This document shows, in pieces, positions 1 to 64,000 of a stretch of 64,000 nt of DNA. The position numbers and the translations under genes were made by a program. Below the pieces are notes generated by a model. That model saw only the letters and a list, made by a program, of their open reading frames with translations, searched no databases and had not been told where the DNA came from. Origin of the DNA: Rhodocyclales bacterium. GTDB taxonomy: Bacteria; Pseudomonadota; Gammaproteobacteria; Burkholderiales; Rhodocyclaceae. The stretch spans positions 124,001 to 188,000 of the forward strand of contig JACRLX010000002.1 of the NCBI GenBank assembly GCA_016235165.1, given 5' to 3'. How positions within the stretch are numbered: the stretch's first letter is position 1; each line of letters starts with the position of its first letter.

Positions 1-618
1 GTCGTCGCCGCGGATGACATGGGTAATCCGCATGTCGCGATCATCGACCACGACACAAAAATTGTAGGTCGGCGTGCCGTCGGCACGGGCAATGATGAAG
101 TCGTCGAGCTCGCCATTGGCGAACTCGATACGGCCTTTCACCAGGTCCTGCCAGCCCACCACGCCTTCCCGAGGATTGCGAAATCTCACCACCGGAGCGA
201 CGCCGTCCGGTGGCGGCGGCAAGGTTTTGCCCGCCTCCGGACGCCAGCGGCCGTCGTAACGCGGCTTTTCCTTGCTCGCCTCCTGCGCCGCGCGCAGGGC
301 ATCCAGTTCCTCCCGCGACATATAGCAGTGGTAGGCGCTGCCTGCCGCGAGCATTTCGGCGATGACAGCCCTGTAGCGATCCATGCGCTGCATCTGGTAG
401 AACGGCCCCTCGTCATGGGCCAATCCCAACCACTGCATGCCATCGAGAATCGCCTGCACGGCCTGCGGCGTGGAGCGGGCCACATCGGTATCCTCGATGC
501 GCAGGATGAAACTGCCGCCATGCCGCCGGGCATAGGCCCAGGAAAACAAAGCCGTGCGAGCGCCGCCGATATGCAGAAAACCGGTGGGGCTGGGGGCAAA
601 ACGGGTACGAACAGTCAT
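1..618 (-). CDS. gltX: Glutamyl-tRNA synthetase, N-terminal part (runs off the left edge)
   Basis: This gene charges tRNA-Glu in the cytoplasm. Only the first 206 codons lie in the window; the 3' part continues beyond base 1. The ATG at 618-616 opens a reading frame beginning [19 protein letters not shown], which contains the class I synthetase PSPTG and HIGH-like (HIGG) ATP-binding signature. Further family segments follow: RIEDTD near residue 45, a Y-rich [10 protein letters not shown] segment, and [15 protein letters not shown] with the later [16 protein letters not shown] block. The gene is transcribed away from the tRNA-Val on the other strand. The window cannot separate discriminating from non-discriminating GltX. 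Identity is firm. Confidence 0.95.
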
Positions 619-718
619 GGCTAATCGGGGCGGAAACAATGCGCCCATTTTATTCCAGCGCTGTGCCCGCCGATTGACCGCCAAGCAGGCTTTGTGGTTA
701 AATTCGCGCCTCTTTCGC

Positions 719-793
719 GGGCGGTTAACTCAGCGGTAGAGTGCCACCTTCACACGGTGGAAGCCACTGGTTCGATCCCAGTACCGCCCACCA
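719..793 (+). tRNA. tRNA-Val (anticodon CAC)
   Basis: The sequence folds as a complete cloverleaf. The 7-bp acceptor stem pairs GGGCGGT (719-725) with ACCGCCC (783-789). The D arm is ACTC/GAGT, the anticodon stem CCACC/GGTGG encloses TTCACAC with anticodon CAC, and the T arm ACTGG/CCAGT encloses TTCGATC. The discriminator A and CCA (791-793) are encoded. CAC reads GUG valine codons. The 3' half (749-793) is the integration site of the downstream element; the copy here keeps the tRNA intact. Confidence 0.96.
749..793. repeat. attL: 3' half of tRNA-Val, 45-bp direct repeat copy 1
   Basis: Bases 749-793, from the anticodon loop to the CCA end, recur exactly at 12366-12410. Flanking bases differ on both sides of both copies, so 45 bp is the full repeat. 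A duplicated tRNA 3' end beside a tyrosine integrase gene is the standard signature of site-specific integration. Confidence 0.93.
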
Positions 794-860
794 TTCCATC
801 TACCTGATGGAGTTGAGAAATTTGGCATTTGCTGATTTCTCCCCTATCCCGAATCGTGCC

Positions 861-882
861 AATTGCTCCAAATTTGCTCCAA
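861..882. promoter_or_regulatory. Candidate integrase arm-type sites, left end
   Basis: AATTGCTCCA (861-870) is followed at once by ATTTGCTCCA (873-882), giving two near-identical direct repeats spaced 12 bp. The same 10-mer AATTGCTCCA recurs at 12248-12257 near the right end of the island. Repeats close to both att cores fit arm-type binding sites of tyrosine integrases. The function is inferred. Confidence 0.4.
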
Positions 883-904
883 CGCGAGCAATGGAGTGTG
901 TGCA

Positions 905-1915
905 GTGGCAACGATTCGGCAACGAGATGGATTTTGGGAAGCGCGGGTCCGGCGTGAAGGCTGGCCGAAGATCTCAAGAAGCTTCAATTCAAAAGCAGAG
1001 GCAAGAGCGTGGGCTTCGGTCATCGAGTCGGAGATCGAGCGCGGTGTCTTCATCGATCGCACCGAAGCCGAGAAAAACACGCTGGGGGATCTGCTTGTCC
1101 GCTATCAGGCCGAAGTGTCCTGCCACAAGAAGAGCGCCGAGGCTGAACGCTACAGAATCGCATTCCTTCTGCGCGACGACATAGCGAAGGCCAAAGTGGC
1201 GGCCCTGTCAGGCAAGCTCTTAGCATTGTGGCGAGACAAGCGCCTGAAAGGCGCATCAGGATCGACCACCAACCGAGATTTGAACCTCATTTCTCACGTT
1301 ATCACCGTGGCCAGGAAGGAATGGGGCATGCCTATTGAAAATCCGGTCGCGATGATTCGTCGCCCTCCAGAAAACAAGGCCCGCAAACGCCGCTTGGCCC
1401 CTGGAGAAGAGGAACGCCTCCTGGATGCATTGACCGCCGCTGAACGAGACGAGCACGGCCGTTTTACAGGCCCTCAGAACATTTGGCTACGACCGCTGGT
1501 AGTCATGGCACTGGAGACCGCCATGCGCCGCAGCGAGTTGCTTGCGCTGGATTGGCAGGACATCAGCTTCGCGGATTGCTACGCCCGGCTGTATGAGACA
1601 AAAAACGGGGAGTCCCGGGATGTCCCTCTGTCGTCACGAGCAGTGGCCACGCTGATGGCGCTTTCCCGGGACATTTCCGGAAAGGTTTTCCCGATCTCTG
1701 CTTTTGCCGTAAATAAGGGGTTCCCCCGTGCGGTAGAGCGTGCTGGAATAACAAACTTTCGTTTCCATGATCTCAGACACGAAGCAACCAGCAGGATCGC
1801 CGAAAAGCTGGACAACGTCCTGGAGTTGTCAGCGGTAACCGGGCACAAAACCTTAGTCATGTTGAAACGGTACTACCATCCGCGTGCAAAGGATCTGGCG
1901 AAGAAACTAGGCTAA
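905..1915 (+). CDS. Tyrosine-type site-specific integrase
   Basis: This recombinase is expected to integrate and excise the island at tRNA-Val. The 336-residue length fits the phage-integrase family. The C-terminal catalytic domain shows the first catalytic Arg in LETAMRRSELLALDW (residues ~203-217), the box II motif FHDLRHEA (His-x-x-Arg), a second His in TGHKTL and the nucleophile Tyr in KRYYHPR near the C terminus. The N-terminal ~100 residues match a SAM-like core-binding region. GTG at 905 is chosen because GGAG lies 8 bases upstream; in-frame TTG at 863 and GTG at 896 are alternatives, but the TTG falls inside the arm-type repeats. It lies directly beside attL, as usual for tRNA-targeting elements. 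Confidence 0.92.
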   Translation: MATIRQRDGFWEARVRREGWPKISRSFNSKAEARAWASVIESEIERGVFIDRTEAEKNTLGDLLVRYQAEVSCHKKSAEAERYRIAFLLRDDIAKAKVAALSGKLLALWRDKRLKGASGSTTNRDLNLISHVITVARKEWGMPIENPVAMIRRPPENKARKRRLAPGEEERLLDALTAAERDEHGRFTGPQNIWLRPLVVMALETAMRRSELLALDWQDISFADCYARLYETKNGESRDVPLSSRAVATLMALSRDISGKVFPISAFAVNKGFPRAVERAGITNFRFHDLRHEATSRIAEKLDNVLELSAVTGHKTLVMLKRYYHPRAKDLAKKLG

Positions 1916-1971
1916 ACAGAATTCCAACGTATTAATATACTGGTTTCTTACACGACACGAGGGAGTTAAGG

Positions 1972-2463
1972 ATGAGATCGTTCCTCTTTGGATTAGCACT
2001 GCTTTCATCGATGCCGGCACTTGCATCGGACTGGCAATCAACCTATTACAACACGCGCAAGGGCAGTCTCCTTATCGACAAAGATAGCATCGCCGAAGCT
2101 CAGGGAAGCGTAAGAAAGTTCTGGACCCTTTTTGCTCCACGTGTGACCGTAGGACAGCCAGGCGAAGGCTACGCGTACCACAAAGCACTACGCCAGATCG
2201 ATTGCGCAAGCCGTACATCATCCCTTGTCCGCTCGATCTACCATGACGAAAGCAATGTGCAGCACGAAGCCAAAATTGACGACAAGGCAATGCGCGATAT
2301 AGTCCCAGACAGCGAAGACGATTACCTCTGGCAGTACGTCTGCAAGCCTGAACGGCAAGACAAGCTAGGCATCGCAACTGGAAATATCTCTCAGTTCCTC
2401 GACGATCAGGTGAAGTTCACCAAAGAGAATCTGCTTACTCTGAAAAGGATGCAGGGCAAGTAG
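1972..2463 (+). CDS. Small exported protein, possibly surface-adhesin E-like
   Basis: The 163-residue product has a clear Sec signal peptide (MRSFLFGLALLSSMPALAS, cleavage near residue 19). The mature part carries a layout seen in the small surface-adhesin E-like domain: a W near the start, a DKDSIAEAQGSVRKFW segment, a tyrosine-rich strand and an IDCASR cysteine, with a second Cys in YVCKPE that could form a disulfide. I assign this family only tentatively. A GAGGGAG ribosome site precedes the ATG. It follows the integrase by 56 bases, co-oriented, and is followed by a thioredoxin-fold protein that could assist its folding. Role in the element unknown. Confidence 0.7.
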   Translation: MRSFLFGLALLSSMPALASDWQSTYYNTRKGSLLIDKDSIAEAQGSVRKFWTLFAPRVTVGQPGEGYAYHKALRQIDCASRTSSLVRSIYHDESNVQHEAKIDDKAMRDIVPDSEDDYLWQYVCKPERQDKLGIATGNISQFLDDQVKFTKENLLTLKRMQGK

Positions 2464-2466
2464 CCG

Positions 2467-2501
2467 TTTTGACCACGTATTACGATACCTTGGTCATTTT
2501 T
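2467..2501. repeat. Outlying copy of the GACCACG / GGTCATTTT repeat
   Basis: TTTTGACCACG (2467-2477) and GGTCATTTTT (2492-2501) face each other across 14 bases between two island genes. They share the half-sites of the repeat array at 3099-3251. This may be a site for the same DNA-binding protein, or a weak transcription stop after the preceding gene. Function unknown. Confidence 0.5.
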
Positions 2502-2540
2502 GGCAAACGTCCGGCACAATAGCAGCAGGAGATTAGCCGA

Positions 2541-3089
2541 ATGAAAACCATCGTCGCTTTGCTAATGCTGATGCTCTCGACCGTGCCAAGCTGGGCAGCC
2601 AAGCCGGACGGATCGAGCCTCACCGGTGTCGATGCGAAGATTTGGAACGGCCTGTCTAGAACATCCTGGATCGCCCAGGGCGATGGGCCACGCGTCGTCT
2701 ACGCCCTTGTCGATCCCAATTGCCCATACTCGCGAGATTTGTACAAGAAAGCGCAGCAGATAGCCAATCCAGTGTCTGTGCAGATCCGCTGGGTGCCTGT
2801 CGGCGTCCTCCCGAAGGTGACGGAAGACAGCCGCAACAAAGCTGCGGCCGCGATGAAGGGCGGGGCGAAGACACTTGATGCCATCATGCGCGGCGGCGCA
2901 TCCGACGTGAAGCCGTCCCAGACCGAATTCGCCCAGGTGGATAGCAGCGTCGATTTCCTTACAAACGAAATCGGAAAGCACGTCCAGCCAGGCGTTCCCA
3001 AGTTGATCTATGTGAAGGATGCCGGCAACGAGATTCGGGTGTTCACTGGTGTTCCGCCACAGGCCGAGCTTGCCAAGGCGCTACGCTGA
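2541..3089 (+). CDS. Periplasmic thioredoxin-fold (DsbC/DsbG-like) protein with CPYS active site
   Basis: The 182-residue product has a signal peptide (to about residue 20, SWAA) and a DsbC/DsbG-like segment VVYALVDPNCPYSRDLYKKA. In this family the motif is normally DPNCPYC, with two active-site cysteines. Here the second is Ser, so the protein cannot be a conventional dithiol oxidoreductase; a monothiol isomerase or a binding protein remains possible. A cis-Pro-like GVPKLIYVKD segment occurs near residue 150, as in thioredoxin folds. Start: GGAG lies 9 bases before the ATG. Conjugative elements often carry such proteins for pilus and pore folding, which is the likely context. Convergent with the PilM-like gene. 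Confidence 0.8.
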   Translation: MKTIVALLMLMLSTVPSWAAKPDGSSLTGVDAKIWNGLSRTSWIAQGDGPRVVYALVDPNCPYSRDLYKKAQQIANPVSVQIRWVPVGVLPKVTEDSRNKAAAAMKGGAKTLDAIMRGGASDVKPSQTEFAQVDSSVDFLTNEIGKHVQPGVPKLIYVKDAGNEIRVFTGVPPQAELAKALR

Positions 3090-3098
3090 CCGGGTCAA

Positions 3099-3251
3099 GG
3101 TCATTTTCGACCACGCGATAGCGGCGCAAGGTCAAAAACAACCACGCCCAACCCGCACCATAGCCAATATTGACCACGAGCCGCGCGGTATGCCGGAAAC
3201 GTGGTCAAAAACTGCAACGCCTCCCCGATACCGTGGTCATTTTCGACCACG
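3099..3251. repeat. Array of GTGGTC-A/T-rich-GACCAC dyad repeats
   Basis: The 198-base space between convergent genes holds at least five copies of a short motif: GGTCATTTTCGACCACG (3099-3115), GGTCAAAAACAACCACG (3130-3146), ATTGACCACG (3169-3178), CGTGGTCAAAAAC (3200-3212) and the full dyad CGTGGTC-ATTTTC-GACCACG (3232-3251, perfect 7-bp arms). A degenerate copy lies at 3264-3277. Spacing is irregular and both orientations occur, unlike CRISPR. Iteron-like origin sites, operator sites, or part of oriT are possible; no U-tract supports a terminator. Function not determined. Confidence 0.7.
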
Positions 3252-3287
3252 AGCGGGGAAAGCGATGTCAAAAACGGCAAGCCCGAA

Positions 3288-3737
3288 TCAGCCATCCCCA
3301 TAGACGACGGACTCGTCCGGGATAGCCCCAGGGATCGAGATCGAGCTGGTGCCGCTGATAGGGTTGTAGAGCACTCCGCTGCGCTTGATGCCCGACAACA
3401 TCGTGTTGTTGGTGTCCTTGAGCAACTGGTAGGCCCATTCGGGCCGCTGGTTTGAGTAGTACACGTAGCCCTTCCCGCCGGTTACGTAATTGCTGACCCC
3501 GCTGATCTTCGTGTACCACGTCGGCAAAGACAGCGACGCATCGGCCACGGTGCCGGTTGTCCCCGTGTTCGCCTGCGCATACGTCGATACGGCGTTGCGA
3601 TAGACCATCATGTTCCCGCTGATCGCCGAGGCCTCGCCGGCGTTATTGTTCGCGTTGAGCTGATGCTGCGTGTCGACGTAGATCGACCCAAAGAAGATGG
3701 AGATCGTGAAGAAGAGTGCCCAAAACAAACCGTTCAC
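3288..3737 (-). CDS. PilM-like (IncI-type thin pilus) membrane-anchored protein
   Basis: The 149-residue product has an N-terminal hydrophobic anchor (LFWALFFTISIFFGSIYV) followed by a periplasmic domain with ISGNMMVYRNAVSTYAQANTG near residue 40, a layout I associate with the PilM protein of IncI plasmid thin pili. The identification rests on pattern memory, so an alignment to R64 PilM is needed. GTG at 3737 is chosen because it overlaps the stop of the upstream gene (GTGA), implying translational coupling. It is the last gene of the minus-strand mobilization operon. Confidence 0.65.
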   Translation of the reverse strand: MNGLFWALFFTISIFFGSIYVDTQHQLNANNNAGEASAISGNMMVYRNAVSTYAQANTGTTGTVADASLSLPTWYTKISGVSNYVTGGKGYVYYSNQRPEWAYQLLKDTNNTMLSGIKRSGVLYNPISGTSSISIPGAIPDESVVYGDG

Positions 3738-4177
3738 GATGGCTCTCCCCGCATTTCCTCGATCGGCAGCGCCGATCCGGCCAGCCGCGCCGCATTGATC
3801 CACAGCAATAGCCCAATGCCCGCAAGGGGCAACGTCAGCAGCCCCACCACGCCCAGCATGACCGCATTCCAGGCACGCGAGACATTCCAATTCCGTCGCG
3901 CCTCTTCTACAGCCGCCTTATAGACCGTCCCATCGACCTCGATCGCGTACAGGATCGCCGTCTCTGTCGAGAAAAATAACGGTGTTGGCACCTTGACCCT
4001 GGCTACCCACACCGTGCAGTGCTGGCCATCGCGCAGCAGCGTCGCCAGCTCGGCGATCACCTTGACGCGCTTGAGGTGCGCCGCACCGACCCGCATGAAG
4101 TCATAGAACTCGCCCGATTTCCCGGCCTCTACCGGCCCCAACGCCAGCCGGCCGGACAGCTTTTCGATCTTGCTCAT
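3734..4177 (-). CDS. Small membrane protein of the mobilization operon, unknown function
   Basis: The 147-residue product has a soluble N-terminal half and a hydrophobic hairpin near the C terminus (AVMLGVVGLLTLPLAGIGLLLWI, residues ~107-129). I recognise no family motif. The ATG overlaps the preceding stop (ATGA at 4174-4177) and its own stop overlaps the next start, so it is translated as part of the operon. Position beside PilM-like and DotA/TraY-like genes suggests a role at the inner membrane in mating-pore function. Confidence 0.65.
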   Translation of the reverse strand: MSKIEKLSGRLALGPVEAGKSGEFYDFMRVGAAHLKRVKVIAELATLLRDGQHCTVWVARVKVPTPLFFSTETAILYAIEVDGTVYKAAVEEARRNWNVSRAWNAVMLGVVGLLTLPLAGIGLLLWINAARLAGSALPIEEMRGEPS

Positions 4178-4308
4178 TGATTTCCCTCCTGCTGCATCAT
4201 CGGAACCGCGTTGGCGCGGACGAAAGCGATCAGCCTGGCCATTGCTTTGCCGAAAGCCTTGTCATCTGCGAGAAGCCTTGCAACATCCCCATCCTGAATC
4301 ATCAACAT
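4174..4308 (-). CDS. Very small operon protein (44 aa), unknown
   Basis: A 44-codon frame starts at ATG 4308 with a strong ribosome site (AGGAG, 7 bases upstream). It reads MLMIQDGDVARLLADDKAFG at the N terminus and is predicted helical and soluble. Its stop overlaps the start of the next gene (ATGA), which supports translation. A longer upstream reading in the same frame is proline/arginine-rich and unlikely to be coding. Function unknown. Confidence 0.55.
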   Translation of the reverse strand: MLMIQDGDVARLLADDKAFGKAMARLIAFVRANAVPMMQQEGNQ

Positions 4309-4330
4309 GTCGATTCTCCTAAGTCGGTCA

Positions 4331-4519
4331 CTAAGCCGGCCTGCGAAGCTGCCGGCATTCCTCAAGCCTTCCCGCACCGCTCGGTTTTGCCTTTCCCAGC
4401 GGACCGCCGGCGGCAGGGCGGGGGGCTTTCGCGAAGGGTTTTGACCTGGCGCGTGGTAGCCGGCTGTGCAGGTCGGCATGACAGGCGGGGCTTTCCAGCG
4501 AACGGAATAAAGGCCTCAT
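4331..4519 (-). CDS. Doubtful small ORF (62 aa)
   Basis: An ATG at 4519 lies just after the stop of the preceding ORF and opens 62 codons rich in Pro, Arg and Ala, beginning MRPLFRSLESPACHADLHSR. The ribosome site is weak. The stretch 4309-4521 may instead be untranslated spacer in the operon. Recorded because the region would otherwise be unexplained. Confidence 0.2.
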   Translation of the reverse strand: MRPLFRSLESPACHADLHSRLPRARSKPFAKAPRPAAGGPLGKAKPSGAGRLEECRQLRRPA

Positions 4520-4521
4520 CT

Positions 4522-4863
4522 TTATGCCGGATCGCTGGCCGCCTGGCGTGACGGCGTGCACTTTTGAGCCGGCTGCGCCAGGGCAAAACACTGAAGCCCC
4601 CCGCCCTGCTGCTGGCGCACCGCGCCAGCCTCCATCGCTTCGCGCAGCGATGCGATGCTGACCAGGCTTTTGCAGGGGACGCCAAGCGCAGCGCGGCGGG
4701 GGTCTGCGCAGCAGTCCCCCAGGAGCGTGCGGAAGCCGAGCAACGCGAGGGAAGGATCAGAAGGGCGCGCAGCGTCCCCGAAGGGGATGAGCGTCCAGCG
4801 AAACCCTGGCAGAGCCCGACCGGCATCAGCCGGGCCGCCCAGGGGCTTGAGAATTTGCCCCAT
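4522..4863 (-). CDS. Possible small operon protein (113 aa), unknown
   Basis: ATG at 4863 follows the DotA/TraY-like stop by 6 bases and has AAGG shortly upstream. The frame reads MGQILKPLGGPADAGRALPG at the N terminus, is rich in Cys, Gln and Ala towards the end, and has no signal peptide or strong membrane segment. I recognise no family. A longer overlapping frame (4362-4892) is Arg/Ser-rich and less likely. It could be a genuine gene filling the gap between DotA/TraY and the small 44-aa gene; comparison with relatives would settle it. Confidence 0.4.
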   Translation of the reverse strand: MGQILKPLGGPADAGRALPGFRWTLIPFGDAARPSDPSLALLGFRTLLGDCCADPRRAALGVPCKSLVSIASLREAMEAGAVRQQQGGGLQCFALAQPAQKCTPSRQAASDPA

Positions 4864-4869
4864 AAACCT

Positions 4870-7080
4870 TCACCCTTTGCGATCCGACGCATCCGGCATC
4901 AGCTCGGCATTCGAGAACCCATTCGGCTCCCTCCCGCCTGGCTTACCATCCGCCCCCGATCCTCTAGGCCCAGCAGATCCCCGGTGCACCGCCCCTTGCC
5001 CCGCGCCCTTGGAGCCTTGCTCCAGGCCTCCGACCGATTTCTCCACCTCTTTGATCCCGACGCCCTGCGCCCCAGCCTGAGATCCCACCCAACGCATCAC
5101 GTTGTCCGGCACGCTCGACACCAAAGCAAAACAGGCATGGATGGCCATCGTCATCATCACGACGTAGAGCGCTACCCAAGCCACCAACGCGATCAAGCCA
5201 ACGCCTGTCGAGCCAGTCACGCCGGACACCGCGCCGAGAAACATCATGTTCACGAGTGCCCCGGCTGGATACATAATCGCGCCGGCGAGCACCAAGCCGA
5301 AGAGCAGCAGCGCCGGTTGAATCACCATCGCCAGGATCAGCATGTAGCCCGGCCCCGCCCGGCCGACAAAATCATCACCGCCAGGATGCACATGCATCGC
5401 CGCCATCAGCGGCGCAGCGAGTACCGCCTCAGCCACCGATGCCAACCAGCGCACAATGCCCGCGACCCACCACAGCACCGGCACGAACGGCAGATACCAC
5501 GCGAGCCACGCCCCGAGCGCCCAGAGGGCTGACGATATCCATTCGACCGTGCCGCTCAACGTCCGAGCTGCCTCGGTCACGTTGAACACGTTACCGATTG
5601 ACCAGCTCGCGAGCCGGCCACCAGACAGGCCCATGATCGTGAAGTAGGTGCCCTTCAGATACACGCCTGCCATGACGATTTCATTGCCAAGTACGCGAAG
5701 CTGCTCGATAGCTGAGGTGTTGGCCCCGGCTATCCGCGTCGTGATGTTGTTGAGGGCGGCCATCGCCGGCACTGAGAGCAATCGCATCACATCGTCAGCG
5801 CTACGGATCGATGTCGCCTCATCGATCGAGGCGTCGTAGGCCCGGCGAGGCGCACCGCTTCGATCCTTGAGAAACTCATCGGCCAGGGTCATGGCATCGC
5901 GGTAGCCGATCAGCGCCTCATTGACTTCCAGATCCTCGATGCGGATCGGCTTCGATACCGGAACCATGTTTACCGCCGACTGGACCGCATCATTGACCTT
6001 GACCATGTGCGAGAACCACGTTCCGGCGAGCACGAATCCCCCGGTCTCCGCTTCCTTGATAAAGGACTGCTGCGCAACCTCCGGCGCGGCGTCCACGGCC
6101 TTTTTGGCGGCCGCCGCGATCGTGGCCTCGTAGCGCCCTGCAGCCGCCTCGATGACGCCAGCAGCCGGCCTCTGCGCCGTCGCCACGATGCCCTGAGCCA
6201 CTGGCCGCAGATTCGTGATCATGTCGCCAACGGCCACCGCGTGCGCCTCCAGGAGCGGCGACACAAACCAGAGCGCTGGGCCATTCCAAGCATCGGACAG
6301 ACTCTGCGGCCCAACGAATTCAACCGATGCGGCGTCGCGGCCGGTCTTTGCTTGCTGAGGGTTTTCCGACCACTGCAGCGATCCACACGCGGCCGCCGAG
6401 GTGTTGCTGTCGTTCTTGCGCCAGCGGTACTCGGTCAGCTTCCCGCCGAAACCGCCTGCGATGGGAATGCGGATCTTCTCTGCGACGATGCGGGTCTTGC
6501 GCTCTTCTGCTTCGTATTGTTTGTTCATCGCCGCCATGCAGACCTCGGCGCGCAGGATGTTGGCCGCCAGCGGCCGAGCATCCGGCACGTTGATATGCCC
6601 CAGGGTGCCGTGGCGTGCGAAATGGCCAGTCGTCACCTGCCAGATCGAGTCGGCCACGCCGACGCCCTGCATCGCGAGCCAGATCATGGCGACCTGGAGC
6701 AGCGAAAAGCCACTGGCCAGCGGCAGGAGCAGCGCCGTACCGCCTACCGTGCGGATCGGCACCCAGATTTCGGACATCTTTTTGCCCAACAGCACGCCGT
6801 CATGAGCGCTATCGACCGTCCCTTTGACCGTCGTGTAGAGGACGAAGAGCATCGCGAGAAACAGCACGGCCGTATTGAAGACCCCCATCATCACACCCAG
6901 CAGGCTTTGCTGGTCTCCGGTGCCGCCGCCATCGACAATACTGCCGAAAATCTGGCGAAGGAAGCCGACCGCGATGTCACCAGGTGGCGGCGTGAAGGCA
7001 TGGAGGCCGGGAGTTGCCGCCGGCTCGGCGGCGATGGCAGGCACGGCCAGCAGGAGAAAGAGCGTCAGGAGCGCGCGCAT
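4870..7080 (-). CDS. DotA/TraY-family type IVB mating-pore membrane protein
   Basis: The 736-residue product has a signal peptide (RALLTLFLLLAVPAIAAEP), N-terminal membrane segments around residues 70-135 with the family signature VPIRTVGGTALLLPLASGFS, a long periplasmic middle region, and a C-terminal block of several membrane helices (~530-700) ending in HACFALVSSVPDNVMRW. This matches DotA of Dot/Icm systems and TraY of IncI plasmids, polytopic inner-membrane parts of type IVB secretion systems. ATG at 7080 overlaps the upstream TGA (TGATG) and has GGAGG just before it. No other core type IVB genes are present here, which suggests it acts with a helper system. Confidence 0.88.
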   Translation of the reverse strand: MRALLTLFLLLAVPAIAAEPAATPGLHAFTPPPGDIAVGFLRQIFGSIVDGGGTGDQQSLLGVMMGVFNTAVLFLAMLFVLYTTVKGTVDSAHDGVLLGKKMSEIWVPIRTVGGTALLLPLASGFSLLQVAMIWLAMQGVGVADSIWQVTTGHFARHGTLGHINVPDARPLAANILRAEVCMAAMNKQYEAEERKTRIVAEKIRIPIAGGFGGKLTEYRWRKNDSNTSAAACGSLQWSENPQQAKTGRDAASVEFVGPQSLSDAWNGPALWFVSPLLEAHAVAVGDMITNLRPVAQGIVATAQRPAAGVIEAAAGRYEATIAAAAKKAVDAAPEVAQQSFIKEAETGGFVLAGTWFSHMVKVNDAVQSAVNMVPVSKPIRIEDLEVNEALIGYRDAMTLADEFLKDRSGAPRRAYDASIDEATSIRSADDVMRLLSVPAMAALNNITTRIAGANTSAIEQLRVLGNEIVMAGVYLKGTYFTIMGLSGGRLASWSIGNVFNVTEAARTLSGTVEWISSALWALGAWLAWYLPFVPVLWWVAGIVRWLASVAEAVLAAPLMAAMHVHPGGDDFVGRAGPGYMLILAMVIQPALLLFGLVLAGAIMYPAGALVNMMFLGAVSGVTGSTGVGLIALVAWVALYVVMMTMAIHACFALVSSVPDNVMRWVGSQAGAQGVGIKEVEKSVGGLEQGSKGAGQGAVHRGSAGPRGSGADGKPGGREPNGFSNAELMPDASDRKG

Positions 7081-7565
7081 CACCACCTCCGCCCCAGCGA
7101 CCAGAACCAGGGGCCGAAGCTGTACAGCTCAGCGTCGCGGATCTGGCAGTATCGGAAGTGCCATTTCAGCCAGCGCGCTCCGGTTAGGGCAACTGCACCG
7201 AGTGCGATGAAGAAAGCATTGACCGGATGATTGGTGAACGGCGCGTAGGCGAGCGCGCCGGCGGCGGCCAGCGTGGCCACGAAGAACCAAATCGCCCGCT
7301 GCTTGAAGGCCCGCCCTTGGCGGATCAGGTGGGCCTCATCAAGGCCCAGCCGCTCAACAGCCTCGACAAATGTCTCATGCCGATAATTCTGCGGGCCGTC
7401 GGCGAGCTTCCGCCGCACATAGCCGCCGACTGCCGCGACGTTCCCGCCGATCCGCCCCAGCTCGCGCGCCAGACTGGTGAGGCCGATGCTGTACGACCAG
7501 GCCTTGCCGACGCCGACGACGGCGCGGCGGGCGATGCCGTGCTTCTGCTGTTGTTCCATGTTCAT
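7080..7565 (-). CDS. TraX-like (IncI) membrane protein upstream of DotA/TraY
   Basis: The 161-residue product starts at ATG 7565 (ATGA overlap with the upstream gene, GGAGG ribosome site). It has a soluble N-terminal ~95 residues (WSYSIGLTSLARELGRIGG, YRHETFVEAVERLGLDEAHL) followed by two membrane helices (IWFFVATLAAAGALAY and AFFIALGAVALTGARW) and a short RYCQIRDAELYSFGPW tail. The immediate position before DotA/TraY matches traX-traY order of IncI plasmids, as I recall it. The name is therefore partly by context. Confidence 0.65.
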   Translation of the reverse strand: MNMEQQQKHGIARRAVVGVGKAWSYSIGLTSLARELGRIGGNVAAVGGYVRRKLADGPQNYRHETFVEAVERLGLDEAHLIRQGRAFKQRAIWFFVATLAAAGALAYAPFTNHPVNAFFIALGAVALTGARWLKWHFRYCQIRDAELYSFGPWFWSLGRRW

Positions 7566-7828
7566 GCCTCCGCTTCAAGTAGGTTGGTCAAAAAGAGCCG
7601 TGCGGCGTCGCGGCCGCAGGGGCCTCGGCAGGCCTGCCTGTAGGCCTGTGTAAGGTTTTCGAGGGCAGGCCCGATAAGTACCGCCGTCGCGCCTGTAAAG
7701 GCGTGGAAAACCTTCGGCCGATCCTCGATGCCCGGGTGCCGCTGAATCACAATCTCAGCGGCAAGGTCTTCGAGGATTGCGGGATCTAAAAGATGACTTT
7801 CGTTGTTTGATAAGATTGAAAGAGCCAC
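7562..7828 (-). CDS. Small operon protein (88 aa), unknown
   Basis: GTG at 7828 is chosen because a full GGAGG lies 5 bases upstream; an ATG at 7840 in the same frame overlaps that ribosome site. The product is soluble and mostly helical (ILEDLAAEIVIQRHPGIED, ALENLTQAYRQACRGPCG). It carries two cysteines in CRGPC. No family recognised. Its stop overlaps the start of the TraX-like gene. Confidence 0.55.
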   Translation of the reverse strand: MALSILSNNESHLLDPAILEDLAAEIVIQRHPGIEDRPKVFHAFTGATAVLIGPALENLTQAYRQACRGPCGRDAARLFLTNLLEAEA

Positions 7829-7867
7829 TTGAACCTCCATGCAGGTTGATGTTGGTCAGGCCGGCGT

Positions 7868-7881
7868 CGGGTGGCCACCCG
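7868..7881. other. 14-bp perfect palindrome before the TraX/DotA segment
   Basis: CGGGTGGCCACCCG reads the same on both strands and lies in the 87-base gap between the relaxase stop and the next start, the largest break in the operon outside the DotA downstream region. It may be a regulator site or RNA hairpin; no U-tract follows. Confidence 0.3.
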
Positions 7882-7915
7882 GCGCACGGCCGACATGAGC
7901 CCCGCGCTCGCGCGA

Positions 7916-9919
7916 TCAGACCGGACGCGGGGCCGTATTAGGGTTCGCCGAGCGCTCCCGGGCCTCAGCCTCGTCGTAGCCAGCCGCCAGCGCGGTGTAG
8001 TACCGGTGTTCTTGCTGCATGGCCTCCATCTGCGCGGCGCTCTTGCCGGGCTGCGTCATCAAGTCGGCCAAGCCGTCGGCCTTTGACTGCGCCATCAGTT
8101 CGCGCTGGATTTGTTCTTGACGCGCCAGCTCAGCCGCGTGCTTACGCCCCTCGATCTCGTCCTGACGCAGTTGATAGAGAGGTGCCAGAGCGGCCTTCAC
8201 CGACTCGGGGGCTTTCTTGCCATCGCCGACCTGGTGATGTCCGATTTGCCAGAGCAGATCGTCATTAATACCGCGCCGCCCGACTTCCTCCAGCCAGGCG
8301 GCAACCTTCTTGCGCTGCAGGTCGACTTCGTAGAGTGATAGCGCGCAAGCCGATTGGCGAGCGGCTTCCAGGCGATCTTTGGCCTGCCGTAGGGCGTCAG
8401 CCCAGCGGCGCGCGCTGGCGTCGGCCTGTGAATCGGGTGCTGCGTCTGGGGTGAGGGATGTACCCCCGGGGGCTCCAAGCATGGTTTTCTCCTTTTCAAA
8501 TTGCGCGCGAAGATCCGGCGACGGTTCGTAGCCGGTGACCTGGAAACCTGCGCGTGAGGCCTCCAGCCAGGCGCGCGCCTTGAAGTCGGCGCTGCCTGTG
8601 AGGTGGATGGTTTTCCAGCCCTTGGCCGTGGCCAGGGCGACGGCCGCGAGGAGTTCCTGGTCGCGTCCGGATTTGGTGAGCAGGCGGTCGCCGTAGTCGG
8701 TAACGCGGCCGCCGCCCCCCTTGAGAGTGATGGCGATACGATCCGGCTGGCGATCGACGTAGGCCAGGCGCGCGGCCAGCGCCGACTGGATCTCCTGCTG
8801 GTAGCTTTCCTGCAGTAGCTTGGCCTTGTATATCTGCCGGCGATCCAGTGCCTCTACGGTGTAGAGGCCTCCGGCTGGTACGCCGTGCATTCGGTGATTT
8901 CCGTCTCGATGTCCCGGAACAGAGCGCTGCAGTACAGCGTCGCGCGGTTCTTGCTGTCCATGGCCAGAACGCGAGTGGCGCAGCGCAGGCATACGCTGCG
9001 GCCCAAGATGTCCTGAAGCCCGCAGGCCTGAACGATCCGCTCCACGGTCGTTCCAGGCTGCGAAGGCGCGCTTTGGCGCGGCGGCGGTGCCGCCGACACC
9101 GGCGCGGTGCTGCTGCTGCGCGTGAGGTTTTCCAGGTCGTCCATGACGCTCTTTTCCATTGCTGATCTCCTTCTGGTGGATCTTTGATCGAACCTCCTGC
9201 AGGGAGGCGTTGAGATGGGCGGCCTCGCGGTTTTTAAGGCCACGCCAGGTCGATTTACCGCGTTGCTCAAGTCGTGTAGCACGGCGTCCGAGATGGACGC
9301 CTGGGGCCTCGTCAAGGCCACGTGCTTTATTGCTGCGATGGTCGATCCGGGCATCGTGACCAGCAGCGGCCAGGTGACGGTTGGCAATGTCTTGCCAGTC
9401 TTGTCGAACCTGCTTTACCCAATCCGGGCCACGTGCATCGCCACTGGATTCCTTCCGGCATCCGCCACGTTCAGGGTTCTTGGCGTTGTAACGTTTGAAG
9501 AATTGATCGGTATCGCGCTCGATACCATCGAGCATTCGCCCTGAGAATTCCAAGTGGACATGAGGGTTGCCTTCCTTGTCGTGCAACCCCCACGAATAGG
9601 GATGCTGATCCCCGCAGATCTGCCGTACCTGCTCACGCGCGGCTTCGATCTGTTGTTTCCGCGACAGTTCGCGTGGAAGCGCGAATTCCACTTCGTGGTA
9701 GAGCGTGCCGTTGGCACGCTCGCGAGCATCGGACTCAACCCAAAACTTGCGCGGATCAGCAGCAGCCCACCCAGGCATATTTCCACTCTCCGCGTGGGCT
9801 AACTCGCCGTCGTGGCGTTCAGCGAAACGGCCGAGTCGCATGATGTAATCATGCTTAGCGACGGAAAGCCGATTCTCAGATCGGCTACCGCGCTTGACGG
9901 TGAGATGAAATATGCTCAC
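7916..9919 (-). CDS. MobA/MobL-family relaxase fused in frame to an LPD7 domain
   Basis: The relaxase nicks oriT and leads DNA transfer. From GTG 9919 the frame is 667 codons. Residues 1-~250 are a MobA/MobL domain: SIFHLTVKRGSRSENRLS at the N terminus, a Tyr at residue 25 where the nicking tyrosine is expected, the metal-binding motif NPHVHLEFSGR (His120, His122) and the RIDHRS segment. Residues ~254-345 have composition typical of a non-native reading frame and overlap a nested gene. Residues ~346-667 resemble LPD7-type domains (LYTVEALDRR, ITLKGGGGRVTDYGDRL). An internal ATG at 8890 (residue 344) could start the LPD7 part separately. GTG 9919 follows the upstream stop by 14 bases; a longer start at 9970 would overlap that gene. 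Confidence 0.85.
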   Translation of the reverse strand: MSIFHLTVKRGSRSENRLSVAKHDYIMRLGRFAERHDGELAHAESGNMPGWAAADPRKFWVESDARERANGTLYHEVEFALPRELSRKQQIEAAREQVRQICGDQHPYSWGLHDKEGNPHVHLEFSGRMLDGIERDTDQFFKRYNAKNPERGGCRKESSGDARGPDWVKQVRQDWQDIANRHLAAAGHDARIDHRSNKARGLDEAPGVHLGRRATRLEQRGKSTWRGLKNREAAHLNASLQEVRSKIHQKEISNGKERHGRPGKPHAQQQHRAGVGGTAAAPKRAFAAWNDRGADRSGLRASGHLGPQRMPALRHSRSGHGQQEPRDAVLQRSVPGHRDGNHRMHGVPAGGLYTVEALDRRQIYKAKLLQESYQQEIQSALAARLAYVDRQPDRIAITLKGGGGRVTDYGDRLLTKSGRDQELLAAVALATAKGWKTIHLTGSADFKARAWLEASRAGFQVTGYEPSPDLRAQFEKEKTMLGAPGGTSLTPDAAPDSQADASARRWADALRQAKDRLEAARQSACALSLYEVDLQRKKVAAWLEEVGRRGINDDLLWQIGHHQVGDGKKAPESVKAALAPLYQLRQDEIEGRKHAAELARQEQIQRELMAQSKADGLADLMTQPGKSAAQMEAMQQEHRYYTALAAGYDEAEARERSANPNTAPRPV
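8854..9159 (-). CDS. Nested small cysteine protein inside the relaxase gene (101 aa)
   Basis: A 101-codon frame shifted relative to the relaxase starts at ATG 9159 with a strong ribosome site (AAGGAG, 7 bases upstream). It reads MEKSVMDDLENLTRS at the start, then a Pro/Ser linker, then a compact C-terminal domain with ACGLQDILGRSVCLRCATRV containing CxxC and two later cysteines (LYCSAL, TECTAY). Composition is protein-like here, while the relaxase frame over the same DNA looks random. So this frame is probably the functional one at 8854-9159, with the relaxase read-through arising by lack of a stop. Function unknown; a metal- or DNA-binding knot is possible. Confidence 0.65.
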   Translation of the reverse strand: MEKSVMDDLENLTRSSSTAPVSAAPPPRQSAPSQPGTTVERIVQACGLQDILGRSVCLRCATRVLAMDSKNRATLYCSALFRDIETEITECTAYQPEASTP

Positions 9920-9933
9920 GGCAACGCAGGCAT

Positions 9934-10260
9934 TTAGCTGTTGACGTTTTCGCCCGGCACGGGCGCGCACTGTTTCTCCGCAGGAGAAACAGGTAAGTGC
10001 GCCTCGTTTGGCAACGAGGAATGGATTTCCGCTGTCGCCATTTCAAAATCGCGAGCAGAAAGAACTTCACGACACGCATCAACCCACTCCGCCGCCTCAA
10101 TTTTTCCGCCGCGCATCATCGCCTCGACGACGATGCCCCAGCGGATCAGACGGGCGTTGCGCTGCTTGCGTTCTTCCGATTTCTGGCGAGACTGGATCTC
10201 GGCAATCCTGCGTTTGATTTGCGCCTCCCGGGCGCGAAGTTTTTCGATTTCGTTGCTCAC
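9934..10260 (-). CDS. TraD/MobC-like relaxosome accessory protein
   Basis: The 108-residue product starts at GTG 10260, overlapping the upstream stop (GTGA). It has an N-terminal charged coiled coil (EIEKLRAREAQIKRRIAEIQ, residues 4-23) and a conserved-looking LIRWGIVVEAMMRGG segment (~42-56), the layout of small TraD/MobC-type accessory proteins encoded directly upstream of relaxases. These bind oriT DNA and help the relaxase. The C-terminal ~25 residues are low complexity. Directly precedes the relaxase. Confidence 0.65.
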   Translation of the reverse strand: MSNEIEKLRAREAQIKRRIAEIQSRQKSEERKQRNARLIRWGIVVEAMMRGGKIEAAEWVDACREVLSARDFEMATAEIHSSLPNEAHLPVSPAEKQCAPVPGENVNS

Positions 10261-11228
10261 GCTGCGGCCTCCGGCTGTGTGAGATGGTGGGAATGGATGT
10301 ATTTCCGGAATTCGATCTGCACGCTTTTGGGCTGCAGGCCGTCTCGGCGATAGAACTGAAACGTGGCTTTGTTGTGCATGGTCAGCCATTCACCAAATTC
10401 CGCGAGGAGGGCCGCATGCGCGGCCTCGTCGAGCGACTGAAGGAAAGAGTCGGCCTGTGCGTTCCACTTCACCATGCGCTGCTCGCCTGCGACAGCGGCG
10501 GCCTGCTCGCGGTCGCGCTGCTGGCGCTCTTTCTCGGCCTGCTCGCGTTTAACGGCGGATCGCTCAAGCTCCAGCTCAACCAAGCCGGGAACGGGCTGCT
10601 TGCCGGCGGCTTTCAGCGCCGCCACGGCGGCGGCGATGGTGGTAGCGTCGTACTGTTGCTCGATCTGCTCGGCATTTGCGGCATCGGTGCCATCCCAGGT
10701 CACGATACCGCTTGTGCGGACACCCCTCCGCTTTCCACCTGGTAAAGCCGCAGCAGCAGCATCGGCAGGCGCGCGCGCCTCAGCGCGCGGTGCTGCTGCT
10801 TCCTTCCCCTTCTCCTTTTCCTTCCCCTTCCAGCTTGGCGCTATTGATCTGTATGCCTTTTCTACTTTGCCGCGCAGATCGATGGATAGGATTTTCTTGA
10901 TTGAGGATTCAACGGCGCCGCATGCTGCTGGGGTACGCGGCTTGTACCAGCGAAACCAGTCTGGGAGCATGATCTCCCCGGTGACCTGATCTAGATCGAT
11001 CAACTTCCGACGCTGGAATTCAGACATGGCATCAGCAAGGGAAGGGCTGCTCATACTGAGATCTGCGGCGGTTGCATCAAGCGGGAAGAGATAGCAGCCG
11101 CACGCCGTCTGTTCAGGGTGCGCCCAGAGATACATCAGGATGCCCTTGTACTGCGTCACAAGATCGCGCGTCCTCGGCCAGCGCAGCAGGCTGACGGGCA
11201 CCGGACGCGTATCTACGCCGCTGCTCAT
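10257..11228 (-). CDS. Replication-like protein with N-terminal winged helix
   Basis: The 323-residue product starts at ATG 11228, which overlaps the AlpA stop (ATGA). Residues ~15-100 look like a winged-helix domain of replisome-organiser type: TRDLVTQYKGILMYLW, ADLSMSSPSLADAMSEFQRR and a W-rich MLPDWFRWYKPRTP strand. A low-complexity Lys/Glu/Ala linker (~130-170) and a long charged coiled coil (~225-265) follow, with FYRRDGLQPKSVQIEFRKYI near the end. Small mobile elements often encode such a protein for copying the excised circle. I cannot name a family, so the function is a hypothesis. Confidence 0.55.
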   Translation of the reverse strand: MSSGVDTRPVPVSLLRWPRTRDLVTQYKGILMYLWAHPEQTACGCYLFPLDATAADLSMSSPSLADAMSEFQRRKLIDLDQVTGEIMLPDWFRWYKPRTPAACGAVESSIKKILSIDLRGKVEKAYRSIAPSWKGKEKEKGKEAAAPRAEARAPADAAAAALPGGKRRGVRTSGIVTWDGTDAANAEQIEQQYDATTIAAAVAALKAAGKQPVPGLVELELERSAVKREQAEKERQQRDREQAAAVAGEQRMVKWNAQADSFLQSLDEAAHAALLAEFGEWLTMHNKATFQFYRRDGLQPKSVQIEFRKYIHSHHLTQPEAAA

Positions 11229-11479
11229 GCCAATGCCTTTTTGCCGTAACGACTGGCATTTTGCGGCTGCTGCGTCCTGGCGCGAATCCAAGCCCGTACA
11301 TCACCCAGTCGCCATTTCAAGCGACGTACCCCCGTCAGCGGGCTCGGAAAACCCTTTATCCGTCGCTGCTGCACGGTGACACGCGCAAAACCAGTTAGGG
11401 CTACCACCTCGTCGACGTCAATCAAGATGTCATCGGGAAGCGATGTCAAACGTTCTACAAGGGTATAGTCTCGGATCAT
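11225..11479 (-). CDS. AlpA/excisionase-type helix-turn-helix regulator
   Basis: The 84-residue product has the MerR-like HTH of AlpA/Xis proteins: ILIDVDEVVALTGFARVTVQ (residues ~18-37), then RRIKGFPSPLTGVRRLKWRLG and VRAWIRART. Such proteins activate or assist excision of tRNA-integrated elements. ATG 11479 is preferred because AGGAG lies 9 bases upstream; ATG 11488 would be too close. It is the first gene of the minus-strand operon and diverges from the gene at 11561, so the 81-base space between them should hold both promoters. Confidence 0.8.
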   Translation of the reverse strand: MIRDYTLVERLTSLPDDILIDVDEVVALTGFARVTVQQRRIKGFPSPLTGVRRLKWRLGDVRAWIRARTQQPQNASRYGKKALA

Positions 11480-11560
11480 TGAATACATCTCCTGCTTGTG
11501 AGTTCCATGACCAGCAATGTGCAGGAGTCAAGCGACCCACCGTTAGGGGAGTAATCGAAC

Positions 11561-12280
11561 GTGTACTACTGGCTGCGCTTGGCGCGCGAAGCGGTCGAGG
11601 ACTGGAAAGCGCGCGGTATTACAAAGCCGCGCAATATCCTGCCTGCCGATGGTGCTACAGCGCTGACTTTGCGATGCATTCGGCGACAGGCTTGCAAAGC
11701 AGGCGGGGTGAGTGATTGCCTGATCTGGAAGGCAGGTGAACTTGCCTACGAACCAGGGTCGAATCCATGCACCTCATGCAAAACGCAAGGCGTTGGTCTC
11801 CTGCAGCTCAGCAAAGAGCTGTGGGGCATCAAAGGAGGAACTGGACAGGATGCCGGCGCGGAGATAGTCGGCATTGAGGAGCTACGTGGCTGGATAAATG
11901 GCCGCGAGCCCATTCAGCCGCAGCGCCTGCGGTCGGGAATTGCCAAGGCTTGGTCGCTAGGCTGGCTATCCACTAGCCAAGCCGCCACGGCCATGGAAGA
12001 AACAAGTAGCTTAGAAGCGGCCGGATCGGTGGCTCGGCAGATATTCAAGCGCCTGCGACGTTCCGGAATGACCGAAGGCGATCGCGAGCAATTCGGCGCT
12101 ATGGCTCAACGAGAACGCGAGCAAATGGATGGCGATGCAAGAATTAAGTTCGACAGCAACCGGCACGTTTCGGCAGCCTTGAAAGGCTTGCCTGACGATT
12201 TATCCAAGTTGCATACCATCAACTTACTCCGCGCCAAATTGCGTCAAAATTGCTCCACGGAGAGCGCTAACACCTGCTAA
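11561..12280 (+). CDS. Unknown soluble protein at the right end of the island (239 aa)
   Basis: GTG at 11561 has GGGGAG 9 bases upstream. The product is soluble, without signal peptide or membrane segments. It has a cysteine group in the first third (CIRRQAC, DCLIW, NPCTSCKTQG) that could bind metal, a middle segment with GIEELRGWINGREPIQPQRL, and a helical C terminus. No family is recognised. It is the only gene facing the right attachment site and the only one with no transfer-related neighbour on its strand, so it is the best candidate for cargo or for a regulator of the divergent operon. Confidence 0.5.
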   Translation: MYYWLRLAREAVEDWKARGITKPRNILPADGATALTLRCIRRQACKAGGVSDCLIWKAGELAYEPGSNPCTSCKTQGVGLLQLSKELWGIKGGTGQDAGAEIVGIEELRGWINGREPIQPQRLRSGIAKAWSLGWLSTSQAATAMEETSSLEAAGSVARQIFKRLRRSGMTEGDREQFGAMAQREREQMDGDARIKFDSNRHVSAALKGLPDDLSKLHTINLLRAKLRQNCSTESANTC

Positions 12281-12365
12281 GATGAACTAAAGGGAGCTAA
12301 CATAAGCGCTTGTATTTTCAGCTATGTTTAGCTAAGTTACTCTAACAAAAAGCAATTGTTTACGA
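12281..12365. other. AT-rich right-end spacer of the island
   Basis: This 85-base stretch before attR is clearly more AT-rich than its surroundings and repeats the short word GCTAA/GCTAAC several times, including GAGCTAACAT and TTAGCTAAG. Together with AATTGCTCCA at 12248-12257 it may hold integrase or Xis binding sites. No gene seen. Confidence 0.4.
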
Positions 12366-12410
12366 TTCACACGGTGGAAGCCACTGGTTCGATCCCAGTA
12401 CCGCCCACCA
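12366..12410. repeat. attR: 45-bp tRNA-Val 3' duplication, copy 2
   Basis: Exact copy of 749-793. It lacks the 5' half, so it is an attachment-site remnant and not a tRNA gene. It marks the right border of the island; host genes resume at 12481. Confidence 0.93.
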
Positions 12411-12480
12411 GTCTCCCTCTCCTGGCGTGCCAAGTTCGTTGCGCCATAGCTTGCGTGGTAACAGCGGAGATTGCGGAGAT

Positions 12481-13857
12481 TTACCCTCCGCTACGCGACT
12501 TCAAATGATGTCCCAGGTGACGATCCGTCTTGACGCTGTGATTGATGGTCCAATCCATCAACAATAGCTTGATGCGAAAAGACAGGTAGATAGCATTTTC
12601 CGTTTCCGACAGGATTTCGTCGCTAAGCCGCGCCAGATTGCGCAGAAAGCGGCGATGCTGGTGATCGTGATCGGCCTGAAAACGGTACCGGGAATCCTGC
12701 ATTTGCACCATTTCAGCATTGAACTGGGCTTCGGTTTCGCGCGCAATCCTTGTCAGAATCGGCATCGCATCCGAGCTGCGCCCTTCTCGCACGGCCGTCG
12801 CCAGCGCGTTAAGCTGGCTTAGCAAGGCTCGGTGGTGGCTATCGATGTCGGCGACGCCCGAACTGTAATCTTCGCTCCAGCTTTGAGTCAGCTCGTTTTC
12901 CTCGATGCCTTCTGCATGCCCGTTGCGCAGATACGCGTCGCACCGGGCAAGGTACAAACGGGCCGGCTTGTCGTCCGGAGCCTCATCCAGGCATCGCACC
13001 AGCCTGGTTCGGGCACGAAAGATATCCGCCACGAAATAGAAGGCCATGGCCTCCTCGAAACGCTTGCGCGTGCGCAATTTCGCGGCTCGCATGGCAGGTG
13101 GATCGCCGTCGAAAACCTCATAGACGGACTGCGCCTCCTGCTTGCCCTTGACCCGATTGCGCGCGAGAAATCGAATGCTGTACTTGTCGGGGTCGATCAG
13201 GCTATGCAAGGTATGCTCGCTTATCAGTAGCGGCACCTCGAAGGTTTTCGACATATCCTCCAGGCGCGAGGCGAGGTTTACCGCATCGCTGATCACCGTC
13301 CCCTCCATTCGCCCACTGCCACCCACCGTGCCCAGCATGACGATGCCGGTGTTGATGCCGATGCCGATCCGGATCGGCAGGTAGCCTGCCCGAGCGCGGC
13401 CTTTGTTGTAGTTGTCCAGGCGTTCCAGCATGGCCAGGGCACTGCGGACAGCGTCATCCGTTTCCTTGGGAAACAGCGCCATGATCGCGTCGCCGATGTA
13501 CTTGTCGATCAGGCCACGGAAAGGCACGATCATCGGCTCCATTTGCGACAAGTAGGAGTTCAGGAAATCGAAATTTTCCTGCGGCGTCATGGTTTCCGAC
13601 AGGCCGGTGAAGTTCCGGATGTCGGCAAACAGTATGGTCAGCTTGCGCTCCGTCTGCATTCCCAGGCGAACCTCGCGCACGTTGTCGATCGACAGGAAAT
13701 GCAGGAACTCGCGCGGCACGAAGCGCCCGAAGGCCTGCTCGGTATCGACAAGTTGCTGGCGGATCCCGGCAAGCTCTCCGCGCAGACGATCCAGTTCGGC
13801 TTGCAGCGTTTCCACTCGGGTGTCAGGAATCGATTCTTGGTTCAAATGCCCGGTCAT
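12481..13857 (-). CDS. Class III adenylate cyclase with C-terminal haemerythrin-like domain
   Basis: The 458-residue cytoplasmic protein begins with a coiled coil (~14-45). The cyclase domain (~70-255) has metal-binding LFADIRNFTGLSE (Asp79) and DKYIGDAIMALF, then TGIVMLGTVGGSGRMEGTV and SDAVNLASRLE, fitting an ATP cyclase. The C-terminal part (~325-450) has a haemerythrin layout: WSEDYSSGVADIDSHHRALL, DHDHQHRRFLRN and WTINHSVKTDRHL. In the motif normally HFxxE the first His is Gln (QFNAEM), so one di-iron ligand appears changed. An oxygen- or redox-linked cAMP signal is inferred. It follows the GGDEF/EAL gene on the same strand by 43 bases. Confidence 0.88.
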   Translation of the reverse strand: MTGHLNQESIPDTRVETLQAELDRLRGELAGIRQQLVDTEQAFGRFVPREFLHFLSIDNVREVRLGMQTERKLTILFADIRNFTGLSETMTPQENFDFLNSYLSQMEPMIVPFRGLIDKYIGDAIMALFPKETDDAVRSALAMLERLDNYNKGRARAGYLPIRIGIGINTGIVMLGTVGGSGRMEGTVISDAVNLASRLEDMSKTFEVPLLISEHTLHSLIDPDKYSIRFLARNRVKGKQEAQSVYEVFDGDPPAMRAAKLRTRKRFEEAMAFYFVADIFRARTRLVRCLDEAPDDKPARLYLARCDAYLRNGHAEGIEENELTQSWSEDYSSGVADIDSHHRALLSQLNALATAVREGRSSDAMPILTRIARETEAQFNAEMVQMQDSRYRFQADHDHQHRRFLRNLARLSDEILSETENAIYLSFRIKLLLMDWTINHSVKTDRHLGHHLKSRSGG

Positions 13858-13900
13858 CCCGATGGTGGGGAAGAGTTGGCCGCCTCAGGCCTTGCGGGCA

Positions 13901-16900
13901 TTATCCAACAAGGTGAAGTCGCTCGGGACCTTCCGCCTCGGGGAAAAAAGAACCGGGATTACGGCCTTCGGCCAGCAACTTGGCAAAATCTTCTGCGCTG
14001 ACCCCCTGCGAAAAGCGGTATCCCTGAAGCACATCGCAACGGATACGCCGCAGGAAGTTCACCTGGCTTGCAGACTCGACTCCGGCGGCGATCACCTTGA
14101 GATTCAACGCATGGGCCATGGCGATGATAGTCTTGGTGATCGCGACGGCTTCATTGTCGTTGGGAGTGTCCTGGATGAAGGAGCGATCTATCTTCAAGGC
14201 GTCGATGGGGAATCGATTCAAATAGCTCAGGCTCGAATAGCCGGTGCCAAAATTGTCCATCGACAGGCGAATGCCCAGGTCATTGAGTCGATGCAGCAGA
14301 GTCAAACCGGCGGGCGCATCCCGCATCAGTGTAGCCTCTGAAATCTCCAGGTTCAGGAAGCGGGGATCAAAGGTAAGCTGACGCATCAGCGCATCGAGCT
14401 TCTCCACGACGCGTTCATCCGTGGTTTGCGCGGAACAGAAGTTAACCGCGACAAACAGTTCGCTGTCGAACTCCTTGCGCCAGGCGGCGTTGGCTTCCAG
14501 CGCGGTGCGCAAAACCCAATCGCCTACCCTTACCGCCAGCCCGGCTTCTTCAAGCATGGGGACGAAAAACTCGGGGCTGACGTAGCCGGCCTCCGGCCGG
14601 AACCAGCGCAGCAAGGCTTCCGCGCCGACGATTCGACCGGTTTCGCCCGAAATCAGCGGCTGGAAAAAGACTTTCAGCTCTTCACGCTCGATGGCCCGCT
14701 GCAAGCGTTCCCGCAACATGATCTGCTCGGAGGGGCGCTCGCTGCTTTGCGGGAATCGATAGGTATTGCCACCGGCCTCGGCGGCAAGATACATCGCCGC
14801 ATCGGCGCTCTTGGTCAAACTCTCCGCGTCGGACCCGTCCCTGGGGAATACCGCGATGCCAATGCTGGCCGAAATGTAGAGCGGGGTTTCGGCCACGTAA
14901 AGGGCGCGCCCAAGTTCCTGCTGTATCCGGACTGCGGCGGCGGCGGCGTCATCGGCGGAGCCGATATCCGACAGCACGATCGCAAACTCGTCGCCTCCGA
15001 GCCGGGAAACACAATGGCCAGGATCGACCGATGCAAGGAGCCTGGCCGCCACTTCCTGCAGCAGGCTGTCGCCGGCACTGTGACCGACGGATTTGTTGAT
15101 CTGGTCGAAACGATCCAGATCAACCAGCATCAAGGCCGTACCACGATTGCTTCGACGGGCCGCGATGATCGACTGTTCGAAACGATCGCTGAACAGGATT
15201 CGGTTCGGCAGTGAGGTCAGGGCGTCGTAATGCGCAAGGAACTGCATGCGCTTCTTGATCGTCTTGTGCACCGTGATCTCTGAAAACACAGCGACATAAT
15301 TGACGATCTCACCACCCTCGTTCTTGACCGCGCTGATGTTCATCCATTCGACGATTACCTCGCCATCCTTGCGGCGGTTGCGGATTTCGCCATGCCATTC
15401 CCCGCGATTGGTCAGGGAGCGCCACATATTGTTGTAAAAGGCCTTGTCCTGCTGCCCCGAGTTGAGCAGGCTCGGGGATTGCCCGGCGACCTCGTCGGCG
15501 GTGTAACCGGTGATCTCCGAGAAACGCCGATTCACCATCAGGATGCGATTGTCACGGTCGGTAATCATCACCCCTTCGGCGCTGTTTTCGAACACATGTG
15601 CCGCCAATTCAAGCTTGCGCTCCGCATTCTGTCTGGCGCGCTCCTGCTCCAGCGACTCAAGCGCGTGGGACAGGTTTTCGGCAAGGCTAGAAAGCAGGCC
15701 CTGCTCTTCCCCGTCGGCAAGATCCTCGGCCGAGCCAACGATGCACACACCCCCGGCAATGCGGCCGGCGATCCGCAACGGCAGATGCGCCAGCCCCAGC
15801 GTCTCGAAGTCCGGAGGCGTTTCCGTCACCAATGTCCGGTCGCAAGCCCCGAGCGAAGGAAAGAACCGGCAATGAACCGGGGCAAATTCGCCGTCCTCAC
15901 CCCGGCAGCAGGCATCCTTGCGCAACACGTCGGAAATTCTGGGGGCCAACTCGGGATGTGCGCCGACCACCGCCATCGCCGGTAGCGTTTCGTCGTTCGA
16001 ATAGACCCAGGTGAGCGGAAAGCCACCACTCTTATGCAATATTTCGACGGTCTCCTCGATCAGTTGCCGCGAAGTGCGGGTGCGCAAGATCGCCTCATTG
16101 GTTTCGCTTACGACAGCAAGTGTTCGATTCAGGCGCAACACATGACGCTGGGCGTCCTTCTGTTCGGTAACGTCAAGCAGGATGCCGACAATCCCCCCCA
16201 CTTCGGCCTGTGTCGTCGAAAACACCGCCTTGAAGAATATGACGTCCTTGACGGTTCCATCCGCGCAGCGCACCTTGCTTTCATAAACTTGACGCCCCCG
16301 GCTGGCGAGCAGTTCGCGGTCCGCCTTGTCGTACACGGCGGCAAGATCGGGCGGTGCAATGTCGAATACCGTCTTGCCGATCATTGCCTCGCTGCTTGTT
16401 CCATAGAAGTCCTCGAACGCCTGATTCACGCCGATGTATGCCAAATTGGCATCCTTGAAAAACACCGGCGAGGGAATTGCGGCCAACAGCTGTTCGACGA
16501 AGCTCAGGTTTTCCGTCAAGGCTTCGTCGAGATGTTTGCGGGTGGTGATGTCTTCGCCAATTCCGAGAACATGGGATGGCTTGCCACTGCCATCGAACAG
16601 TGCGATCTTGCGCATCTTTATCCAGCGCGCAGGCTCCCCCGGAACGGACATTCGCTGTTCCGGTATTTCCACCAGTACCTGGTCGCGAATCGCCGCAAGG
16701 TCGGTCTCGGTATCATTTTCCGCCTGCTGGCCACGATACAACTCGCGACTCGACTGCCCCTGCAGGGACGCTTTGGACTGCCCCAGCAGTAACTCGCCCA
16801 ATCGATTCACCCTGACCACCTTGAGGTCGGATGCCCGCTTGAGTACCACCATGTTCGGGATATATTCGAAAATCGAATCGAGCAGGGCGTGCGACTCTTT

Positions 16901-17872
16901 CAATTCGGCCTCGGTTTCCTTGCGCCGTTCAACCTCGGACCTGAGAACCTCCTTGTCCAGCGATAGCTGTAGGGTTCGCAGTGCAACCTGCTCCCCCATT
17001 TCGGCGGATCGACGCAACAACAAATAGGTCAACAGCCCAACCAAACCACCGCCAGTAAGAAGCAAGGCCAGTTCAGCCAAGGCGATCGCCGGCACGTTCC
17101 AGGACAGGGGCAGACTTGCCCGCAACTGAAGGTAAGCACCTTTGGCAAAAGCAACTTCGTGATCGACGACCCGATCGCGCAACTCGCCGCCAAAGCTGGC
17201 AAGCAGCGCTGGCGTACCCGAATCGACGCGGAGAAGCAGCGCCAATGCAAACCCTTGCTTGTCAAGATCGCCAAGGCCAATAAACTCGGCAAGCTCGGTA
17301 CCCGACACCGAGATATTCACTTTCCCCCACTCTATCGCGGAGGCCCCCTGTTGCGACAACAGAATCTTGCGGCTGATCGTTATGCCGCCCGCAACGGGAG
17401 TCAGGATAAAAGCACCATCGGTGCGGAAGCTACCGCGAGCGTCGACACCAGACCATTGCGGGGGGGAATCCATGTCGGAGCCCAGATCCTTGGCCGACAT
17501 CCGCAGGTCTTCTCTGCGCAGACGAAAAGCACCCTGTCCAGCAGGTACGACTTCCAGGACATTTACAAGAGGATTGGCTCCCAGGAAATCCGCTGCGGAA
17601 ATACGCCAGGCATGCGAATCTGAATCCGACACCACACGGCCAGTCAGCGCCTCGGACGCAAGCACAATCTGCCGCAAGAACGTTTCAGCAACCTTAAGGC
17701 GAAAACGCAGGTCACCAATTGCATCCTCGGTTCGAGGCGCCAAACCGTGATGATCGCGCGCATAGTAGCTTCCGACGGGAACCACGAAGAGCGTCGCAGC
17801 CAAGACCGCAATCATCATCGCGCTGACTCGACTGGGTACCCTTTGCCGAATTTTGCTTATCAAGTTTGGCAA
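13901..17872 (-). CDS. Membrane PAS/GAF/GGDEF/EAL cyclic-di-GMP protein
   Basis: The 1323-residue sensor has a membrane helix near residues 17-37, a periplasmic domain to about 260, a second helix (ALAELALLLTGGGLVGLLTY), then PAS domains, a GAF-like region with several cysteines (KDACCRGEDGEFAPVHCRF), another PAS (FENSAEGVMITDRDNRILMV), GGDEF and EAL. The GGDEF site is intact (SRLGGDEFAIV), but no RxxD inhibitory site precedes it. In the EAL domain EALLRW is present, yet DDFG reads DNFG and AEGVE reads AAGVE, so phosphodiesterase activity is doubtful. Net diguanylate cyclase output is inferred. The start is a TTG at 17872 with a weak ribosome site; ATG codons at residues 19-20 are alternatives. 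Confidence 0.9.
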   Translation of the reverse strand: MPNLISKIRQRVPSRVSAMMIAVLAATLFVVPVGSYYARDHHGLAPRTEDAIGDLRFRLKVAETFLRQIVLASEALTGRVVSDSDSHAWRISAADFLGANPLVNVLEVVPAGQGAFRLRREDLRMSAKDLGSDMDSPPQWSGVDARGSFRTDGAFILTPVAGGITISRKILLSQQGASAIEWGKVNISVSGTELAEFIGLGDLDKQGFALALLLRVDSGTPALLASFGGELRDRVVDHEVAFAKGAYLQLRASLPLSWNVPAIALAELALLLTGGGLVGLLTYLLLRRSAEMGEQVALRTLQLSLDKEVLRSEVERRKETEAELKESHALLDSIFEYIPNMVVLKRASDLKVVRVNRLGELLLGQSKASLQGQSSRELYRGQQAENDTETDLAAIRDQVLVEIPEQRMSVPGEPARWIKMRKIALFDGSGKPSHVLGIGEDITTRKHLDEALTENLSFVEQLLAAIPSPVFFKDANLAYIGVNQAFEDFYGTSSEAMIGKTVFDIAPPDLAAVYDKADRELLASRGRQVYESKVRCADGTVKDVIFFKAVFSTTQAEVGGIVGILLDVTEQKDAQRHVLRLNRTLAVVSETNEAILRTRTSRQLIEETVEILHKSGGFPLTWVYSNDETLPAMAVVGAHPELAPRISDVLRKDACCRGEDGEFAPVHCRFFPSLGACDRTLVTETPPDFETLGLAHLPLRIAGRIAGGVCIVGSAEDLADGEEQGLLSSLAENLSHALESLEQERARQNAERKLELAAHVFENSAEGVMITDRDNRILMVNRRFSEITGYTADEVAGQSPSLLNSGQQDKAFYNNMWRSLTNRGEWHGEIRNRRKDGEVIVEWMNISAVKNEGGEIVNYVAVFSEITVHKTIKKRMQFLAHYDALTSLPNRILFSDRFEQSIIAARRSNRGTALMLVDLDRFDQINKSVGHSAGDSLLQEVAARLLASVDPGHCVSRLGGDEFAIVLSDIGSADDAAAAAVRIQQELGRALYVAETPLYISASIGIAVFPRDGSDAESLTKSADAAMYLAAEAGGNTYRFPQSSERPSEQIMLRERLQRAIEREELKVFFQPLISGETGRIVGAEALLRWFRPEAGYVSPEFFVPMLEEAGLAVRVGDWVLRTALEANAAWRKEFDSELFVAVNFCSAQTTDERVVEKLDALMRQLTFDPRFLNLEISEATLMRDAPAGLTLLHRLNDLGIRLSMDNFGTGYSSLSYLNRFPIDALKIDRSFIQDTPNDNEAVAITKTIIAMAHALNLKVIAAGVESASQVNFLRRIRCDVLQGYRFSQGVSAEDFAKLLAEGRNPGSFFPEAEGPERLHLVG

Positions 17873-18115
17873 GTCAATTCCAACTATTGAGAATTCAGTT
17901 CAGGGAATCACGCGACAAGCTCCACGCAGCCCCATGAAAACTAGACGTTATCGGCAATTCCCCAAAAAGGCTGACGTAGTATCCCCACTACCACTTTCGA
18001 CAAATAGCAACTTTGAGGCCTAAAACATGGGGGCAAGATTCGGACTGCGGGAGATAGGGAAGTTATCTCCAAACCGGTTAAAGATTGCAGTCCTCGCCGC
18101 GGTTTTACATGGGCG

Positions 18116-18140
18116 AAAAAAAGGGGCGTCGCCGCCCCTT
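18116..18140 (-). terminator. Rho-independent terminator after HiPIP
   Basis: On the minus strand GGGGCG-GCGA-CGCCCC forms a 6-bp GC stem with a 4-base loop followed by seven T. It lies 22 bases past the HiPIP stop and ends the minus-strand operon. The rest of the 290-base gap to 17872 shows no gene. Confidence 0.85.
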
Positions 18141-18162
18141 CTTGCAAAAACTCAGGACCTAA

Positions 18163-18426
18163 TCAGCCCTTCTTGGCCCAGGCAACGCAGTAGCCCTTCG
18201 GGGAAACTTCGGTGTCACCCGGGAAAATCTTGCAGCCACCCTTGTCGGTGGGGGACTTGCCAGGGACGAACTGTACGCAGGTGGCGCAGCTCTTGTCGCC
18301 TTCGGGGGAATCCTTGTACTTCATCGACGAACGCATTGCATCGTTCTTTGCGGCGATCGCAACCACGGGAATCATCGCGAGGGCGGCACCGCCCAGCTTG
18401 AGCATGTTACGACGGGACTGATCCAT
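18163..18426 (-). CDS. High-potential iron-sulfur protein (HiPIP)
   Basis: The 87-residue product carries one 4Fe-4S cluster and shuttles single electrons in the periplasm. A twin-arginine signal (QSRRNMLKLGGAALAMIP) directs folded export. The mature part has the HiPIP layout: tyrosine in MKYKD, then four cysteines in CATCVQF, GGCKIF and GYCVAW. GGAG lies upstream of the ATG. It is the last gene of the minus-strand electron-transfer set, followed by a strong terminator. A periplasmic partner for the cytochromes upstream is likely. Confidence 0.95.
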   Translation of the reverse strand: MDQSRRNMLKLGGAALAMIPVVAIAAKNDAMRSSMKYKDSPEGDKSCATCVQFVPGKSPTDKGGCKIFPGDTEVSPKGYCVAWAKKG

Positions 18427-18448
18427 TCTTTGGTTCTCCAGGTAAAGT

Positions 18449-18465
18449 CCCCCTAAGATTGGGGG
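18449..18465. other. CCCCC/GGGGG hairpin in HiPIP leader
   Basis: A 5-bp GC stem with a 7-base loop lies between the lipoprotein stop and the HiPIP ribosome site. No U-tract follows. It may stabilise a processed HiPIP transcript or attenuate read-through. Confidence 0.35.
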
Positions 18466-18521
18466 CCGGGCAATACTCTAGCAAAAATCGTGACAAACAA
18501 GAAACGCAAGCCACTCTGCGC

Positions 18522-19025
18522 TCAGCGTGAGTTGTGGTTCAAGGACGGATGAGTCACGGCAATCATCACGCCCCCAGCAGAACCTGTATTGACTTCAAAT
18601 GACACATTTTTGCGTCCGCCAACCTCCTGATCCATAACTGCGCGGAGAAATCGCCCGTCCTCCTCGTCGGCAGTTGCAACCACGATCCTGATAGGAAAAG
18701 CCGAGTACTCCGGAAGCGCACATATCCGGGCGATGTTGGCCAGCAATTGCCTTACGCCTTCGTGCCGTCGCTTCATCCCGTCAAGCGGAATTCGCAGATA
18801 AATCGAATCGTGATGTGTTTTCGGGGTCCGATCACTGATGAGCCGATGACTGAAGCCATCGGCCGCAATGGATTCGGACAATCGCTCCTGAATATCCTGG
18901 AATTCCGAGGCTGTATCAGCCCCCATCCGCCTCCCCGGAGCACACGCGGTCAGCACCAACAATATCGTCAATAGCGCAAGCCGAATTCGATGAATCGAAG
19001 ATCTTGCGCGAGGCCCGATGCTCAT
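18522..19025 (-). CDS. Small lipoprotein, unknown function
   Basis: The 167-residue product has a lipoprotein signal ending LLTILLVLTAC, so it should be lipid-anchored. The mature part contains no haem motif; it has an IRIVVATADEEDGRFLRAVM segment resembling the core of an OmpA-like or similar alpha/beta domain, but I cannot assign it. ATG 19025 has GGAG close upstream; ATG 19049 and 19073 are alternatives. Located between a trihaem cytochrome and HiPIP, it probably belongs to the same periplasmic or outer-membrane electron-transfer assembly. Confidence 0.65.
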   Translation of the reverse strand: MSIGPRARSSIHRIRLALLTILLVLTACAPGRRMGADTASEFQDIQERLSESIAADGFSHRLISDRTPKTHHDSIYLRIPLDGMKRRHEGVRQLLANIARICALPEYSAFPIRIVVATADEEDGRFLRAVMDQEVGGRKNVSFEVNTGSAGGVMIAVTHPSLNHNSR

Positions 19026-19086
19026 TGTCTCCAATACAGGCATATACATTCCAATAGGCAAGACGGCAACCATCCGTTTCGACCTG

Positions 19087-19761
19087 TCACTTCGGCTCCC
19101 GCTTCCGCTCCGTCACCGCGTGGGAAACGCTGTGACAGCGATCGCAGGAAAAAAAGGTGATGAATGCGACTCGATCATGGCACATCCCGCAGTACTTCCC
19201 ACGAAAGATTTCGCTCATGGTGATCTGATTTGCCCCTGCCTTCGGCAAGAAAGGATAGGGATGGCAGTTGACACAATCGAGCCACAGGGTATGCGAGAGA
19301 TGCGGGAACAGGACATTGGGCATTTCCCGCGTATTGGTCATCACGATATTCAGGTCGAAGGTCGACATGCGCTCGTCGGGACTCAATCCGGCACGGGGCG
19401 CAATTGCCCCGGATCTGAGCGCCATCATCCAGTCGGGAAATCCGGCGGCATCGCGCTTTACGCCCAGCATGGCATCGTCAAGCTTCTGGAGGCGATGGTA
19501 CTCCGGATTCGATTCGTCATGGATCGGATTGCGCACAATAGCCATCCTTGCCGGGTGCATTTCGCGCAATTCCGCCGGCGGCTGATCTGAAGTATTGCCT
19601 TCGTCCTCCACGGGAAGCACATTCGGCGCCGGTTTCAGCGCCGCAACAACGAAGGGATCGGCAGCAATCGATGCGCCGAACACCAGACCCAGCGCACCCA
19701 GCAATATTGCAGCTCCCGCTCGCCCTCGCCAAGCGTCCATCCGGAAATGGGACGGACGGCT
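19087..19761 (-). CDS. Trihaem c-type cytochrome, c7-like (type B)
   Basis: The 224-residue exported protein has three haem sites: CVNCH, CGMCH and CDRCH, all in the C-terminal ~80 residues, and distal-ligand histidines in FPHLSHTLWLDCVNCH. The N-terminal half (RMAIVRNPIHDESNPEYHRL) has no haem site. The C-terminal domain is the same type as those at 47565-48149 and 49034-50026. GTG 19761 is chosen for its AAGG ribosome site; ATG 19740 is possible. It follows the two propeller genes and probably accepts or donates electrons in the periplasm with HiPIP. Confidence 0.88.
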   Translation of the reverse strand, partial: SRPSHFRMDAWRGRAGAAILLGALGLVFGASIAADPFVVAALKPAPNVLPVEDEGNTSDQPPAELREMHPARMAIVRNPIHDESNPEYHRLQKLDDAMLGVKRDAAGFPDWMMALRSGAIAPRAGLSPDERMSTFDLNIVMTNTREMPNVLFPHLSHTLWLDCVNCHPYPFLPKAGANQITMSEIFRGKYCGMCHDRVAFITFFSCDRCHSVSHAVTERKREPK

Positions 19762-19815
19762 CACGAACTTACCTTGCCTGGCCTGAAAATGTGAAATGCC
19801 CAATAGGGCGTGGCG

Positions 19816-21027
19816 CTACTTCCCGCGCCGCAAGTGCGCCACGCCGCCATAACTCCCGACCCACAGGGCGCCGTCCGGTGACGAAGACATGGCAAACACG
19901 TTGTTCGCAAACAGGCCATCGGCAACGGTCAGCCCCTTGGCGAACTTGCCGTTCTGCCACCAGGTCAGGCCATTGTTGGTGCCAATCCAGAGTTTGCCGT
20001 CGAGATCGCGATGAAGAGAAAACACGTGGTTACCGGGCAAGCCCTCGGCGGTCGTGTAACTCTGCCACCGCTTGCCATCGAACCGTGACAGCCCTCCTCC
20101 CCAGGTACCGGCCCAAACCTGACCGTTGGCATCGGTGGCAAGCGCAACCACGTAGTTCGGGTTGTAGGCGACATCCACATCGCCTAGTCCCATCTCCTCC
20201 TTCTGTTTGGCGTGATGCACGGATTGCTTGCTCGGATCGGTCTTGAACGCAATATCCTTCTTGACACGCTCATACGAAGCTCCAAGACCCCGCGCGTGAT
20301 TCCAGTTCTCCCAGCGATTGTTGGCGAATCTTGCCATTCCGCCTTCGGTAGCCAGCCAGATCTCTCCATTTCGGCCTTCGACCAGGCCATACACCCAATC
20401 GTTGGGCAGGCCCCCCTTGGTGTTTTCAACGGTATAGAGATCCCACTTGCTGCGATCGTCGAGATGACCGCCGCGTACCCTGTTGACTCCGGACCAGGTG
20501 GCAATCCAGATATCACCGTTCCTGGCCGTGATCACTCCATAGACAAAGGCATCGCCAAGTCCCTCGGGGATGTTGTAGGTTTTCCACTGTCCCGATTTCT
20601 CGTCAAGCAAGGACAAGCCGCCGCCATAGGTGCCCACCGCAATTTTTCCCTTGACCCTGCCGACATAAAACATGCCATTGGACAAGAGTCCGTCCTTGGT
20701 ATCGAACAACTTGAAGCTGTCGTCCTTCGTGTTGTAGCGCACGACGCCGCTTGACGTGCCGACCCACACCACGCCCTGATCAATGTAGAGCGACTTGACG
20801 TTCTTGTTGCCAACGCGGAAGTGCACGAACTTGGCGGCCTGATCGACCTTGACCTTGCCTTCGCGTGCAGGCGGTGTTGGCGCCGGATGAACCGCCGCCC
20901 CAGCCTGGCCACCCGTATTGAGACCAGTCAAGGGGCGCGTTGCCGATGTTTCGGCAGCCCGAACACCACCCGCCGCGGCCGCCCAGAACCACGCAAGCGC
21001 ACAAAAGCCAGAGCCAATTCGTATCAT
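19816..21027 (-). CDS. Periplasmic beta-propeller with Reg_prop-type repeats (copy 2)
   Basis: The 403-residue product has a signal peptide ending GGVRAAE. The mature part contains repeated propeller blades of the kind found in sensor kinases: VWVGTSSGVVRYN, IWIATWSGVNRVRGG, IWLATEGGMARF, VWAGTWGGGLSRFDG, LWIGTNNGLTWW, LWVGSYGGVAHL. There is no kinase or membrane part, so it is a stand-alone propeller. ATG 21027 has GGAAG upstream. It is a paralogue of the next gene upstream (21048-22100), probably a tandem duplication. A protein-binding scaffold for the neighbouring cytochromes is inferred. Confidence 0.85.
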   Translation of the reverse strand: MIRIGSGFCALAWFWAAAAGGVRAAETSATRPLTGLNTGGQAGAAVHPAPTPPAREGKVKVDQAAKFVHFRVGNKNVKSLYIDQGVVWVGTSSGVVRYNTKDDSFKLFDTKDGLLSNGMFYVGRVKGKIAVGTYGGGLSLLDEKSGQWKTYNIPEGLGDAFVYGVITARNGDIWIATWSGVNRVRGGHLDDRSKWDLYTVENTKGGLPNDWVYGLVEGRNGEIWLATEGGMARFANNRWENWNHARGLGASYERVKKDIAFKTDPSKQSVHHAKQKEEMGLGDVDVAYNPNYVVALATDANGQVWAGTWGGGLSRFDGKRWQSYTTAEGLPGNHVFSLHRDLDGKLWIGTNNGLTWWQNGKFAKGLTVADGLFANNVFAMSSSPDGALWVGSYGGVAHLRRGK

Positions 21028-21047
21028 CGTGAACTTCCGCTTTGTTG

Positions 21048-22100
21048 TCACTTTTCCGCGATCCTCACAACACCGCCACGCGTCCCCACCCACAGGTTGC
21101 CTCCAGGGGTTACGGCAAGCGCATATACGTTTTCGTCAAACAGGCCATCCTTGATGCCAATGGTCTTCCATGTCTTGCCGTCGTACCTCGAAACTCCCTT
21201 GTCGGTACCAAACCAAAGCACGCCCTGCTCATCTTGCGCCATCGAATACACGATGTTTCCGGCAAGACCTTCCTTTGACGACCACGAGGTCCACTTCTTG
21301 CCGTCCCATCGGCTGACGCCGCCACCCCAGGTACCGGCCCAGACGCCACCATCTTTCGCAATCAGGATCGAAAAAACATAGTTGGGGTTATAGGAGGACA
21401 TGCCCTGTACCTGTGTTGTCAAGTCATGGCGGGTCCGCGTTCCCAGCCCGGTATTCGGACTGAGCGGAAGCCCCTCGGGATTCTCGGCCCCCAAACCGTC
21501 TTTGTGCGTCCATGACTTCCAGGTCTTGCCGTCGAGCACGGATACACCACCCTCGGTGCCGAACCAGACGCGACCGGCGCCATCGACGCCCAAGCCGTAA
21601 ACCCACTCGTTGATCAATTCCTTTACGTAGGTCCGAAACTTTCCGGTCTTCACGTTGAAACTATTCGCACCCGCCCAGGTACCGATCCAGAGATTGCCCT
21701 CCTTGTCGTTGGCAAAGGCATAGATCCAGTAGTCGGCAAGCCCATGCATGGGAAAGAAGGTCTTCCACTTTCCATCCTTGTAACGCGAGGCCCCGCCGGC
21801 ATTGGTGCCGAACCAGACGTGACCTTGGCTATCCTTGCCAAGCGCGAACACATACTCATTGGCCAAGCCATCCTTGCGCGTAAAGCTCCGCTTCGCCGCC
21901 GTGGTCTTCAGATCGATCTCCATTGCGCCAACGGACGTCCCGACCCAGAGCGAACCGGCCGCGCTGTCGTGCATCAGGGAGCGAACATAGGCACCCTTGC
22001 CTACGTCGAACCTGTCGATCACCTTCTCGCCAGCCTGCGACGGCAATCCCCAGCCCCACAGCAGGACAACGGAAAGCCAGGTCGTAATCCTCTGCCTCAT
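21048..22100 (-). CDS. Periplasmic beta-propeller with Reg_prop-type repeats (copy 1)
   Basis: The 350-residue product has a signal peptide (ITTWLSVVLLWGWGLPSQA) and blades such as LWVGTSVGAMEIDL, VWFGTNAGGASRYKDG, LWIGTWAGANSF, VWFGTEGGVSVLDG, VWAGTWGGGVSRWDG, LWFGTDKGVSRYDG and LWVGTRGGVVRI. About seven repeats are visible, enough for a closed propeller. It shares blade sequences and order with the gene downstream, separated by only 20 bases. It follows a monohaem cytochrome by 12 bases, so cytochrome and propeller are probably co-translated and may interact. Confidence 0.86.
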   Translation of the reverse strand: MRQRITTWLSVVLLWGWGLPSQAGEKVIDRFDVGKGAYVRSLMHDSAAGSLWVGTSVGAMEIDLKTTAAKRSFTRKDGLANEYVFALGKDSQGHVWFGTNAGGASRYKDGKWKTFFPMHGLADYWIYAFANDKEGNLWIGTWAGANSFNVKTGKFRTYVKELINEWVYGLGVDGAGRVWFGTEGGVSVLDGKTWKSWTHKDGLGAENPEGLPLSPNTGLGTRTRHDLTTQVQGMSSYNPNYVFSILIAKDGGVWAGTWGGGVSRWDGKKWTSWSSKEGLAGNIVYSMAQDEQGVLWFGTDKGVSRYDGKTWKTIGIKDGLFDENVYALAVTPGGNLWVGTRGGVVRIAEK

Positions 22101-22112
22101 TGGAAATTTCCT

Positions 22113-22427
22113 TTAGCGTAGTATGCGTGCATAACGAATTGCATCGAGTATTTCCTCGTCCTTGAGAATTCCCATGAAGGGAGGCATCAGGGTTTTACCC
22201 GTCTTCACGGACTGCATCAACGCCATATCCGGCTGCATCAGCCTGTCCTTGTTGGCGAAACTCGGCGCCTGCTGAATGACGGGGACGCCATTCAGGCCAT
22301 GGCACACCGAACAATGCGTGTTGTAAATGCGTTGCCCACGCTGAAGATCCACGGCCATCGCAACGGACGAAACCACAGGAAGTGACAGAAGCAACATGAG
22401 CCGTTTGTGAATTTGTCTACTTTTCAC
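22113..22427 (-). CDS. Monohaem cytochrome c
   Basis: The 104-residue exported protein has one haem site, THCSVCHGLNGVP, and a Met ligand candidate in KTLMPPFMGIL, the class I layout. GTG 22427 overlaps the upstream stop (GTGA), so translation is coupled to the Sel1 gene. Signal peptide LMLLLSLPVVSSVAMA. A soluble periplasmic carrier is likely. Confidence 0.92.
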   Translation of the reverse strand: MKSRQIHKRLMLLLSLPVVSSVAMAVDLQRGQRIYNTHCSVCHGLNGVPVIQQAPSFANKDRLMQPDMALMQSVKTGKTLMPPFMGILKDEEILDAIRYARILR

Positions 22428-23092
22428 TGTTTTTCCCCAGACCGCCTGCGTCCCTTGCGTTCCTTGACGCCTTTCAAGGCATCCAGCCTCTTCCTGTATT
22501 CGTCAGCTTTTGCGATATTTACCGTCAGACCATAACCACCCGCGCGATATGCGCCCTCCAGCACCTCGATCGCCGTCACGAAGCCGTCCTCCGCGGCCTG
22601 CATGATCCATTTCAAAGCCTCCGGTCCTTTGCGATCACCCTCGGGAATACCCAGATCCCCGTGAATATAGCCCGCGGCCAGCGCGGCTATCGCCGGCTTG
22701 TGGCCCGCTTCCGCGGCCCGGATGTATAGCTTGCGGGCTTCGACGACATTTTTGGCGACACCTTCTCCGGCAGCAAACATCGTGCCCAGACCAAAGATAC
22801 CGTCGAGGTTTCCGACCGCCGCTGCCTTCCGGTAATACGCAACCGCTTCATCGTCCTGATCCGCCGCATCGAGAATCGAAGCCAGCAAAGCCTGAGCCTG
22901 CGCGTGGCCGGCATCGGCCGCCCTGCGCAACACGGGTATGGCGGTAGCAAAATCAGCGCGCTGATACGACAGCATCCCGGCCGCGTAATCTTCGTCAATC
23001 CCCGCCCGTGCGCCCCCCAACATGCCAAGCATCAGCAGCGAGGCAACCAGCGACCGCCGCAGCGACGACGCCATCAAACTATCAAAAGCCAT
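22424..23092 (-). CDS. Exported Sel1-repeat protein
   Basis: The 222-residue product has a signal peptide (SLVASLLMLGMLGGARA) and five or so Sel1/TPR-like repeats with the AxxGxxxAxxxLG spacing: YAAGMLSYQRADFATAIPVL, AGHAQAQALLASIL, VGNLDGIFGLGTMF and AGHKPAIAALAAGYI. Sel1 repeats mediate protein contacts. It begins 44 bases after the response regulator stop. A scaffold role for cytochrome or propeller assembly is inferred. ATG 23092 has a G-rich ribosome site; ATG 23074 is possible. Confidence 0.85.
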   Translation of the reverse strand: MAFDSLMASSLRRSLVASLLMLGMLGGARAGIDEDYAAGMLSYQRADFATAIPVLRRAADAGHAQAQALLASILDAADQDDEAVAYYRKAAAVGNLDGIFGLGTMFAAGEGVAKNVVEARKLYIRAAEAGHKPAIAALAAGYIHGDLGIPEGDRKGPEALKWIMQAAEDGFVTAIEVLEGAYRAGGYGLTVNIAKADEYRKRLDALKGVKERKGRRRSGEKQ

Positions 23093-23136
23093 GCAACCCC
23101 CATTCAAATAACATATCCTGCGCACGACAAGGCAGA

Positions 23137-24504
23137 TCAATTCATGCCCATCGCCTCGAACTCATCGAGTTTGCGATACAAACTGGAGAGGCCGATTTCG
23201 AGCTGCGACGCCGCCGCCTTGCGATCGCCGCCGCACTCCTTGAGGACTCGGAAAATGATGTCAGCCTCGGCGCGCCGCACCTGCTCGCGCAAACTTCCGC
23301 CGGCCGCCGCGCTTCTCGGCTCCTGTGCCAAGGTATTGGATCTCGCCGACAAGCCCGGAGGCAAATCGGCAATCGTGATTCTTCCTCCGTCGGCCATGAT
23401 CAGGGCACGCCCAATCACGTTCTCCAGTTCCCTGAGATTTCCTGGCCAACGGTATTCCAATAACAGCTCCTCGGCCGCCGGATCGAGTTCAATGTCGGAA
23501 GCCCCCTTGATTTTTGCGGCATCCAGAAAGAAGCCTATCAGCCGCAATAAATCGTCGCCACGCTCACGAAGCGGCGGGAGATCGATGTGAAACTGCGATA
23601 TGCGGAAATAGAGATCTTCGCGGAAGGTTCCCGCGGCGATCATCGCCGGCAGGTCTCGATTGGTGGCGACGATGATTCGCGTATCCACCTTGCGCAACTG
23701 CTCGCTGCCAACCGGGCGAATCTCCTTGTCTTCGATCACATGCAGCATCTTGGTCTGCATATGCAAGGGCAATTCACCGATTTCGTCGAGGAAAAGGGTC
23801 CCGCTGTCGGCTTGGGCAAACAGGCCTTTCCGCGCTTGCGATGCACCGGTAAACGCACCCTTGGTATGGCCGAACAATTCGCTTTCGAGGAGGTTTTCCG
23901 GGATTGCGCTGCAATTCACCGGAATGAAAGGCGCTTCGGCTCTGGCGCTCTGATCATGTATCAGTCTGGCGAGTACCCCTTTCCCGGTGCCGCTCTCGCC
24001 GGTGACGAGAACCGTATTGTCGATGGCCGCAACACGGCCCGCCAGCCGCTCAACGGCCAGCATGGGCGCAGAACTGAACTTGAAGCGGGTGTTCTCGCGC
24101 TCGGCACTTACGAACTTGCGCAAGGCAACGTTCTCGGCCTTCAGCCCCAGGAGGGTTTGCGCCTGGCGCAAGCGGTAGAGCAGTTCCTCGCTGTCCACCG
24201 GCTTGACCATGTAGTCCATGGCGCCGGCACGCAAGGCCTCGACGGCCGTCTGCACGGATGCAAACGCGGTCACCATGATGAAAAGCGTCGGTATTCCCGA
24301 CCCCTTCATGCTGCGCACCAACTCCACGCCATCGCCATCCTGCATGCGTATGTCGCAAATGGCGACATCGAAATCCCCGCGGACCAGTTTTGCCGCCGCC
24401 TCCTTGACACCAGAGGCGCTATCCACCGAATAACCCGCGCGTCGAACCGTGGCTGCAATGATCTGCCGCAATGCAAGCTCGTCGTCGATGACCAGTACGT
24501 GCAT
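23137..24504 (-). CDS. NtrC-family sigma-54 response regulator
   Basis: The 455-residue protein has a receiver domain (residues 1-~120) with acidic VIDDE, phospho-acceptor Asp51 in AICDIRM and Lys in YMVKPVD. The AAA+ domain (~145-370) has Walker A TGESGTGKG, sigma-54 contact loop KGAFTGAS, Walker B GTLFLDEIGEL and R-finger-type LYFRIS. A Fis-type helix-turn-helix closes the protein (DRKAAASQLEIGLSSLYRKL). It should activate sigma-54 promoters when phosphorylated by the kinase encoded 12 bases upstream. Likely targets are the adjacent cytochrome/propeller genes and perhaps the multihaem locus at 54-58 kb. Confidence 0.95.
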   Translation of the reverse strand: MHVLVIDDELALRQIIAATVRRAGYSVDSASGVKEAAAKLVRGDFDVAICDIRMQDGDGVELVRSMKGSGIPTLFIMVTAFASVQTAVEALRAGAMDYMVKPVDSEELLYRLRQAQTLLGLKAENVALRKFVSAERENTRFKFSSAPMLAVERLAGRVAAIDNTVLVTGESGTGKGVLARLIHDQSARAEAPFIPVNCSAIPENLLESELFGHTKGAFTGASQARKGLFAQADSGTLFLDEIGELPLHMQTKMLHVIEDKEIRPVGSEQLRKVDTRIIVATNRDLPAMIAAGTFREDLYFRISQFHIDLPPLRERGDDLLRLIGFFLDAAKIKGASDIELDPAAEELLLEYRWPGNLRELENVIGRALIMADGGRITIADLPPGLSARSNTLAQEPRSAAAGGSLREQVRRAEADIIFRVLKECGGDRKAAASQLEIGLSSLYRKLDEFEAMGMN

Positions 24505-24516
24505 CCGTTGTCGCTC

Positions 24517-26046
24517 CTATGTATTTCCATCCGAAGCTATTGGAAGGGAAATGCTCACCTTCGTGCCCCGACCAACTTTCGACTCGATGGCTATTGTGCC
24601 CCCATCCTGCTCGACGAGGTTGCGGCAAAGCGACAATCCGAGCCCGGAACCCCTGCCTGGAGGCTTGGTCGTGAAATGCGGATCGAACACCCTCGCCAGA
24701 TTCTCCGTTGCAATGCCGGGCCCATTGTCGCCGACACTGAGAACGATTCTATCCCCAAGGCGAATCGAACCAACCGTGATCGAGGGAAGCTCATCCGGTT
24801 TGCTTTCCAGCGCGTCCGCCGCGTTGATCAGCAGGTTCATCAATACCTGAACGAAATGATCGGAAACCACAAATACCGCGGGAAGTCCTTCGGCAAGCTC
24901 CTGGTCAAGCCGGATTCCCCGAAAACGCTTGTCGAAGCTGATAAACGTACAGGTACTGCGCACCAGGGCATTCAAATCGACAAAGCCGGGCACCAAAGGT
25001 CGTTGCAGCGAAAACTCGCCAATTTGGCGGGTAATCGCCATGACGCGACGAGCCTGTTCAAGTATCAGGTCGATCTGGTGATCGGCCCGCCGCCGCTGCA
25101 CATCCTTGCCTGTCCGATCGTCAACCAGTGACTCGGCAAGACCGACAATCGCCGCCAGCGGATTATTGATTTCGTGCGCAACCGCGGCCGCGAGCGAACC
25201 GACCGCCGCCATTTTTTCGGTATGGAAATGCTGCTGCCGGCCGAGTTCCAGTTGGCTGTCTCGCGACTTCAGCTGGGCTTCCATATCGTTGATCGCCGAC
25301 ATCAGCACTCCCAACTCATCGCTGCGCGTCACCGGTAGCGGCTCGCCGCGATAACCGAGAACGATTTCACCGGCCCTTGCCTTGATCAAGCCAATGTCGC
25401 GTGCCAGACGGCGAAAAAACAGGCCGCCGATCCCCCCGACGATCACCACACCGGCCGCCACGAGCAGAAAAAGTTCCAGCGTCAGCCGGCTGAACACGGT
25501 GCGGTAGCCTTCAAGAATCTCCGCCTTGCGCCCCCGGATCGACAAGGTCAGTTGGTCGAGCTTGAGCACCAGTTCATGCAGCGTCTCGCGCAATAGGGCG
25601 ATTTCCCCCCGTGAGGGTGCGCGCTGAAGTTCCGCATTGCTCTTGCGCAGTCGATTGATGAATCCGCCGAGGTCGCCACCATGACGAGCCTCGATACGAC
25701 TCAGTTGCGAGACCAGGCCATCCACCTCCTGCGTCAACAGGCGGCCGGCGGTGGAGATGTCTTCCGACAGGTAGTTTTCATTTACCGTGAGGATGGCATG
25801 GGATAGCACGTAATTCACCGCAAGCTGCCGCTCCTCGCGACCATGGATCGCCTCCAGTTCACTCATCGACTCAAACAGCATGTGCCGTTCGGAGGCGATC
25901 AATGCCGTAGCCAGTATCAGATAGACGATCATCCCACCGAAGATCCTCCATCCCTTGCGGGCGAATCCCACCGGCTGCACGCCATCTGCCGCGAAGTCGG
26001 AAGCGGAAATCTTCGAAGATGTGACCACTTTGTCTCGGCTCTTCAT
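24517..26046 (-). CDS. Membrane sensor histidine kinase
   Basis: The 509-residue partner of the response regulator has membrane helices near 35-52 and 192-211 enclosing a helical periplasmic sensor, a HAMP-like segment, the H box VAHEINNPLAAI with phospho-His at 291, N box NLLINAADAL, G1 VGDNGPGI, F box FDPHFTTKPPG and G2 GSGLGLSL. This is the NtrB-like HATPase layout. The periplasmic ligand is unknown. ATG 26046 starts the set; the 101-base gap to the divergent Sel1 gene should hold its promoter. Confidence 0.94.
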   Translation of the reverse strand: MKSRDKVVTSSKISASDFAADGVQPVGFARKGWRIFGGMIVYLILATALIASERHMLFESMSELEAIHGREERQLAVNYVLSHAILTVNENYLSEDISTAGRLLTQEVDGLVSQLSRIEARHGGDLGGFINRLRKSNAELQRAPSRGEIALLRETLHELVLKLDQLTLSIRGRKAEILEGYRTVFSRLTLELFLLVAAGVVIVGGIGGLFFRRLARDIGLIKARAGEIVLGYRGEPLPVTRSDELGVLMSAINDMEAQLKSRDSQLELGRQQHFHTEKMAAVGSLAAAVAHEINNPLAAIVGLAESLVDDRTGKDVQRRRADHQIDLILEQARRVMAITRQIGEFSLQRPLVPGFVDLNALVRSTCTFISFDKRFRGIRLDQELAEGLPAVFVVSDHFVQVLMNLLINAADALESKPDELPSITVGSIRLGDRIVLSVGDNGPGIATENLARVFDPHFTTKPPGRGSGLGLSLCRNLVEQDGGTIAIESKVGRGTKVSISLPIASDGNT

Positions 26047-26147
26047 TGGTCGTTGGCTGGCGCCAGGTTCAGAATCAGGAAGAAGCCCGGTAGAATCGAG
26101 AGCAACGCGTCATGCACCGAAACAACCTGCAAACCGAGGGACACGAA

Positions 26148-26708
26148 ATGCCCACACGACGGGCCACGTTGAAGGTACTAGCCTGTTTTGCACTGCCGGT
26201 CGCCCGGGCCTTGGCCACGCCGCTCGACGATGCCATCAAGGCACTTGAAGCCGGCAGCAGCCCCAAAGCAGTGGAAACCCTGATCAAGCTCGCCAATGAA
26301 GGTAACCCGCTGGCCCAGTTCCGCCTTGGCGGCCTTTACTATCACGGGCAGGGGGTCACCGAAGACGAAAACATGGCGATCTACTGGTGGAAGAAAGCCG
26401 CCGCCGCCGGCAACGCCGAAGCGATGTACCAGATCGCCCACGCCTATCTGTTTGGGCACACCGCCGCCAAGGGCGTGGCCGACCCGGACCGCGAGGCCGC
26501 TCTGTGGTATTTCCAGGCAGCCAGCTCCGGCCACCCGGAAGCTGCCTATACGCTGGGACTGCTGTTCCTTGCCGGCAAGGGCGTGGTCGAAGACCGTGGC
26601 GAAGCAATCCGCTGGTTTCGCAACGCAGCCGCCAAGGGCCACGTCGAAGCCCGCAAGGCGGCTGAAACCGCCGAAAAGGAAGCGACGCGCAGCAAGCTCA
26701 GGCGCTAG
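26148..26708 (+). CDS. Exported Sel1-repeat protein
   Basis: The 186-residue product has a signal peptide with paired arginines (TRRATLKVLACFALPVARALA) and Sel1 repeats: NPLAQFRLGGLYYHGQGV, NAEAMYQIAHAYLFG, HPEAAYTLGLLFLAGKGV and HVEARKAAE. ATG 26148 is chosen because GAGGG lies 7 bases upstream. It diverges from the kinase gene and converges on ccmI. Distinct from the Sel1 protein at 22424-23092. Confidence 0.87.
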   Translation: MPTRRATLKVLACFALPVARALATPLDDAIKALEAGSSPKAVETLIKLANEGNPLAQFRLGGLYYHGQGVTEDENMAIYWWKKAAAAGNAEAMYQIAHAYLFGHTAAKGVADPDREAALWYFQAASSGHPEAAYTLGLLFLAGKGVVEDRGEAIRWFRNAAAKGHVEARKAAETAEKEATRSKLRR

Positions 26709-26733
26709 GCACCTCGACGCGGAGCGCAATCGC

Positions 26734-26760
26734 GAGTGCCCGCCGCGACTGACGGCACTC
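26734..26760. terminator. Hairpin between convergent Sel1 gene and ccmI
   Basis: GAGTGCC (26734-26740) pairs with GGCACTC (26754-26760) in the 50-base space between convergent stops. There is no clear U-tract, so termination is a guess from position. Confidence 0.35.
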
Positions 26761-28003
26761 ACTTCGCGACACCGTTGATCGTGACACTGACGCCCGCCGC
26801 GCCAAGTTGCACCGGAGCCGAATAGCCCTCGAAGTCGCCCGGCTTGGCGATCGCATCCCCGCTGCGGGAAACGCGGGCGCCGATAATCACGGAACCCGCC
26901 GACGACAACTTGACGTTTGGCGCCATCGACATCGAATCGTCGAGCTTGAAGGCATGGGGGAACCGGGCATCGTTGACCCGCGCCATGGCCAGCGGTATTC
27001 GCGATCCGTCGGTATTGCGCGCAAAGACGAAAAGCGTCGCGCCCGTCGGCAGCTTCGTGGCAAGCTCGGGAGCCAGCGTGATGGTACCGGATACCGATGC
27101 CGTACTGGCGCTCGCTCTGGCTGGCTTGGCTGGAGCTTCCGACCCGGCCGAGGCCAGGCCGCCGCCCATCCGGCGCTCCGCATCGGCAATGCTGTTGGCA
27201 ATGCTTTGCGCCGCCTGCGAATCGGCGGGAACCAGGGTCAGGATCGTGCGCCAGTCCTTCACCGCCGCCGGATAGTCGCCGCGCTCGAAGGCCGCGGTAC
27301 CGGACAAGGCCAGCGATTTGATATGGCGCGGATCGATTGCCAGGGCGCGCGCAATGATTTTTTCCGGCTCGCCGGCGAGGCGTCGGCCCTGGGCCATGGC
27401 GACGACATCCGCATAGTCGGCGAGCAGACCGGCGTTCGGCGGCAGGAGCGTCGTGGCGCGGCCGAAAGCCGCCGCGGATTCCGGATACCGCCCCAAAACG
27501 GAATACGAACGCGCCAACATCAGCCAGCCTTCGCCGTCTTCGGGATTGCTTTGCAGGCGCTCGGCCAGCTTCGCAGCCATGTTCTGGATCTGCTGCGGAT
27601 TCAGGGCATGGTTACCCGCCGCATCGGTCGCCGGTGCCGGACGCAGGGCCTCCGGGTTGCCCAGCCACAGATAGAAACCGATCGCCAGCGCGGGAATACC
27701 CAATCCGACCACGGCAGCGAGGGCCGGCTTGCGCGCCGCGTCGATCGCCGGCGCGACAGGCTTGGCGCCATCTTCCAGGGCACGCTTTTCCAGTTCGGCC
27801 TGTTCCTCGACGAAAACGCCGGAATCGAGAAGGCCGGCCTTGCACTGCTCGTCGAGTTCCCCGAGTTGTTCGCGCAATACCGCGATGCTCAGCTCGCTGG
27901 CGCTGCCGACGTGCAGCTTGCGTTCGCGCAGCAACAAGGGATAGAGCAGCAAGGCCAGCACGGCCAGCGTCAGCAGCGAGGCAAGTGCGATGAATACGGT
28001 CAT
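26759..28003 (-). CDS. ccmI: Cytochrome c maturation protein CcmI (CycH)
   Basis: CcmI holds apocytochrome c for haem attachment in the Ccm (System I) pathway at the periplasmic face. The 414-residue product has N-terminal membrane helices (IALASLLTLAVLALLLYPLL and ALAAVVGLGIPALAIGFYLW), the family segment LREQLGELDEQCKAGLLD, TPR repeats (EDGEGWLMLARSYSVLGRYP) and a C-terminal beta-sandwich (SGTITLAPELATKLPTGATL). ATG overlaps the ccmH stop (ATGA). Confidence 0.93.
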   Translation of the reverse strand: MTVFIALASLLTLAVLALLLYPLLLRERKLHVGSASELSIAVLREQLGELDEQCKAGLLDSGVFVEEQAELEKRALEDGAKPVAPAIDAARKPALAAVVGLGIPALAIGFYLWLGNPEALRPAPATDAAGNHALNPQQIQNMAAKLAERLQSNPEDGEGWLMLARSYSVLGRYPESAAAFGRATTLLPPNAGLLADYADVVAMAQGRRLAGEPEKIIARALAIDPRHIKSLALSGTAAFERGDYPAAVKDWRTILTLVPADSQAAQSIANSIADAERRMGGGLASAGSEAPAKPARASASTASVSGTITLAPELATKLPTGATLFVFARNTDGSRIPLAMARVNDARFPHAFKLDDSMSMAPNVKLSSAGSVIIGARVSRSGDAIAKPGDFEGYSAPVQLGAAGVSVTINGVAK

Positions 28004-28494
28004 TTGCCGTCACCTACACTCTTGCCCAGCAGGCTCGCCGCCTGACGGTGTTCGCTTTCGCTCAACTCGCTTCCTGCCTGCGCCGAACGCTTGCGCAGCT
28101 TGGCGACGAGGAACAGCAGGGCAAGCGCCAGCAGCAGGAACGGCCCGCCCCACAACAGCCAGGTGGTGCTTTTTACCGGCGGACGATAGAGCACGAAATC
28201 GCCGTAGCGCTGGACCATGAAATCGACAATCTCCTTGTCGCTCTTGCCGGCCACGATCATGGCGCGGATTTCGCGTTTCATGTCCGACGAAAACGCGGAC
28301 TGCGAATCCGCGATGCTCTGGCCCATGCAGGTCAGGCAGCGCAACTCTTCGGCCAGGCGGGTAACGCGCGCCTCCACCACCGGGTCGCCCAGCGCTTGCG
28401 CCACGCCTCCATCGGCGGCAAACGCAGGCGCCAAAATCAGCGGGGTCAGGGCAAGCAGCAGAAATCGGCGTAGCGCCAGCGCCGACTTTTGCAT
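28000..28494 (-). CDS. ccmH: Cytochrome c maturation protein CcmH
   Basis: CcmH reduces or presents the CxxCH cysteines of apocytochrome c. The 164-residue product has a signal peptide (ALRRFLLLALTPLILAPAFAAD), the redox motif LRCLTCMGQSIADS, SDMKREIRAMIVAGKSDKEI and VQRYGDFVLYRPP, then one C-terminal membrane helix. ATG 28494 gives a normal signal peptide; GTG 28518 would overlap ccmG and is an alternative. No second CcmH/NrfG domain is fused. Confidence 0.93.
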   Translation of the reverse strand: MQKSALALRRFLLLALTPLILAPAFAADGGVAQALGDPVVEARVTRLAEELRCLTCMGQSIADSQSAFSSDMKREIRAMIVAGKSDKEIVDFMVQRYGDFVLYRPPVKSTTWLLWGGPFLLLALALLFLVAKLRKRSAQAGSELSESEHRQAASLLGKSVGDGK

Positions 28495-28510
28495 CGCGAT
28501 TACTAACCGA

Positions 28511-29041
28511 TCAACCACGCGACAACTCCTCGGCCAGGGGCAGGATCTTCGATTTCAGGGCGTCCTCGGTAACCGGGCCGATATGCTTATAGCGTATGGT
28601 GCCGGCCTTGTCGATGAGGAAGGTCTCCGGCACGCCATACACGCCGAAGTCAATGCCCACCCGGCCGTCGGCATCGAAGGCCGACACGGCATAGGGATCG
28701 CCCCCATGCTGGTTGAGCCAGGTGATCGCCGCGCCGCGCTCGTCCTTGTAGTTCAAGCCGACGATGGGAATGCGGTTCTGCTTGTTGAGTTCGATCAGCA
28801 CCGGGTGCTCCTGCTTGCAGGAGACGCACCAGGATGCCCATACGTTCAGCAGCCAGACCTTGCCGCGCATGTCCTCGGGGGAAATCGACTTGTCACCGGC
28901 ATGCAGTTGGGCCAGGCGGAAGGCCGGTACCGGCTTGCCGATCAGCGGCGACGGCACCTCGCGCGGATTGAGACGCAGGCCTACCGCCAGGAAACCGGCG
29001 AGGACGAGAAAAATTGCCAAGGGAAACAAAAAACGTCGCAT
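28511..29041 (-). CDS. ccmG: Thiol:disulfide protein CcmG (DsbE)
   Basis: Membrane-anchored periplasmic thioredoxin that supplies electrons to apocytochrome thiols during haem ligation. The 176-residue product has an N-terminal helix (FLFPLAIFLVLAGFLAVGL), the thioredoxin motif LLNVWASWCVSCKQEHPVL with CxxC, the acidic-loop GLNYKDERGAA, and cis-Pro GVPETFLID. It follows ccmF by 9 bases. Confidence 0.95.
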   Translation of the reverse strand: MRRFLFPLAIFLVLAGFLAVGLRLNPREVPSPLIGKPVPAFRLAQLHAGDKSISPEDMRGKVWLLNVWASWCVSCKQEHPVLIELNKQNRIPIVGLNYKDERGAAITWLNQHGGDPYAVSAFDADGRVGIDFGVYGVPETFLIDKAGTIRYKHIGPVTEDALKSKILPLAEELSRG

Positions 29042-29050
29042 CGAAGCTCC

Positions 29051-31030
29051 TTAAGCCGCCACGGCGGACCGCGCATCCGCCAGATTTTCGCGCTGCTTGA
29101 TTCGGTAGCGGCGGTCGGATGCCGCCAGCAAACCACCCAGGGCCATCAGCAGGCAACCGCCCCAGACCCACACCACCAGCGGCTTGTGCTGTACCCGCAC
29201 GATCCAGGAAACGTCATCCACCGGTTCGCCAAGCGACACGTAAAGATCGCGGAACACGCCGCTGTCGATCGCCGCCTCAGTCATCGGCATGCGCTGCACG
29301 AGGTACATGCGCTTTTCCGGATGCATCACGGTCACGGGGCTACCACCACGGCTGACATTCACCGTCGCACGCACCGCCATGTAATTGGGACCGCGCGTTT
29401 CCTGCAGGTCCACCAGCAGGAAGTCGTAACCGCCTGCGCTGGCGCGCTCGCCAGGCTGCATCTTGACCTCGCTGGCCGTCTCGTAGGACTTGACCACGGC
29501 AACGCCAAGGATGAACACGCCGATGCCGATATGCGCCAACAACATGCCCCATTTCGCCAGCGGCATCGAGCGCATGCGCGCCGGTATTGCCTGGCTGCCG
29601 CCACCGCCGTGCATCAGGTGTTCGACGAACTGCGTCAGGCTGGATACGATGGCCCACACTCCCAGCAATACGCCGAAGGCAAGCACGGGTGCCCAGCGTC
29701 CCAGCGCCAGGGGCAAGGCGACCGCCGCGACCACCGCCAAGCCGACCGACCAGCGCAGGCGCGGCCAGAAGTCGATCAGCCGCGCCTGTTTCCAGCGCGC
29801 GAACGGCCCCAGCCCCATCAGCAATATCAGCGGAGCCATGAGCGGGAAGAACACGGCCTCGAAATACGGCGGCCCCACCGAAACCTTGCCCAATCCCAAA
29901 GCGTCGAGGAACAAGGGATACAGCGTACCGAGCAGCACGGCACCTGCGGCAACCACGAGCAATACGTTATTGACCAGGAGGAAGGTTTCGCGCGAAAACA
30001 TGTCGAACTTGCCGCCCAGCCCCACCGACGGCGCGCGCCAGGCATACAGCAACAAGGACACGCCGACCACCAGCACCAGGAAGCCGAGCACGAAAACACC
30101 GCGCCGCGGATCGGTGGCGAAGGCGTGGACCGAGGTCAGCACTCCCGAGCGTACAAGGAAGGTACCAAGCAGCGAAAGCGAGAAGGCCATGATCGCCAGC
30201 AGCACGGTCCAGTTCTTGAATCCGCCGCGCTTTTCGGTGACCGCCAGGGAATGAATCAGTGCCGTGCCCACCAGCCAGGGCATGAACGAGGCATTCTCGA
30301 CCGGATCCCAGAACCACCAGCCGCCCCAGCCCAACTCGTAATAGGCCCACCACGAACCAATGGCGATGCCGAGCGTGAGAAACATCCAGGCGATGGTGGT
30401 CCAGGGGCGGGACCAGCGCGCCCAGGCCGCGTCGAGACGGCCGGAAATCAGTGCCGAGACGGCGAAGGCAAACGCAACGGCGAATCCGACATACCCCATG
30501 TAAAGCAACGGCGGATGAATCGCCATGCCGGGATCCTGCAACAGCGGGTTCAAGTCGCGCCCATCGGCGGCGGCGGGGAGCAAGCGCTCGAAGGGATTCG
30601 AGGTCAACAGCAGGAAGAGGACAAAGCCGACCGTGACCAATCCCATCACGCCCAGCGCATTGGCCACGGTTTGTAGCGGAAGACGCTGGCTGAACGCGGC
30701 GACGGCGACGGTCCACAGCGAAAGGATGAAGACCCAGAGCAGCATCGAACCCTCGTGACCGCCCCAGACCGCCGTCACCTTGTAGAACATCGGCAGCATC
30801 GAGTTCGAATTCTGCGCCACGTAAAGCACAGAAAAATCGTTGCCGACGAAGGCCGCAACGAGGCAGGCAAAGGCGGTTCCCATTGCCAGGAATTGCGCCG
30901 CTGCCGCCGGACGGGCGAGCCCCATCAGGCGCACGTCGCCGCGCAATCCGCCTGCGATGGGCACCACGCCTTGTACCAGCGCAATGCCCAGCGCCAGGAT
31001 CAGGGAAAACTGGCCAAGTTCAGGAAACAT
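29051..31030 (-). CDS. ccmF: Haem lyase subunit CcmF
   Basis: CcmF joins haem to apocytochrome c with CcmH/I. The 659-residue polytopic protein has the haem-handling WWD segment GWGGWWFWDPVENASFMPW, flanking His in IHSLAVTEKRGG and many membrane helices; the N terminus ELGQFSLILALGIALVQG is typical. Length matches the family. ccmA-E are absent here and should lie elsewhere. It is 69 bases downstream of a TPR gene. Confidence 0.96.
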   Translation of the reverse strand: MFPELGQFSLILALGIALVQGVVPIAGGLRGDVRLMGLARPAAAAQFLAMGTAFACLVAAFVGNDFSVLYVAQNSNSMLPMFYKVTAVWGGHEGSMLLWVFILSLWTVAVAAFSQRLPLQTVANALGVMGLVTVGFVLFLLLTSNPFERLLPAAADGRDLNPLLQDPGMAIHPPLLYMGYVGFAVAFAFAVSALISGRLDAAWARWSRPWTTIAWMFLTLGIAIGSWWAYYELGWGGWWFWDPVENASFMPWLVGTALIHSLAVTEKRGGFKNWTVLLAIMAFSLSLLGTFLVRSGVLTSVHAFATDPRRGVFVLGFLVLVVGVSLLLYAWRAPSVGLGGKFDMFSRETFLLVNNVLLVVAAGAVLLGTLYPLFLDALGLGKVSVGPPYFEAVFFPLMAPLILLMGLGPFARWKQARLIDFWPRLRWSVGLAVVAAVALPLALGRWAPVLAFGVLLGVWAIVSSLTQFVEHLMHGGGGSQAIPARMRSMPLAKWGMLLAHIGIGVFILGVAVVKSYETASEVKMQPGERASAGGYDFLLVDLQETRGPNYMAVRATVNVSRGGSPVTVMHPEKRMYLVQRMPMTEAAIDSGVFRDLYVSLGEPVDDVSWIVRVQHKPLVVWVWGGCLLMALGGLLAASDRRYRIKQRENLADARSAVAA

Positions 31031-31099
31031 CGAAAACTCCCAACGCGGATCGCTCCGCAGAAAAACAGGCGAAAAACAGACGCAAACTACGTGCCAACA

Positions 31100-31660
31100 C
31101 TACTTGGCGAAGGAAGCCGCGCGATCCCGGTTGACCCGGTCCCGCCACTCCCAAACCGCTGCCTCGGCGCGACGCCGGAAAGGATCATCCTTTGCGGCCC
31201 GGTGCAACCAGGTCTCCATCGCCTCCAGAGCGCCCCGGTAATTGCCCAGCCCTTCGAAGGCTTCCGCCATGCCGAAATAGGCATTGATCTGATTGGGGTT
31301 GAGGGCGGTTGCGCCATCGAAGAAATCGAGGGCCTCCTTATAGCGTTTCTGCCCCAACAAGGCAAACCCCATGTTCACGTGGGCCTCGGGCATGGTCGGC
31401 GCGAGTTGCAGTACCCGATGAAAAGCGGTCATCGCATGGTCGTACTGCCTAGCGTGCAGCATCACCACGCCTTGCGTGAAGCGCTGGTCGATTTCCTCCT
31501 TGCGCTTGGAATCGACATGCTCCTTGAGATCGGCCTTGTCGCCGCCGTTGATCCAGCGGTCGAGGAGAAAACCACCGCCGGCCACAAGGGCTATCGTCAG
31601 CGTCAGGGCCACGATCCGGACATCCACCCGTTTGCGGGCCGGCAAGCTTGTCTCAGCCAT
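31100..31660 (-). CDS. Membrane-anchored TPR protein, cytochrome biogenesis-associated
   Basis: The 186-residue product has an N-terminal anchor (VRIVALTLTIALVAGGGFLL) and three TPR repeats: QFTQGVVMLHARQYDHAMTA-type, PEAHVNMGFALLGQKRYKEA and NAYFGMAEAFEGLGNYRGAL. The fold and position between an oxidase-like gene and ccmF suggest an NrfG/CcmI-type chaperone for apocytochromes. ATG 31660 overlaps the upstream stop by 8 bases. Confidence 0.82.
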   Translation of the reverse strand: MAETSLPARKRVDVRIVALTLTIALVAGGGFLLDRWINGGDKADLKEHVDSKRKEEIDQRFTQGVVMLHARQYDHAMTAFHRVLQLAPTMPEAHVNMGFALLGQKRYKEALDFFDGATALNPNQINAYFGMAEAFEGLGNYRGALEAMETWLHRAAKDDPFRRRAEAAVWEWRDRVNRDRAASFAK

Positions 31661-33011
31661 GGCGCACCATCCGCAGGCTGACCGCCGGCCACAACTGGCG
31701 CAGTACAAGGACCAGGAAGTACAGGATTCCAATCGTGGCCAGCGTTCCGCCAAGGCCCATCACGATGCGCGACAGGGTTTCGACGCCGAACCCGACGCCG
31801 ACATTGCCGGCCATCTTGCGCGGTGCGCCCATCACGCCCGCGCCGGCCAGGCCGAACATCATCAGCAGGATGCCATTTCCATAAAGCCGCAACTGCCACT
31901 CGGCAGCCCGGCGCGAGGGCGAGCCGCAGCCCAGACAACCCAATATGCCGTATGTCAGGCCCATGAAGGCCAGCGTCACCGCGCCGATCGTACCGTGGTA
32001 ATGCGCGGTAACCAGCGTGGTCTGGCCGTCGATCATCGCCCCCAAGGCAATGCCGGCGACAAGCAGGATCAGCGAAAGCGAAAAACCCGTCGCCGGCGCC
32101 GTCCCGGCGCGCCAATGGGCAAGCAGCATCCAGCCCGCGCAAACCAGCGGAAGCTGCCAACTGGTCCATTGCATCAAGCTGGTAAAGGCACCGAAATAAG
32201 CCGGGCTGGCGGGATCGAGTACCAGCAGAAGCGGCGCAATCAAGCCCGGCGCCGCCCCGATCGCCAGCAGCCGTTTCAGGCCCGTGGCGGAAGGCAGAGG
32301 GATACGGGCCGACGTCAGCCCCAGCCAGGCGAGCAACATCAGTGTCGTCAGGCTGAATTGCCAGATGTGCCCAGCTCCCCAGAACAGGGCTTCAAACCAT
32401 GCCAGGCCGGACAGTTCGGCGGGAAGCAACATCATGGTCACCGCAAAGACCAGCAGCGCGGCAAGCACCACGCCGGCTGCCAGCCTCAGCCCCAGTCGCA
32501 TCACGCCGGACAGGGAGTCGGCGCTGGAACCACGGTGATTTTCAGCTCCGCCGTGCACTACCCGCGCCACCATGAGCAGCACCGCCACCCCGTAGGCGCC
32601 CAGACCGGCGAAAAACCACGGGCTGTCCAGCACCGGCAGGTAGTTTGCCATCAAGGGCCGGATCGCGCCCAATGCCGGCGACAGGGCCATCAGCAGGGCG
32701 CCGACCGCCGCCAGCGCCAAGGCAAACCAGTGCCAGCGCCCCGGCGTGCGCACCAAGCCGAGACTCCACAGCACGCCGGCGAAGGCCATGAACCAGACCC
32801 ATTGCGACAGGTTGACGTGCAGGGTCAATGCCACCCGGTAGAACTCGGTGCCGGGAAACAGTGCGCCCAGCCCGGGCACGCGGGCGAACACGATGAGTAT
32901 GGCGAACAGGCTGGAAGCGGCCACCGCCGCGGTCGCCAGGACCAGCCAGCCCAGGGCCAGGCTCTCGCTGCCCGCGCCGCGAGCCGATGGAAGCATGGAC
33001 TCCAGCCTCAT
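31653..33011 (-). CDS. Haem-copper oxidase subunit I-like membrane protein, probably without CuB
   Basis: The 452-residue protein has about 12 membrane helices. LTLHVNLSQWVWFMAFAG resembles the low-spin-haem helix of cbb3/NorB-type subunit I, WGAGHIWQFS the helix VI His, and VTAHYHGTIGAVTLAFMG the HxH helix X. I do not see the His-His pair normally in helix VII, so a complete CuB site is unlikely and oxygen reduction is doubtful. The ATG overlaps the ccsB stop (ATGA). Its place among ccs and ccm genes suggests a haem-binding role in cytochrome biogenesis or quinol/haem redox. No subunit II is nearby. Confidence 0.75.
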   Translation of the reverse strand: MRLESMLPSARGAGSESLALGWLVLATAAVAASSLFAILIVFARVPGLGALFPGTEFYRVALTLHVNLSQWVWFMAFAGVLWSLGLVRTPGRWHWFALALAAVGALLMALSPALGAIRPLMANYLPVLDSPWFFAGLGAYGVAVLLMVARVVHGGAENHRGSSADSLSGVMRLGLRLAAGVVLAALLVFAVTMMLLPAELSGLAWFEALFWGAGHIWQFSLTTLMLLAWLGLTSARIPLPSATGLKRLLAIGAAPGLIAPLLLVLDPASPAYFGAFTSLMQWTSWQLPLVCAGWMLLAHWRAGTAPATGFSLSLILLVAGIALGAMIDGQTTLVTAHYHGTIGAVTLAFMGLTYGILGCLGCGSPSRRAAEWQLRLYGNGILLMMFGLAGAGVMGAPRKMAGNVGVGFGVETLSRIVMGLGGTLATIGILYFLVLVLRQLWPAVSLRMVRHG

Positions 33012-33823
33012 ACCGCGCCCTTGTGCGGCGATTCCGAGATGAAGGGAACGCCGAAGAAGGTCAGAAAGGCGAAGACGAAAACGCCAAGGATCATCCACGA
33101 CCCCACGACCGGGCTTGATTTCATGGTCACTCGCCAATGCAAGGCGAATGCCAGCATGATCCAGGTAATGAAGGACCAGGTCTCCAGCGGATCCCAGGCC
33201 CAATAGCGCCCCCAGGCATCCTGCGCCCAGATCGCGCCGGATATCAGCATCAGGGTCTGGAAGATGATGCCCAGGGCCATGAAGCGGTAGGCCAGTTCGT
33301 CAAGCCGTGCGTCGTTGGGCAGCGTGGCGAAGCGTGAAACGCCGATGCCGGCGCGCCGCAGCAGGACTACGCCGGCCATGCCGACGGCGACCAGCACCGT
33401 GCCGAGGAAAAGCTTGGAAAGGCCGACGTGGATGTACAACCAGGGGGTGCGGAAACTGCGCGGGAAATGGCCATCGTGCGTGCTCGACAAGGTCATCCAG
33501 CCGAGCATGATGAAAATGATGGGCATCACCACCGCCGCCGTGCCGCGTATCGACGGGTAGCGCCAGTAGGCAAAGGCAAAGATCAGGCTGAAGCTCCAGA
33601 CATTGCTCGCCAGGATCTCAAACAGCGTGATGAATGGGCCATGACCCAAGCGCTCCCAGCGCAAACCCAGCGAAATGCTGAGCAGCAATACGCCCAGCAG
33701 CAACGTTCCGAGAACAAAGCGATATGGGGCTTTTTTCAGGACCACGCCGAATATCGCAACCACGCCCGAAACTACGTAGCCGATCACCGCCACCCAGAGG
33801 ATCTGGAGTTCGCGTTGTTCCAT
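33008..33823 (-). CDS. ccsB: Cytochrome c biogenesis protein CcsB/CcsA family (ResC-like)
   Basis: This System II synthetase subunit exports and attaches haem. The 271-residue product has about eight membrane helices and the haem-binding segment WGRYWAWDPLETWSFITW with flanking His (LHWR). ATG 33823 has GGAG 9 bases upstream; ATG 33838 would add five residues. Longer upstream readings are non-native. The usual partner ResB is encoded separately at 36263-37297. First gene of the maturation operon running to ccmI. Confidence 0.88.
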   Translation of the reverse strand: MEQRELQILWVAVIGYVVSGVVAIFGVVLKKAPYRFVLGTLLLGVLLLSISLGLRWERLGHGPFITLFEILASNVWSFSLIFAFAYWRYPSIRGTAAVVMPIIFIMLGWMTLSSTHDGHFPRSFRTPWLYIHVGLSKLFLGTVLVAVGMAGVVLLRRAGIGVSRFATLPNDARLDELAYRFMALGIIFQTLMLISGAIWAQDAWGRYWAWDPLETWSFITWIMLAFALHWRVTMKSSPVVGSWMILGVFVFAFLTFFGVPFISESPHKGAV

Positions 33824-33908
33824 CAGTTGCCGCTCCATCCGCAAACCGCCGGACTGGCCGGCGTCCGGCAGTAAGATGGTGTCTTCGAGACTCGTGAAAT
33901 CATCGCGT

Positions 33909-34547
33909 ATGAATGGAAGGACATGGATCAGCAAAGCCCCGGAGGGGCACGCCTCCGGCCACCTAGTGACCTTGGCCCTGCTGATCGGTTCCGCGGGGGC
34001 GGTGGCCCAGGGCGCGCCGGGCACCAACCCGATAGCGAATTGTATCGAATGCCACGGCACCAATGGCCTGGGTGGCGAACCCGATTTTCCGCACCTCAAT
34101 GGCATGCCGGAGCACCTGCTGAAAAACATGATGGATGCTTTCCGGGACGGCAAGCGTCCGCTCAAGGTTCGCCTGCACCGCGAAATTCCGGCCGACGACG
34201 TGGCGCCGATCGCCCGCCACTACGCCCAGCAAAAGGCAGTCCGCCCGAAATCCCCAACCCAGCCTGGGCTGGTTGCCCGCGGCGAGAGCCTGTACCAGCA
34301 GCGCTGCGCGGACTGCCATCTCGACAACGGGCGCGACTCGGACAAGGAAGCCCCGCTCACCGCCGGGCAGTCGCTGCCCTATCTTGTCGCGCAAACGCTG
34401 GCCTACAAGAACGGGGAACGCAAGTTTCCCTACCTGATGGACGGAGCCTACCGTAACCTGAGCGACGAAGACCTCACCGCAATCGCCCATTTCTTCGCCG
34501 CGCAGGATCAGCTTGCGCCGGTCCAGGGGCGACGCCGACGGCGTTGA
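33909..34547 (+). CDS. Dihaem cytochrome c (c4-like)
   Basis: The 212-residue exported protein has two haem sites, NCIECHGTNGLGG and RCADCHLDNGRD, about 95 residues apart, and Met candidates near NGMPEHLLKNMM and YLMDGAY, a layout of cytochrome c4. ATG 33909 gives a short N-terminal region before a hydrophobic segment (LVTLALLIGSAGAVAQG). It diverges from ccsB. Confidence 0.87.
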   Translation: MNGRTWISKAPEGHASGHLVTLALLIGSAGAVAQGAPGTNPIANCIECHGTNGLGGEPDFPHLNGMPEHLLKNMMDAFRDGKRPLKVRLHREIPADDVAPIARHYAQQKAVRPKSPTQPGLVARGESLYQQRCADCHLDNGRDSDKEAPLTAGQSLPYLVAQTLAYKNGERKFPYLMDGAYRNLSDEDLTAIAHFFAAQDQLAPVQGRRRRR

Positions 34548-34616
34548 GCATCGAAAGTCGGCGCTGGCGACACGGCGAAAGGCAGGCGACGCCACAGGAT
34601 TGCCGCTCTCGCTCTG

Positions 34617-36197
34617 TCAACCGTAAAGCAGAATAGCCGGCGGCGTCGTCTCCAGGATGCTGCGCCGCACGTGTTCATGCATTTCGATGTCCAGCACGTC
34701 AAGCGGATTGAAGTCGTCGCTGAGGATCACGCCTGGTTCGGACACCGAGACCAGGCGCCCCTGACGCAATGCCAGCTGTACCAGCGTATCGGCCATCGGA
34801 TGGACACCCGTCAGGTGGGTGCGAAACGCGGCGTCGAGCTTGCGGTTTCCCGCCAGCAGGACGATGTTGCCGCCGCGAGCCGCCGGATCGGCTGGATTGA
34901 ACAGCGGGAACGCGGCAACCTCGGCGAACTGGGTGCGCAAGGTGCGCACCACCGTGGGCAGCAACTGCGATTCCGCCCGTTTGCTCGCCAGCAGGTTGAT
35001 TGCGACCACACCATGATCCGTCAGGCGGGCACGGACCCGTGCCAGAGCCTCACGGGTCAATAAGTGGCTGGGTGAAACATCGCCGGCAAAGGCATCCATC
35101 ACCACGAGATCGAAGCGACGCCCCTCGCCGGCCAGGTAGAGGCGAGCATCTTCGGTAACCACGGGTTGCGCCAGACGCAGCCCGAAATGCTTTTCCGCCA
35201 TCGCCACCACGAGCGGGTCGATGTCGATCGACTCGACCTCTATTCCACGCCGCTGCAAGCGGTCCGGAAGAACCCCGGCTCCGAGGCCGACCACCAGCGC
35301 CGAGCGCAGTTCCGGATTGACGGCCAGCGGCAGCGCCTCCAGGAGATAGGAGTACTCGTAGATCGAGAGCCCGCTGCGTATGTCCACGCCGCCCTGAACC
35401 ACCCCATCGATCAGCATCTCGCGAATCGCGCCATGGGTGCCGTGGTATTCGACGATCTTGACGTTGCCATAATGGCTATCCTTGCTGGCCACCAGCCGCG
35501 CCTGGGTGCCGTCGGCCAAGGTCGCCACCGGAAGCGGGCCGCTGGCCGGCCACAGCGCCAACCCGAGCGCCAGCAAAGCCACGGCCGCTGCCGTGCGGCG
35601 CCGGAACAGCACGAAATATGCGACGCCGAGCAGCAACAGCAGCGCCCCGCACAACTGAAAGGCGCGCCCCACGCCGATGTAAGCGATGATCAGATAGCCC
35701 GCGAGCGCGGTGCCGAGCATGCTGCCCACGGTCGACAAGGCATACAGCAAACCCACCGTGCGCCCGAGCTGGACCAGTTCGCGCGTGGCGATGCGCACCA
35801 CGTAAGGCGAAACACAGCCCAGCAGCAACAGCGCCGGCCCGAACAGGATGACCGCGCTCAGCAGGGCTCCCGCGCGCAGCCCGATCGGCACCGTCGCCAT
35901 GATCACCGTGGACTTGAGCAATGGCACCAGCATGACGAACACGCCAGCCAGGGCGATGATGCCGTAAAGCCAGTCCGGCGCAGGGTAACGATCGGCCAGC
36001 CAGCCCCCCAGCGCGTAGCCGATCGAAAGCGACAACAGGGTCACGGTGATCAAGGCCGTCCAGACGAACAGGCTGACACCGAAGAAGGGGCCGATCACGC
36101 GCGCACCCAACACCTCGACCACCATCACCAGCCCGCCGCAGAGGGTCATCGTCAGCATCAGGAAATAGCGGAAGGCGCGGTTGTCGTCGTGGCTCAT
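34617..36197 (-). CDS. Membrane-fused spermidine synthase-like protein
   Basis: The 526-residue protein has an N-terminal membrane half (about seven to eight helices, residues 10-210) fused to an aminopropyltransferase-like Rossmann domain: ALVVGLGAGVLPDRL (cofactor loop), SIDIDPLVVAMAEKHFG and VVMDAFAGDVSPSHLLT. This fusion architecture is widespread, but its substrate is often unknown, so polyamine synthesis should not be assumed. It stands alone between ResB-like and dihaem cytochrome genes. Confidence 0.85.
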   Translation of the reverse strand: MSHDDNRAFRYFLMLTMTLCGGLVMVVEVLGARVIGPFFGVSLFVWTALITVTLLSLSIGYALGGWLADRYPAPDWLYGIIALAGVFVMLVPLLKSTVIMATVPIGLRAGALLSAVILFGPALLLLGCVSPYVVRIATRELVQLGRTVGLLYALSTVGSMLGTALAGYLIIAYIGVGRAFQLCGALLLLLGVAYFVLFRRRTAAAVALLALGLALWPASGPLPVATLADGTQARLVASKDSHYGNVKIVEYHGTHGAIREMLIDGVVQGGVDIRSGLSIYEYSYLLEALPLAVNPELRSALVVGLGAGVLPDRLQRRGIEVESIDIDPLVVAMAEKHFGLRLAQPVVTEDARLYLAGEGRRFDLVVMDAFAGDVSPSHLLTREALARVRARLTDHGVVAINLLASKRAESQLLPTVVRTLRTQFAEVAAFPLFNPADPAARGGNIVLLAGNRKLDAAFRTHLTGVHPMADTLVQLALRQGRLVSVSEPGVILSDDFNPLDVLDIEMHEHVRRSILETTPPAILLYG

Positions 36198-36262
36198 GGG
36201 CTGAAATACCGGAATCGTTGAACGAGCTCACGCTAGCAGGAAACGCGCCTGAAGCCGTGTCG

Positions 36263-37297
36263 TCATGCCTCGCCCTCCCCGGCGCTCCATGGCTTTGAGG
36301 CAAACTTGCGGAGGAAATGCCAAGCCAGCGCCAGTACCGCCAGCGTGCAGGCAATCAGCAGCCAGGGCATGGTCCAGTCGTAGAAGACGTTGTATCCCAT
36401 CCATGAGGTCAAGCCGACGTAGGTGAGCCGTCCTCCGGGCAAGGGCAGGGTTTCACCCGGACTCATGCTGGACAGGCGCCAGGGAAAATCAAGTGTCACA
36501 TGATGCCGGCCGGGCAGGCGAAAGCTGTCATTCGATTCGGGATTGATCAGGCGATCCGGAAGGACAAGCCGGACAGTGACGCTTTCTCCCTGAAGATGCC
36601 AGTTCGTGGTTTGGTCATCCCGGTTCAGCGGGTAGCTGGGAAAGATTACCGAGCCCAGCTGTGCCTCGCCCTGAGCCGGCTCCCAGCGGAACAAGGCGGC
36701 GAAGCCTTTGTTCGGCGAGGTGTAGAAGCGATAACCCTTGATGATCAGCGGCACCTGATCGCCGATTTCCACGGTCTGCGGCACCCCGCCTTCGTCGCGC
36801 CAGCGAATCCGGTTCTGCGTCGCCTCGCGCCGCAGCCCGGGCCGGTACTCGATTTGGAATCCCAGGTTCTCGAAGCGAATGCCATCCTTGCCGCCGCGAT
36901 GCCAGGGGCCAGCCTCGATACGGTCGAGATGGGTGAATTCGCCGCCGGTAAGCACCTCGGCCGTCGCCCGCAGATAGGTCATGCGTCCCAACGCAACCAG
37001 CACGATGATCGCCAGCAGCGCGAGGTGGAACACCAGCAGCGGCAACTGCCGGCGGAACGCCTTGTTGGTGGCCATGGCGGCCAGCAGGTTGATCGAAAGC
37101 AGGCTCAGTGGCAGCACCAAAGCCAGGGTAGCCTCCCCCTCGCCGCCCCGGTCATAAACGAAAACCACGGCCGCCAGCAGCACCAGAATGTTGGCCAGCG
37201 TGAACTTGAGCGATGCAAGCGCCAGTGCGATACGCATCCATCCGCGCGGCGCCTCCACCCCCGCCCCCACGGCGGCGCCGATTCGCTCAAACCACAC
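36263..37297 (-). CDS. resB: ResB-family cytochrome c biogenesis protein
   Basis: ResB works with CcsB/ResC to deliver haem and hold apocytochrome in System II. The 344-residue product has paired N-terminal helices (SLKFTLANILVLLAAVVFVY, LVLPLSLLSINLLAAMATN), a third (LPLLVFHLALLAIIVLVALG), a large periplasmic beta-rich domain with IKGYRFYTSPNKGFAALF and a C-terminal helix (WLLIACTLAVLALAWHFL). GTG 37297 has GGAG 6 bases upstream and overlaps the radical SAM stop; ATG 37237 is an alternative. It is the last gene of an operon with glycan-type enzymes. Confidence 0.8.
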   Translation of the reverse strand: MWFERIGAAVGAGVEAPRGWMRIALALASLKFTLANILVLLAAVVFVYDRGGEGEATLALVLPLSLLSINLLAAMATNKAFRRQLPLLVFHLALLAIIVLVALGRMTYLRATAEVLTGGEFTHLDRIEAGPWHRGGKDGIRFENLGFQIEYRPGLRREATQNRIRWRDEGGVPQTVEIGDQVPLIIKGYRFYTSPNKGFAALFRWEPAQGEAQLGSVIFPSYPLNRDDQTTNWHLQGESVTVRLVLPDRLINPESNDSFRLPGRHHVTLDFPWRLSSMSPGETLPLPGGRLTYVGLTSWMGYNVFYDWTMPWLLIACTLAVLALAWHFLRKFASKPWSAGEGEA

Positions 37298-38711
37298 CCG
37301 GAACTCCCTCGCCGACGCGCAATCCCGCAGCCCCGGATCCCGCAAGGTAGGCCAGCCGGCGCAAACCGGGCAACAGGCCGCGCGGATCGCAGTAATGACG
37401 CCAGCAATGGCGCAAATGGCTCAGGGCAAACTCCGGGCGAAGGTAAAAGCCCCGATAGAACCGTCGTTGCAGTCGTGGCAGCGCGGCAGCCGGCATCGCT
37501 GCCATCGTCGTGGCGACCGGTCCGTAGTGGTAGGCCGCCTCGCCATCCCGGTTTGCCGCTGGCATGTCCGGCCACCAGGCGATATCCGGGTAAGCGCGAA
37601 AGATTTGCACCTGCACGTAGTCCAGGTCCAGCCCCTGTGCCCAGCGGCGGGTTTCCGCAACCTCCTCCGCAGTCTGCGTGGGCAGGCCGACCAGAAACAA
37701 CCCGAGCGCGCCCACCCCCCGAATCCGCAAGCGGGCCAGGCCCGCTTCGGTCTGAATTCGCCAGGCCTCGCCATGGCGGCACTTGCCCATGGCTTCTATC
37801 AGGCGCGGACTACCGGTCTCGATGCCGAGCTTCAGCAGGGTGGCGCCGGCTGCGGCCGCCGCCGCGACGCGATCTTCATCGAGCTCGTCGGGGCGGGCGT
37901 TGGCGATCCACGGCAACACCAGGCCACGCCTGACCAGCTCGCCGCACAAGGCCAGGAAGTGCCGCTTGTCCACCAGCAAGGTGTCGTCTTCGAAGGCGAT
38001 GGCCTCGGCGCCGGCATCGAGATGGGCTGCCACCTCGTCGGCGACTCGCCGCGGATCGCGGCAACGCAAGCGCTCGCCGGCACTCTTGCGCACCACCACT
38101 GAGCAGTGACGGCAGGCATGAGGGCAGCCACGCGCGCTGAGCACATAGGCCCAGCGCCGCAGGGGTTTGCCGCGCAAGGGGAAAGGAAAGGCAAAGGCTT
38201 CCATCTCCTCCCGAGTGAACGCCGGTACCGGCAGGGTATCCGGTTTGGCGACATGGACTTGCCCGCACATCGATCCGATAGCGGCGGCCGGATTACTCGC
38301 CAGCAGCGACGGCAGGAGGCCCAGCAAGGCTTCCTCGGGTTCGCCTTCCAGGTCGAGATCGTAGGCGTCGCGCCATCCGGCGACAGGCGAGCGCCTTGCA
38401 TGGGCCACCTGCTGGCCCACGGCCACTGTCGTGATACCTGCCTGCCGCAAGCGGATGCCGCAGGCAAGCGACTCCGGCAGACACCAGGTCTCGGCCTTCA
38501 CCACCACCACGCGCGGCCTGACCGCCAGGACCCGTTCAACCCAGGTCGCGGGATTTCCGCCGAGGCGCCAGGCGTCGACCAGCGCGACCGATATTCCGGC
38601 CTGGACAAGCGCTGCCTCGACGACCTTCAGGTCGAGGGCGGGATGCAGGTGGCGCGGATGACCGCCACTGCCGGCAACCCGATCCACGCGCAGGAGGGCG
38701 ACGCCGTTCAT
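37287..38711 (-). CDS. B12-binding-type radical SAM protein
   Basis: The 474-residue product has an N-terminal Rossmann-like region of cobalamin-binding type (residues 1-~150) and a radical SAM core with SARGCPHACRHCSVVV (CxxxCxxC cluster site), a later GIETGSPRLIEAM segment and a C-terminal helical extension. ATG 38711 overlaps the preceding stop (ATGA). B12 radical SAM enzymes methylate or rearrange unactivated carbons. The substrate is unknown; coupling to a DegT aminotransferase suggests sugar or lipid modification. Confidence 0.85.
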   Translation of the reverse strand: MNGVALLRVDRVAGSGGHPRHLHPALDLKVVEAALVQAGISVALVDAWRLGGNPATWVERVLAVRPRVVVVKAETWCLPESLACGIRLRQAGITTVAVGQQVAHARRSPVAGWRDAYDLDLEGEPEEALLGLLPSLLASNPAAAIGSMCGQVHVAKPDTLPVPAFTREEMEAFAFPFPLRGKPLRRWAYVLSARGCPHACRHCSVVVRKSAGERLRCRDPRRVADEVAAHLDAGAEAIAFEDDTLLVDKRHFLALCGELVRRGLVLPWIANARPDELDEDRVAAAAAAGATLLKLGIETGSPRLIEAMGKCRHGEAWRIQTEAGLARLRIRGVGALGLFLVGLPTQTAEEVAETRRWAQGLDLDYVQVQIFRAYPDIAWWPDMPAANRDGEAAYHYGPVATTMAAMPAAALPRLQRRFYRGFYLRPEFALSHLRHCWRHYCDPRGLLPGLRRLAYLAGSGAAGLRVGEGVPGVV

Positions 38712-39907
38712 TGGCCTGCCGCCTCGCCCAGAATCTCGGCGATGCGCACGCGCTGCCGATCGCCCACACCGAGATGCAAGGGTATGCCCACCGCCTGGGC
38801 ATACACGCTTGCCGCGCCGGGGCAATCGGTCTGGCCGAGCAGTGGCGCGACGTTGTCGAGTACCTCGCCGTGTATCGCCAGGTCGAGACCGGCGGCCTGC
38901 GCCCGCCGGCGCAAGCGGACCAGGTCGCCTTCGTAGCGCGCAACGAAGTTATAGGCGGCCGGTTGGCCGTACAACTCCCGCCGCTGCGGCAGCAACCGGG
39001 GCGGCAGCGCCTCGGCCAGTTGCCGCCAAAGCCCGTTGAGCCGGTGATTGCGCGTGTCGAGCGCATGCAGGCGCCGCCGGCCGCGTCGGGCCTGGAATCC
39101 GCTGAAAGCGACATGATCCGGTCGCACGCGGTCATGCAGGCCACGGTACAGCCGTTCGAATCCACCCGCCTGATGCTCGCGAAACATCATTCGCGCCGCG
39201 ATCGCGTAGGCGGGACTGCGCACCGCCAGTTCCTCGACGCTTTTCAGCAGGGCCTTGCGCATCACCGCAGCGGACGCATAGGCGCGCCGGTCGAGGGTAT
39301 CCGCCGCCCGCGCCAGCAGAACCGGATCGCGTGTCGCCAGCAGGCCTCCGCCAAAGGTGGCGACTGGCTTGGCCACCTCCAGGCTGAACAAGGCCGCAGC
39401 CCCCATTGAACCCGCCGGCCGGTCGCCAATGGTCGCGCCGAAGGCATGGGCACAATCTTCGATCACCGGCAAGCCATGGCGCCCCGCGACGTCGAGCAGG
39501 CCCGCCATGTCGCAGGGCGCGCCAAAGACATGCAGCGCAATCACCGCCCGCGTGCGCGGGGTGATGGCTCGCGCCACGGTCTCGGGCGTCACGCAGAAGC
39601 TCCCGGTATCGATATCGGCGGCCACTGGTCGCAGCCCGCGTCCCAGCAGGCGCGTCACCAGTTCCCCCAGGGTATAGGCCGGGATCACGATCTCGTCGCC
39701 GGCGCCAATGCCAAGGGCATCGAGAATCAGATCGAGGGCGTCACGTCCGCTGGCCGTGGCGCGCACCGGGATACCCCCCAGGCAACTCGCCGCCTCCGTT
39801 TCGAATTGGCGCACCTGCGCAGTGGCGGCATCGCGCGATTCGCCCAGGGCGTGCCAGAGGTCAGTCAGGTCGGCCAGGCCCAGATCGATGCGTCGTCGCG
39901 GAATCAT
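38708..39907 (-). CDS. DegT/DnrJ/EryC1/StrS-family aminotransferase
   Basis: PLP enzyme that aminates keto-sugars or related substrates. The 399-residue product has ATASGRDALDLILDALGI, GDEIVIPAYTLGELV, VIALHVFGAPCDM, VIEDCAHAFGA and the Schiff-base Lys region LEVAKPVATFGGGLLAT. Length is normal. ATG overlaps the GT9 stop (ATGA). Likely nucleotide-sugar amination for a surface glycan, by context. Confidence 0.9.
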   Translation of the reverse strand: MIPRRRIDLGLADLTDLWHALGESRDAATAQVRQFETEAASCLGGIPVRATASGRDALDLILDALGIGAGDEIVIPAYTLGELVTRLLGRGLRPVAADIDTGSFCVTPETVARAITPRTRAVIALHVFGAPCDMAGLLDVAGRHGLPVIEDCAHAFGATIGDRPAGSMGAAALFSLEVAKPVATFGGGLLATRDPVLLARAADTLDRRAYASAAVMRKALLKSVEELAVRSPAYAIAARMMFREHQAGGFERLYRGLHDRVRPDHVAFSGFQARRGRRRLHALDTRNHRLNGLWRQLAEALPPRLLPQRRELYGQPAAYNFVARYEGDLVRLRRRAQAAGLDLAIHGEVLDNVAPLLGQTDCPGAASVYAQAVGIPLHLGVGDRQRVRIAEILGEAAGQ

Positions 39908-41130
39908 CGCCGTTCCGGCATCCGTTCAAGAGTCGGTGCTGGCAATACGGCGATCGGGGACGGCGTTTCGGAAAACATGCCCAGGATTTCGCCGGCGACC
40001 CGGTCAACCGAAATCGCCTGCATGCATTGGTTGTCGGCGCAAGCACAACGCCGTTGGGTTTCCACCCGGATGCAGGGCGAGCAGGAAAGTCCGGCGTACA
40101 GGGCCCGCGCCGCGCCCAGGGGGCGATACAGCGCGGGAGTTTCCGGGCCGAACATCACCAGCGTCGGCGTCCGCGTCAGCGCGGCGATGTGCGCCGGGCC
40201 TGAATCGTTGCTCACCAGCAGCCGGCAGCGGGCAAACAAGGCCGGCAACTCGGCCACCGCCAGTTCGCCCGCCAGGCTGGCGCAACGCGGCGACGCCAGG
40301 CACCGTGCGAGTTTGAGGTTCGAGGCGGTGTCCGCATCACCGCCGATCAGTCCGATGCAAAGCCCGGGATCATTCGCCAATAGACGTCGGCAGAGCTCGA
40401 GATAACGATCCGCCGGCCAGCGTCGCTGGGGTAGCAGGTCGCCGGCGTTGGGATTGATCAAGACCAGGGAATCAGCCTTAACCAGCGTCGGGAAACGCGC
40501 GCGCAGCAGGAGATCGACGCGGCGCGACGCCTGCGCTGCGATGGCGACAGGCAGGCTCGCCACCCAGTCCGCTTCCACCGACTGCCACGCTGGACTAGCG
40601 GCTCCCGGAAGCAATGCGGTCGCGAGGGCCAGGCAGTTTTCTCCCATGTGACGGTCGGCGCGATATGCCACCGGCAAGGTATGGAGCCGCCCACGATAGG
40701 CTGCCGGTTGCGCATAGCCGACGCGCAGACGCGCGCCGGACAACAGGCCTAGCAAGGCGGAAAAGCGGGAACAGGGCTCGAAATCGATCGCGGCGTCGAA
40801 GTCCTGACGCCATGTCCAGGCCAGAAAGCGAAACAGGTCAACGCCAAACAGGAATGTCGATTCGGTACGCCAGAGGAAGACGCGATCGGCCGCAGCGAGA
40901 CCGGCGATGTCGATGCAATGGCCATTGCGACGAAAGCTGACGAAGCTCGACGCCAGGCCCCGCCCCTGCATCCAGCGTATCGCCGGCGCCGCGAGCACCA
41001 GGCTGCCCATCTCCGCCAGTTGTATGCACAGCACCCGATGCGGATGGCGCGCGCGCCGCGTCGCACCGCCGGCCAGCAGCGAGAGCAGAAAACAAAGCGG
41101 CACGCCGATCCAGCGGTCGAGCCAGCGCAT
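39904..41130 (-). CDS. Glycosyltransferase family 9 (heptosyltransferase-like)
   Basis: The 408-residue enzyme has an N-terminal RVLCIQLAEMGSLVLAAPAI Rossmann start, VLINPNAGDLLPQRRWP, the donor-binding motif SNDSGPAHIAALTRTPTLVMFG, and a C-terminal cysteine group SCSPCIRVE and CACADNQCMQAI seen in heptosyltransferases. A short hydrophobic N terminus (RWIGVPLCFLLSLLAGG) may anchor it. ATG 41130 preferred; GTG 41145 is an alternative. First gene of the coupled GT9-DegT-radical SAM-ResB operon. Confidence 0.87.
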   Translation of the reverse strand: MRWLDRWIGVPLCFLLSLLAGGATRRARHPHRVLCIQLAEMGSLVLAAPAIRWMQGRGLASSFVSFRRNGHCIDIAGLAAADRVFLWRTESTFLFGVDLFRFLAWTWRQDFDAAIDFEPCSRFSALLGLLSGARLRVGYAQPAAYRGRLHTLPVAYRADRHMGENCLALATALLPGAASPAWQSVEADWVASLPVAIAAQASRRVDLLLRARFPTLVKADSLVLINPNAGDLLPQRRWPADRYLELCRRLLANDPGLCIGLIGGDADTASNLKLARCLASPRCASLAGELAVAELPALFARCRLLVSNDSGPAHIAALTRTPTLVMFGPETPALYRPLGAARALYAGLSCSPCIRVETQRRCACADNQCMQAISVDRVAGEILGMFSETPSPIAVLPAPTLERMPERR

Positions 41131-41280
41131 GGTTTCGGTACTCACGACACTCGCCCCCGCATTGCCTTGCTCCGATGGCATCCGCGATCCGGAAACCGCC
41201 GTGTCGCCAGCGCCGACTTTCTCCCCTGGCCGTTTCGATGGGTGACCATCGGAATCGGGCCTAAGGTAGCATCGCGGTCC

Positions 41281-42513
41281 ATGGCCCCTCCGGAAACACC
41301 TGCTCGCATCTTTCTCCGTCTCTGCGCGCCGCTCGGCCTGGCCATTTTCATCGCTTATCTGGGTGTCATTGCCTCGATGTACGCCGATGGTCGCGCAGCG
41401 GCGGAGCGCGGCGATGCACCGATGTTCACCGACTTCACGTCTCTCTACGCCGCCTCGCTGCTGCTTCGGCAACAACCGGCGGCCGACCTCTACCGTCCGC
41501 GGGAAATGTACCAGGCCGGCTTGCGCGCGGCCCAGGCGGCCTACGACGGAAATCTTAGCGAAAAGCAGGCCAGGGCGATAGGCATGAATCCATGGATGTA
41601 CCCGCCCAGCTTCATCCTGCTCGCCCTGCCCCTGGCGTATTTGCCCTACCTCCCGGCGCTGTTCGCCTGGCTTGCGCTGACGGCCCTGCCCTATCTCCTG
41701 GCGATGCGCACGATCCTGCGGGACCAAAGTTTCTGGCTGATCGCGCTGGCCGCGCCACCGGTGTTCTATAACCTGATCTACGGCCAGACCGGCTTTCTGG
41801 TCGCCGGCTTGATCGCCCTGGGCCTGGCATGGCTAAGGCCGCGTCCGGTCCTGGCCGGCGTTTGCATGGGCCTTGCCGGCGTCAAACCGCATTTCGGCTT
41901 GCTGATCCCGATCGCATTGATCTGCGGAGCGCACTGGACCAGCTTTGCCGCAGCAGTTGCAACAGTCGTCGCGGGAGTGGCGATCAGCGCACTGGCTCTG
42001 GGCATGGACCCGTGGTACGGTTTTCTCGGCACCCTCTTCGCCAATCTCCGCGGCTTTGAACTGGGCATCTACAAGTGGTGGGTAATGCCCTCGGTGACGG
42101 GAGCCCTGCATCTGATCGGGCTGGATCTCGGCGTCGCGTCGCGCGTCCAGGGCGTTGCGACGGTCATCGCGGCCGGCGCCGTCGCTTGGGCCTGGTGGCA
42201 AGCGCCGCACCGGGAAGCGCCACCGGCCTTGCAATACGCCGTGCTGTGCTCGGCCTCGCTGCTGGCCGTGCCGCTGGTGTATCTCTATGACTTGGTATTG
42301 CTGGTCCCAGCCATCGGCTGGCTGTGGGTGGACATGCGCGACCGTGGATATCGACGCTGGGAACTGGCGGCACTCGCTGTCGGCAGCCTGGGCCTGCTTG
42401 GCGCCATCAAGCTCGGCGCAGCCGGTCCAGTCTATGCCGTGCTGTTCAGCGGCGCAGTGTTCGCCCTGGCGCTCTGGCGCCTCGGCAAGCGGCCGTCGAA
42501 AGCCGCATCCTGA
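41281..42513 (+). CDS. GT87/DUF2029-type polytopic glycosyltransferase-like protein
   Basis: The 410-residue protein has about ten membrane helices. Typical features of the family are an early periplasmic loop with FTDFTSLYAASLLL (acidic residue), NPWMYPPSFILLALPLAYLP, FYNLIYGQTGFLVAGLIALG and GVKPHFGLLIPIALI. Such enzymes transfer sugars from lipid-linked donors outside the inner membrane. ATG 41281 is the first good start. Convergent with the 11-haem cytochrome gene, 5 bases away; divergent from GT9. Confidence 0.82.
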   Translation: MAPPETPARIFLRLCAPLGLAIFIAYLGVIASMYADGRAAAERGDAPMFTDFTSLYAASLLLRQQPAADLYRPREMYQAGLRAAQAAYDGNLSEKQARAIGMNPWMYPPSFILLALPLAYLPYLPALFAWLALTALPYLLAMRTILRDQSFWLIALAAPPVFYNLIYGQTGFLVAGLIALGLAWLRPRPVLAGVCMGLAGVKPHFGLLIPIALICGAHWTSFAAAVATVVAGVAISALALGMDPWYGFLGTLFANLRGFELGIYKWWVMPSVTGALHLIGLDLGVASRVQGVATVIAAGAVAWAWWQAPHREAPPALQYAVLCSASLLAVPLVYLYDLVLLVPAIGWLWVDMRDRGYRRWELAALAVGSLGLLGAIKLGAAGPVYAVLFSGAVFALALWRLGKRPSKAAS

Positions 42514-42518
42514 GTGCG

Positions 42519-45185
42519 TCAGGGTAGTCCGCTGTTGCAGACATCGGTGATCATCCAGTCCTTGCCGTTCGTCGTGGAGTTGGTGGTAACCGCGGTATAA
42601 GGGCCGGGGTAATCACCGGTCATGCCATTGATGCGATTTCCGGCGGCCTTGTTGGCCGACCCGCAATCGCCGAGTGACCAACTTCCGCTGGTGGCGAAAG
42701 TGCGGATCTTGAGCTTGGCTTCGAGATAGTAGGGCGGATTGGTGTAATGATGAGACATGCCACTCAGATTGACCTCCTTGCTGCTGCCTACCCCTTGCCC
42801 GGCTTCCTCGCCGACATCGTTGAGATTGACCAGCAGCGAACGATTCTTCCAGCCGTGGGGCACGGCGATGTGGCACCAGGTACACTGGATCGAACCTACC
42901 TTGGTCTTGTGGTAATCATGCAGATTGCCCTTGCCGCCGCCGGAAAATCCGCTCGAACTGGTCGGGTTGTGGCAGCGCATGCACAAGGTCGTGGTGGCAT
43001 CGGTGACATCGTTGTTCCACGCCCCTTTCAGGAGGAAGGGATTGCCCGAGCCATGCGGTCCCCAGGGCGAGCCCTGGCCCAGGCTTTGGTTGGCGCCGGA
43101 GGGAATCACCGTCCCGCTCGCCGTGGCGGTGCCGTGGCAATCGCTGCAATACATGGTCTTGGTTCCGACATCCCGGAAGGGATGGTTGAAGGCGCTCGAC
43201 GCCGTGATGTTGCGCTTGGTGGCCGTCCTGCCGGTAGCCCGCATTACCGGATGCCAGGAGCGGTGATTGCCGGCGTTGTAGCCCGCCGAACCGCCGTCGT
43301 TTCCCAGGCTCAGCGGCTCGTCGGCGTGGCTTGCCGGCGCCTGGAACTCCTTGGCCTGATCGGTGTATTGCGTCAGCCCGTTCTGGCCAATTGAAGTCCC
43401 TGTGGACGGCGGGGTGGTTCCGTAAGCGTAGGAGGAATGGCACTTCAGGCAGACCTGGTACTCGCGGGTCACGTAGGCCTTGGTATCCGGCGTAGACGTA
43501 TTGGGTACGAAATCCGCTCCCGGATCGCCGCGCCGCACCGTGAAATTTGACGCCCGTACATGAAATGAATTGTCGTTGTAGGTCGGTTCCACACCCCAGC
43601 TGCCCCGCAACACCCCCGAAGCGACGTTGGTGTGCCCGCTCGCGGTATCGGTGTGCGGGTGAGTCCCTTCATTGTCCGGTGCCTTGGTGATGTCGCCGGG
43701 AAAAGCCGCGGTCCCGAAGAAAAGCCGGAACTTCACCACCCGGTGCGGGTTGTGGCAGTCGGTGCATTCGACATGGCGATTGGCGAGCTTGGATACCTGT
43801 TCCACGAAATCCGCGCCGCATTTATTGGTGGTACCGGTACAGTCCGAGCCGGATGTTCCTGCTCCGCCCGAATAGCCGTCGGTGAAGTTTCCACCGATAT
43901 CATGAACTTCGGCACCGGTGATAGGCATCCGGTAGGCCAGCTGGAAATCGTCGCGAATGTTGGGCACCGTGGTCGTCGGCGTAATGATGGCATTGGCGCC
44001 GTCGCGATGGCATTGGTAACAGGTTTCCTCCAGGGTCGAAGTCGTACCGTCCCCCCCGGCCCGTGTCAGGCGACGGGCTCCCTGCACCGTATGGGTATCG
44101 TGGCAGTTCAGGCAGGACACCTTCCACACCGGCATGCCGCGAGGGAATTCGCGCGTGTCGGCCGGCGTTTGCAGATAGGTCTGGGTCGCGACGGCACTGT
44201 TGGCGTGGGCCGAATAGGCCCAGGACTTGCTGTTGCCCTGCATGCCCTTGTCGTGGCAGGCAAGGCAGATGATGTCGTTGCCGTCGCTATAGGTGTCGGT
44301 AGGCTGGGCGAACTGGAAGCGCGGACGACGCAGGAACTTGGCGTTGCGCTCCTTGTTGATATCCGCCTGATCCGTGGCGTCGTTGGTCAGCGTGCTTTCC
44401 TTGATGTGCGGATCATGGCAGGTGGTGCATTGGATCTGGCCCGTGCCGCCACCCGAGCCCTGGGTATTTTCGAGCGGGAGCACCGGCCGCGTCGACGAGG
44501 ACCCATACAGTCCGGTGCCGGCGGTCGCGCTGCCGAGGCCGCTGCCCTGACCTGGCAGCCTGGGTCCGACCAGGGGATGCGAGGTATTGATCGTCAGGCT
44601 GCCGCCCATGATTCTCTGTTGCGAATCCGGCCTTCTAAGCTCGCCGTCCCGATCGGAAAGCGTGCTGTCATAGGTGATCGAAATCGGATGGTCGTTGGAA
44701 AGATTGCTCCCCAGGCGACGTGTGTATCCCGTGGTAGCGCCATCGCCAGGCGGCATGACCGTTCCGGTCGAACCGGTTACCGAAATTGCGCTGCCCAGGC
44801 CCGACCCCGGCGCATTCACGACATTGCCCAAGGCAATGGTGCCGTCGTGGCAGGAAAGGCAAAGCTTGGAACTGCCCAGCGGCTGACCGCTCCAGCCAAT
44901 CTGCGCGCTCCTGGCGTCGAGCGATTCCGAGGAATACGGGGTATAGGACGCGCCGGAACTGGCCCGGTTCCAGAGCGGCGATACCGTCGCCGTATTGGCG
45001 CCGTGCGGCGTGTGGCAGAACACGCAGATTTGCGACTCGGTATCCGCCTTGGTCGACCCGGGCCCGGATGCGGAAAGATTGTGCTTGGTGTCCTTGATCC
45101 TGGACTGCCGCGCCGCTTCCACCGCCGGATTCGGGATAGCGAGCAGAGACACGACCAGCGTCGCGATCATCCAGCATCTACTCAT
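42519..45185 (-). CDS. 11-haem c-type cytochrome with OmcE-like N terminus
   Basis: The 888-residue exported protein has eleven haem sites in order: CVFCH, CLSCH, CTTCH, CLACH, CLNCH, CYQCH, CTDCH, CLKCH, CSDCH, CMRCH and CTWCH. The first part repeats the OmcE-like pattern: TKHNLSASG, ICVFCHTPHGANT, PLWNRA, LCLSCHDGT, SNDHPIS and CTTCHDPH. The remainder is a long multihaem extension. Signal peptide WMIATLVVSLLAIPNPAVEA. ATG 45185 overlaps the propeller-lipoprotein stop by 8 bases, so the two are translated together. Extracellular or outer-surface electron transfer is inferred; it may cap, anchor or branch filaments made by the tetrahaem relatives. Confidence 0.93.
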   Translation of the reverse strand: MSRCWMIATLVVSLLAIPNPAVEAARQSRIKDTKHNLSASGPGSTKADTESQICVFCHTPHGANTATVSPLWNRASSGASYTPYSSESLDARSAQIGWSGQPLGSSKLCLSCHDGTIALGNVVNAPGSGLGSAISVTGSTGTVMPPGDGATTGYTRRLGSNLSNDHPISITYDSTLSDRDGELRRPDSQQRIMGGSLTINTSHPLVGPRLPGQGSGLGSATAGTGLYGSSSTRPVLPLENTQGSGGGTGQIQCTTCHDPHIKESTLTNDATDQADINKERNAKFLRRPRFQFAQPTDTYSDGNDIICLACHDKGMQGNSKSWAYSAHANSAVATQTYLQTPADTREFPRGMPVWKVSCLNCHDTHTVQGARRLTRAGGDGTTSTLEETCYQCHRDGANAIITPTTTVPNIRDDFQLAYRMPITGAEVHDIGGNFTDGYSGGAGTSGSDCTGTTNKCGADFVEQVSKLANRHVECTDCHNPHRVVKFRLFFGTAAFPGDITKAPDNEGTHPHTDTASGHTNVASGVLRGSWGVEPTYNDNSFHVRASNFTVRRGDPGADFVPNTSTPDTKAYVTREYQVCLKCHSSYAYGTTPPSTGTSIGQNGLTQYTDQAKEFQAPASHADEPLSLGNDGGSAGYNAGNHRSWHPVMRATGRTATKRNITASSAFNHPFRDVGTKTMYCSDCHGTATASGTVIPSGANQSLGQGSPWGPHGSGNPFLLKGAWNNDVTDATTTLCMRCHNPTSSSGFSGGGKGNLHDYHKTKVGSIQCTWCHIAVPHGWKNRSLLVNLNDVGEEAGQGVGSSKEVNLSGMSHHYTNPPYYLEAKLKIRTFATSGSWSLGDCGSANKAAGNRINGMTGDYPGPYTAVTTNSTTNGKDWMITDVCNSGLP

Positions 45186-46266
45186 TCTCCGCTCCGCCTC
45201 CAAGGAACTGGAATACGGATACGCGACTGTTAAGCGTATCTGCCACGAACACGCGGTTGCGACCATCGACCCAGGCCGCCGACGGCAGATGAAACTGCCC
45301 CGGCTCGCTGCCGACACCACCGATCGCCATCAGGTAATTCCCCCGGCGGTCAAATACCAATAGATGGTCGTAATACGATTCCACGACATACAAATTGCCT
45401 TCCCCGTCAACGGCAACGCCCTTCGGGCGCACCATGTTGCCGACGTACATGCCTAGCGCTCCTACCGTAGCAAGATGCGCGCCGGTCTTGGAAGACAGCA
45501 CCTGAACCCGCGCGTTCATCGTATCGGCAACGTACAGCTTGCCACCGTGCACCGCAAGATAGGTGGGGTAATTGAACTCGCCCGGTCCGTCCCCCCGCGC
45601 CCCCCAGACATCGAGCAGATTTCCGTCCGGGTCGAACAGCTTGATCTGGTGGTCCGCCGTATCCACAACAAATATCCGCTGGGTTTCCTGTTCATAGGCG
45701 ATGCCGGTCGGCCGTGTCAGGTGACCGCGACCGATCGGACCGACGGAATCGCCCTTGGCATTCAGGCGGGCAACCAGGGCCAGCTCACTGTCGGTAACCA
45801 GTACCACGCCATTTTGGCCAATCGCGACACCGACCGGGCTGACGAATTTGCGGCCTCCATCTGCCTGCTGCCAGGTCTCAAGAGTCGCGCCGCGCTCGTC
45901 GAAAACGAATACCGAAGCATTCCCCCGATCAGCCACAAGGATTCGCCCCGCGCCATCGACCGCCCCTGCCTGAGGCCGGTATATCTCCCTGGGCGGCTCC
46001 TCGCCCTTGATGAACTCAAGGAACCTGGCCACATAGTCAAGCGGACCGGTGCGACGGGATTCGGGATCATCAATGTTACGGTCGCCGTACAGATGCCCCA
46101 GGTAAAGATATCTAGGAACTTCCCCATCGTCCTCGTTGGGGAAAACCAGGCGCTTGGCGTGCGTGGCATCGACATCCAGGGTGAACACCGGCTTCTCGCC
46201 AACGCCTGCACATCCCGCAAGCCCAAGGACGAGCAATACCGCCAGGAAGAGTGACTTGGTATCCAT
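45178..46266 (-). CDS. NHL-repeat beta-propeller lipoprotein
   Basis: The 362-residue product has a lipobox (LAVLLVLGLAGC) and NHL blades: GAGRILVADRGNASVFVFD, VSPVGVAIGQNGVVLVTDS, RPTGIAYEQETQRIFVVDT, NYPTYLAVHGGKLYVADT, RPKGVAVDGEGNLYVVES and HLPSAAWVDGRNRVFVADT, six in total. No haem. Start overlaps the previous stop (TGATG). Pairing with an OmcE-like cytochrome gene recurs at 55182-57186. NHL propellers bind proteins or ligands, so assembly or docking of the cytochrome is inferred. Confidence 0.9.
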   Translation of the reverse strand: MDTKSLFLAVLLVLGLAGCAGVGEKPVFTLDVDATHAKRLVFPNEDDGEVPRYLYLGHLYGDRNIDDPESRRTGPLDYVARFLEFIKGEEPPREIYRPQAGAVDGAGRILVADRGNASVFVFDERGATLETWQQADGGRKFVSPVGVAIGQNGVVLVTDSELALVARLNAKGDSVGPIGRGHLTRPTGIAYEQETQRIFVVDTADHQIKLFDPDGNLLDVWGARGDGPGEFNYPTYLAVHGGKLYVADTMNARVQVLSSKTGAHLATVGALGMYVGNMVRPKGVAVDGEGNLYVVESYYDHLLVFDRRGNYLMAIGGVGSEPGQFHLPSAAWVDGRNRVFVADTLNSRVSVFQFLGGGAENE

Positions 46267-47213
46267 CAGGGCAGGCGGCGCTGAATTCGAAACACGGAAA
46301 TAAAGCGTTTGGCTGGATCGGCGACATGCATGATGCCATTGGAAACGAAAATCTGCTGCGGTGAAACCAGGTCGAGTTGTACCGGAAACATGGTCTCCAG
46401 CCCTCCCTCGTTGACTCTCGATATGCTGCGATCGAAGGCGTCCAGCAGGTAGATTTCCCCGCGATCGACAACGAGATCGACGGCTTGCCGAAGCGACCCG
46501 CGACTCAGACGACGAACCAGCTTACCGTCACGGAACTCATTTACGCAGGCGCACCGGTTGTCGGCCAGCAGCACGGCACCATCATGCAAGGCGACCGGAC
46601 CGGCGGCATCGATTTCCAGGATATCAAGCGCGATCCGCCCGCCCGGCTCGATACGGTCAATCACCCTGTGTACGATATCGACGGCATACACCCGACCCGT
46701 GGCCCCCTCGACCACGAAATCGAGGTAGCGGCTGGTCGGCAGGCGCGCATGCAAGGCAGGCAAGCTGACTCCATGCAAGGACAGACGACGGATCTCGGCA
46801 CCCAAGGGATCCAGCACGTGCAGCGTACCGTCCTGTCCGGCTCGCAGCCTGGTGCCCGATGCGATCCTTAGCCCGGGAACGGCGGCCATCAATCCCGTGC
46901 CGCGCTCAAGCCGAAATACCCTCCCGTAGCCCGCATCGGCGATGAACAAGCTTCCCAGGACCGTTACCACGCCTTCCGGCGCGAGGAACGATAACGATGT
47001 TTCGTTGCCGCCAGGGAGCGGCATGCCGGTCGGATCGATCCTGTCGGTAAGCACCCCGCCGGAAAAGCCATGGAGTGGCTCAAGCCATGTCGTCGCTTCC
47101 TTTTTATGGCGTACCGCGTCACCACAAGCGGCCGCGGCAAGTCCCGCAACCAGCGCCATGGCGCGTCGGACAAAACGCCGGCGACTACCAGCGACCAGGG
47201 CCACCGGTCTCAT
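46266..47213 (-). CDS. Second propeller-like lipoprotein
   Basis: The 315-residue product has a lipobox-like AMALVAGLAAAAC after an Arg-rich n-region and blades with divergent NHL pattern: FLAPEGVVTVLGSLFIADAG, LHVLDPLGAEIRRLSLHG, DFVVEGATGRVYAVDIVH, VDLVVDRGEIYLLDAFDR and VSPQQIFVSNGIMHVADPA. ATG 47213 overlaps the trihaem gene upstream by 29 bases. Position next to the NHL lipoprotein suggests a paired scaffold. Less regular than its neighbour, so propeller assignment is moderate. Confidence 0.78.
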   Translation of the reverse strand: MRPVALVAGSRRRFVRRAMALVAGLAAAACGDAVRHKKEATTWLEPLHGFSGGVLTDRIDPTGMPLPGGNETSLSFLAPEGVVTVLGSLFIADAGYGRVFRLERGTGLMAAVPGLRIASGTRLRAGQDGTLHVLDPLGAEIRRLSLHGVSLPALHARLPTSRYLDFVVEGATGRVYAVDIVHRVIDRIEPGGRIALDILEIDAAGPVALHDGAVLLADNRCACVNEFRDGKLVRRLSRGSLRQAVDLVVDRGEIYLLDAFDRSISRVNEGGLETMFPVQLDLVSPQQIFVSNGIMHVADPAKRFISVFRIQRRLP

Positions 47214-47565
47214 GTCCGCCAAAAATTCCGGTAGGCAAGCCGCGCTTGCCCGAATGGCACAGATCGCATCGATCCGGTGCCCATGCGATATCGCCGTTGT
47301 GGCAGGCACCGCAAAACCGCCCCTCGACGATGTCCGCCATCTTGAAGTCATTGCTGCCAACGCGCATCTTGAAACCGAGCTCGGCGTGACATACCTTGCA
47401 ACGGAAGCGTATCCGATGAAACCAGTGAGGGAATATTACGGGCCGCACGCCTTCTTTTTCCGCGCGCCGGTTCAGCACTACGTCAGCATACTCGGCCACC
47501 GCCTGGGGGACGCATAGACCGATCAGCGCCAAGGCCACCAACCAGCCGGAGACAAGATGTCGCAT
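47185..47565 (-). CDS. Small trihaem cytochrome, c7-like (type A)
   Basis: The 126-residue exported protein has CKVCH, CGACH and CDLCH, preceded by distal His residues in FPHWFHRIRF. It is a close relative of 50037-50447, sharing FPHWFHR, FRCKVCHA and CGACHNG. Signal peptide SGWLVALALIGLCVPQAVA. ATG overlaps the upstream TGA (TGATG). Periplasmic electron carrier to the outer-membrane complex is inferred. Confidence 0.92.
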   Translation of the reverse strand: MRHLVSGWLVALALIGLCVPQAVAEYADVVLNRRAEKEGVRPVIFPHWFHRIRFRCKVCHAELGFKMRVGSNDFKMADIVEGRFCGACHNGDIAWAPDRCDLCHSGKRGLPTGIFGGHETGGPGRW

Positions 47566-48149
47566 CACTTGGGAGGAACCGCCCCCGCCGGAATGGCGAT
47601 CGGCAGCGATGGCTTGGGCGCCTGGCCGGGCCGCGCCACGCTATGGCAGCGAAAACACTCCGTCAACGGGAAGGAAACGGCGCCATGGCAAACACCGCAC
47701 TGCTCTCCTTCGAGAATTTTCAGCATGGAAAACTTCGTGGCGCCGGTTTCCGCCTTGAACAGATGGTCGTGGCAATTCACGCAATCCAGCCACAAGGTGT
47801 GTTGCCGGTGAGGGAAACGGACAATCGGCATGCCCCCCTTCAGGTTCAGCAACACATCGGAATCGTAGACCCTGATCTTCGTGTCTGGCCGAATGCTCGC
47901 CCGTGGGTTGATTTCCCCTTTCTCCAAAGCCTGAACCCACCTGACCATGTTGCCGGCGGTATCCGGTATCAGCTTCGAGAGGGCCGCGGCCGGTTCCTGC
48001 AACTGCTTGATCGCCGGGCTGCGCGGATCGTGGATGCCGTCCTTGTTCAGCGGCGTCCAGTCCTCGGCCAATGTCACCGAACCCAGGCAAATGAGGCAGG
48101 CGGCTATTGCCGCCCGCAGGGAATCAGCCGGGAATATAAATACCCGCAT
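47565..48149 (-). CDS. Trihaem cytochrome, c7-like (type B)
   Basis: The 194-residue exported protein has CVNCH, CGVCH and CFRCH in its C-terminal half with distal His in FPHRQHTLWLDCVNCH, the same type as 19087-19761 and the C-terminal part of 49034-50026. The N-terminal half (DWTPLNKDGIHDPRSPAIKQ) has no haem motif. ATG 48149 overlaps the upstream coiled-coil gene by 26 bases. Periplasmic carrier, paired with the type A gene that follows. Confidence 0.92.
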   Translation of the reverse strand: MRVFIFPADSLRAAIAACLICLGSVTLAEDWTPLNKDGIHDPRSPAIKQLQEPAAALSKLIPDTAGNMVRWVQALEKGEINPRASIRPDTKIRVYDSDVLLNLKGGMPIVRFPHRQHTLWLDCVNCHDHLFKAETGATKFSMLKILEGEQCGVCHGAVSFPLTECFRCHSVARPGQAPKPSLPIAIPAGAVPPK

Positions 48150-49020
48150 TCCGGATGGCGCGGACCAACTCCGAAGTGGATTCCTCGAGCAGCTTGACTG
48201 CCTCGTCGTAAGCCTTGCGAGTGGCCGCCTCGTCGGCCTTCTGCCGCAAGACCTGCCCCTTCGAAAGATAGGACTGAATCATGTCTCCACTGGCTTTCTT
48301 GTCATCGACAAGAACTTTGATCAACATCTGGTGGGTATTGTTCCGGTCGATTTCGTAGTGATATTCCTCTTCCTTGCTGGCAAAGTTCAAGGAACGAACC
48401 AGGGTATCACCACTGCGCAACGTGGTCAGGCCGGCCTTGGCGACAAGGTATCCCCGATCGATCTCGGCCTTGGCATCGCCAAACTTTCGCTGCTTGGCCA
48501 TTTCACCGGAAGCGGCGATCGATTTTTCAATTTGCGCCACGGTGTCATTGAGCCCTTTCGCCGATTTCTCGCCGGAGACTCTCTTGTAGGCACCGAGCAG
48601 GGCTTGCACGCTCTCAAGTCGCAGCAGGTAATCGTTCTCGAGCTTTTTCGCGGTTACTTCTTCCGGAGCGGCAAATCGCACCGCGTCGAAGAAGGCCGAA
48701 CGGGACTCGGCCAACAAGGCCGAGGCCTTTTCGAGATTATCCTGCTCCAACGCCTGGCGCGCCGCGCGGTATAGTTCGCGCGCCTTTTCGCGCCGCTGCA
48801 TGGCTTCCGGTGCCTTGCTGGAGTCGATCTGCCTCGCGGCCGATGAGGTTTCGAGAAGCTTGCCAACCGATTCAATGTTGAACGTCAGTTGCGATTTGTC
48901 GATCTTGTTTCCCGCCAAACGGGACGCAGCGCTTTCGGTTGCCGAACCTTGCGGTGGCGTCTGGGCAAATGCCACGCCACAGGCCAAAAGAAAGAAAACT
49001 GATTGGTACGACTTTTTCAT
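48124..49020 (-). CDS. Periplasmic helical/coiled-coil protein, unknown
   Basis: The 298-residue product has a signal peptide (SYQSVFFLLACGVAFAQ) and an almost wholly helical mature part rich in Ala, Glu and Lys, with TPR-like pieces (RREKARELYRAARQALEQDN, LEKASALLAESRSAFFDAVR). No haem or enzyme motif. It lies inside the cytochrome operon between two trihaem genes, 13 bases after one and overlapping the next. A periplasmic spacer or chaperone for cytochromes is inferred. Confidence 0.75.
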   Translation of the reverse strand: MKKSYQSVFFLLACGVAFAQTPPQGSATESAASRLAGNKIDKSQLTFNIESVGKLLETSSAARQIDSSKAPEAMQRREKARELYRAARQALEQDNLEKASALLAESRSAFFDAVRFAAPEEVTAKKLENDYLLRLESVQALLGAYKRVSGEKSAKGLNDTVAQIEKSIAASGEMAKQRKFGDAKAEIDRGYLVAKAGLTTLRSGDTLVRSLNFASKEEEYHYEIDRNNTHQMLIKVLVDDKKASGDMIQSYLSKGQVLRQKADEAATRKAYDEAVKLLEESTSELVRAIRNAGIYIPG

Positions 49021-49033
49021 TGCGTCACCCCTG

Positions 49034-50026
49034 TTACTTTGCCGCCGCGGTGGCGGCCTGGACCGGACGAACGTCCTTCTTCTTCGAATGGCAGAGCCTG
49101 CATTCCGAGACCGGAAACGCCACCTTTCCGTGGCAGACCCCACACTTCTCGCCGAGCAGGATTGCAGCCATGCTGATCGCATTGGCACCTTTTTGCGGAA
49201 CAAAAATGCCAGGGTGGCAATTCGAGCAGTCAAGCCACTCCGTGTGTTGCTTATGTGGGTAAACCACGTCAGGCATGGAACCCTTGACCTCGCGAACAAT
49301 GTTCAGGTCAATGACCACCGGCGTGGCATTCGGATCGTTGCGATCCCAGCGCGGATTGATCTTGTGCTCCTCGATGGCCTTCACCCAGTTGATGCGATTG
49401 CCGGCCAGGCTCTTGGGCAATGGGCCGTAAGCCGCGAGAGGCGCCATGAGCGCCAGGGTGCCATCATTGGCAGGGTCGTGAATGCCGTCTTCGACGGGTG
49501 GCGGATTGCGTTTGCCAACCGGCTTGAGCAGACGATTGAAGGAGTTGATGTCGGCCGCCGATGCCCCGGAGGTGTTCGAGGATACATCGACCGGACGCGC
49601 TGGCTGCGCTGCCGGCGGCTCGGCCGAAGCAGCGGTCGTGGCAGCAGGCGCAGCGGGCACCGAAGCAGTGGCCGGCTTTGCGGCAGCGCTGGCCGGCTTT
49701 GCCACGGCAGGCGCCGTCTTGACCGCAGCCAGCATGTAATCCACTGCTGCCCTCACATCCGCGTCGGGTGCGTCGAGGTTTCCACCTTTCGGTGGCATTC
49801 CCTTTGCCGTGCCTTTCAGTGCGCTGGCATACAGTTTGGCGACACCACCCGCCATGCGCGGCTGCCAATCTCCCGCGTTGCCATATTTGGGTGCACCGGC
49901 GATTCCGACGGCATGACATACGCCGCAGGTCTTCGTATACAAATCCTTGCCCGCATCGGCTGCCCAGGCGCCCGATACGAGCGAAAAACCGGCCAGGGAG
50001 GCGATGACAATACGTTGAATGCTCAT
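49034..50026 (-). CDS. Tetrahaem fusion: monohaem cytochrome c plus trihaem type B domain
   Basis: The 330-residue exported protein joins a class I cytochrome (KTCGVCHAVGIAGAP, with MPPKGGNLDAPDADVRAAVD) to an Ala/Pro-rich linker (~105-150) and a C-terminal trihaem domain with CSNCH, CGVCH and CRLCH. AGGAGG lies 4-9 bases before ATG 50026. The N-terminal domain resembles the separate protein at 57329-57703, and the C-terminal domain that at 47565-48149. It follows the type A trihaem gene by 10 bases. Confidence 0.92.
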   Translation of the reverse strand: MSIQRIVIASLAGFSLVSGAWAADAGKDLYTKTCGVCHAVGIAGAPKYGNAGDWQPRMAGGVAKLYASALKGTAKGMPPKGGNLDAPDADVRAAVDYMLAAVKTAPAVAKPASAAAKPATASVPAAPAATTAASAEPPAAQPARPVDVSSNTSGASAADINSFNRLLKPVGKRNPPPVEDGIHDPANDGTLALMAPLAAYGPLPKSLAGNRINWVKAIEEHKINPRWDRNDPNATPVVIDLNIVREVKGSMPDVVYPHKQHTEWLDCSNCHPGIFVPQKGANAISMAAILLGEKCGVCHGKVAFPVSECRLCHSKKKDVRPVQAATAAAK

Positions 50027-50036
50027 GGTCACCTCC

Positions 50037-50447
50037 TCACTTCTTCTGCAGCGTCGCCGGAGCGAGCTTCTGGACAGTACTTTCGTGAACCTGTGTCGAT
50101 GTACCCGGTTTCGCCGAGTGACACAGATTGCAGTTTTCGACGGACCACGCCAGTTCCCCGTTGTGGCACGCACCGCAATACTGTCCATCGATGATCTTTA
50201 CCATGTTTATCTCATTGCCACCTGCCTTGAACTTGAACCCAAGGTCTGCATGGCAAACCTTGCAGCGAAAGCGGACGCGGTGAAACCAATGCGGGAAAAT
50301 GGCCGGGCGCATCCCCGCCGCATCCGAATAGTTGTTGATCACGATGTCGCCATACTCGGCGCGAGCCTCATCGATCTGTACGGTCGATCCGATCGCAAGC
50401 CCGATCACAGCCAGCAACAATCGCTGCCAAAGGTATTTACGAAACAT
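50037..50447 (-). CDS. Small trihaem cytochrome, c7-like (type A)
   Basis: The 136-residue exported protein has CKVCH, CGACH and CNLCH, with His in FPHWFHRVRF. Signal peptide LWQRLLLAVIGLAIGSTVQ. Its sequence is close to 47185-47565, indicating gene duplication. AAAGG precedes ATG 50447. First of nine tightly packed genes ending with the 11-haem cytochrome. Confidence 0.92.
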   Translation of the reverse strand: MFRKYLWQRLLLAVIGLAIGSTVQIDEARAEYGDIVINNYSDAAGMRPAIFPHWFHRVRFRCKVCHADLGFKFKAGGNEINMVKIIDGQYCGACHNGELAWSVENCNLCHSAKPGTSTQVHESTVQKLAPATLQKK

Positions 50448-50500
50448 GGTTTTCCTTTACACCTGAACGATTCCGCATTCTATCTGCGCAAAAAAACTGC

Positions 50501-52792
50501 TTACCAGCGGCCATCGAAAAAGCCGTCGAACTCTCTCGTAACCGAGCCAAACAAGGAAGCACTTTTCCTGCCAGATTGATCGATCCAGGAGTGACTCAAG
50601 CGAAACACCAAGCGACCCAGGCGATAGTCGACCAATTGTTGCAGGGAGGTACTGCCATTGTCGGTGGCAAATCCCGTTCCACCGGCCACATTCTGGTTGC
50701 TGAAGCTCTGCTGGCGCGAAAGTGAACCGCTGTAATTCAGGTTCCTTACTGAAAACGGGCTTTGATGAGAATACCCCAGAGAAAAGCTGCCGGCCATCAC
50801 CGGAGCGTTGGAGTTGACGGTGACCCCGTTAAGAATCTGGTTGGTCGTGTTGTTGATGACGCTCTGCGTCCAGCTCAAATTTGAATTCACCGTCACGGCT
50901 GCCCTGGACGAAATCTGGTAGGCCGCTCCGCCCATTAAATTCACCGACTTGAACTGGTTGCGCCCGCCGACGCCGTCGGACGCGGTAACTATCAGGTTCG
51001 CACTCAGGTTGGCCGTAAGTTTTTCGCCATAGGCGGCACGAAATGCCGCACCGACATTGTTGCCGAAACTAGTCGTCGGCCCAAGGGTAGCCGTCGTCCG
51101 CGTCAGATTTTGTCCGGCAGAAAGATTGATCGATGCCATCTCACTCAAGACGAACGAACGCGCGAGATTGTGGTTGGCCGTTAGGTTGGTTCCAATTTCA
51201 TTGCTTCCGTTGCTGGAGGCACTGCGGGATAAGCCTCCTCCCGTTCCCCACCCATACACCCAGCCGGAAATCGTAAGTGGATCGCCCGCGTAAGAAATGC
51301 TGCCGTTCTGAAGATTCGTTACGCTGCGCGTGCCAGCGTTCTGAATCGAGGTAACCGAAACATTGCCCGCAGCCGAAAGATTGTTGTTGAAGCGGTAGTT
51401 CGTCGCAACAAATCCACCAAGGTTGCTCAAGTCATTGCTCGTGCTGTTATTGCTGGTCTGGGTCTTGGAAAAATTTCCGCCACCCGTCAATGTCAGGGGC
51501 AAATCTTCAAAAGGTCGCCAGGTGAAGGCGCTTGATCCGAGGAGGACGGATGCCGCGTTTTGTGTCAGGGCATTGCCCTGGTACATGTTTGCCTGCGTCC
51601 TGGCAAAAGTGAATAGGTTGCTGATGTTGAGGTCTTCATGGACATTCCAGCCATGATTGACATTGATAGACACCTGTTTCGAATCCTGGGCAGAAGTCCC
51701 GCCGCCGATCGTTGTCGTCGGGTCGGTAGCCGCATTCGATCCGCTGAAGCTTGCATTGAAGTTATGGTTTCCTTCAAGCAGATGCTCGAAGGGGAACTCG
51801 CGCGTCGTGGTGAAGGTACCGCCCACGTTTGTGATCGCGCTTTTCACGCTTGAGGTCGTCAACCCGCTGGTAATCCCGTTGCGGCTGAAATTGAGCGCGT
51901 AATTGTCCCGCCCGTCTTCGGTGCGATAGCTTTGACGGGCGCCAAATGCGGTCGACGTCGAGGGGCTGATGATTTCCGCGGATCGACTCTGGGACGTTGC
52001 CGTGGAAAGATTCGCGCTGAAGGGAAAGCGGCTCTGGGGAAAGACATCGACACTCCCCCCCAGGTTGAAGGATGAACTGTCGCTTTTGCCAGCCGCCCCC
52101 GTAGTCGGAGTAAATTTCGACCCCGTCGAACTGGCGCCCAGCAACCCTGACCACTGGGCAATGTATGGGGCAACGATGAAGCTGTTTGCCTGAATATTCA
52201 AATTATTGAATATCGTTAGGCTCTTACCACCGTCGCTCGCCTGGAACTGATTTCCGCTGGTCGTGGTATTTCCGGCCCACCGAATGGGCGCCAACTGCCA
52301 GCTCTCGCCACTCAGATCCGGGAGACCAGCAGAGTCAGCCTTGCCTTTTGTTACCACCGAGCGATTGTCGCGCCCTGCGGGAACCCGCGATGCCTGACCC
52401 GCCGGCGACGGATCATAGGGAACAGGATCTTCGGGGTCGAACGGCTGGTTCGCGATACCCTCGATTAACGCGTGATGTTCGGTCGCGACTAGTACCGGAA
52501 CATCATTTACCGGCGATTTCCTCACCTGCTGCCCAAGCGCAAAATCCAACCTGAGTGGCAGATCCAACGATACTGCCGTGGGTGCCTGAATGTCCTCGAC
52601 CCGCGAAACTGCGGCCGCACCCAACCCGATTGACAGCTTCAGGACCAGCGGGCCGGAACCCGCCACGCCTACGCCGGATGGCGTTGAACTCAGCTCACTT
52701 GAAATAGCCGACTCACTGCAAACGGCTCCCAGCCCTCCCAGAAGCAGACAAACATACCGCTTGCGCCGGAAAGTTTGGCTACCATTCCTCAC
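50501..52792 (-). CDS. Large outer-membrane beta-barrel protein (conduit porin candidate)
   Basis: The 763-residue product has an N-terminal signal-like segment (RKRYVCLLLGGLGAVCSESA), a non-barrel region to about residue 170, then alternating polar/hydrophobic strands rich in Ser, Asn, Thr and Gly up to an aromatic C terminus (FDGFFDGRW). This is typical of outer-membrane barrels of porin-cytochrome conduits such as MtrB/OmbB-type proteins. No sequence identity with a named family is claimed. GTG 52792 chosen; no good ribosome site. Flanked by a PpiC isomerase and periplasmic cytochromes. Confidence 0.8.
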   Translation of the reverse strand: MRNGSQTFRRKRYVCLLLGGLGAVCSESAISSELSSTPSGVGVAGSGPLVLKLSIGLGAAAVSRVEDIQAPTAVSLDLPLRLDFALGQQVRKSPVNDVPVLVATEHHALIEGIANQPFDPEDPVPYDPSPAGQASRVPAGRDNRSVVTKGKADSAGLPDLSGESWQLAPIRWAGNTTTSGNQFQASDGGKSLTIFNNLNIQANSFIVAPYIAQWSGLLGASSTGSKFTPTTGAAGKSDSSSFNLGGSVDVFPQSRFPFSANLSTATSQSRSAEIISPSTSTAFGARQSYRTEDGRDNYALNFSRNGITSGLTTSSVKSAITNVGGTFTTTREFPFEHLLEGNHNFNASFSGSNAATDPTTTIGGGTSAQDSKQVSINVNHGWNVHEDLNISNLFTFARTQANMYQGNALTQNAASVLLGSSAFTWRPFEDLPLTLTGGGNFSKTQTSNNSTSNDLSNLGGFVATNYRFNNNLSAAGNVSVTSIQNAGTRSVTNLQNGSISYAGDPLTISGWVYGWGTGGGLSRSASSNGSNEIGTNLTANHNLARSFVLSEMASINLSAGQNLTRTTATLGPTTSFGNNVGAAFRAAYGEKLTANLSANLIVTASDGVGGRNQFKSVNLMGGAAYQISSRAAVTVNSNLSWTQSVINNTTNQILNGVTVNSNAPVMAGSFSLGYSHQSPFSVRNLNYSGSLSRQQSFSNQNVAGGTGFATDNGSTSLQQLVDYRLGRLVFRLSHSWIDQSGRKSASLFGSVTREFDGFFDGRW

Positions 52793-52839
52793 GTTGCATG
52801 CATGAATCTGGCTGGAACATCTGGCGATCGCCGCCCAGC

Positions 52840-53877
52840 CTACTTCCCAGCTTTGGCTTCGCCCTGCGCCACGCTGTTGTCGAGTAGAACGATTTTCGCT
52901 TCCGCGCGCAGCTTGGCAATAAGATCGTTCCATGCCTTGTCCTGCCGATCACGCAACAACAGGTCACGCGCACGACCCGCAACGTTCTCGAACGGCTGTA
53001 GTTTGGGCGAAATACGCTCGTCCAGCCGAAAGACTCCTACCCCCTGCAACATCTCGATGGGATCGGCGACTTCACCAAGCTTGAAGCCATCAATCTTGCT
53101 TTGCAGGCTTTCAGGCATCATTCCCTGATGCAGGTAACCCAGATCGCCGCCATTGTCCGCGCTGGGATCCCTTGAAAACAATCTCGCCTGCTCCGCGAAA
53201 CTCGCACCGCCACGAATCCGTCTGACGATCGCCTCTCCTTCGCGTAGCGCAGCATCCCATGCTGCGCGCGGCGACGAAGGATCGACTGCAAGCAGGATCG
53301 TGTGCAACCTCAATTTGGCTGGTTCCGTAAATAGCTCGGGCTTGGAGCCATAGTGAGCTTTGACCTCATCGACTGTCGGCTCAGGGACTTTCTTCACAGC
53401 TTGCTCAAGCCGTACCTGCTGACTCTGCTGATCAAGCTGTTCCTTCAACCCGGGGAGCAGAGACTCACGATTTTTCTGCCAAACCGGACTGGTCGCATAG
53501 CGTTGCTCATATGCCGAGATACGCTTCTCGACATCCTCGGCGTCAGGCTTGATGCCGCGACGATCTATCTCTTCGTGATACAGAATCCGGTTTATCAGTT
53601 GATCCGTCACATCCTTCCGCGCCTGATCGAGCTGATCCTGCGGAACCTGGCCATGGTAGAACTTCTGACGCAAGTAGGCCGAATATGCAGCATGGAAGTC
53701 GTTCTGCGTGATTGGCTTGCCATTGACCGTCGCGAAGAGCGGCACACTGGCCACTTGCGAGCCAACCTTCACGTCCGCATGCGCAGCACTCGATTGCTGC
53801 GCATGCAAACCAGAAGCAAACGATAAACCCAAGCCTGCAAGTACCCACAAAGCGCGCATCCGCAGACTGGTTGCCAT
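52840..53877 (-). CDS. PpiC/SurA-type periplasmic prolyl isomerase
   Basis: The 345-residue product has a signal peptide (WVLAGLGLSFASGLHAQ), SurA N-terminal helices (QKFYHGQVPQDQLDQARKD, LINRILYHEEIDRRGI) and one parvulin domain (~190-290) with LRLHTILLAV, SFAEQARLFSRDPSADNGGD and LGYLHQGMMPESL. It should help fold the barrel next to it or secreted cytochromes. Starts at ATG 53877, after the terminator that follows the tetrahaem gene. Confidence 0.92.
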   Translation of the reverse strand: MATSLRMRALWVLAGLGLSFASGLHAQQSSAAHADVKVGSQVASVPLFATVNGKPITQNDFHAAYSAYLRQKFYHGQVPQDQLDQARKDVTDQLINRILYHEEIDRRGIKPDAEDVEKRISAYEQRYATSPVWQKNRESLLPGLKEQLDQQSQQVRLEQAVKKVPEPTVDEVKAHYGSKPELFTEPAKLRLHTILLAVDPSSPRAAWDAALREGEAIVRRIRGGASFAEQARLFSRDPSADNGGDLGYLHQGMMPESLQSKIDGFKLGEVADPIEMLQGVGVFRLDERISPKLQPFENVAGRARDLLLRDRQDKAWNDLIAKLRAEAKIVLLDNSVAQGEAKAGK

Positions 53878-53971
53878 GTATCACCTTTCCTGTTGAACCT
53901 GACTCGCTTTCCAGACGGCTCGCAAAATCAGCGAGCTGCTTGAAGCGAAATCCAAAATTGACTATACAAGA

Positions 53972-54003
53972 AAAAAGCCCCTCAGTTTCCCTTGGGGCTT
54001 TTG
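53972..54003 (-). terminator. Rho-independent terminator after the OmcE-like gene
   Basis: On the minus strand AAAAGCCCC pairs with GGGGCTTTT around a 12-base loop, followed by a run of T. It lies 64 bases past the tetrahaem stop and would make a short abundant transcript for that gene, with partial read-through to the isomerase and barrel genes. Confidence 0.85.
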
Positions 54004-54066
54004 ATCGTGCGAGTGTTGCTTAGTTCGCTCGCAACGGCGTCGGCGTGCCGCCGAAGGCCGCCTCGA

Positions 54067-54930
54067 TCACTTGACGTGACAGGACAGACAGATCGCCGAA
54101 CCCGCAGTCGTTACCCGCATGAACATGATGTTGTCGCTACCCTTGCTTTCCACATGTGGATCATGACAGGAGCCGCACTCAACCGACGGACCGGTCACGT
54201 CCGAGCGAGTGTAAAGCGACAGGTCGGTTTTCTGGCGAGTCGTATCAACCGTGCCAGTTTCCACCCAGAAAACCTGAGAGCTGCCGGACGCCTTGGTGAG
54301 CACGACAGCGCCCGAAAAATGGGAGTCTGCCCGGGTGCTCGCCCCAATGAAATCAGCATCCTTACACGTTCCACTCACCGTGGTGCCACTACCAGACAAA
54401 CCGCCACCGCAGTACTGAATGCCGATCGGATGGTCGTTCGTCAGGTCCGTACCGAGGACGGGGATCGGGGTCCCGGCCATGGTCGCCGCTCCGGTCCAAG
54501 TACCGCCAATCGAAGCGCCGGCCGCGCTGTACAGACCACTTCCAGGACGGTTCAACGCATTGTCCATGGCCTGCGTGCCGTCATGACAGGACAGGCAGGC
54601 AAGGGAAACCGAACCCACGTTGGCCGCGATCGTCCCATCGATGGACGATGTCGCACTGGCCGCCACCGAGTTGTAAACCTGATAGCTGTTGCCGGCCGGA
54701 AGGTTCTTGTTCCACAAAGGAACGGCAGCCGACGTATCTGAACCGTGCGGCGTATGGCAGAAAACACAAATCTGGTCGGTACCCGTGGTGTGATTGGGAC
54801 CGCTACCCGACGATGAAAGATTGTGCTTGGTAGCTGCAATACCCGTAGCAGCAGCTAAGACAGCACCCGAAATCATTGCCAAAGCCAACCCACCCACCCA
54901 GCGAGTCAGACTGGAACCCATTACCCTCAT
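54067..54930 (-). CDS. OmcE-like tetrahaem cytochrome (nanowire subunit candidate)
   Basis: The 287-residue exported protein has haem sites CVFCH (55-59), CLSCH (112-116), CGSCH (252-256) and CLSCH (281-285, five residues from... the C terminus being HVK). Its layout follows the OmcE family: TKHNLSSSG, ICVFCHTPHGSDT, PLWNKN, ACLSCHDGT, NRPGSG, LTNDHPIG, CHDPH and a C-terminal SAICLSCH. Distal His candidates at 36, 62, 167 and 259 are all present, giving four bis-His haems. Cys174 and Cys189 lie in an insertion and may form a disulfide. GGAGG precedes ATG 54930. OmcE polymerises into extracellular filaments in Geobacter; polymerisation here is inferred. Confidence 0.9.
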   Translation of the reverse strand: MRVMGSSLTRWVGGLALAMISGAVLAAATGIAATKHNLSSSGSGPNHTTGTDQICVFCHTPHGSDTSAAVPLWNKNLPAGNSYQVYNSVAASATSSIDGTIAANVGSVSLACLSCHDGTQAMDNALNRPGSGLYSAAGASIGGTWTGAATMAGTPIPVLGTDLTNDHPIGIQYCGGGLSGSGTTVSGTCKDADFIGASTRADSHFSGAVVLTKASGSSQVFWVETGTVDTTRQKTDLSLYTRSDVTGPSVECGSCHDPHVESKGSDNIMFMRVTTAGSAICLSCHVK

Positions 54931-54995
54931 GATGACCTCCGTTTTAGTTGGTGCCGCAAGTTCAAAACAAGCCCAAACCTTTACGCCCAACATCA

Positions 54996-55011
54996 AGCAC
55001 CAAACATGCCA
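54996..55011 (-). promoter_or_regulatory. Sigma-54-like promoter before the OmcE-like gene
   Basis: The minus strand reads TGGCATGTTTGGTGCT, with GG and GC exactly 10 bases apart; TGGCA matches the -24 element and TGCT the -12. Start of transcription would fall near 54985, about 55 bases before the ATG. The element is within the 251-base gap 54931-55181, which contains no gene. Confidence 0.5.
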
Positions 55012-55181
55012 CCAGAGAAAAACAAACCCAACATTGATACACACCCGAAAAACAAACTTTTATTCATAGAGTTGCACTAACTCACCGCTCATGATCGAGG
55101 CTAACTAAGGCCATACACCCAGGTAATTCCTAAATTCAAGAATGCATTTCTCGGAATCAGAAACGACAGAAAAGTTCGAGT

Positions 55182-56318
55182 CTAAAGCTTCGGCTTTCCG
55201 GGTAAGGCGGTCGGCGACTTCCTGCCAAGAAAGCCCTCCTTCTCCGCCAACCCATGCGGACGGAAAATATCGATACGCGCAAACCATTGATCAACGAAGT
55301 AAATCCGCCCATCTTCATCTACCGCCACGCCTGAAGGCAGCATGTATCCGGCTGGCTGGTCCTGTTCAGAGCGCTCACCAATGAACATCAGCAGGTCGCC
55401 ATCAGCGTTGAAGATCTGGATGTTGCCAAAGGCTGTGTCCGCCACATACACGTTTCCCTGCCGATCGGTGGCGATCTCCTTGGGGCGCGCAAAGTTTCCA
55501 AGTTGTTTGCCCACGGTGCCAAAAGTCTTGAGGAACTTTCCATTCCTGTCGAAAATCTGGACACGAAAATTGCCGCCATCAACCACATAAACGCGCCCGT
55601 CTTTGCCCAAGGCAACATCGCGCGGCAAATTAAACTCGCCATCTCCGGAACCGCGTTTGCCTATGTCCATGACATGAGCTCCGGTCACGCCATTGAACAC
55701 TCGCACCATGTGCTTGTCCGAACTGACACCGCCGATATCCACCACGTAAATTCTCTCACCGGCTTCATCCACGGTTACGCTCGACAGGCGCTCAAAAAAC
55801 TTTGGGCCACCAATCTTGCGCAAATACTTGCCCCCCTTGTCGAAAACCAGAATCTGTTTCTGCGTGGCATCCGCAACATACAGATTGCCCATGCTATCGA
55901 CATCGATGCCCAATGGCTTGACTATCCTGCCGTCTCCGTCATCGTCGCCAACCGTGTAGTAGCTCTGCCCTGGTACATCGAAGACCTTGATCTTGCGCCC
56001 AACCGTATCCGAGACAAAGAGCCTGCCCTGATAGACCGCTATCGAATAAGGCTTGGTCAGCGCCTCCCCCGACACACCCGAAACGCCGGTAAGGGCTCGT
56101 TTCAGGGCCGATTCGTCGGCCTCGGGGACTACATCGGCACTGCTGCGTATCGCGCGCTCGAACACAAAGCGCGGCTCATCCGGTGGCGCCGGGAAAACCA
56201 GGGTTCGCGTCGAGCGGCCAACCTGCTCGAGATCGCGCTTTGCGACCGTGACGCAACCGCCGGTGGCCGCTATTCCCGCCACCAAGATCAGACTGAATAC
56301 CAACCGCATTTGATTCAT
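55182..56318 (-). CDS. NHL-repeat beta-propeller lipoprotein
   Basis: The 378-residue product has a lipoprotein-type signal (LVFSLILVAGIAATGGC) and NHL blades: KPYSIAVYQGRLFVSDT, KPLGIDVDSMGNLYVADA, LSSVTVDEAGERIYVVD, LPRDVALGKDGRVYVVDG, RPKEIATDRQGNVYVADT and LPSGVAVDEDGRIYFVDQ, making six. ATG 56318 has AAGG upstream. It sits between two OmcE-like tetrahaem genes, repeating the propeller-cytochrome pairing seen at 42519-46266. Probably outer-membrane anchored; role in docking or assembly inferred. Confidence 0.9.
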   Translation of the reverse strand: MNQMRLVFSLILVAGIAATGGCVTVAKRDLEQVGRSTRTLVFPAPPDEPRFVFERAIRSSADVVPEADESALKRALTGVSGVSGEALTKPYSIAVYQGRLFVSDTVGRKIKVFDVPGQSYYTVGDDDGDGRIVKPLGIDVDSMGNLYVADATQKQILVFDKGGKYLRKIGGPKFFERLSSVTVDEAGERIYVVDIGGVSSDKHMVRVFNGVTGAHVMDIGKRGSGDGEFNLPRDVALGKDGRVYVVDGGNFRVQIFDRNGKFLKTFGTVGKQLGNFARPKEIATDRQGNVYVADTAFGNIQIFNADGDLLMFIGERSEQDQPAGYMLPSGVAVDEDGRIYFVDQWFARIDIFRPHGLAEKEGFLGRKSPTALPGKPKL

Positions 56319-56400
56319 ACCCTTGCCCCTTTCGTCCGGATAGGCAACACCGGCTTCTCTCCCAAACATATCCCGCAACCGCCGAAGTTCCATAGTGCCA

Positions 56401-57186
56401 TTATTTACTGTGGCATGTGAGACACAGCTGACTCCCGGCGGGAGACACCCGCAGAAAGGTTTCCGTACTCGCATGCGGATCGTGGCAGCTGCTGCATTCG
56501 ATATGTGGCAACATGAAGCCGGCGCCGAGGCCCGATTCGGCAGAGATGCGTCCATAAAGTGGCAAGTCATTACGTGTGCGACGCGACGTGACTCCGCTGC
56601 GAGAAACCCAGAACACCTCCCGCCCCTCGACCATGCCCTGGCTCACATCGCGAAAATCATCCAGAGCGACCAGATGCTGGGCCTCGCGGAAAGGTGTGCT
56701 GGCATCCCTTGGCGTGGTTACGATGCGATCCTGATGAAGCTGGTTTTTGGTTGCACCACGATAGGCAACTCCAAAGGGATGGTCGGCCGACGTGCGGCCA
56801 ACGCCGAATGCCTGAATTGAATCATGACAGGAAAGGCAGGCAATCGACTGAGAACCCACCGCGGGCTTGCCCAAACCCAGGCGACCAATGTCGTCGTAAA
56901 TCGTGAAGACGAAATCGACGCCCAAGGACTTTTGCCAAAGCGGCCTGGCGGCTACCGTCTTCCCTTCGGGAATTTCACCGACCTCGATGATGGGGGTATG
57001 ACAAAACACACACACCTGTTTCTCATCGACGTTCTTGTCCCGAGAACGAATCAGATTGTGCTTGGTTTCCCGAACATCGGCGAATACGGACTGCCCGGCA
57101 ATAGCCAGAAAAAATACGAGGGCCGCCAAAATCGGCATGGCGACACGCCTCCGAACAACCGTATGGGAGCCCCCAGGCAAATTCAT
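56401..57186 (-). CDS. Second OmcE-like tetrahaem cytochrome, altered distal ligand
   Basis: The 261-residue exported protein has CVFCH (59-63), CLSCH (117-121), CSSCH (231-235) and CLTCH (255-259), and shares with 54067-54930 the segments TKHNL, CVFCHTP, ACLSCHD, DHPFG, VFWV, CHDPH and CLTCH at the C terminus. The usual TPHG after haem 1 reads TPII, so one distal His is missing at its expected place; His170 or others might substitute. ATG 57186 has GAGG upstream. A specialised or regulatory filament subunit is possible. Confidence 0.88.
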   Translation of the reverse strand: MNLPGGSHTVVRRRVAMPILAALVFFLAIAGQSVFADVRETKHNLIRSRDKNVDEKQVCVFCHTPIIEVGEIPEGKTVAARPLWQKSLGVDFVFTIYDDIGRLGLGKPAVGSQSIACLSCHDSIQAFGVGRTSADHPFGVAYRGATKNQLHQDRIVTTPRDASTPFREAQHLVALDDFRDVSQGMVEGREVFWVSRSGVTSRRTRNDLPLYGRISAESGLGAGFMLPHIECSSCHDPHASTETFLRVSPAGSQLCLTCHSK

Positions 57187-57328
57187 CGTACCTCGGGCAG
57201 CGAAGGACGCGGAAGCCCCTGGACGCCACAAAACCAGCCCCAAGGAACTTCTATTGCCGAAAGTCAAACCCCTGCTTCCCAAAGCGATCACCATACACGC
57301 CAAGGCATATTCATCCCAATCGGCATAT

Positions 57329-57703
57329 CTAATTGCCGGCGATATGAGTTTCACGCTCCCCCTGCATGATCCTCGAAACCATATAGTCTAATGCGGCAAC
57401 TGCCTGGGCGTCGGAAATGGATGCGTTGCCACCTTTGGGTGGCATGCCGCCTTTTCCGCGAAGCACCGAGATTTGCAGTGCTCGTCGCCCGGAAACCAGA
57501 CGCCCCTCCCAATCGGCACGATTATCCATTCGAGGCGCCATGCCCAGGCCACTTACGTGACAAAGCGCGCAATTCTGCAAAAATACCTCTCGCCCGGAGA
57601 TCCTGTCGTCGGCAACCGCAACACCCTCCATGGGAACGCGCGAAACCATCCACAGCACCAGTGGCAAAAGCACGAGCAGGAAACGGGCAAGAGGGGCTTT
57701 CAT
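57329..57703 (-). CDS. Monohaem cytochrome c (c5-like)
   Basis: The 124-residue exported protein has NCALCHVSGLGMAPR and the Met-ligand region MPPKGGNASISDAQ, like the N-terminal domain of 49034-50026. Signal peptide LARFLLVLLPLVLWMVS. First gene of the minus-strand set 57703-55182, with a divergent sigma-54-like promoter upstream. Periplasmic carrier. Confidence 0.9.
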   Translation of the reverse strand: MKAPLARFLLVLLPLVLWMVSRVPMEGVAVADDRISGREVFLQNCALCHVSGLGMAPRMDNRADWEGRLVSGRRALQISVLRGKGGMPPKGGNASISDAQAVAALDYMVSRIMQGERETHIAGN

Positions 57704-57751
57704 CGCGCGACTTTGCAAGTAACGATGTCTTAAATAAATCGATTGAGGATT

Positions 57752-57770
57752 AAAGCAACAATCAGACCAA
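57752..57770 (-). promoter_or_regulatory. Sigma-54-like promoter before the monohaem/tetrahaem-2 genes
   Basis: The minus strand reads TTGGTCTGATTGTTGCTTT; GG and GC are exactly 10 bases apart, and the -12 part TTGCT matches consensus, while -24 is TTGGTC. It would transcribe 57703 leftwards with about a 35-base leader. Confidence 0.45.
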
Positions 57771-57794
57771 CGGTTCGCAGGCGCGATCCCTGCT

Positions 57795-57810
57795 TGGCGC
57801 TTGCCCTGCA
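57795..57810 (+). promoter_or_regulatory. Sigma-54-like promoter before the trihaem cytochrome
   Basis: The plus strand reads TGGCGCTTGCCCTGCA, with GG-N10-GC spacing and good -24 (TGGCGC) and -12 (TGCA) elements. It lies 62 bases before ATG 57872, divergent from the promoter at 57752-57770. Confidence 0.5.
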
Positions 57811-57871
57811 AGCTGAATTGGCTCTACCATGCGGTTGCTCCGCATCCACCCTCGGGAACGACATTTCGCCC

Positions 57872-58948
57872 ATGATTGACTTCAGAAAATCATTACTTTC
57901 GCTCGCCACCCTCCTGATCGTCGCTGTATCGCTCTCGTCTGCCCCTGCAACCGCCGGCAAACACGACGCTAAAGGCCCCGAATCCAAACCCGACGCCCTG
58001 TACCACAACTATTGCTCGGTTTGTCATGGCGATCGCGGCGATGGGCGCAGCCGAGCCCGTAACAGTCTGGTGCCGCCCCCCCGTGACTTCACCACGGCGG
58101 GCGAACTTACCCGCGAGGCGATGATCACGATCATCACCCATGGCAAACCCGGTACCGCAATGGTGGGTTGGAAAACCCAACTCAGCACCGCTGAAATCGA
58201 AAGCCTGACGGACTACATACGCAAGACATTCATGATTGTCGCCCTCGATCCGAAATTGCAGCGCGGCAAATCCTTGTACACCCAGAACTGCATCGCCTGT
58301 CATGGCACGCAAGGACAGGGCAGCAACCTCCCCATTGGCGGATCGGTTCCCGCACGCGACCTCGCCTCACCCCAGGCTCGAGCGGAACTGAACCGGGAAC
58401 GCATGATCAATTCCGTTACCGTCGGCCGGCCGGGCACGGCCATGGCCGGATTCGGCGGACGCTTGCCTGCCGCCGACATCGAAGCGGTCGTCGACTATGT
58501 CCGGGCAGCCATCATGGTTCCACAAACTGACATTTCCGGCACCAACGCCCACGCCGGGCGTGCCGCTCCGCCCGGCAGCAAGCCGGTACCCGCTGCGTCT
58601 GCCGCCGGCGCCGACATGGCGCAACCGATGCCAAATTCGCTGAAGGGCAACTCGGCAGCGGGCGAACGCTTCTATCTCGCCAATTGCGCAACCTGTCACG
58701 GGGCAAAAGGTGACGGCAAGGGGCCTCGCGCCTATTTCATCAACCCCAAGCCTCGCAACTTCCTCGATCCAGCGTTTACCACAGGCTTTAACCGGCCAGC
58801 GATATATGCTGCGACGGCGATGGGACGGCAGGGATCGGAAATGCCTGCCTGGAGCAAGGTCCTGAGCGATCAGGAAATCGCCAACGTGGCCGAGTTTGTA
58901 TTCCAGCGTTTCGTCCAGCCCAGGCAGAAGGCAACAAAGTCAAAGTAA
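57872..58948 (+). CDS. Trihaem c-type cytochrome (three class I domains)
   Basis: The 358-residue exported protein has three class I haem domains: YCSVCHGDRGDG, NCIACHGTQGQG and NCATCHGAKGDG, each followed by a Met-containing segment (GTAMVGW, GTAMAGFGG, GSEMPAWSK). Signal peptide SLATLLIVAVSLSSAPATA. ATG 57872 follows a sigma-54-like promoter. First of a plus-strand set with 58960 and following genes. Domain repetition suggests internal duplication; a periplasmic electron relay is likely. Confidence 0.9.
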   Translation: MIDFRKSLLSLATLLIVAVSLSSAPATAGKHDAKGPESKPDALYHNYCSVCHGDRGDGRSRARNSLVPPPRDFTTAGELTREAMITIITHGKPGTAMVGWKTQLSTAEIESLTDYIRKTFMIVALDPKLQRGKSLYTQNCIACHGTQGQGSNLPIGGSVPARDLASPQARAELNRERMINSVTVGRPGTAMAGFGGRLPAADIEAVVDYVRAAIMVPQTDISGTNAHAGRAAPPGSKPVPAASAAGADMAQPMPNSLKGNSAAGERFYLANCATCHGAKGDGKGPRAYFINPKPRNFLDPAFTTGFNRPAIYAATAMGRQGSEMPAWSKVLSDQEIANVAEFVFQRFVQPRQKATKSK

Positions 58949-58959
58949 GCGACGGCCCC

Positions 58960-59958
58960 ATGCGCGTCCGTTTGCTGGCCGTATTGGCGTATGCGTTGAT
59001 CGAAGTCCTGCCAGTCGGTGCATTCGCCTCCACCAAGGGGCCGGATGGCAGGGCGATATACAACTTCCGCTGTTATTTTTGCCACGGCTATTCGGGCAAT
59101 GCCAAAACCGTTGCTTCAAGTTTCCTGATCCCGCCGCCTGCGGATTTCACCCGCGCCTCGCCAAACGATCTGACGGTGTCGAAGATCGAGGAAGCCCTGC
59201 GTCATGGCAGGCCGGGAACCGCCATGAAATCCTTTGCCTCGATTATCGACGAGGCTGAAATCAAGGCTGTCGCTGCGTTCGTGCACGACGAATTCGTGGT
59301 TCGCAAGGCCGTCAATACGCGATATCACACCCCTGAAAACGGATGGCCGGACCACCAGCGCCACGCCGCCGCATTTCCCTTCGCCACTGGCGAAATTGGT
59401 TTGGACCAGCCCTGGGAGTCGCTTACTCCGGAGCAGGCGCGCGGCAGGCGGCTGTTCATGGAAACCTGCATAACCTGCCATGATCGCGGCACGAAGGATC
59501 ACCAAGATATCGCCTGGGACAGTCGGCCGGTATCCTTCCCACGCAACAATTTTTCCTTCACCGTGCCGCCAACGCCGGACATGCTGGCGAGCGCCAGCCC
59601 ATATGCGATGCACGACGTTCGTCCCCGGGCGAAGGGACTCAGCCGCTCCGAACGCCGCGGGGAAAAGCTCTTTCAGGCGAATTGCGCCTTTTGCCACGCC
59701 GCCGACGGAACCGGCAAGAACTGGATCGGCAGCTTCCTCGAACCCCACCCACGCAACCTTCGCGATCCGGCAATCATGTCCGGCATGAGCAGGCAACGCT
59801 TCATTCAGGCCGTGGGCGAAGGCTTGGCCAATACCTCCATGCCAGCGTGGAAGCAAGTACTCAAATCTGGAGAGATTTCGGACATTGCGGACTATGTAAG
59901 CCGGGTTTTCCATCCGCTGTCGAAAAGCCAGGGCAAGGCAGTCGGCACACAGGACTGA
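58960..59958 (+). CDS. Trihaem c-type cytochrome
   Basis: The 332-residue exported protein has CYFCHGYSGNA, TCITCHDRGTKD and NCAFCHAADGTGK, with Met ligand candidates in GTAMKSF and NTSMPAWKQ. It resembles its upstream neighbour, but the middle domain is longer and diverged. Starts 11 bases after the previous stop, so co-transcribed. Confidence 0.9.
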   Translation: MRVRLLAVLAYALIEVLPVGAFASTKGPDGRAIYNFRCYFCHGYSGNAKTVASSFLIPPPADFTRASPNDLTVSKIEEALRHGRPGTAMKSFASIIDEAEIKAVAAFVHDEFVVRKAVNTRYHTPENGWPDHQRHAAAFPFATGEIGLDQPWESLTPEQARGRRLFMETCITCHDRGTKDHQDIAWDSRPVSFPRNNFSFTVPPTPDMLASASPYAMHDVRPRAKGLSRSERRGEKLFQANCAFCHAADGTGKNWIGSFLEPHPRNLRDPAIMSGMSRQRFIQAVGEGLANTSMPAWKQVLKSGEISDIADYVSRVFHPLSKSQGKAVGTQD

Positions 59959-59963
59959 TCACC

Positions 59964-60758
59964 GTGTCCACCGCGCCGACTTTCGCCCTGTTAGCCTGCA
60001 CAAGCTTGTTGGCGGGTTGCGCAGCCCCGGGCATGACGCATCCGGCCGGTCCGCAAAAGCCTTCGGCCAGTACGCCGCACCAGACAAGCGTCGAAATGGT
60101 GTTCTGGCGCTTTTCCGACCTCGCAGGAGTAGACCAGCGCGCGGTGTTGCTTCGAAGCTCAAAAGGGGTCTACGGCACCATCGACACCGCAGTCGTCCGC
60201 CGTATGCTTGAAATCGGCGAGCGCATGTTCCGCAACGACCAGTCCGGATCGCACCCCGAACTCGTCCTGTTGGCATCTGGAGGGGTAAACGGCTTTGCTT
60301 TCCATGCCGGCGAACAGGCGACGATTGCCGTCAGTCGAGGCATGATCGATCTCCTGGCCAACGACGATGACGCCTGGGCTGCTCTGATCGGCCACGAACT
60401 GGCTCATCTGCGCCTGGAACACATCCGCAAGCGGATTGATCGGCGCCAGCGTGATGAAACCTTAAGCTCGGTGGCGGGGGCCATGCTTTCGGCGATTGGC
60501 CTACCCTTCGCCAGTCTGGCCACCGATGTGACGGCAACACTGGCCGACCGGGCGTTCAGCCGCGACGACGAACGCGATGCCGATCGCGTTGGCATGGAAT
60601 ACATGCGACAGGCCGGCTTCGATATCGAGGGTGCTGTGCGCTTGCAACAGAAACTGCTGCATGCGGGAGCCGACGGCCCGCTGTCCTTTTTAAGCACGCA
60701 TCCGGGAGGCGAAGAACGCATCACCAACCTGCGCCGCCTGATGCAGGCCAGCCACTAA
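59964..60758 (+). CDS. M48-family metalloprotease lipoprotein
   Basis: The 264-residue product has a lipobox (LLACTSLLAGC) and the zinc site LIGHELAHLRLEH (HExxH) with the downstream Glu in RDDERDADRVGMEYM. M48 lipoproteins such as LoiP/BepA act on outer-membrane proteins. GTG 59964 starts 5 bases after the previous stop with AGGA upstream. Inclusion in a cytochrome operon suggests quality control or processing of the conduit. Confidence 0.9.
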   Translation: MSTAPTFALLACTSLLAGCAAPGMTHPAGPQKPSASTPHQTSVEMVFWRFSDLAGVDQRAVLLRSSKGVYGTIDTAVVRRMLEIGERMFRNDQSGSHPELVLLASGGVNGFAFHAGEQATIAVSRGMIDLLANDDDAWAALIGHELAHLRLEHIRKRIDRRQRDETLSSVAGAMLSAIGLPFASLATDVTATLADRAFSRDDERDADRVGMEYMRQAGFDIEGAVRLQQKLLHAGADGPLSFLSTHPGGEERITNLRRLMQASH

Positions 60759-60795
60759 ACCGATTACGTGCCCCATAGGAACAGGAGACACTGCA

Positions 60796-61407
60796 ATGCG
60801 CCCCCAAACCATCGCCTGCCTTCTTTTGTATGGCCTGAGCCTCGTATCGGCGAACCCCGGCGCCACGGCAGCCACGCCGGATCGTATCGCGTCGATTGCC
60901 AGCGAGCGCTGCGAAGCCTGTCACGGTGTGGGCGGTCAGGGAAACAACAGCATGTTTCCCAAGCTGAGCGGGCAAAACGAAGCCTACCTGGTGCAGCAGA
61001 TGTTCAACTTCAAGAGCCGTGCCAGGCGCAGTTCGGTCATGGAGCCCCAACTCGCCGACCTCAGCGGCGAGGATATCGTTTTGCTCGCACGGCATTTCAG
61101 CAACCGTGCGCTGCGCGGCACGCCCGCCAGCGACCCCCAGCTCGCCACCATGGGCCGGAAAATCTATGCAGAAGGCAATCCTGCCAGTGGCGTCGCCGCT
61201 TGCCATGTATGCCACGGCCCCGCGGCGCACGGCGGGCAGATGTTGCCGCGCCTTGCCGGACAGCATGCCGAATACCTTGAGTTGCAGTTGCGCCGCTTCA
61301 TCGAGCGCTCGCGCACAACGGACCAGACCCTGATGCATTCGGTGGCGATGCGAATGACCGATGAGGAGATACGCGCCGTCAGCCACTACCTCTCGGGATT
61401 GAACTGA
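60796..61407 (+). CDS. Dihaem cytochrome c4-like
   Basis: The 203-residue exported protein has ERCEACHGVGGQGNNS and CHVCHGPAAHGG about 83 residues apart, with c4-type segments FPKLSGQNEAYLVQQM and LPRLAGQHAEYLELQL repeated after each haem. Signal peptide LLLYGLSLVSANPGATA. ATG 60796. Dihaem c4 proteins shuttle electrons between the inner-membrane complex and terminal acceptors. Confidence 0.93.
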   Translation: MRPQTIACLLLYGLSLVSANPGATAATPDRIASIASERCEACHGVGGQGNNSMFPKLSGQNEAYLVQQMFNFKSRARRSSVMEPQLADLSGEDIVLLARHFSNRALRGTPASDPQLATMGRKIYAEGNPASGVAACHVCHGPAAHGGQMLPRLAGQHAEYLELQLRRFIERSRTTDQTLMHSVAMRMTDEEIRAVSHYLSGLN

Positions 61408-61433
61408 GGCAACTCCGCAGGCGGCACCCGGAA

Positions 61434-61925
61434 ATGAAAACACTGCTCATAGTGTTTCACTCCACCACCGGCGGCACGCGCCAAATGGTCGAGGCACTGG
61501 CGGCCGGCGCGAAGCGGGAGCCCGCGGTCGAAACCAGATTGCTCGCCGCCCCGGCGACACAGGCCAGCGACGTGCTCGATGCCGCCGGCTATGTATTTGC
61601 CACACCGGAAAACCTGGCCGCGATCTCCGGGCTGATGAAGGATTTCTTCGACCGCTGCTATTACCCCGCGCTCGACAGAATCAACGGGCGTCCCTACCTG
61701 TCCTTGATCTGCGCAGGCAGCGACGGCAGCAATGCCGCGCGACAGATCTCCCGCATTGCCACCGGGTGGCGGCTACGCGAGATTGCCGACCCGCTCATCG
61801 TATGCACCCGAGCCCAGACTCCGGAGGCCATCCTGGCACCCAAATCGATCGAGGCAGCCGATCTGGCACGCTGCCGGGAACTGGGCATGCAGTTCGCGAC
61901 CGGTATTGCGCTGGGGATTTATTGA
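61434..61925 (+). CDS. Flavodoxin-like protein
   Basis: The 163-residue cytoplasmic protein has the FMN phosphate loop VFHSTTGGTRQMVEALAAGA and an FATPENLAAISGLMKDFFDR segment as in flavodoxin/WrbA-like folds. It is small, without extra domains. Redox role unknown. Follows the c4-like gene by 26 bases on the same strand and converges on lysC. Confidence 0.85.
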   Translation: MKTLLIVFHSTTGGTRQMVEALAAGAKREPAVETRLLAAPATQASDVLDAAGYVFATPENLAAISGLMKDFFDRCYYPALDRINGRPYLSLICAGSDGSNAARQISRIATGWRLREIADPLIVCTRAQTPEAILAPKSIEAADLARCRELGMQFATGIALGIY

Positions 61926-61933
61926 GGAGAATC

Positions 61934-61970
61934 CCGGCTCGCAACCGCCGTGGGGAAGCCGTCGAGCCGG
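61934..61970. terminator. Inverted repeat between convergent flavodoxin and lysC genes
   Basis: CCGGCTCG (61934-61941) pairs perfectly with CGAGCCGG (61963-61970) in the space between two stops. A short A-rich tail follows. Bidirectional termination is likely but there is no strong U-tract. Confidence 0.45.
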
Positions 61971-61974
61971 AAAA

Positions 61975-63210
61975 TCAGGCCTGGTCCAAGCCGAAGGCCC
62001 GATGCAGGACGCGCACCGCAAGTTCCAGGTACTTCTCGTCAACCACGACCGATATCTTGATCTCGGAGGTGGAAATCATCTGGATATTGATGCCCTCTTC
62101 GGCCAGGGTACGGAACATCTTGCTGGCGACGCCCGGATGCGAACGCATGCCGACTCCTACCGCGGAGACCTTGCAGATCTTGTTGTCGCCTTCCACGGCA
62201 CGAGCGCCGACGTGCGGCTGAATTTGCTCTTCGAGCATTTTCTTGGTACGAACAAAATCGCCCCGGTTGACCGTGAACGAAAAGTCCGTCGTTCCATCGT
62301 GGCCGACGTTCTGGATGATCATGTCCACATCGATGTTGTTTTCGGCGATCGGACCGAGGATCTGGTAGGCAATGCCGGGACGATCGGGCACGCCGAGTAC
62401 GGTCAGCTTGGCTTCGTCGCGATTGAAAGCGATGCCGGAAATGATCGGTTGTTCCATGTTCTTGTCTTCCTCGAAAGTAATCAGCGTGCCAGAGGTTTCC
62501 TGTCCTTCTTCCTCAAGACTCGACAGCACGCGCAGCTTGACCTTGTATTTGCCGGCGAATTCGACCGAGCGGATTTGCAGCACCTTGGAGCCGAGGCTGG
62601 CCATTTCCAGCATTTCCTCGAAGGTGACGCGCTCCAGCTTGCGCGCCTCGGGAACGATGCGTGGATCGGTGGTGTAGACGCCATCGACATCGGTGTAGAT
62701 CTGGCATTCGTCGGCACCGAGCGCCGCCGCCAGGGCAACGCCGGAGGTATCCGAACCGCCGCGACCAAGGGTGGTGATGTTGCCAACTTCATCCACCCCC
62801 TGGAATCCGGCGACGATGACCACGGTACCCCGATCGAGGTCGCGCCGCATGTTGACGTCGTCGATATGGAGAATGCGGGCCTTGGTGTGCGTCGAATCGG
62901 TCAGCACCTTGACCTGGCCGCCAGTGTAGCTGCGCGCATCGACGCCGATATCCTTGAGTGCCATTGCCAGCAGGGCGATCGTCACCTGCTCGCCGGTCGA
63001 CACCATGACGTCGAGCTCGCGCGCGTCAGGCTGCGGCGAAACATCCTTGGCCAGCGCAATCAGGCGGTTGGTTTCGCCACTCATGGCCGAAACCACGACC
63101 ACCAGGTGGTGCCCCTGTGCCTTCCAGCGCGCAACGCGTCGGGCCACGTTGCGGATGCGCTCCGCCGAGCCCATCGAGGTGCCGCCGTACTTCTGAACGA
63201 TCAAAGCCAT
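61975..63210 (-). CDS. lysC: Aspartokinase
   Basis: Phosphorylates aspartate, first step to lysine, threonine and methionine. The 411-residue product has [15 protein letters not shown] at the N terminus, [14 protein letters not shown], the [16 protein letters not shown] nucleotide segment, and two C-terminal ACT domains ([39 protein letters not shown]) for feedback control. Standard length. Clearly housekeeping and marks the end of the cytochrome region. Confidence 0.96.
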
Positions 63211-63301
63211 TGCCGTGATGAGTCAAACGAGTTGGAAAAGTCAAATTTTACCCGAGGTCGCGCGTGGATAAAGCCTGTTGCGACCATGAAGGATGAGGCA
63301 T

Positions 63302-64000
63302 TCAGGGGCTGACGTGCACCCGCAGGCCGCATCGAAGGAGCCGGGTGGCGAACGCATCCAGCCAAGTCGCGTCGAGCCGCCCGAGCCGGGGCGCCTCCGC
63401 CTGCATGGAAGGCCGCGCCAGGCCGTAAAGATGTACTCCGGCAAGACGCGGTGCGACCGGCTCAAGCAGATGCAGGTAGGACTGCAACTCCGCCTCGTCC
63501 GGAGGTTTTCCGTCAACGGAAAACAGGCAGGTCTGAACCCAGGTCGGCGCCAGTTCCGTGCAGCGGATCAGGCGCCTTTGGACACTCTCCGGACGGATCC
63601 GGCTGCCATTGATACGCGCCAGGCCGGGGCCGGTCGCGGTATCCACCTTGAACCAGACTTCACCGCCACCACGACCTATCCGCGATATCCCGGCCTGGAC
63701 ATGCTTGCGATCGAGGAGGCTGCCGTTGGTGATCAGGCGCACCGGCAACTTCCCGCCTTGACCATGGGCATGCAGGCATCGCACGACGAGTTCGACAGCG
63801 AGATCGAACTCGTCGGCGCTGGTCGGCTCGCCGTTTCCGGAAAACGCCAGATCAACCAATCGGCGCGCACCTTCCGGTACGTGTTTCAGCATCAAATCGC
63901 CGTTGATCGCCCAGCCCAGGAATCGGTCAAGCTCGAATTCCAGCAACGCCAGATCGAGCGCCGGTGCCCCCCCCCTCACCAGCCCGGGCACCTGGCAATA
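63302..64000 (-). CDS. Radical SAM protein, C-terminal part (runs off the right edge)
   Basis: 232 residues are visible. The product starts inside what should be the radical SAM core (the final Cys of a CxxxCxxC motif may be the first visible Cys, YCQVPG), then LAFSGNGEPTSADEFDLAVE, LITNGSLLDRKHV and VWFKVDTATGPGLARINGS. The FSGNGEPT segment is a common radical SAM loop. The specific function is unknown without the N terminus. Confidence 0.85.
   Translation of the reverse strand, partial: YCQVPGLVRGGAPALDLALLEFELDRFLGWAINGDLMLKHVPEGARRLVDLAFSGNGEPTSADEFDLAVELVVRCLHAHGQGGKLPVRLITNGSLLDRKHVQAGISRIGRGGGEVWFKVDTATGPGLARINGSRIRPESVQRRLIRCTELAPTWVQTCLFSVDGKPPDEAELQSYLHLLEPVAPRLAGVHLYGLARPSMQAEAPRLGRLDATWLDAFATRLLRCGLRVHVSP

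Follow-up and report, generated by a model that had tools for sequence, protein, structure and literature searches.

A candidate OmcE-type cytochrome filament locus with its own outer-membrane barrel in a betaproteobacterial lineage

The window, a stretch of 64,000 nucleotides from a Rhodocyclales bacterium, contains a conserved block of 14 co-oriented genes that spans positions 42519-57703 on the minus strand. A domain match identifies the block's first gene, CYTC (57329..57703), as a small monohaem class I cytochrome. It is followed by OMCE2 (56401..57138, with the start at 57138 or 57186), a tetrahaem paralogue recognized from its sequence and CXXCH count, by the NHL/6-bladed propeller lipoprotein NHL_C (55182..56318; PF01436, E 4.9e-24; lipobox TGGC), and by OMCE1 (54067..54930), a tetrahaem OmcE-type cytochrome and candidate filament subunit whose ATG at 54930 is preceded by CGGAGG. 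Directly downstream of OMCE1 lies PPIC (52840..53877), a PpiC/SurA-type peptidyl-prolyl isomerase (PF00639, E 3.7e-13) with a signal-like N-terminus, and then BARREL (50501..52792; start codon unsure, ORF open to 52933), an outer-membrane beta-barrel according to its predicted model. The original prediction had placed both tetrahaem genes correctly, leaving the strand unstated; both lie on the minus strand, and their plus-strand translations are interrupted by stops. The propeller lipoprotein that it described between them is NHL_C.

Downstream of the barrel gene, c7-type trihaem domains occur in four block proteins: a small cytochrome (50037..50447; PF14522, 3 CXXCH), CYT_TRI (49034..50026; 4 CXXCH), in which a class I cytochrome c domain is fused to the trihaem domain and which matches TIGR04257 at 63.2 bits (cut-off 40), TRI (47565..48149), assigned by a domain match, and a second small cytochrome (47185..47568; PF14522, 3 CXXCH). 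COIL (48124..49020) has no Pfam match, and its family is unknown; by eye only, it appears helical and secreted. Two lipoprotein genes follow, namely NHL_B (46266..47213, start unsure), putative and propeller-like by eye only with no Pfam match, and NHL_A (45178..46266), an NHL/6-bladed propeller lipoprotein with the lipobox LAGC. The block ends with MHC11 (42519..45185), an 11-haem cytochrome comprising an OmcE-like N-terminal head and seven more haem sites. Divergent from the block, on the plus strand, are CYT3a (57872..58948, start by eye), a three-CXXCH cytochrome, and after it CYT3b (58960..59958), a three-CXXCH class I-type cytochrome. Not part of the original prediction were the barrel with its 28 predicted strands, the OmcE-headed 11-haem cytochrome and the c7 cytochromes.

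OMCE1 has 287 aa, four CXXCH motifs and, by eye, a signal-like N-terminus. The segments TKHNLS, CVFCHTPHG, PLWN, CLSCHDGT, NDHPI, CHDPH and a C-terminal CLSCH, from which its relationship to OmcE had been proposed, are all present. A profile match to OmcE, set beforehand as the test, was obtained for both tetrahaem families against 7tfs: E 2.2e-36 for OMCE1, over stretches 3-159 and 215-255, and E 1.3e-23 for OMCE2. In the OMCE1 profile alignment, all four haem sites and the four distal His claimed earlier coincide with those of 7tfs. The OMCE1 family profile also matches PDB entry 9yuq at E 1.7e-33. Since the single sequences of OMCE1 and OMCE2 match 7tfs in phmmer searches of the PDB at E 7.6e-30 and 6.8e-14, respectively, the resemblance of both to OmcE is not due to chance. 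Across 80 alignment rows, the distal His 10, 36, 141, and 233 of OMCE1 are invariant, and the Cys residues of three haem sites occur in 80/80 rows and that of the fourth in 79/80. An additional Cys pair is found in 53/80 and 52/80 rows. The AlphaFold2 model of OMCE1, built with 80 sequences, reached a pLDDT of 59.9 and gave no useful PDB match, 7tfs included; Foldseek with this low-confidence model returned two matches, both meaningless. In the tree, OMCE1 as a single clade is weakly supported (62/8). The sequence evidence makes OMCE1 a homologue of OmcE that has four sites for haem and an invariant set of exactly four distal His; such homology does not prove polymerization.

OMCE2 had been described as a second tetrahaem of the same type. 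Its four CXXCH motifs, all kept in 32 aligned rows, and its match to 7tfs bear this out, but the description is only partly right because one distal His is missing, and OMCE2 forms its own clade in the tree, distinct from OMCE1. Specifically, the CVFCHTPH of OMCE1 and OmcE is replaced by CVFCHTPI in OMCE2. The codon at 54745..54747 on the minus strand encodes the +3 His after haem site 1 of OMCE1, a His in 80/80 loci, whereas the corresponding OMCE2 codon (56989..56991, minus strand) encodes Ile and is non-His in 32/32 orthologues. The other OmcE-like classes keep this +3 His in 129/129 cases (80 OMCE1, 38 MHC11, and 11 five-haem proteins). Since OMCE2 is absent from 48/80 related loci, some of which are cut short, it is not a general part of the locus.

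Could OMCE2 nevertheless co-polymerize as a second subunit, with one haem five-coordinate or otherwise ligated? Its place within the same block and its intact haem motifs would suit such a role, and in one relative (L011) a His lies one residue later, at +4, where it might substitute. However, the 32 rows have no common His or Met that takes the place of the lost ligand, and the retention of the +3 His throughout the other classes speaks against this reading, which we regard as possible at best. Since OMCE2 cannot supply one distal His, we instead propose, by analogy with OmcS, that it could be a filament end subunit that does not propagate the chain.

The model of BARREL (pLDDT 81.7) predicts 28 long strands and about 130 disordered N-terminal residues. 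The lumen is estimated at ~41-46 Å, which would be close to how wide an OmcE filament is. The 28 strands need not be general because barrel ORFs vary in length across loci, measured stop to stop, from 510 aa (cut by a contig end) to 1406 aa. MtrB (6r2q_B) aligned to the model at 3.6 Å over 260 residues; naming the barrel family from the remaining structure matches was rejected, as these had an rmsd of at least 9.6 Å and were mostly TonB-type and general porins. The MtrB_PioB family PF11854 matched neither BARREL nor any of 60 family members at E values up to 1. Eleven rows of this 60-row set had been included by position alone; a profile built from the other 49 rows confirmed 10 of them, and the eleventh (L075) is in a wrong reading frame.

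The MtrB-like wide curvature, together with the four c7 trihaem-domain proteins encoded beside the barrel, could also indicate an electron conduit, in which the barrel sheathes a block cytochrome as in MtrAB, and OMCE1, OMCE2, and MHC11 are non-polymerizing partners at the surface or in the periplasm. However, the block cytochromes carry 1, 3, 3, 3, 4, 4, 4, and 11 CXXCH motifs, with no MtrA-like decahaem among them, and MHC11, at ~80 residues per haem, is unlike the compact wires found inside barrels. The missing PF11854 match in BARREL and its relatives argues in the same direction, and a separate MtrB/PioB-type gene is present in the genome, at C13. Furthermore, a conduit would leave the isomerase and the propellers unexplained. 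We therefore consider it unlikely.

A sample of 369 genomes from the class was searched, with that of the bacterium itself among them. Full-length OMCE1 occurs in 39 of them, the barrel in 40, and both in 39; in all 39 the two lie on one contig and strand, with 311-1542 bases between the matched stretches. The sole exception to the pairing, G306, has a contig that ends just past PPIC. We also scored 80 related loci, many of them truncated by contig ends, by best-match labels: PPIC was labelled in 79/80 and NHL_C in 75/80. The barrel was found by profile in 74/80, and the remaining six loci end less than 2 kb downstream of OMCE1. PPIC was present in 12/12 stretches and absent from 3 of 5 more that were picked for odd spacing. 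In these three (G206, G310, and G081, all of one family) the fetched stretch contained the remainder of the block but no PPIC, neither in the interval from OMCE1 to the barrel nor at another position; PPIC is thus not universal. An MHC11-type gene lies 7.35-9.64 kb downstream of OMCE1 on the same strand in 30/39 genomes, and 11 CXXCH motifs were counted in 17/17 complete copies examined. At the sequence level, BARREL, PPIC, the propeller lipoproteins, the c7 trihaem cytochromes, and MHC11 are genetically tied to OMCE1.

Spread by plasmids was rejected, as a search of 72,556 plasmid records at E 1e-5 returned nothing. An apparent host in Planctomycetota (L038) was discounted; mis-binning is likely, as its protein clusters with that of a betaproteobacterial MAG. 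Culturable strains of Aromatoleum, Azoarcus, Dechloromonas, and Sphaerotilus are among the carriers, and cultured hosts of the block include Aromatoleum toluvorans and Dechloromonas hankyongensis.

That OMCE1 and OMCE2 are monomeric OmcE-family tetrahaems, acting as soluble shuttles or as reductases of particular substrates, like perhaps the OmcS paralogues, accords with the co-occurrence of several divergent OmcE-like classes in a single genome and with polymerization not being readable from sequence, but this appears improbable given the four distal His retained in OMCE1, the dedicated barrel tied to it in 39/39 genomes, and an isomerase and propellers that parallel the osc operon.

Our preferred reading, to which we assign a probability of about 0.62, is that the block at 42519-57703 is devoted to building and charging an extracellular cytochrome filament of the OmcE type. 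The claim that a betaproteobacterial lineage carries a nanowire-type locus is upheld to the extent that OMCE1 belongs to the OmcE family by sequence and has PpiC and NHL neighbours. An OmcE-type filament is described as a head-to-tail polymer in which a haem is ligated by the neighbour's histidine, and OmcE-like helical filaments are given a rise near 34 Å and a pitch near 208 Å (PMC12954529). In the mechanism we envisage, Sec would export OMCE1, which would acquire its haem in the periplasm and fold with the aid of PPIC in an OscH-like role; one family would do without the isomerase or use a replacement. Subunits that have folded, or the chain as it grows, would then cross the outer membrane via the 28-strand barrel, and the propeller lipoproteins may tune assembly in an OscD-like role. 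Electrons would travel between the periplasm and the base of the chain on the c7 trihaem proteins and the class I cytochromes. By analogy with OmcS, MHC11 is proposed as a filament end-piece, whose OmcE-like head could dock on one chain end and link the chain to partners. The placement of 7tfs and 9yuq next to the MHC11 heads in the tree was not used, as the two form long branches, lack their middle part, and drew a warning against the join. OMCE2, one distal His short, could serve as an end subunit.

We put forward only tentatively the broader idea of a nanowire with dedicated, unlike ends, on which the MHC11 adaptor would dock by the filament's own interface and OMCE2, in some lineages, would terminate or start the chain. 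If true, dedicated ends would give a conducting protein polymer built-in polarity and length control. A figure legend in the OmcZ paper states that possible tip proteins were not considered. If the preferred filament reading is right, OmcE-type filaments are not confined to Geobacter and have their own assembly block in about one-tenth of the sampled genomes of the class (39/369). What cytochrome filaments do physiologically is disputed (PMC11077965); the culturable carriers would allow gene-removal tests of this role, and the block would provide candidate end-pieces.

OmcE of Geobacter sulfurreducens (GSU0618, 7tfs) has, like OMCE1, four CXXCH motifs and four distal His in matching places, and the two share the segment order TKH...CVFCHTPH...PLWN...CxSCHDG...NDHP...CGSCH...CLxCH. 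OMCE1 differs in its mature part of ~261 aa, in the extra Cys pair of many family members, and in its location within an osc-like block that has its own barrel. PDB entry 9yuq, titled "Putative multiheme cytochrome c" and made up of 16 chains with identical sequence, has the same tetrahaem pattern as OMCE1. MtrB is, like BARREL, a very wide outer-membrane barrel, with 26 strands (PMC12806980) against the 28 predicted here, and the block differs from the Mtr complex in lacking both a PF11854 match and a decahaem partner. PCC3 of iron oxidizers likewise combines a porin with multihaem cytochromes in Betaproteobacteria; unlike the block, it is described with an inner-membrane protein and cytochromes with a median of 34 and 21 haems (PMC5566968). 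The text of that paper contains neither NHL nor propeller nor a word beginning with prolyl, and peptidylprolyl once, for MofB; PCC3 as an identity for the block was set aside on gene content. A Gallionellaceae pangenome paper, whose text includes NHL repeat, peptidylprolyl isomerase, multiheme cytochrome, and nanowire, may list a related cluster (PMC10734462).

The original prediction had pointed to PpiC-type and NHL-type genes at Geobacter omcE/omcS loci. Both kinds of neighbour are found here, and the published parallel in gene context is the osc operon, the companion of omcS, whereas at the omcE locus GSU0613-0614 are described as c-type cytochrome biogenesis genes. OscH we take to be a prolyl isomerase and OscD, presumably, is a propeller protein. 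In the osc operon of G. sulfurreducens (Shen et al. 2025, as cited in other papers), folding is assigned to OscH, secretion to OscE-G, and morphology to OscD. In both blocks, a filament-type cytochrome is grouped with proteins that serve, or here would serve, in folding, secretion, and morphology. The folding factor beside the cytochrome has its counterpart in PPIC, the channel-like outer-membrane secretion component would have one in the predicted 28-strand barrel, and the propeller protein in NHL_C and NHL_A. The subunit here is an OmcE-type tetrahaem rather than an OmcS-type hexahaem, and the block has in addition the paralogue OMCE2 and, in MHC11, an 11-haem cytochrome with an OmcE-like head. 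The block resembles the Geobacter osc operon, with an OmcE-type subunit.

OMCE1 (54067-54930, minus strand), a tetrahaem cytochrome and candidate filament subunit, is, judging by its sequence, a relative of Geobacter sulfurreducens OmcE. As a single protein searched against the PDB with phmmer, it matched OmcE (7tfs) at 7.6e-30 and a putative multiheme cytochrome c (9yuq) at 1e-20. The corresponding values were 2.2e-36 and 1.7e-33 with a profile built from the window and 79 related loci (80 rows). The profile alignment with 7tfs covers all four CXXCH sites of OmcE and its four distal histidines (those of TKH, TPH and NDH, and the one three residues past haem site 3), thus bearing out the original prediction of an OmcE-like protein with four haem sites and four distal histidines. 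His 10, 36, 141 and 233 of OMCE1, one distal ligand per haem, are invariant over the 80 rows. Unlike OmcE in the aligned stretches of 7tfs, OMCE1 has an additional Cys pair (53 and 52 of the 80 rows). A Foldseek search with its poor AlphaFold2 model (pLDDT 59.9) returned no useful match, OmcE included, a result that we do not count against an OmcE-type fold.

The second tetrahaem protein, OMCE2 (56401-57138), had been predicted to be of the same type. It does retain all four CXXCH motifs and three invariant distal histidines, but it forms a single clade of its own (33 rows, 100/100 support) and lacks the histidine at +3 after the first CXXCH in 32/32 carrier loci; at one of them (L011) a histidine stands one residue further on. 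That position is His in 80/80 OMCE1 proteins, 38/38 heads of the 11-haem cytochrome MHC11 and 11/11 five-haem relatives. The 32 aligned OMCE2 rows have no further His or Met in common that could replace it. OMCE2 is thus distinct from OMCE1. The checked OmcS counterpart of the lost position is His16, which we take to be the ligand handed to the neighbouring subunit. By analogy, OMCE2 may be unable to donate a bridging ligand. Published accounts differ in how they map the haems of OmcE on OmcS (first four versus haems 3-6).

MHC11 (42519-45185), found by the OMCE1 search of its own genome (E 2.3e-32), carries an OmcE-like head. In 12 other genomes, picked from those with a match downstream of OMCE1, and the window, each of the 11 CXXCH motifs is kept (13/13) and the four distal histidines of the head are conserved. 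Four further complete copies have 11 CXXCH (L115, L116, L117, L119), and at L118 (G052) the contig ends after seven. Among the 39 genomes of the class sample with full-length OMCE1, 30 carry a matching open frame of at least 797 aa, 7.35-9.64 kb downstream on the same strand. In five, a frame of this kind is located on a different contig or 46 kb off, and four have none among the matches listed, one being the contig-cut G052. At L104, a second OmcE-like gene (G154:C207:45400-46215) lies directly 3' of the 11-haem cytochrome gene.

These genes belong to a block of fourteen; those named in the original prediction are real, but lie, like the whole block, on the minus strand. Transcription runs from CYTC, a monohaem class I cytochrome (57329-57703), through OMCE2, the NHL propeller lipoprotein NHL_C (55182-56318), OMCE1, the PpiC-type isomerase PPIC (52840-53877), the predicted 28-strand outer-membrane barrel BARREL (50501-52792), a small c7-type trihaem cytochrome (50037-50447), the c7-type trihaem domain protein CYT_TRI (49034-50026), COIL (48124-49020), a further such trihaem protein, TRI (47565-48149), a second small trihaem cytochrome (47185-47568), the putative lipoprotein NHL_B (46266-47213) and the propeller lipoprotein NHL_A (45178-46266) to MHC11. 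Several starts are unsure, and Pfam gives no match for COIL or NHL_B. The pair CYT3a and CYT3b (57872-59958, plus strand) diverges from the block; past CYT3b, 59682-61925 (plus strand) holds an M48 metallopeptidase, a two-CXXCH class I cytochrome and a flavodoxin/FMN-reductase-like gene. A heptosyltransferase-family (GT9) and a GT87 glycosyltransferase gene flank the block at 39904-42513; Geobacter OmcE filaments are reported to be glycosylated. G+C is 0.56-0.59 at 48001-60000 versus 0.62-0.67 at 24001-48000, a possible sign of acquisition, but values just as low occur in parts of the first 24 kb.

OMCE1 relatives are encoded in 212 stretches of the scanned genomes. The best 80 come mostly from Rhodocyclales, Aromatoleum/Azoarcus, Burkholderiales and Gammaproteobacteria, with single MAG contigs labelled Nitrospirae, Nitrospinota, Magnetococcales and Planctomycetota. 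The last (L038) is probably mis-binned; in the tree, its OmcE-like protein clusters with that of a betaproteobacterial MAG (100/99). A Gallionella MAG locus (L055) has OMCE1, NHL_C and PPIC. Counted as best hits over these 80 loci, many cut by contig ends, and including weak cross-hits among related cytochromes, the labels are PPIC 79, NHL_C 75, CYT3a 68, CYT_TRI 67, TRI 66 (pooling small trihaem genes), CYT3b 64, BARREL 56 (single-sequence search), COIL 54, NHL_A 54, MHC11 38, NHL_B 36, OMCE2 32 and CYTC 23. Only 5/150 sampled genomes of the window's order (its own included) match at 1e-60, and the sample's three other members of its family give no such match: a patchy occurrence of the block within the order. 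In 12/12 genomes picked for the MHC11 comparison, the PPIC gene separates OMCE1 from the barrel. It is missing there, and from the rest of the stretch compared, in G206, G310 and G081 (L115, L116, L117; one family, each with a short OMCE1-barrel gap), where the block is otherwise intact. PPIC is common, not universal, and a folding role would therefore apply to most blocks only. OmcE-like cytochromes are expanded in G077, G204 and G307 (one family, f80), with at least seven each (seven profile matches among seven candidates scored).

Elsewhere in the genome, an MtrB/PioB-family porin (C13:95053-97908, E 2.5e-78) adjoins a 352-aa ORF that matches Paired_CXXCH_1 three times, forming a predicted Mtr-type conduit separate from the block. 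Together with three NapC/NirT-type matches, these are consistent with extracellular electron transfer. The genome also encodes a five-haem OmcE-like protein (C37:24628-25416; L095:8629-10083), divergent from an NHL_C-like propeller gene (E 1.6e-75); this class occurs in 11/80 related loci, 10 of the 11 with a second NHL_C-type match.

The literature search found no text describing an OmcE-type block in Betaproteobacteria, key papers being outside its coverage, and PMC10734462 may already hold a related Gallionellaceae cluster. Hence, our claim is limited to a variant of a known system. Its novel part would be MHC11 and OMCE2 as end-pieces of the filament, a tentative idea with perhaps three chances in ten of being right. 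Of the published systems found, the osc (omcS companion) operon comes closest; in it we take OscH to be a prolyl isomerase and OscD to be propeller-like. Published reports assign folding to OscH, secretion to OscE-G and morphology to OscD (PMC13194489), and tie an eight-gene block to OmcS nanowire maturation and secretion (PMC12977616). The original expectation of PpiC and NHL genes at Geobacter omcE/omcS loci fits osc, but for the omcE locus a published account names GSU0613-0614 as cytochrome biogenesis genes. The window block and osc have the kinds of parts in common; in contrast to osc, its subunit is OmcE-type, and we therefore class the block as osc-like rather than osc.
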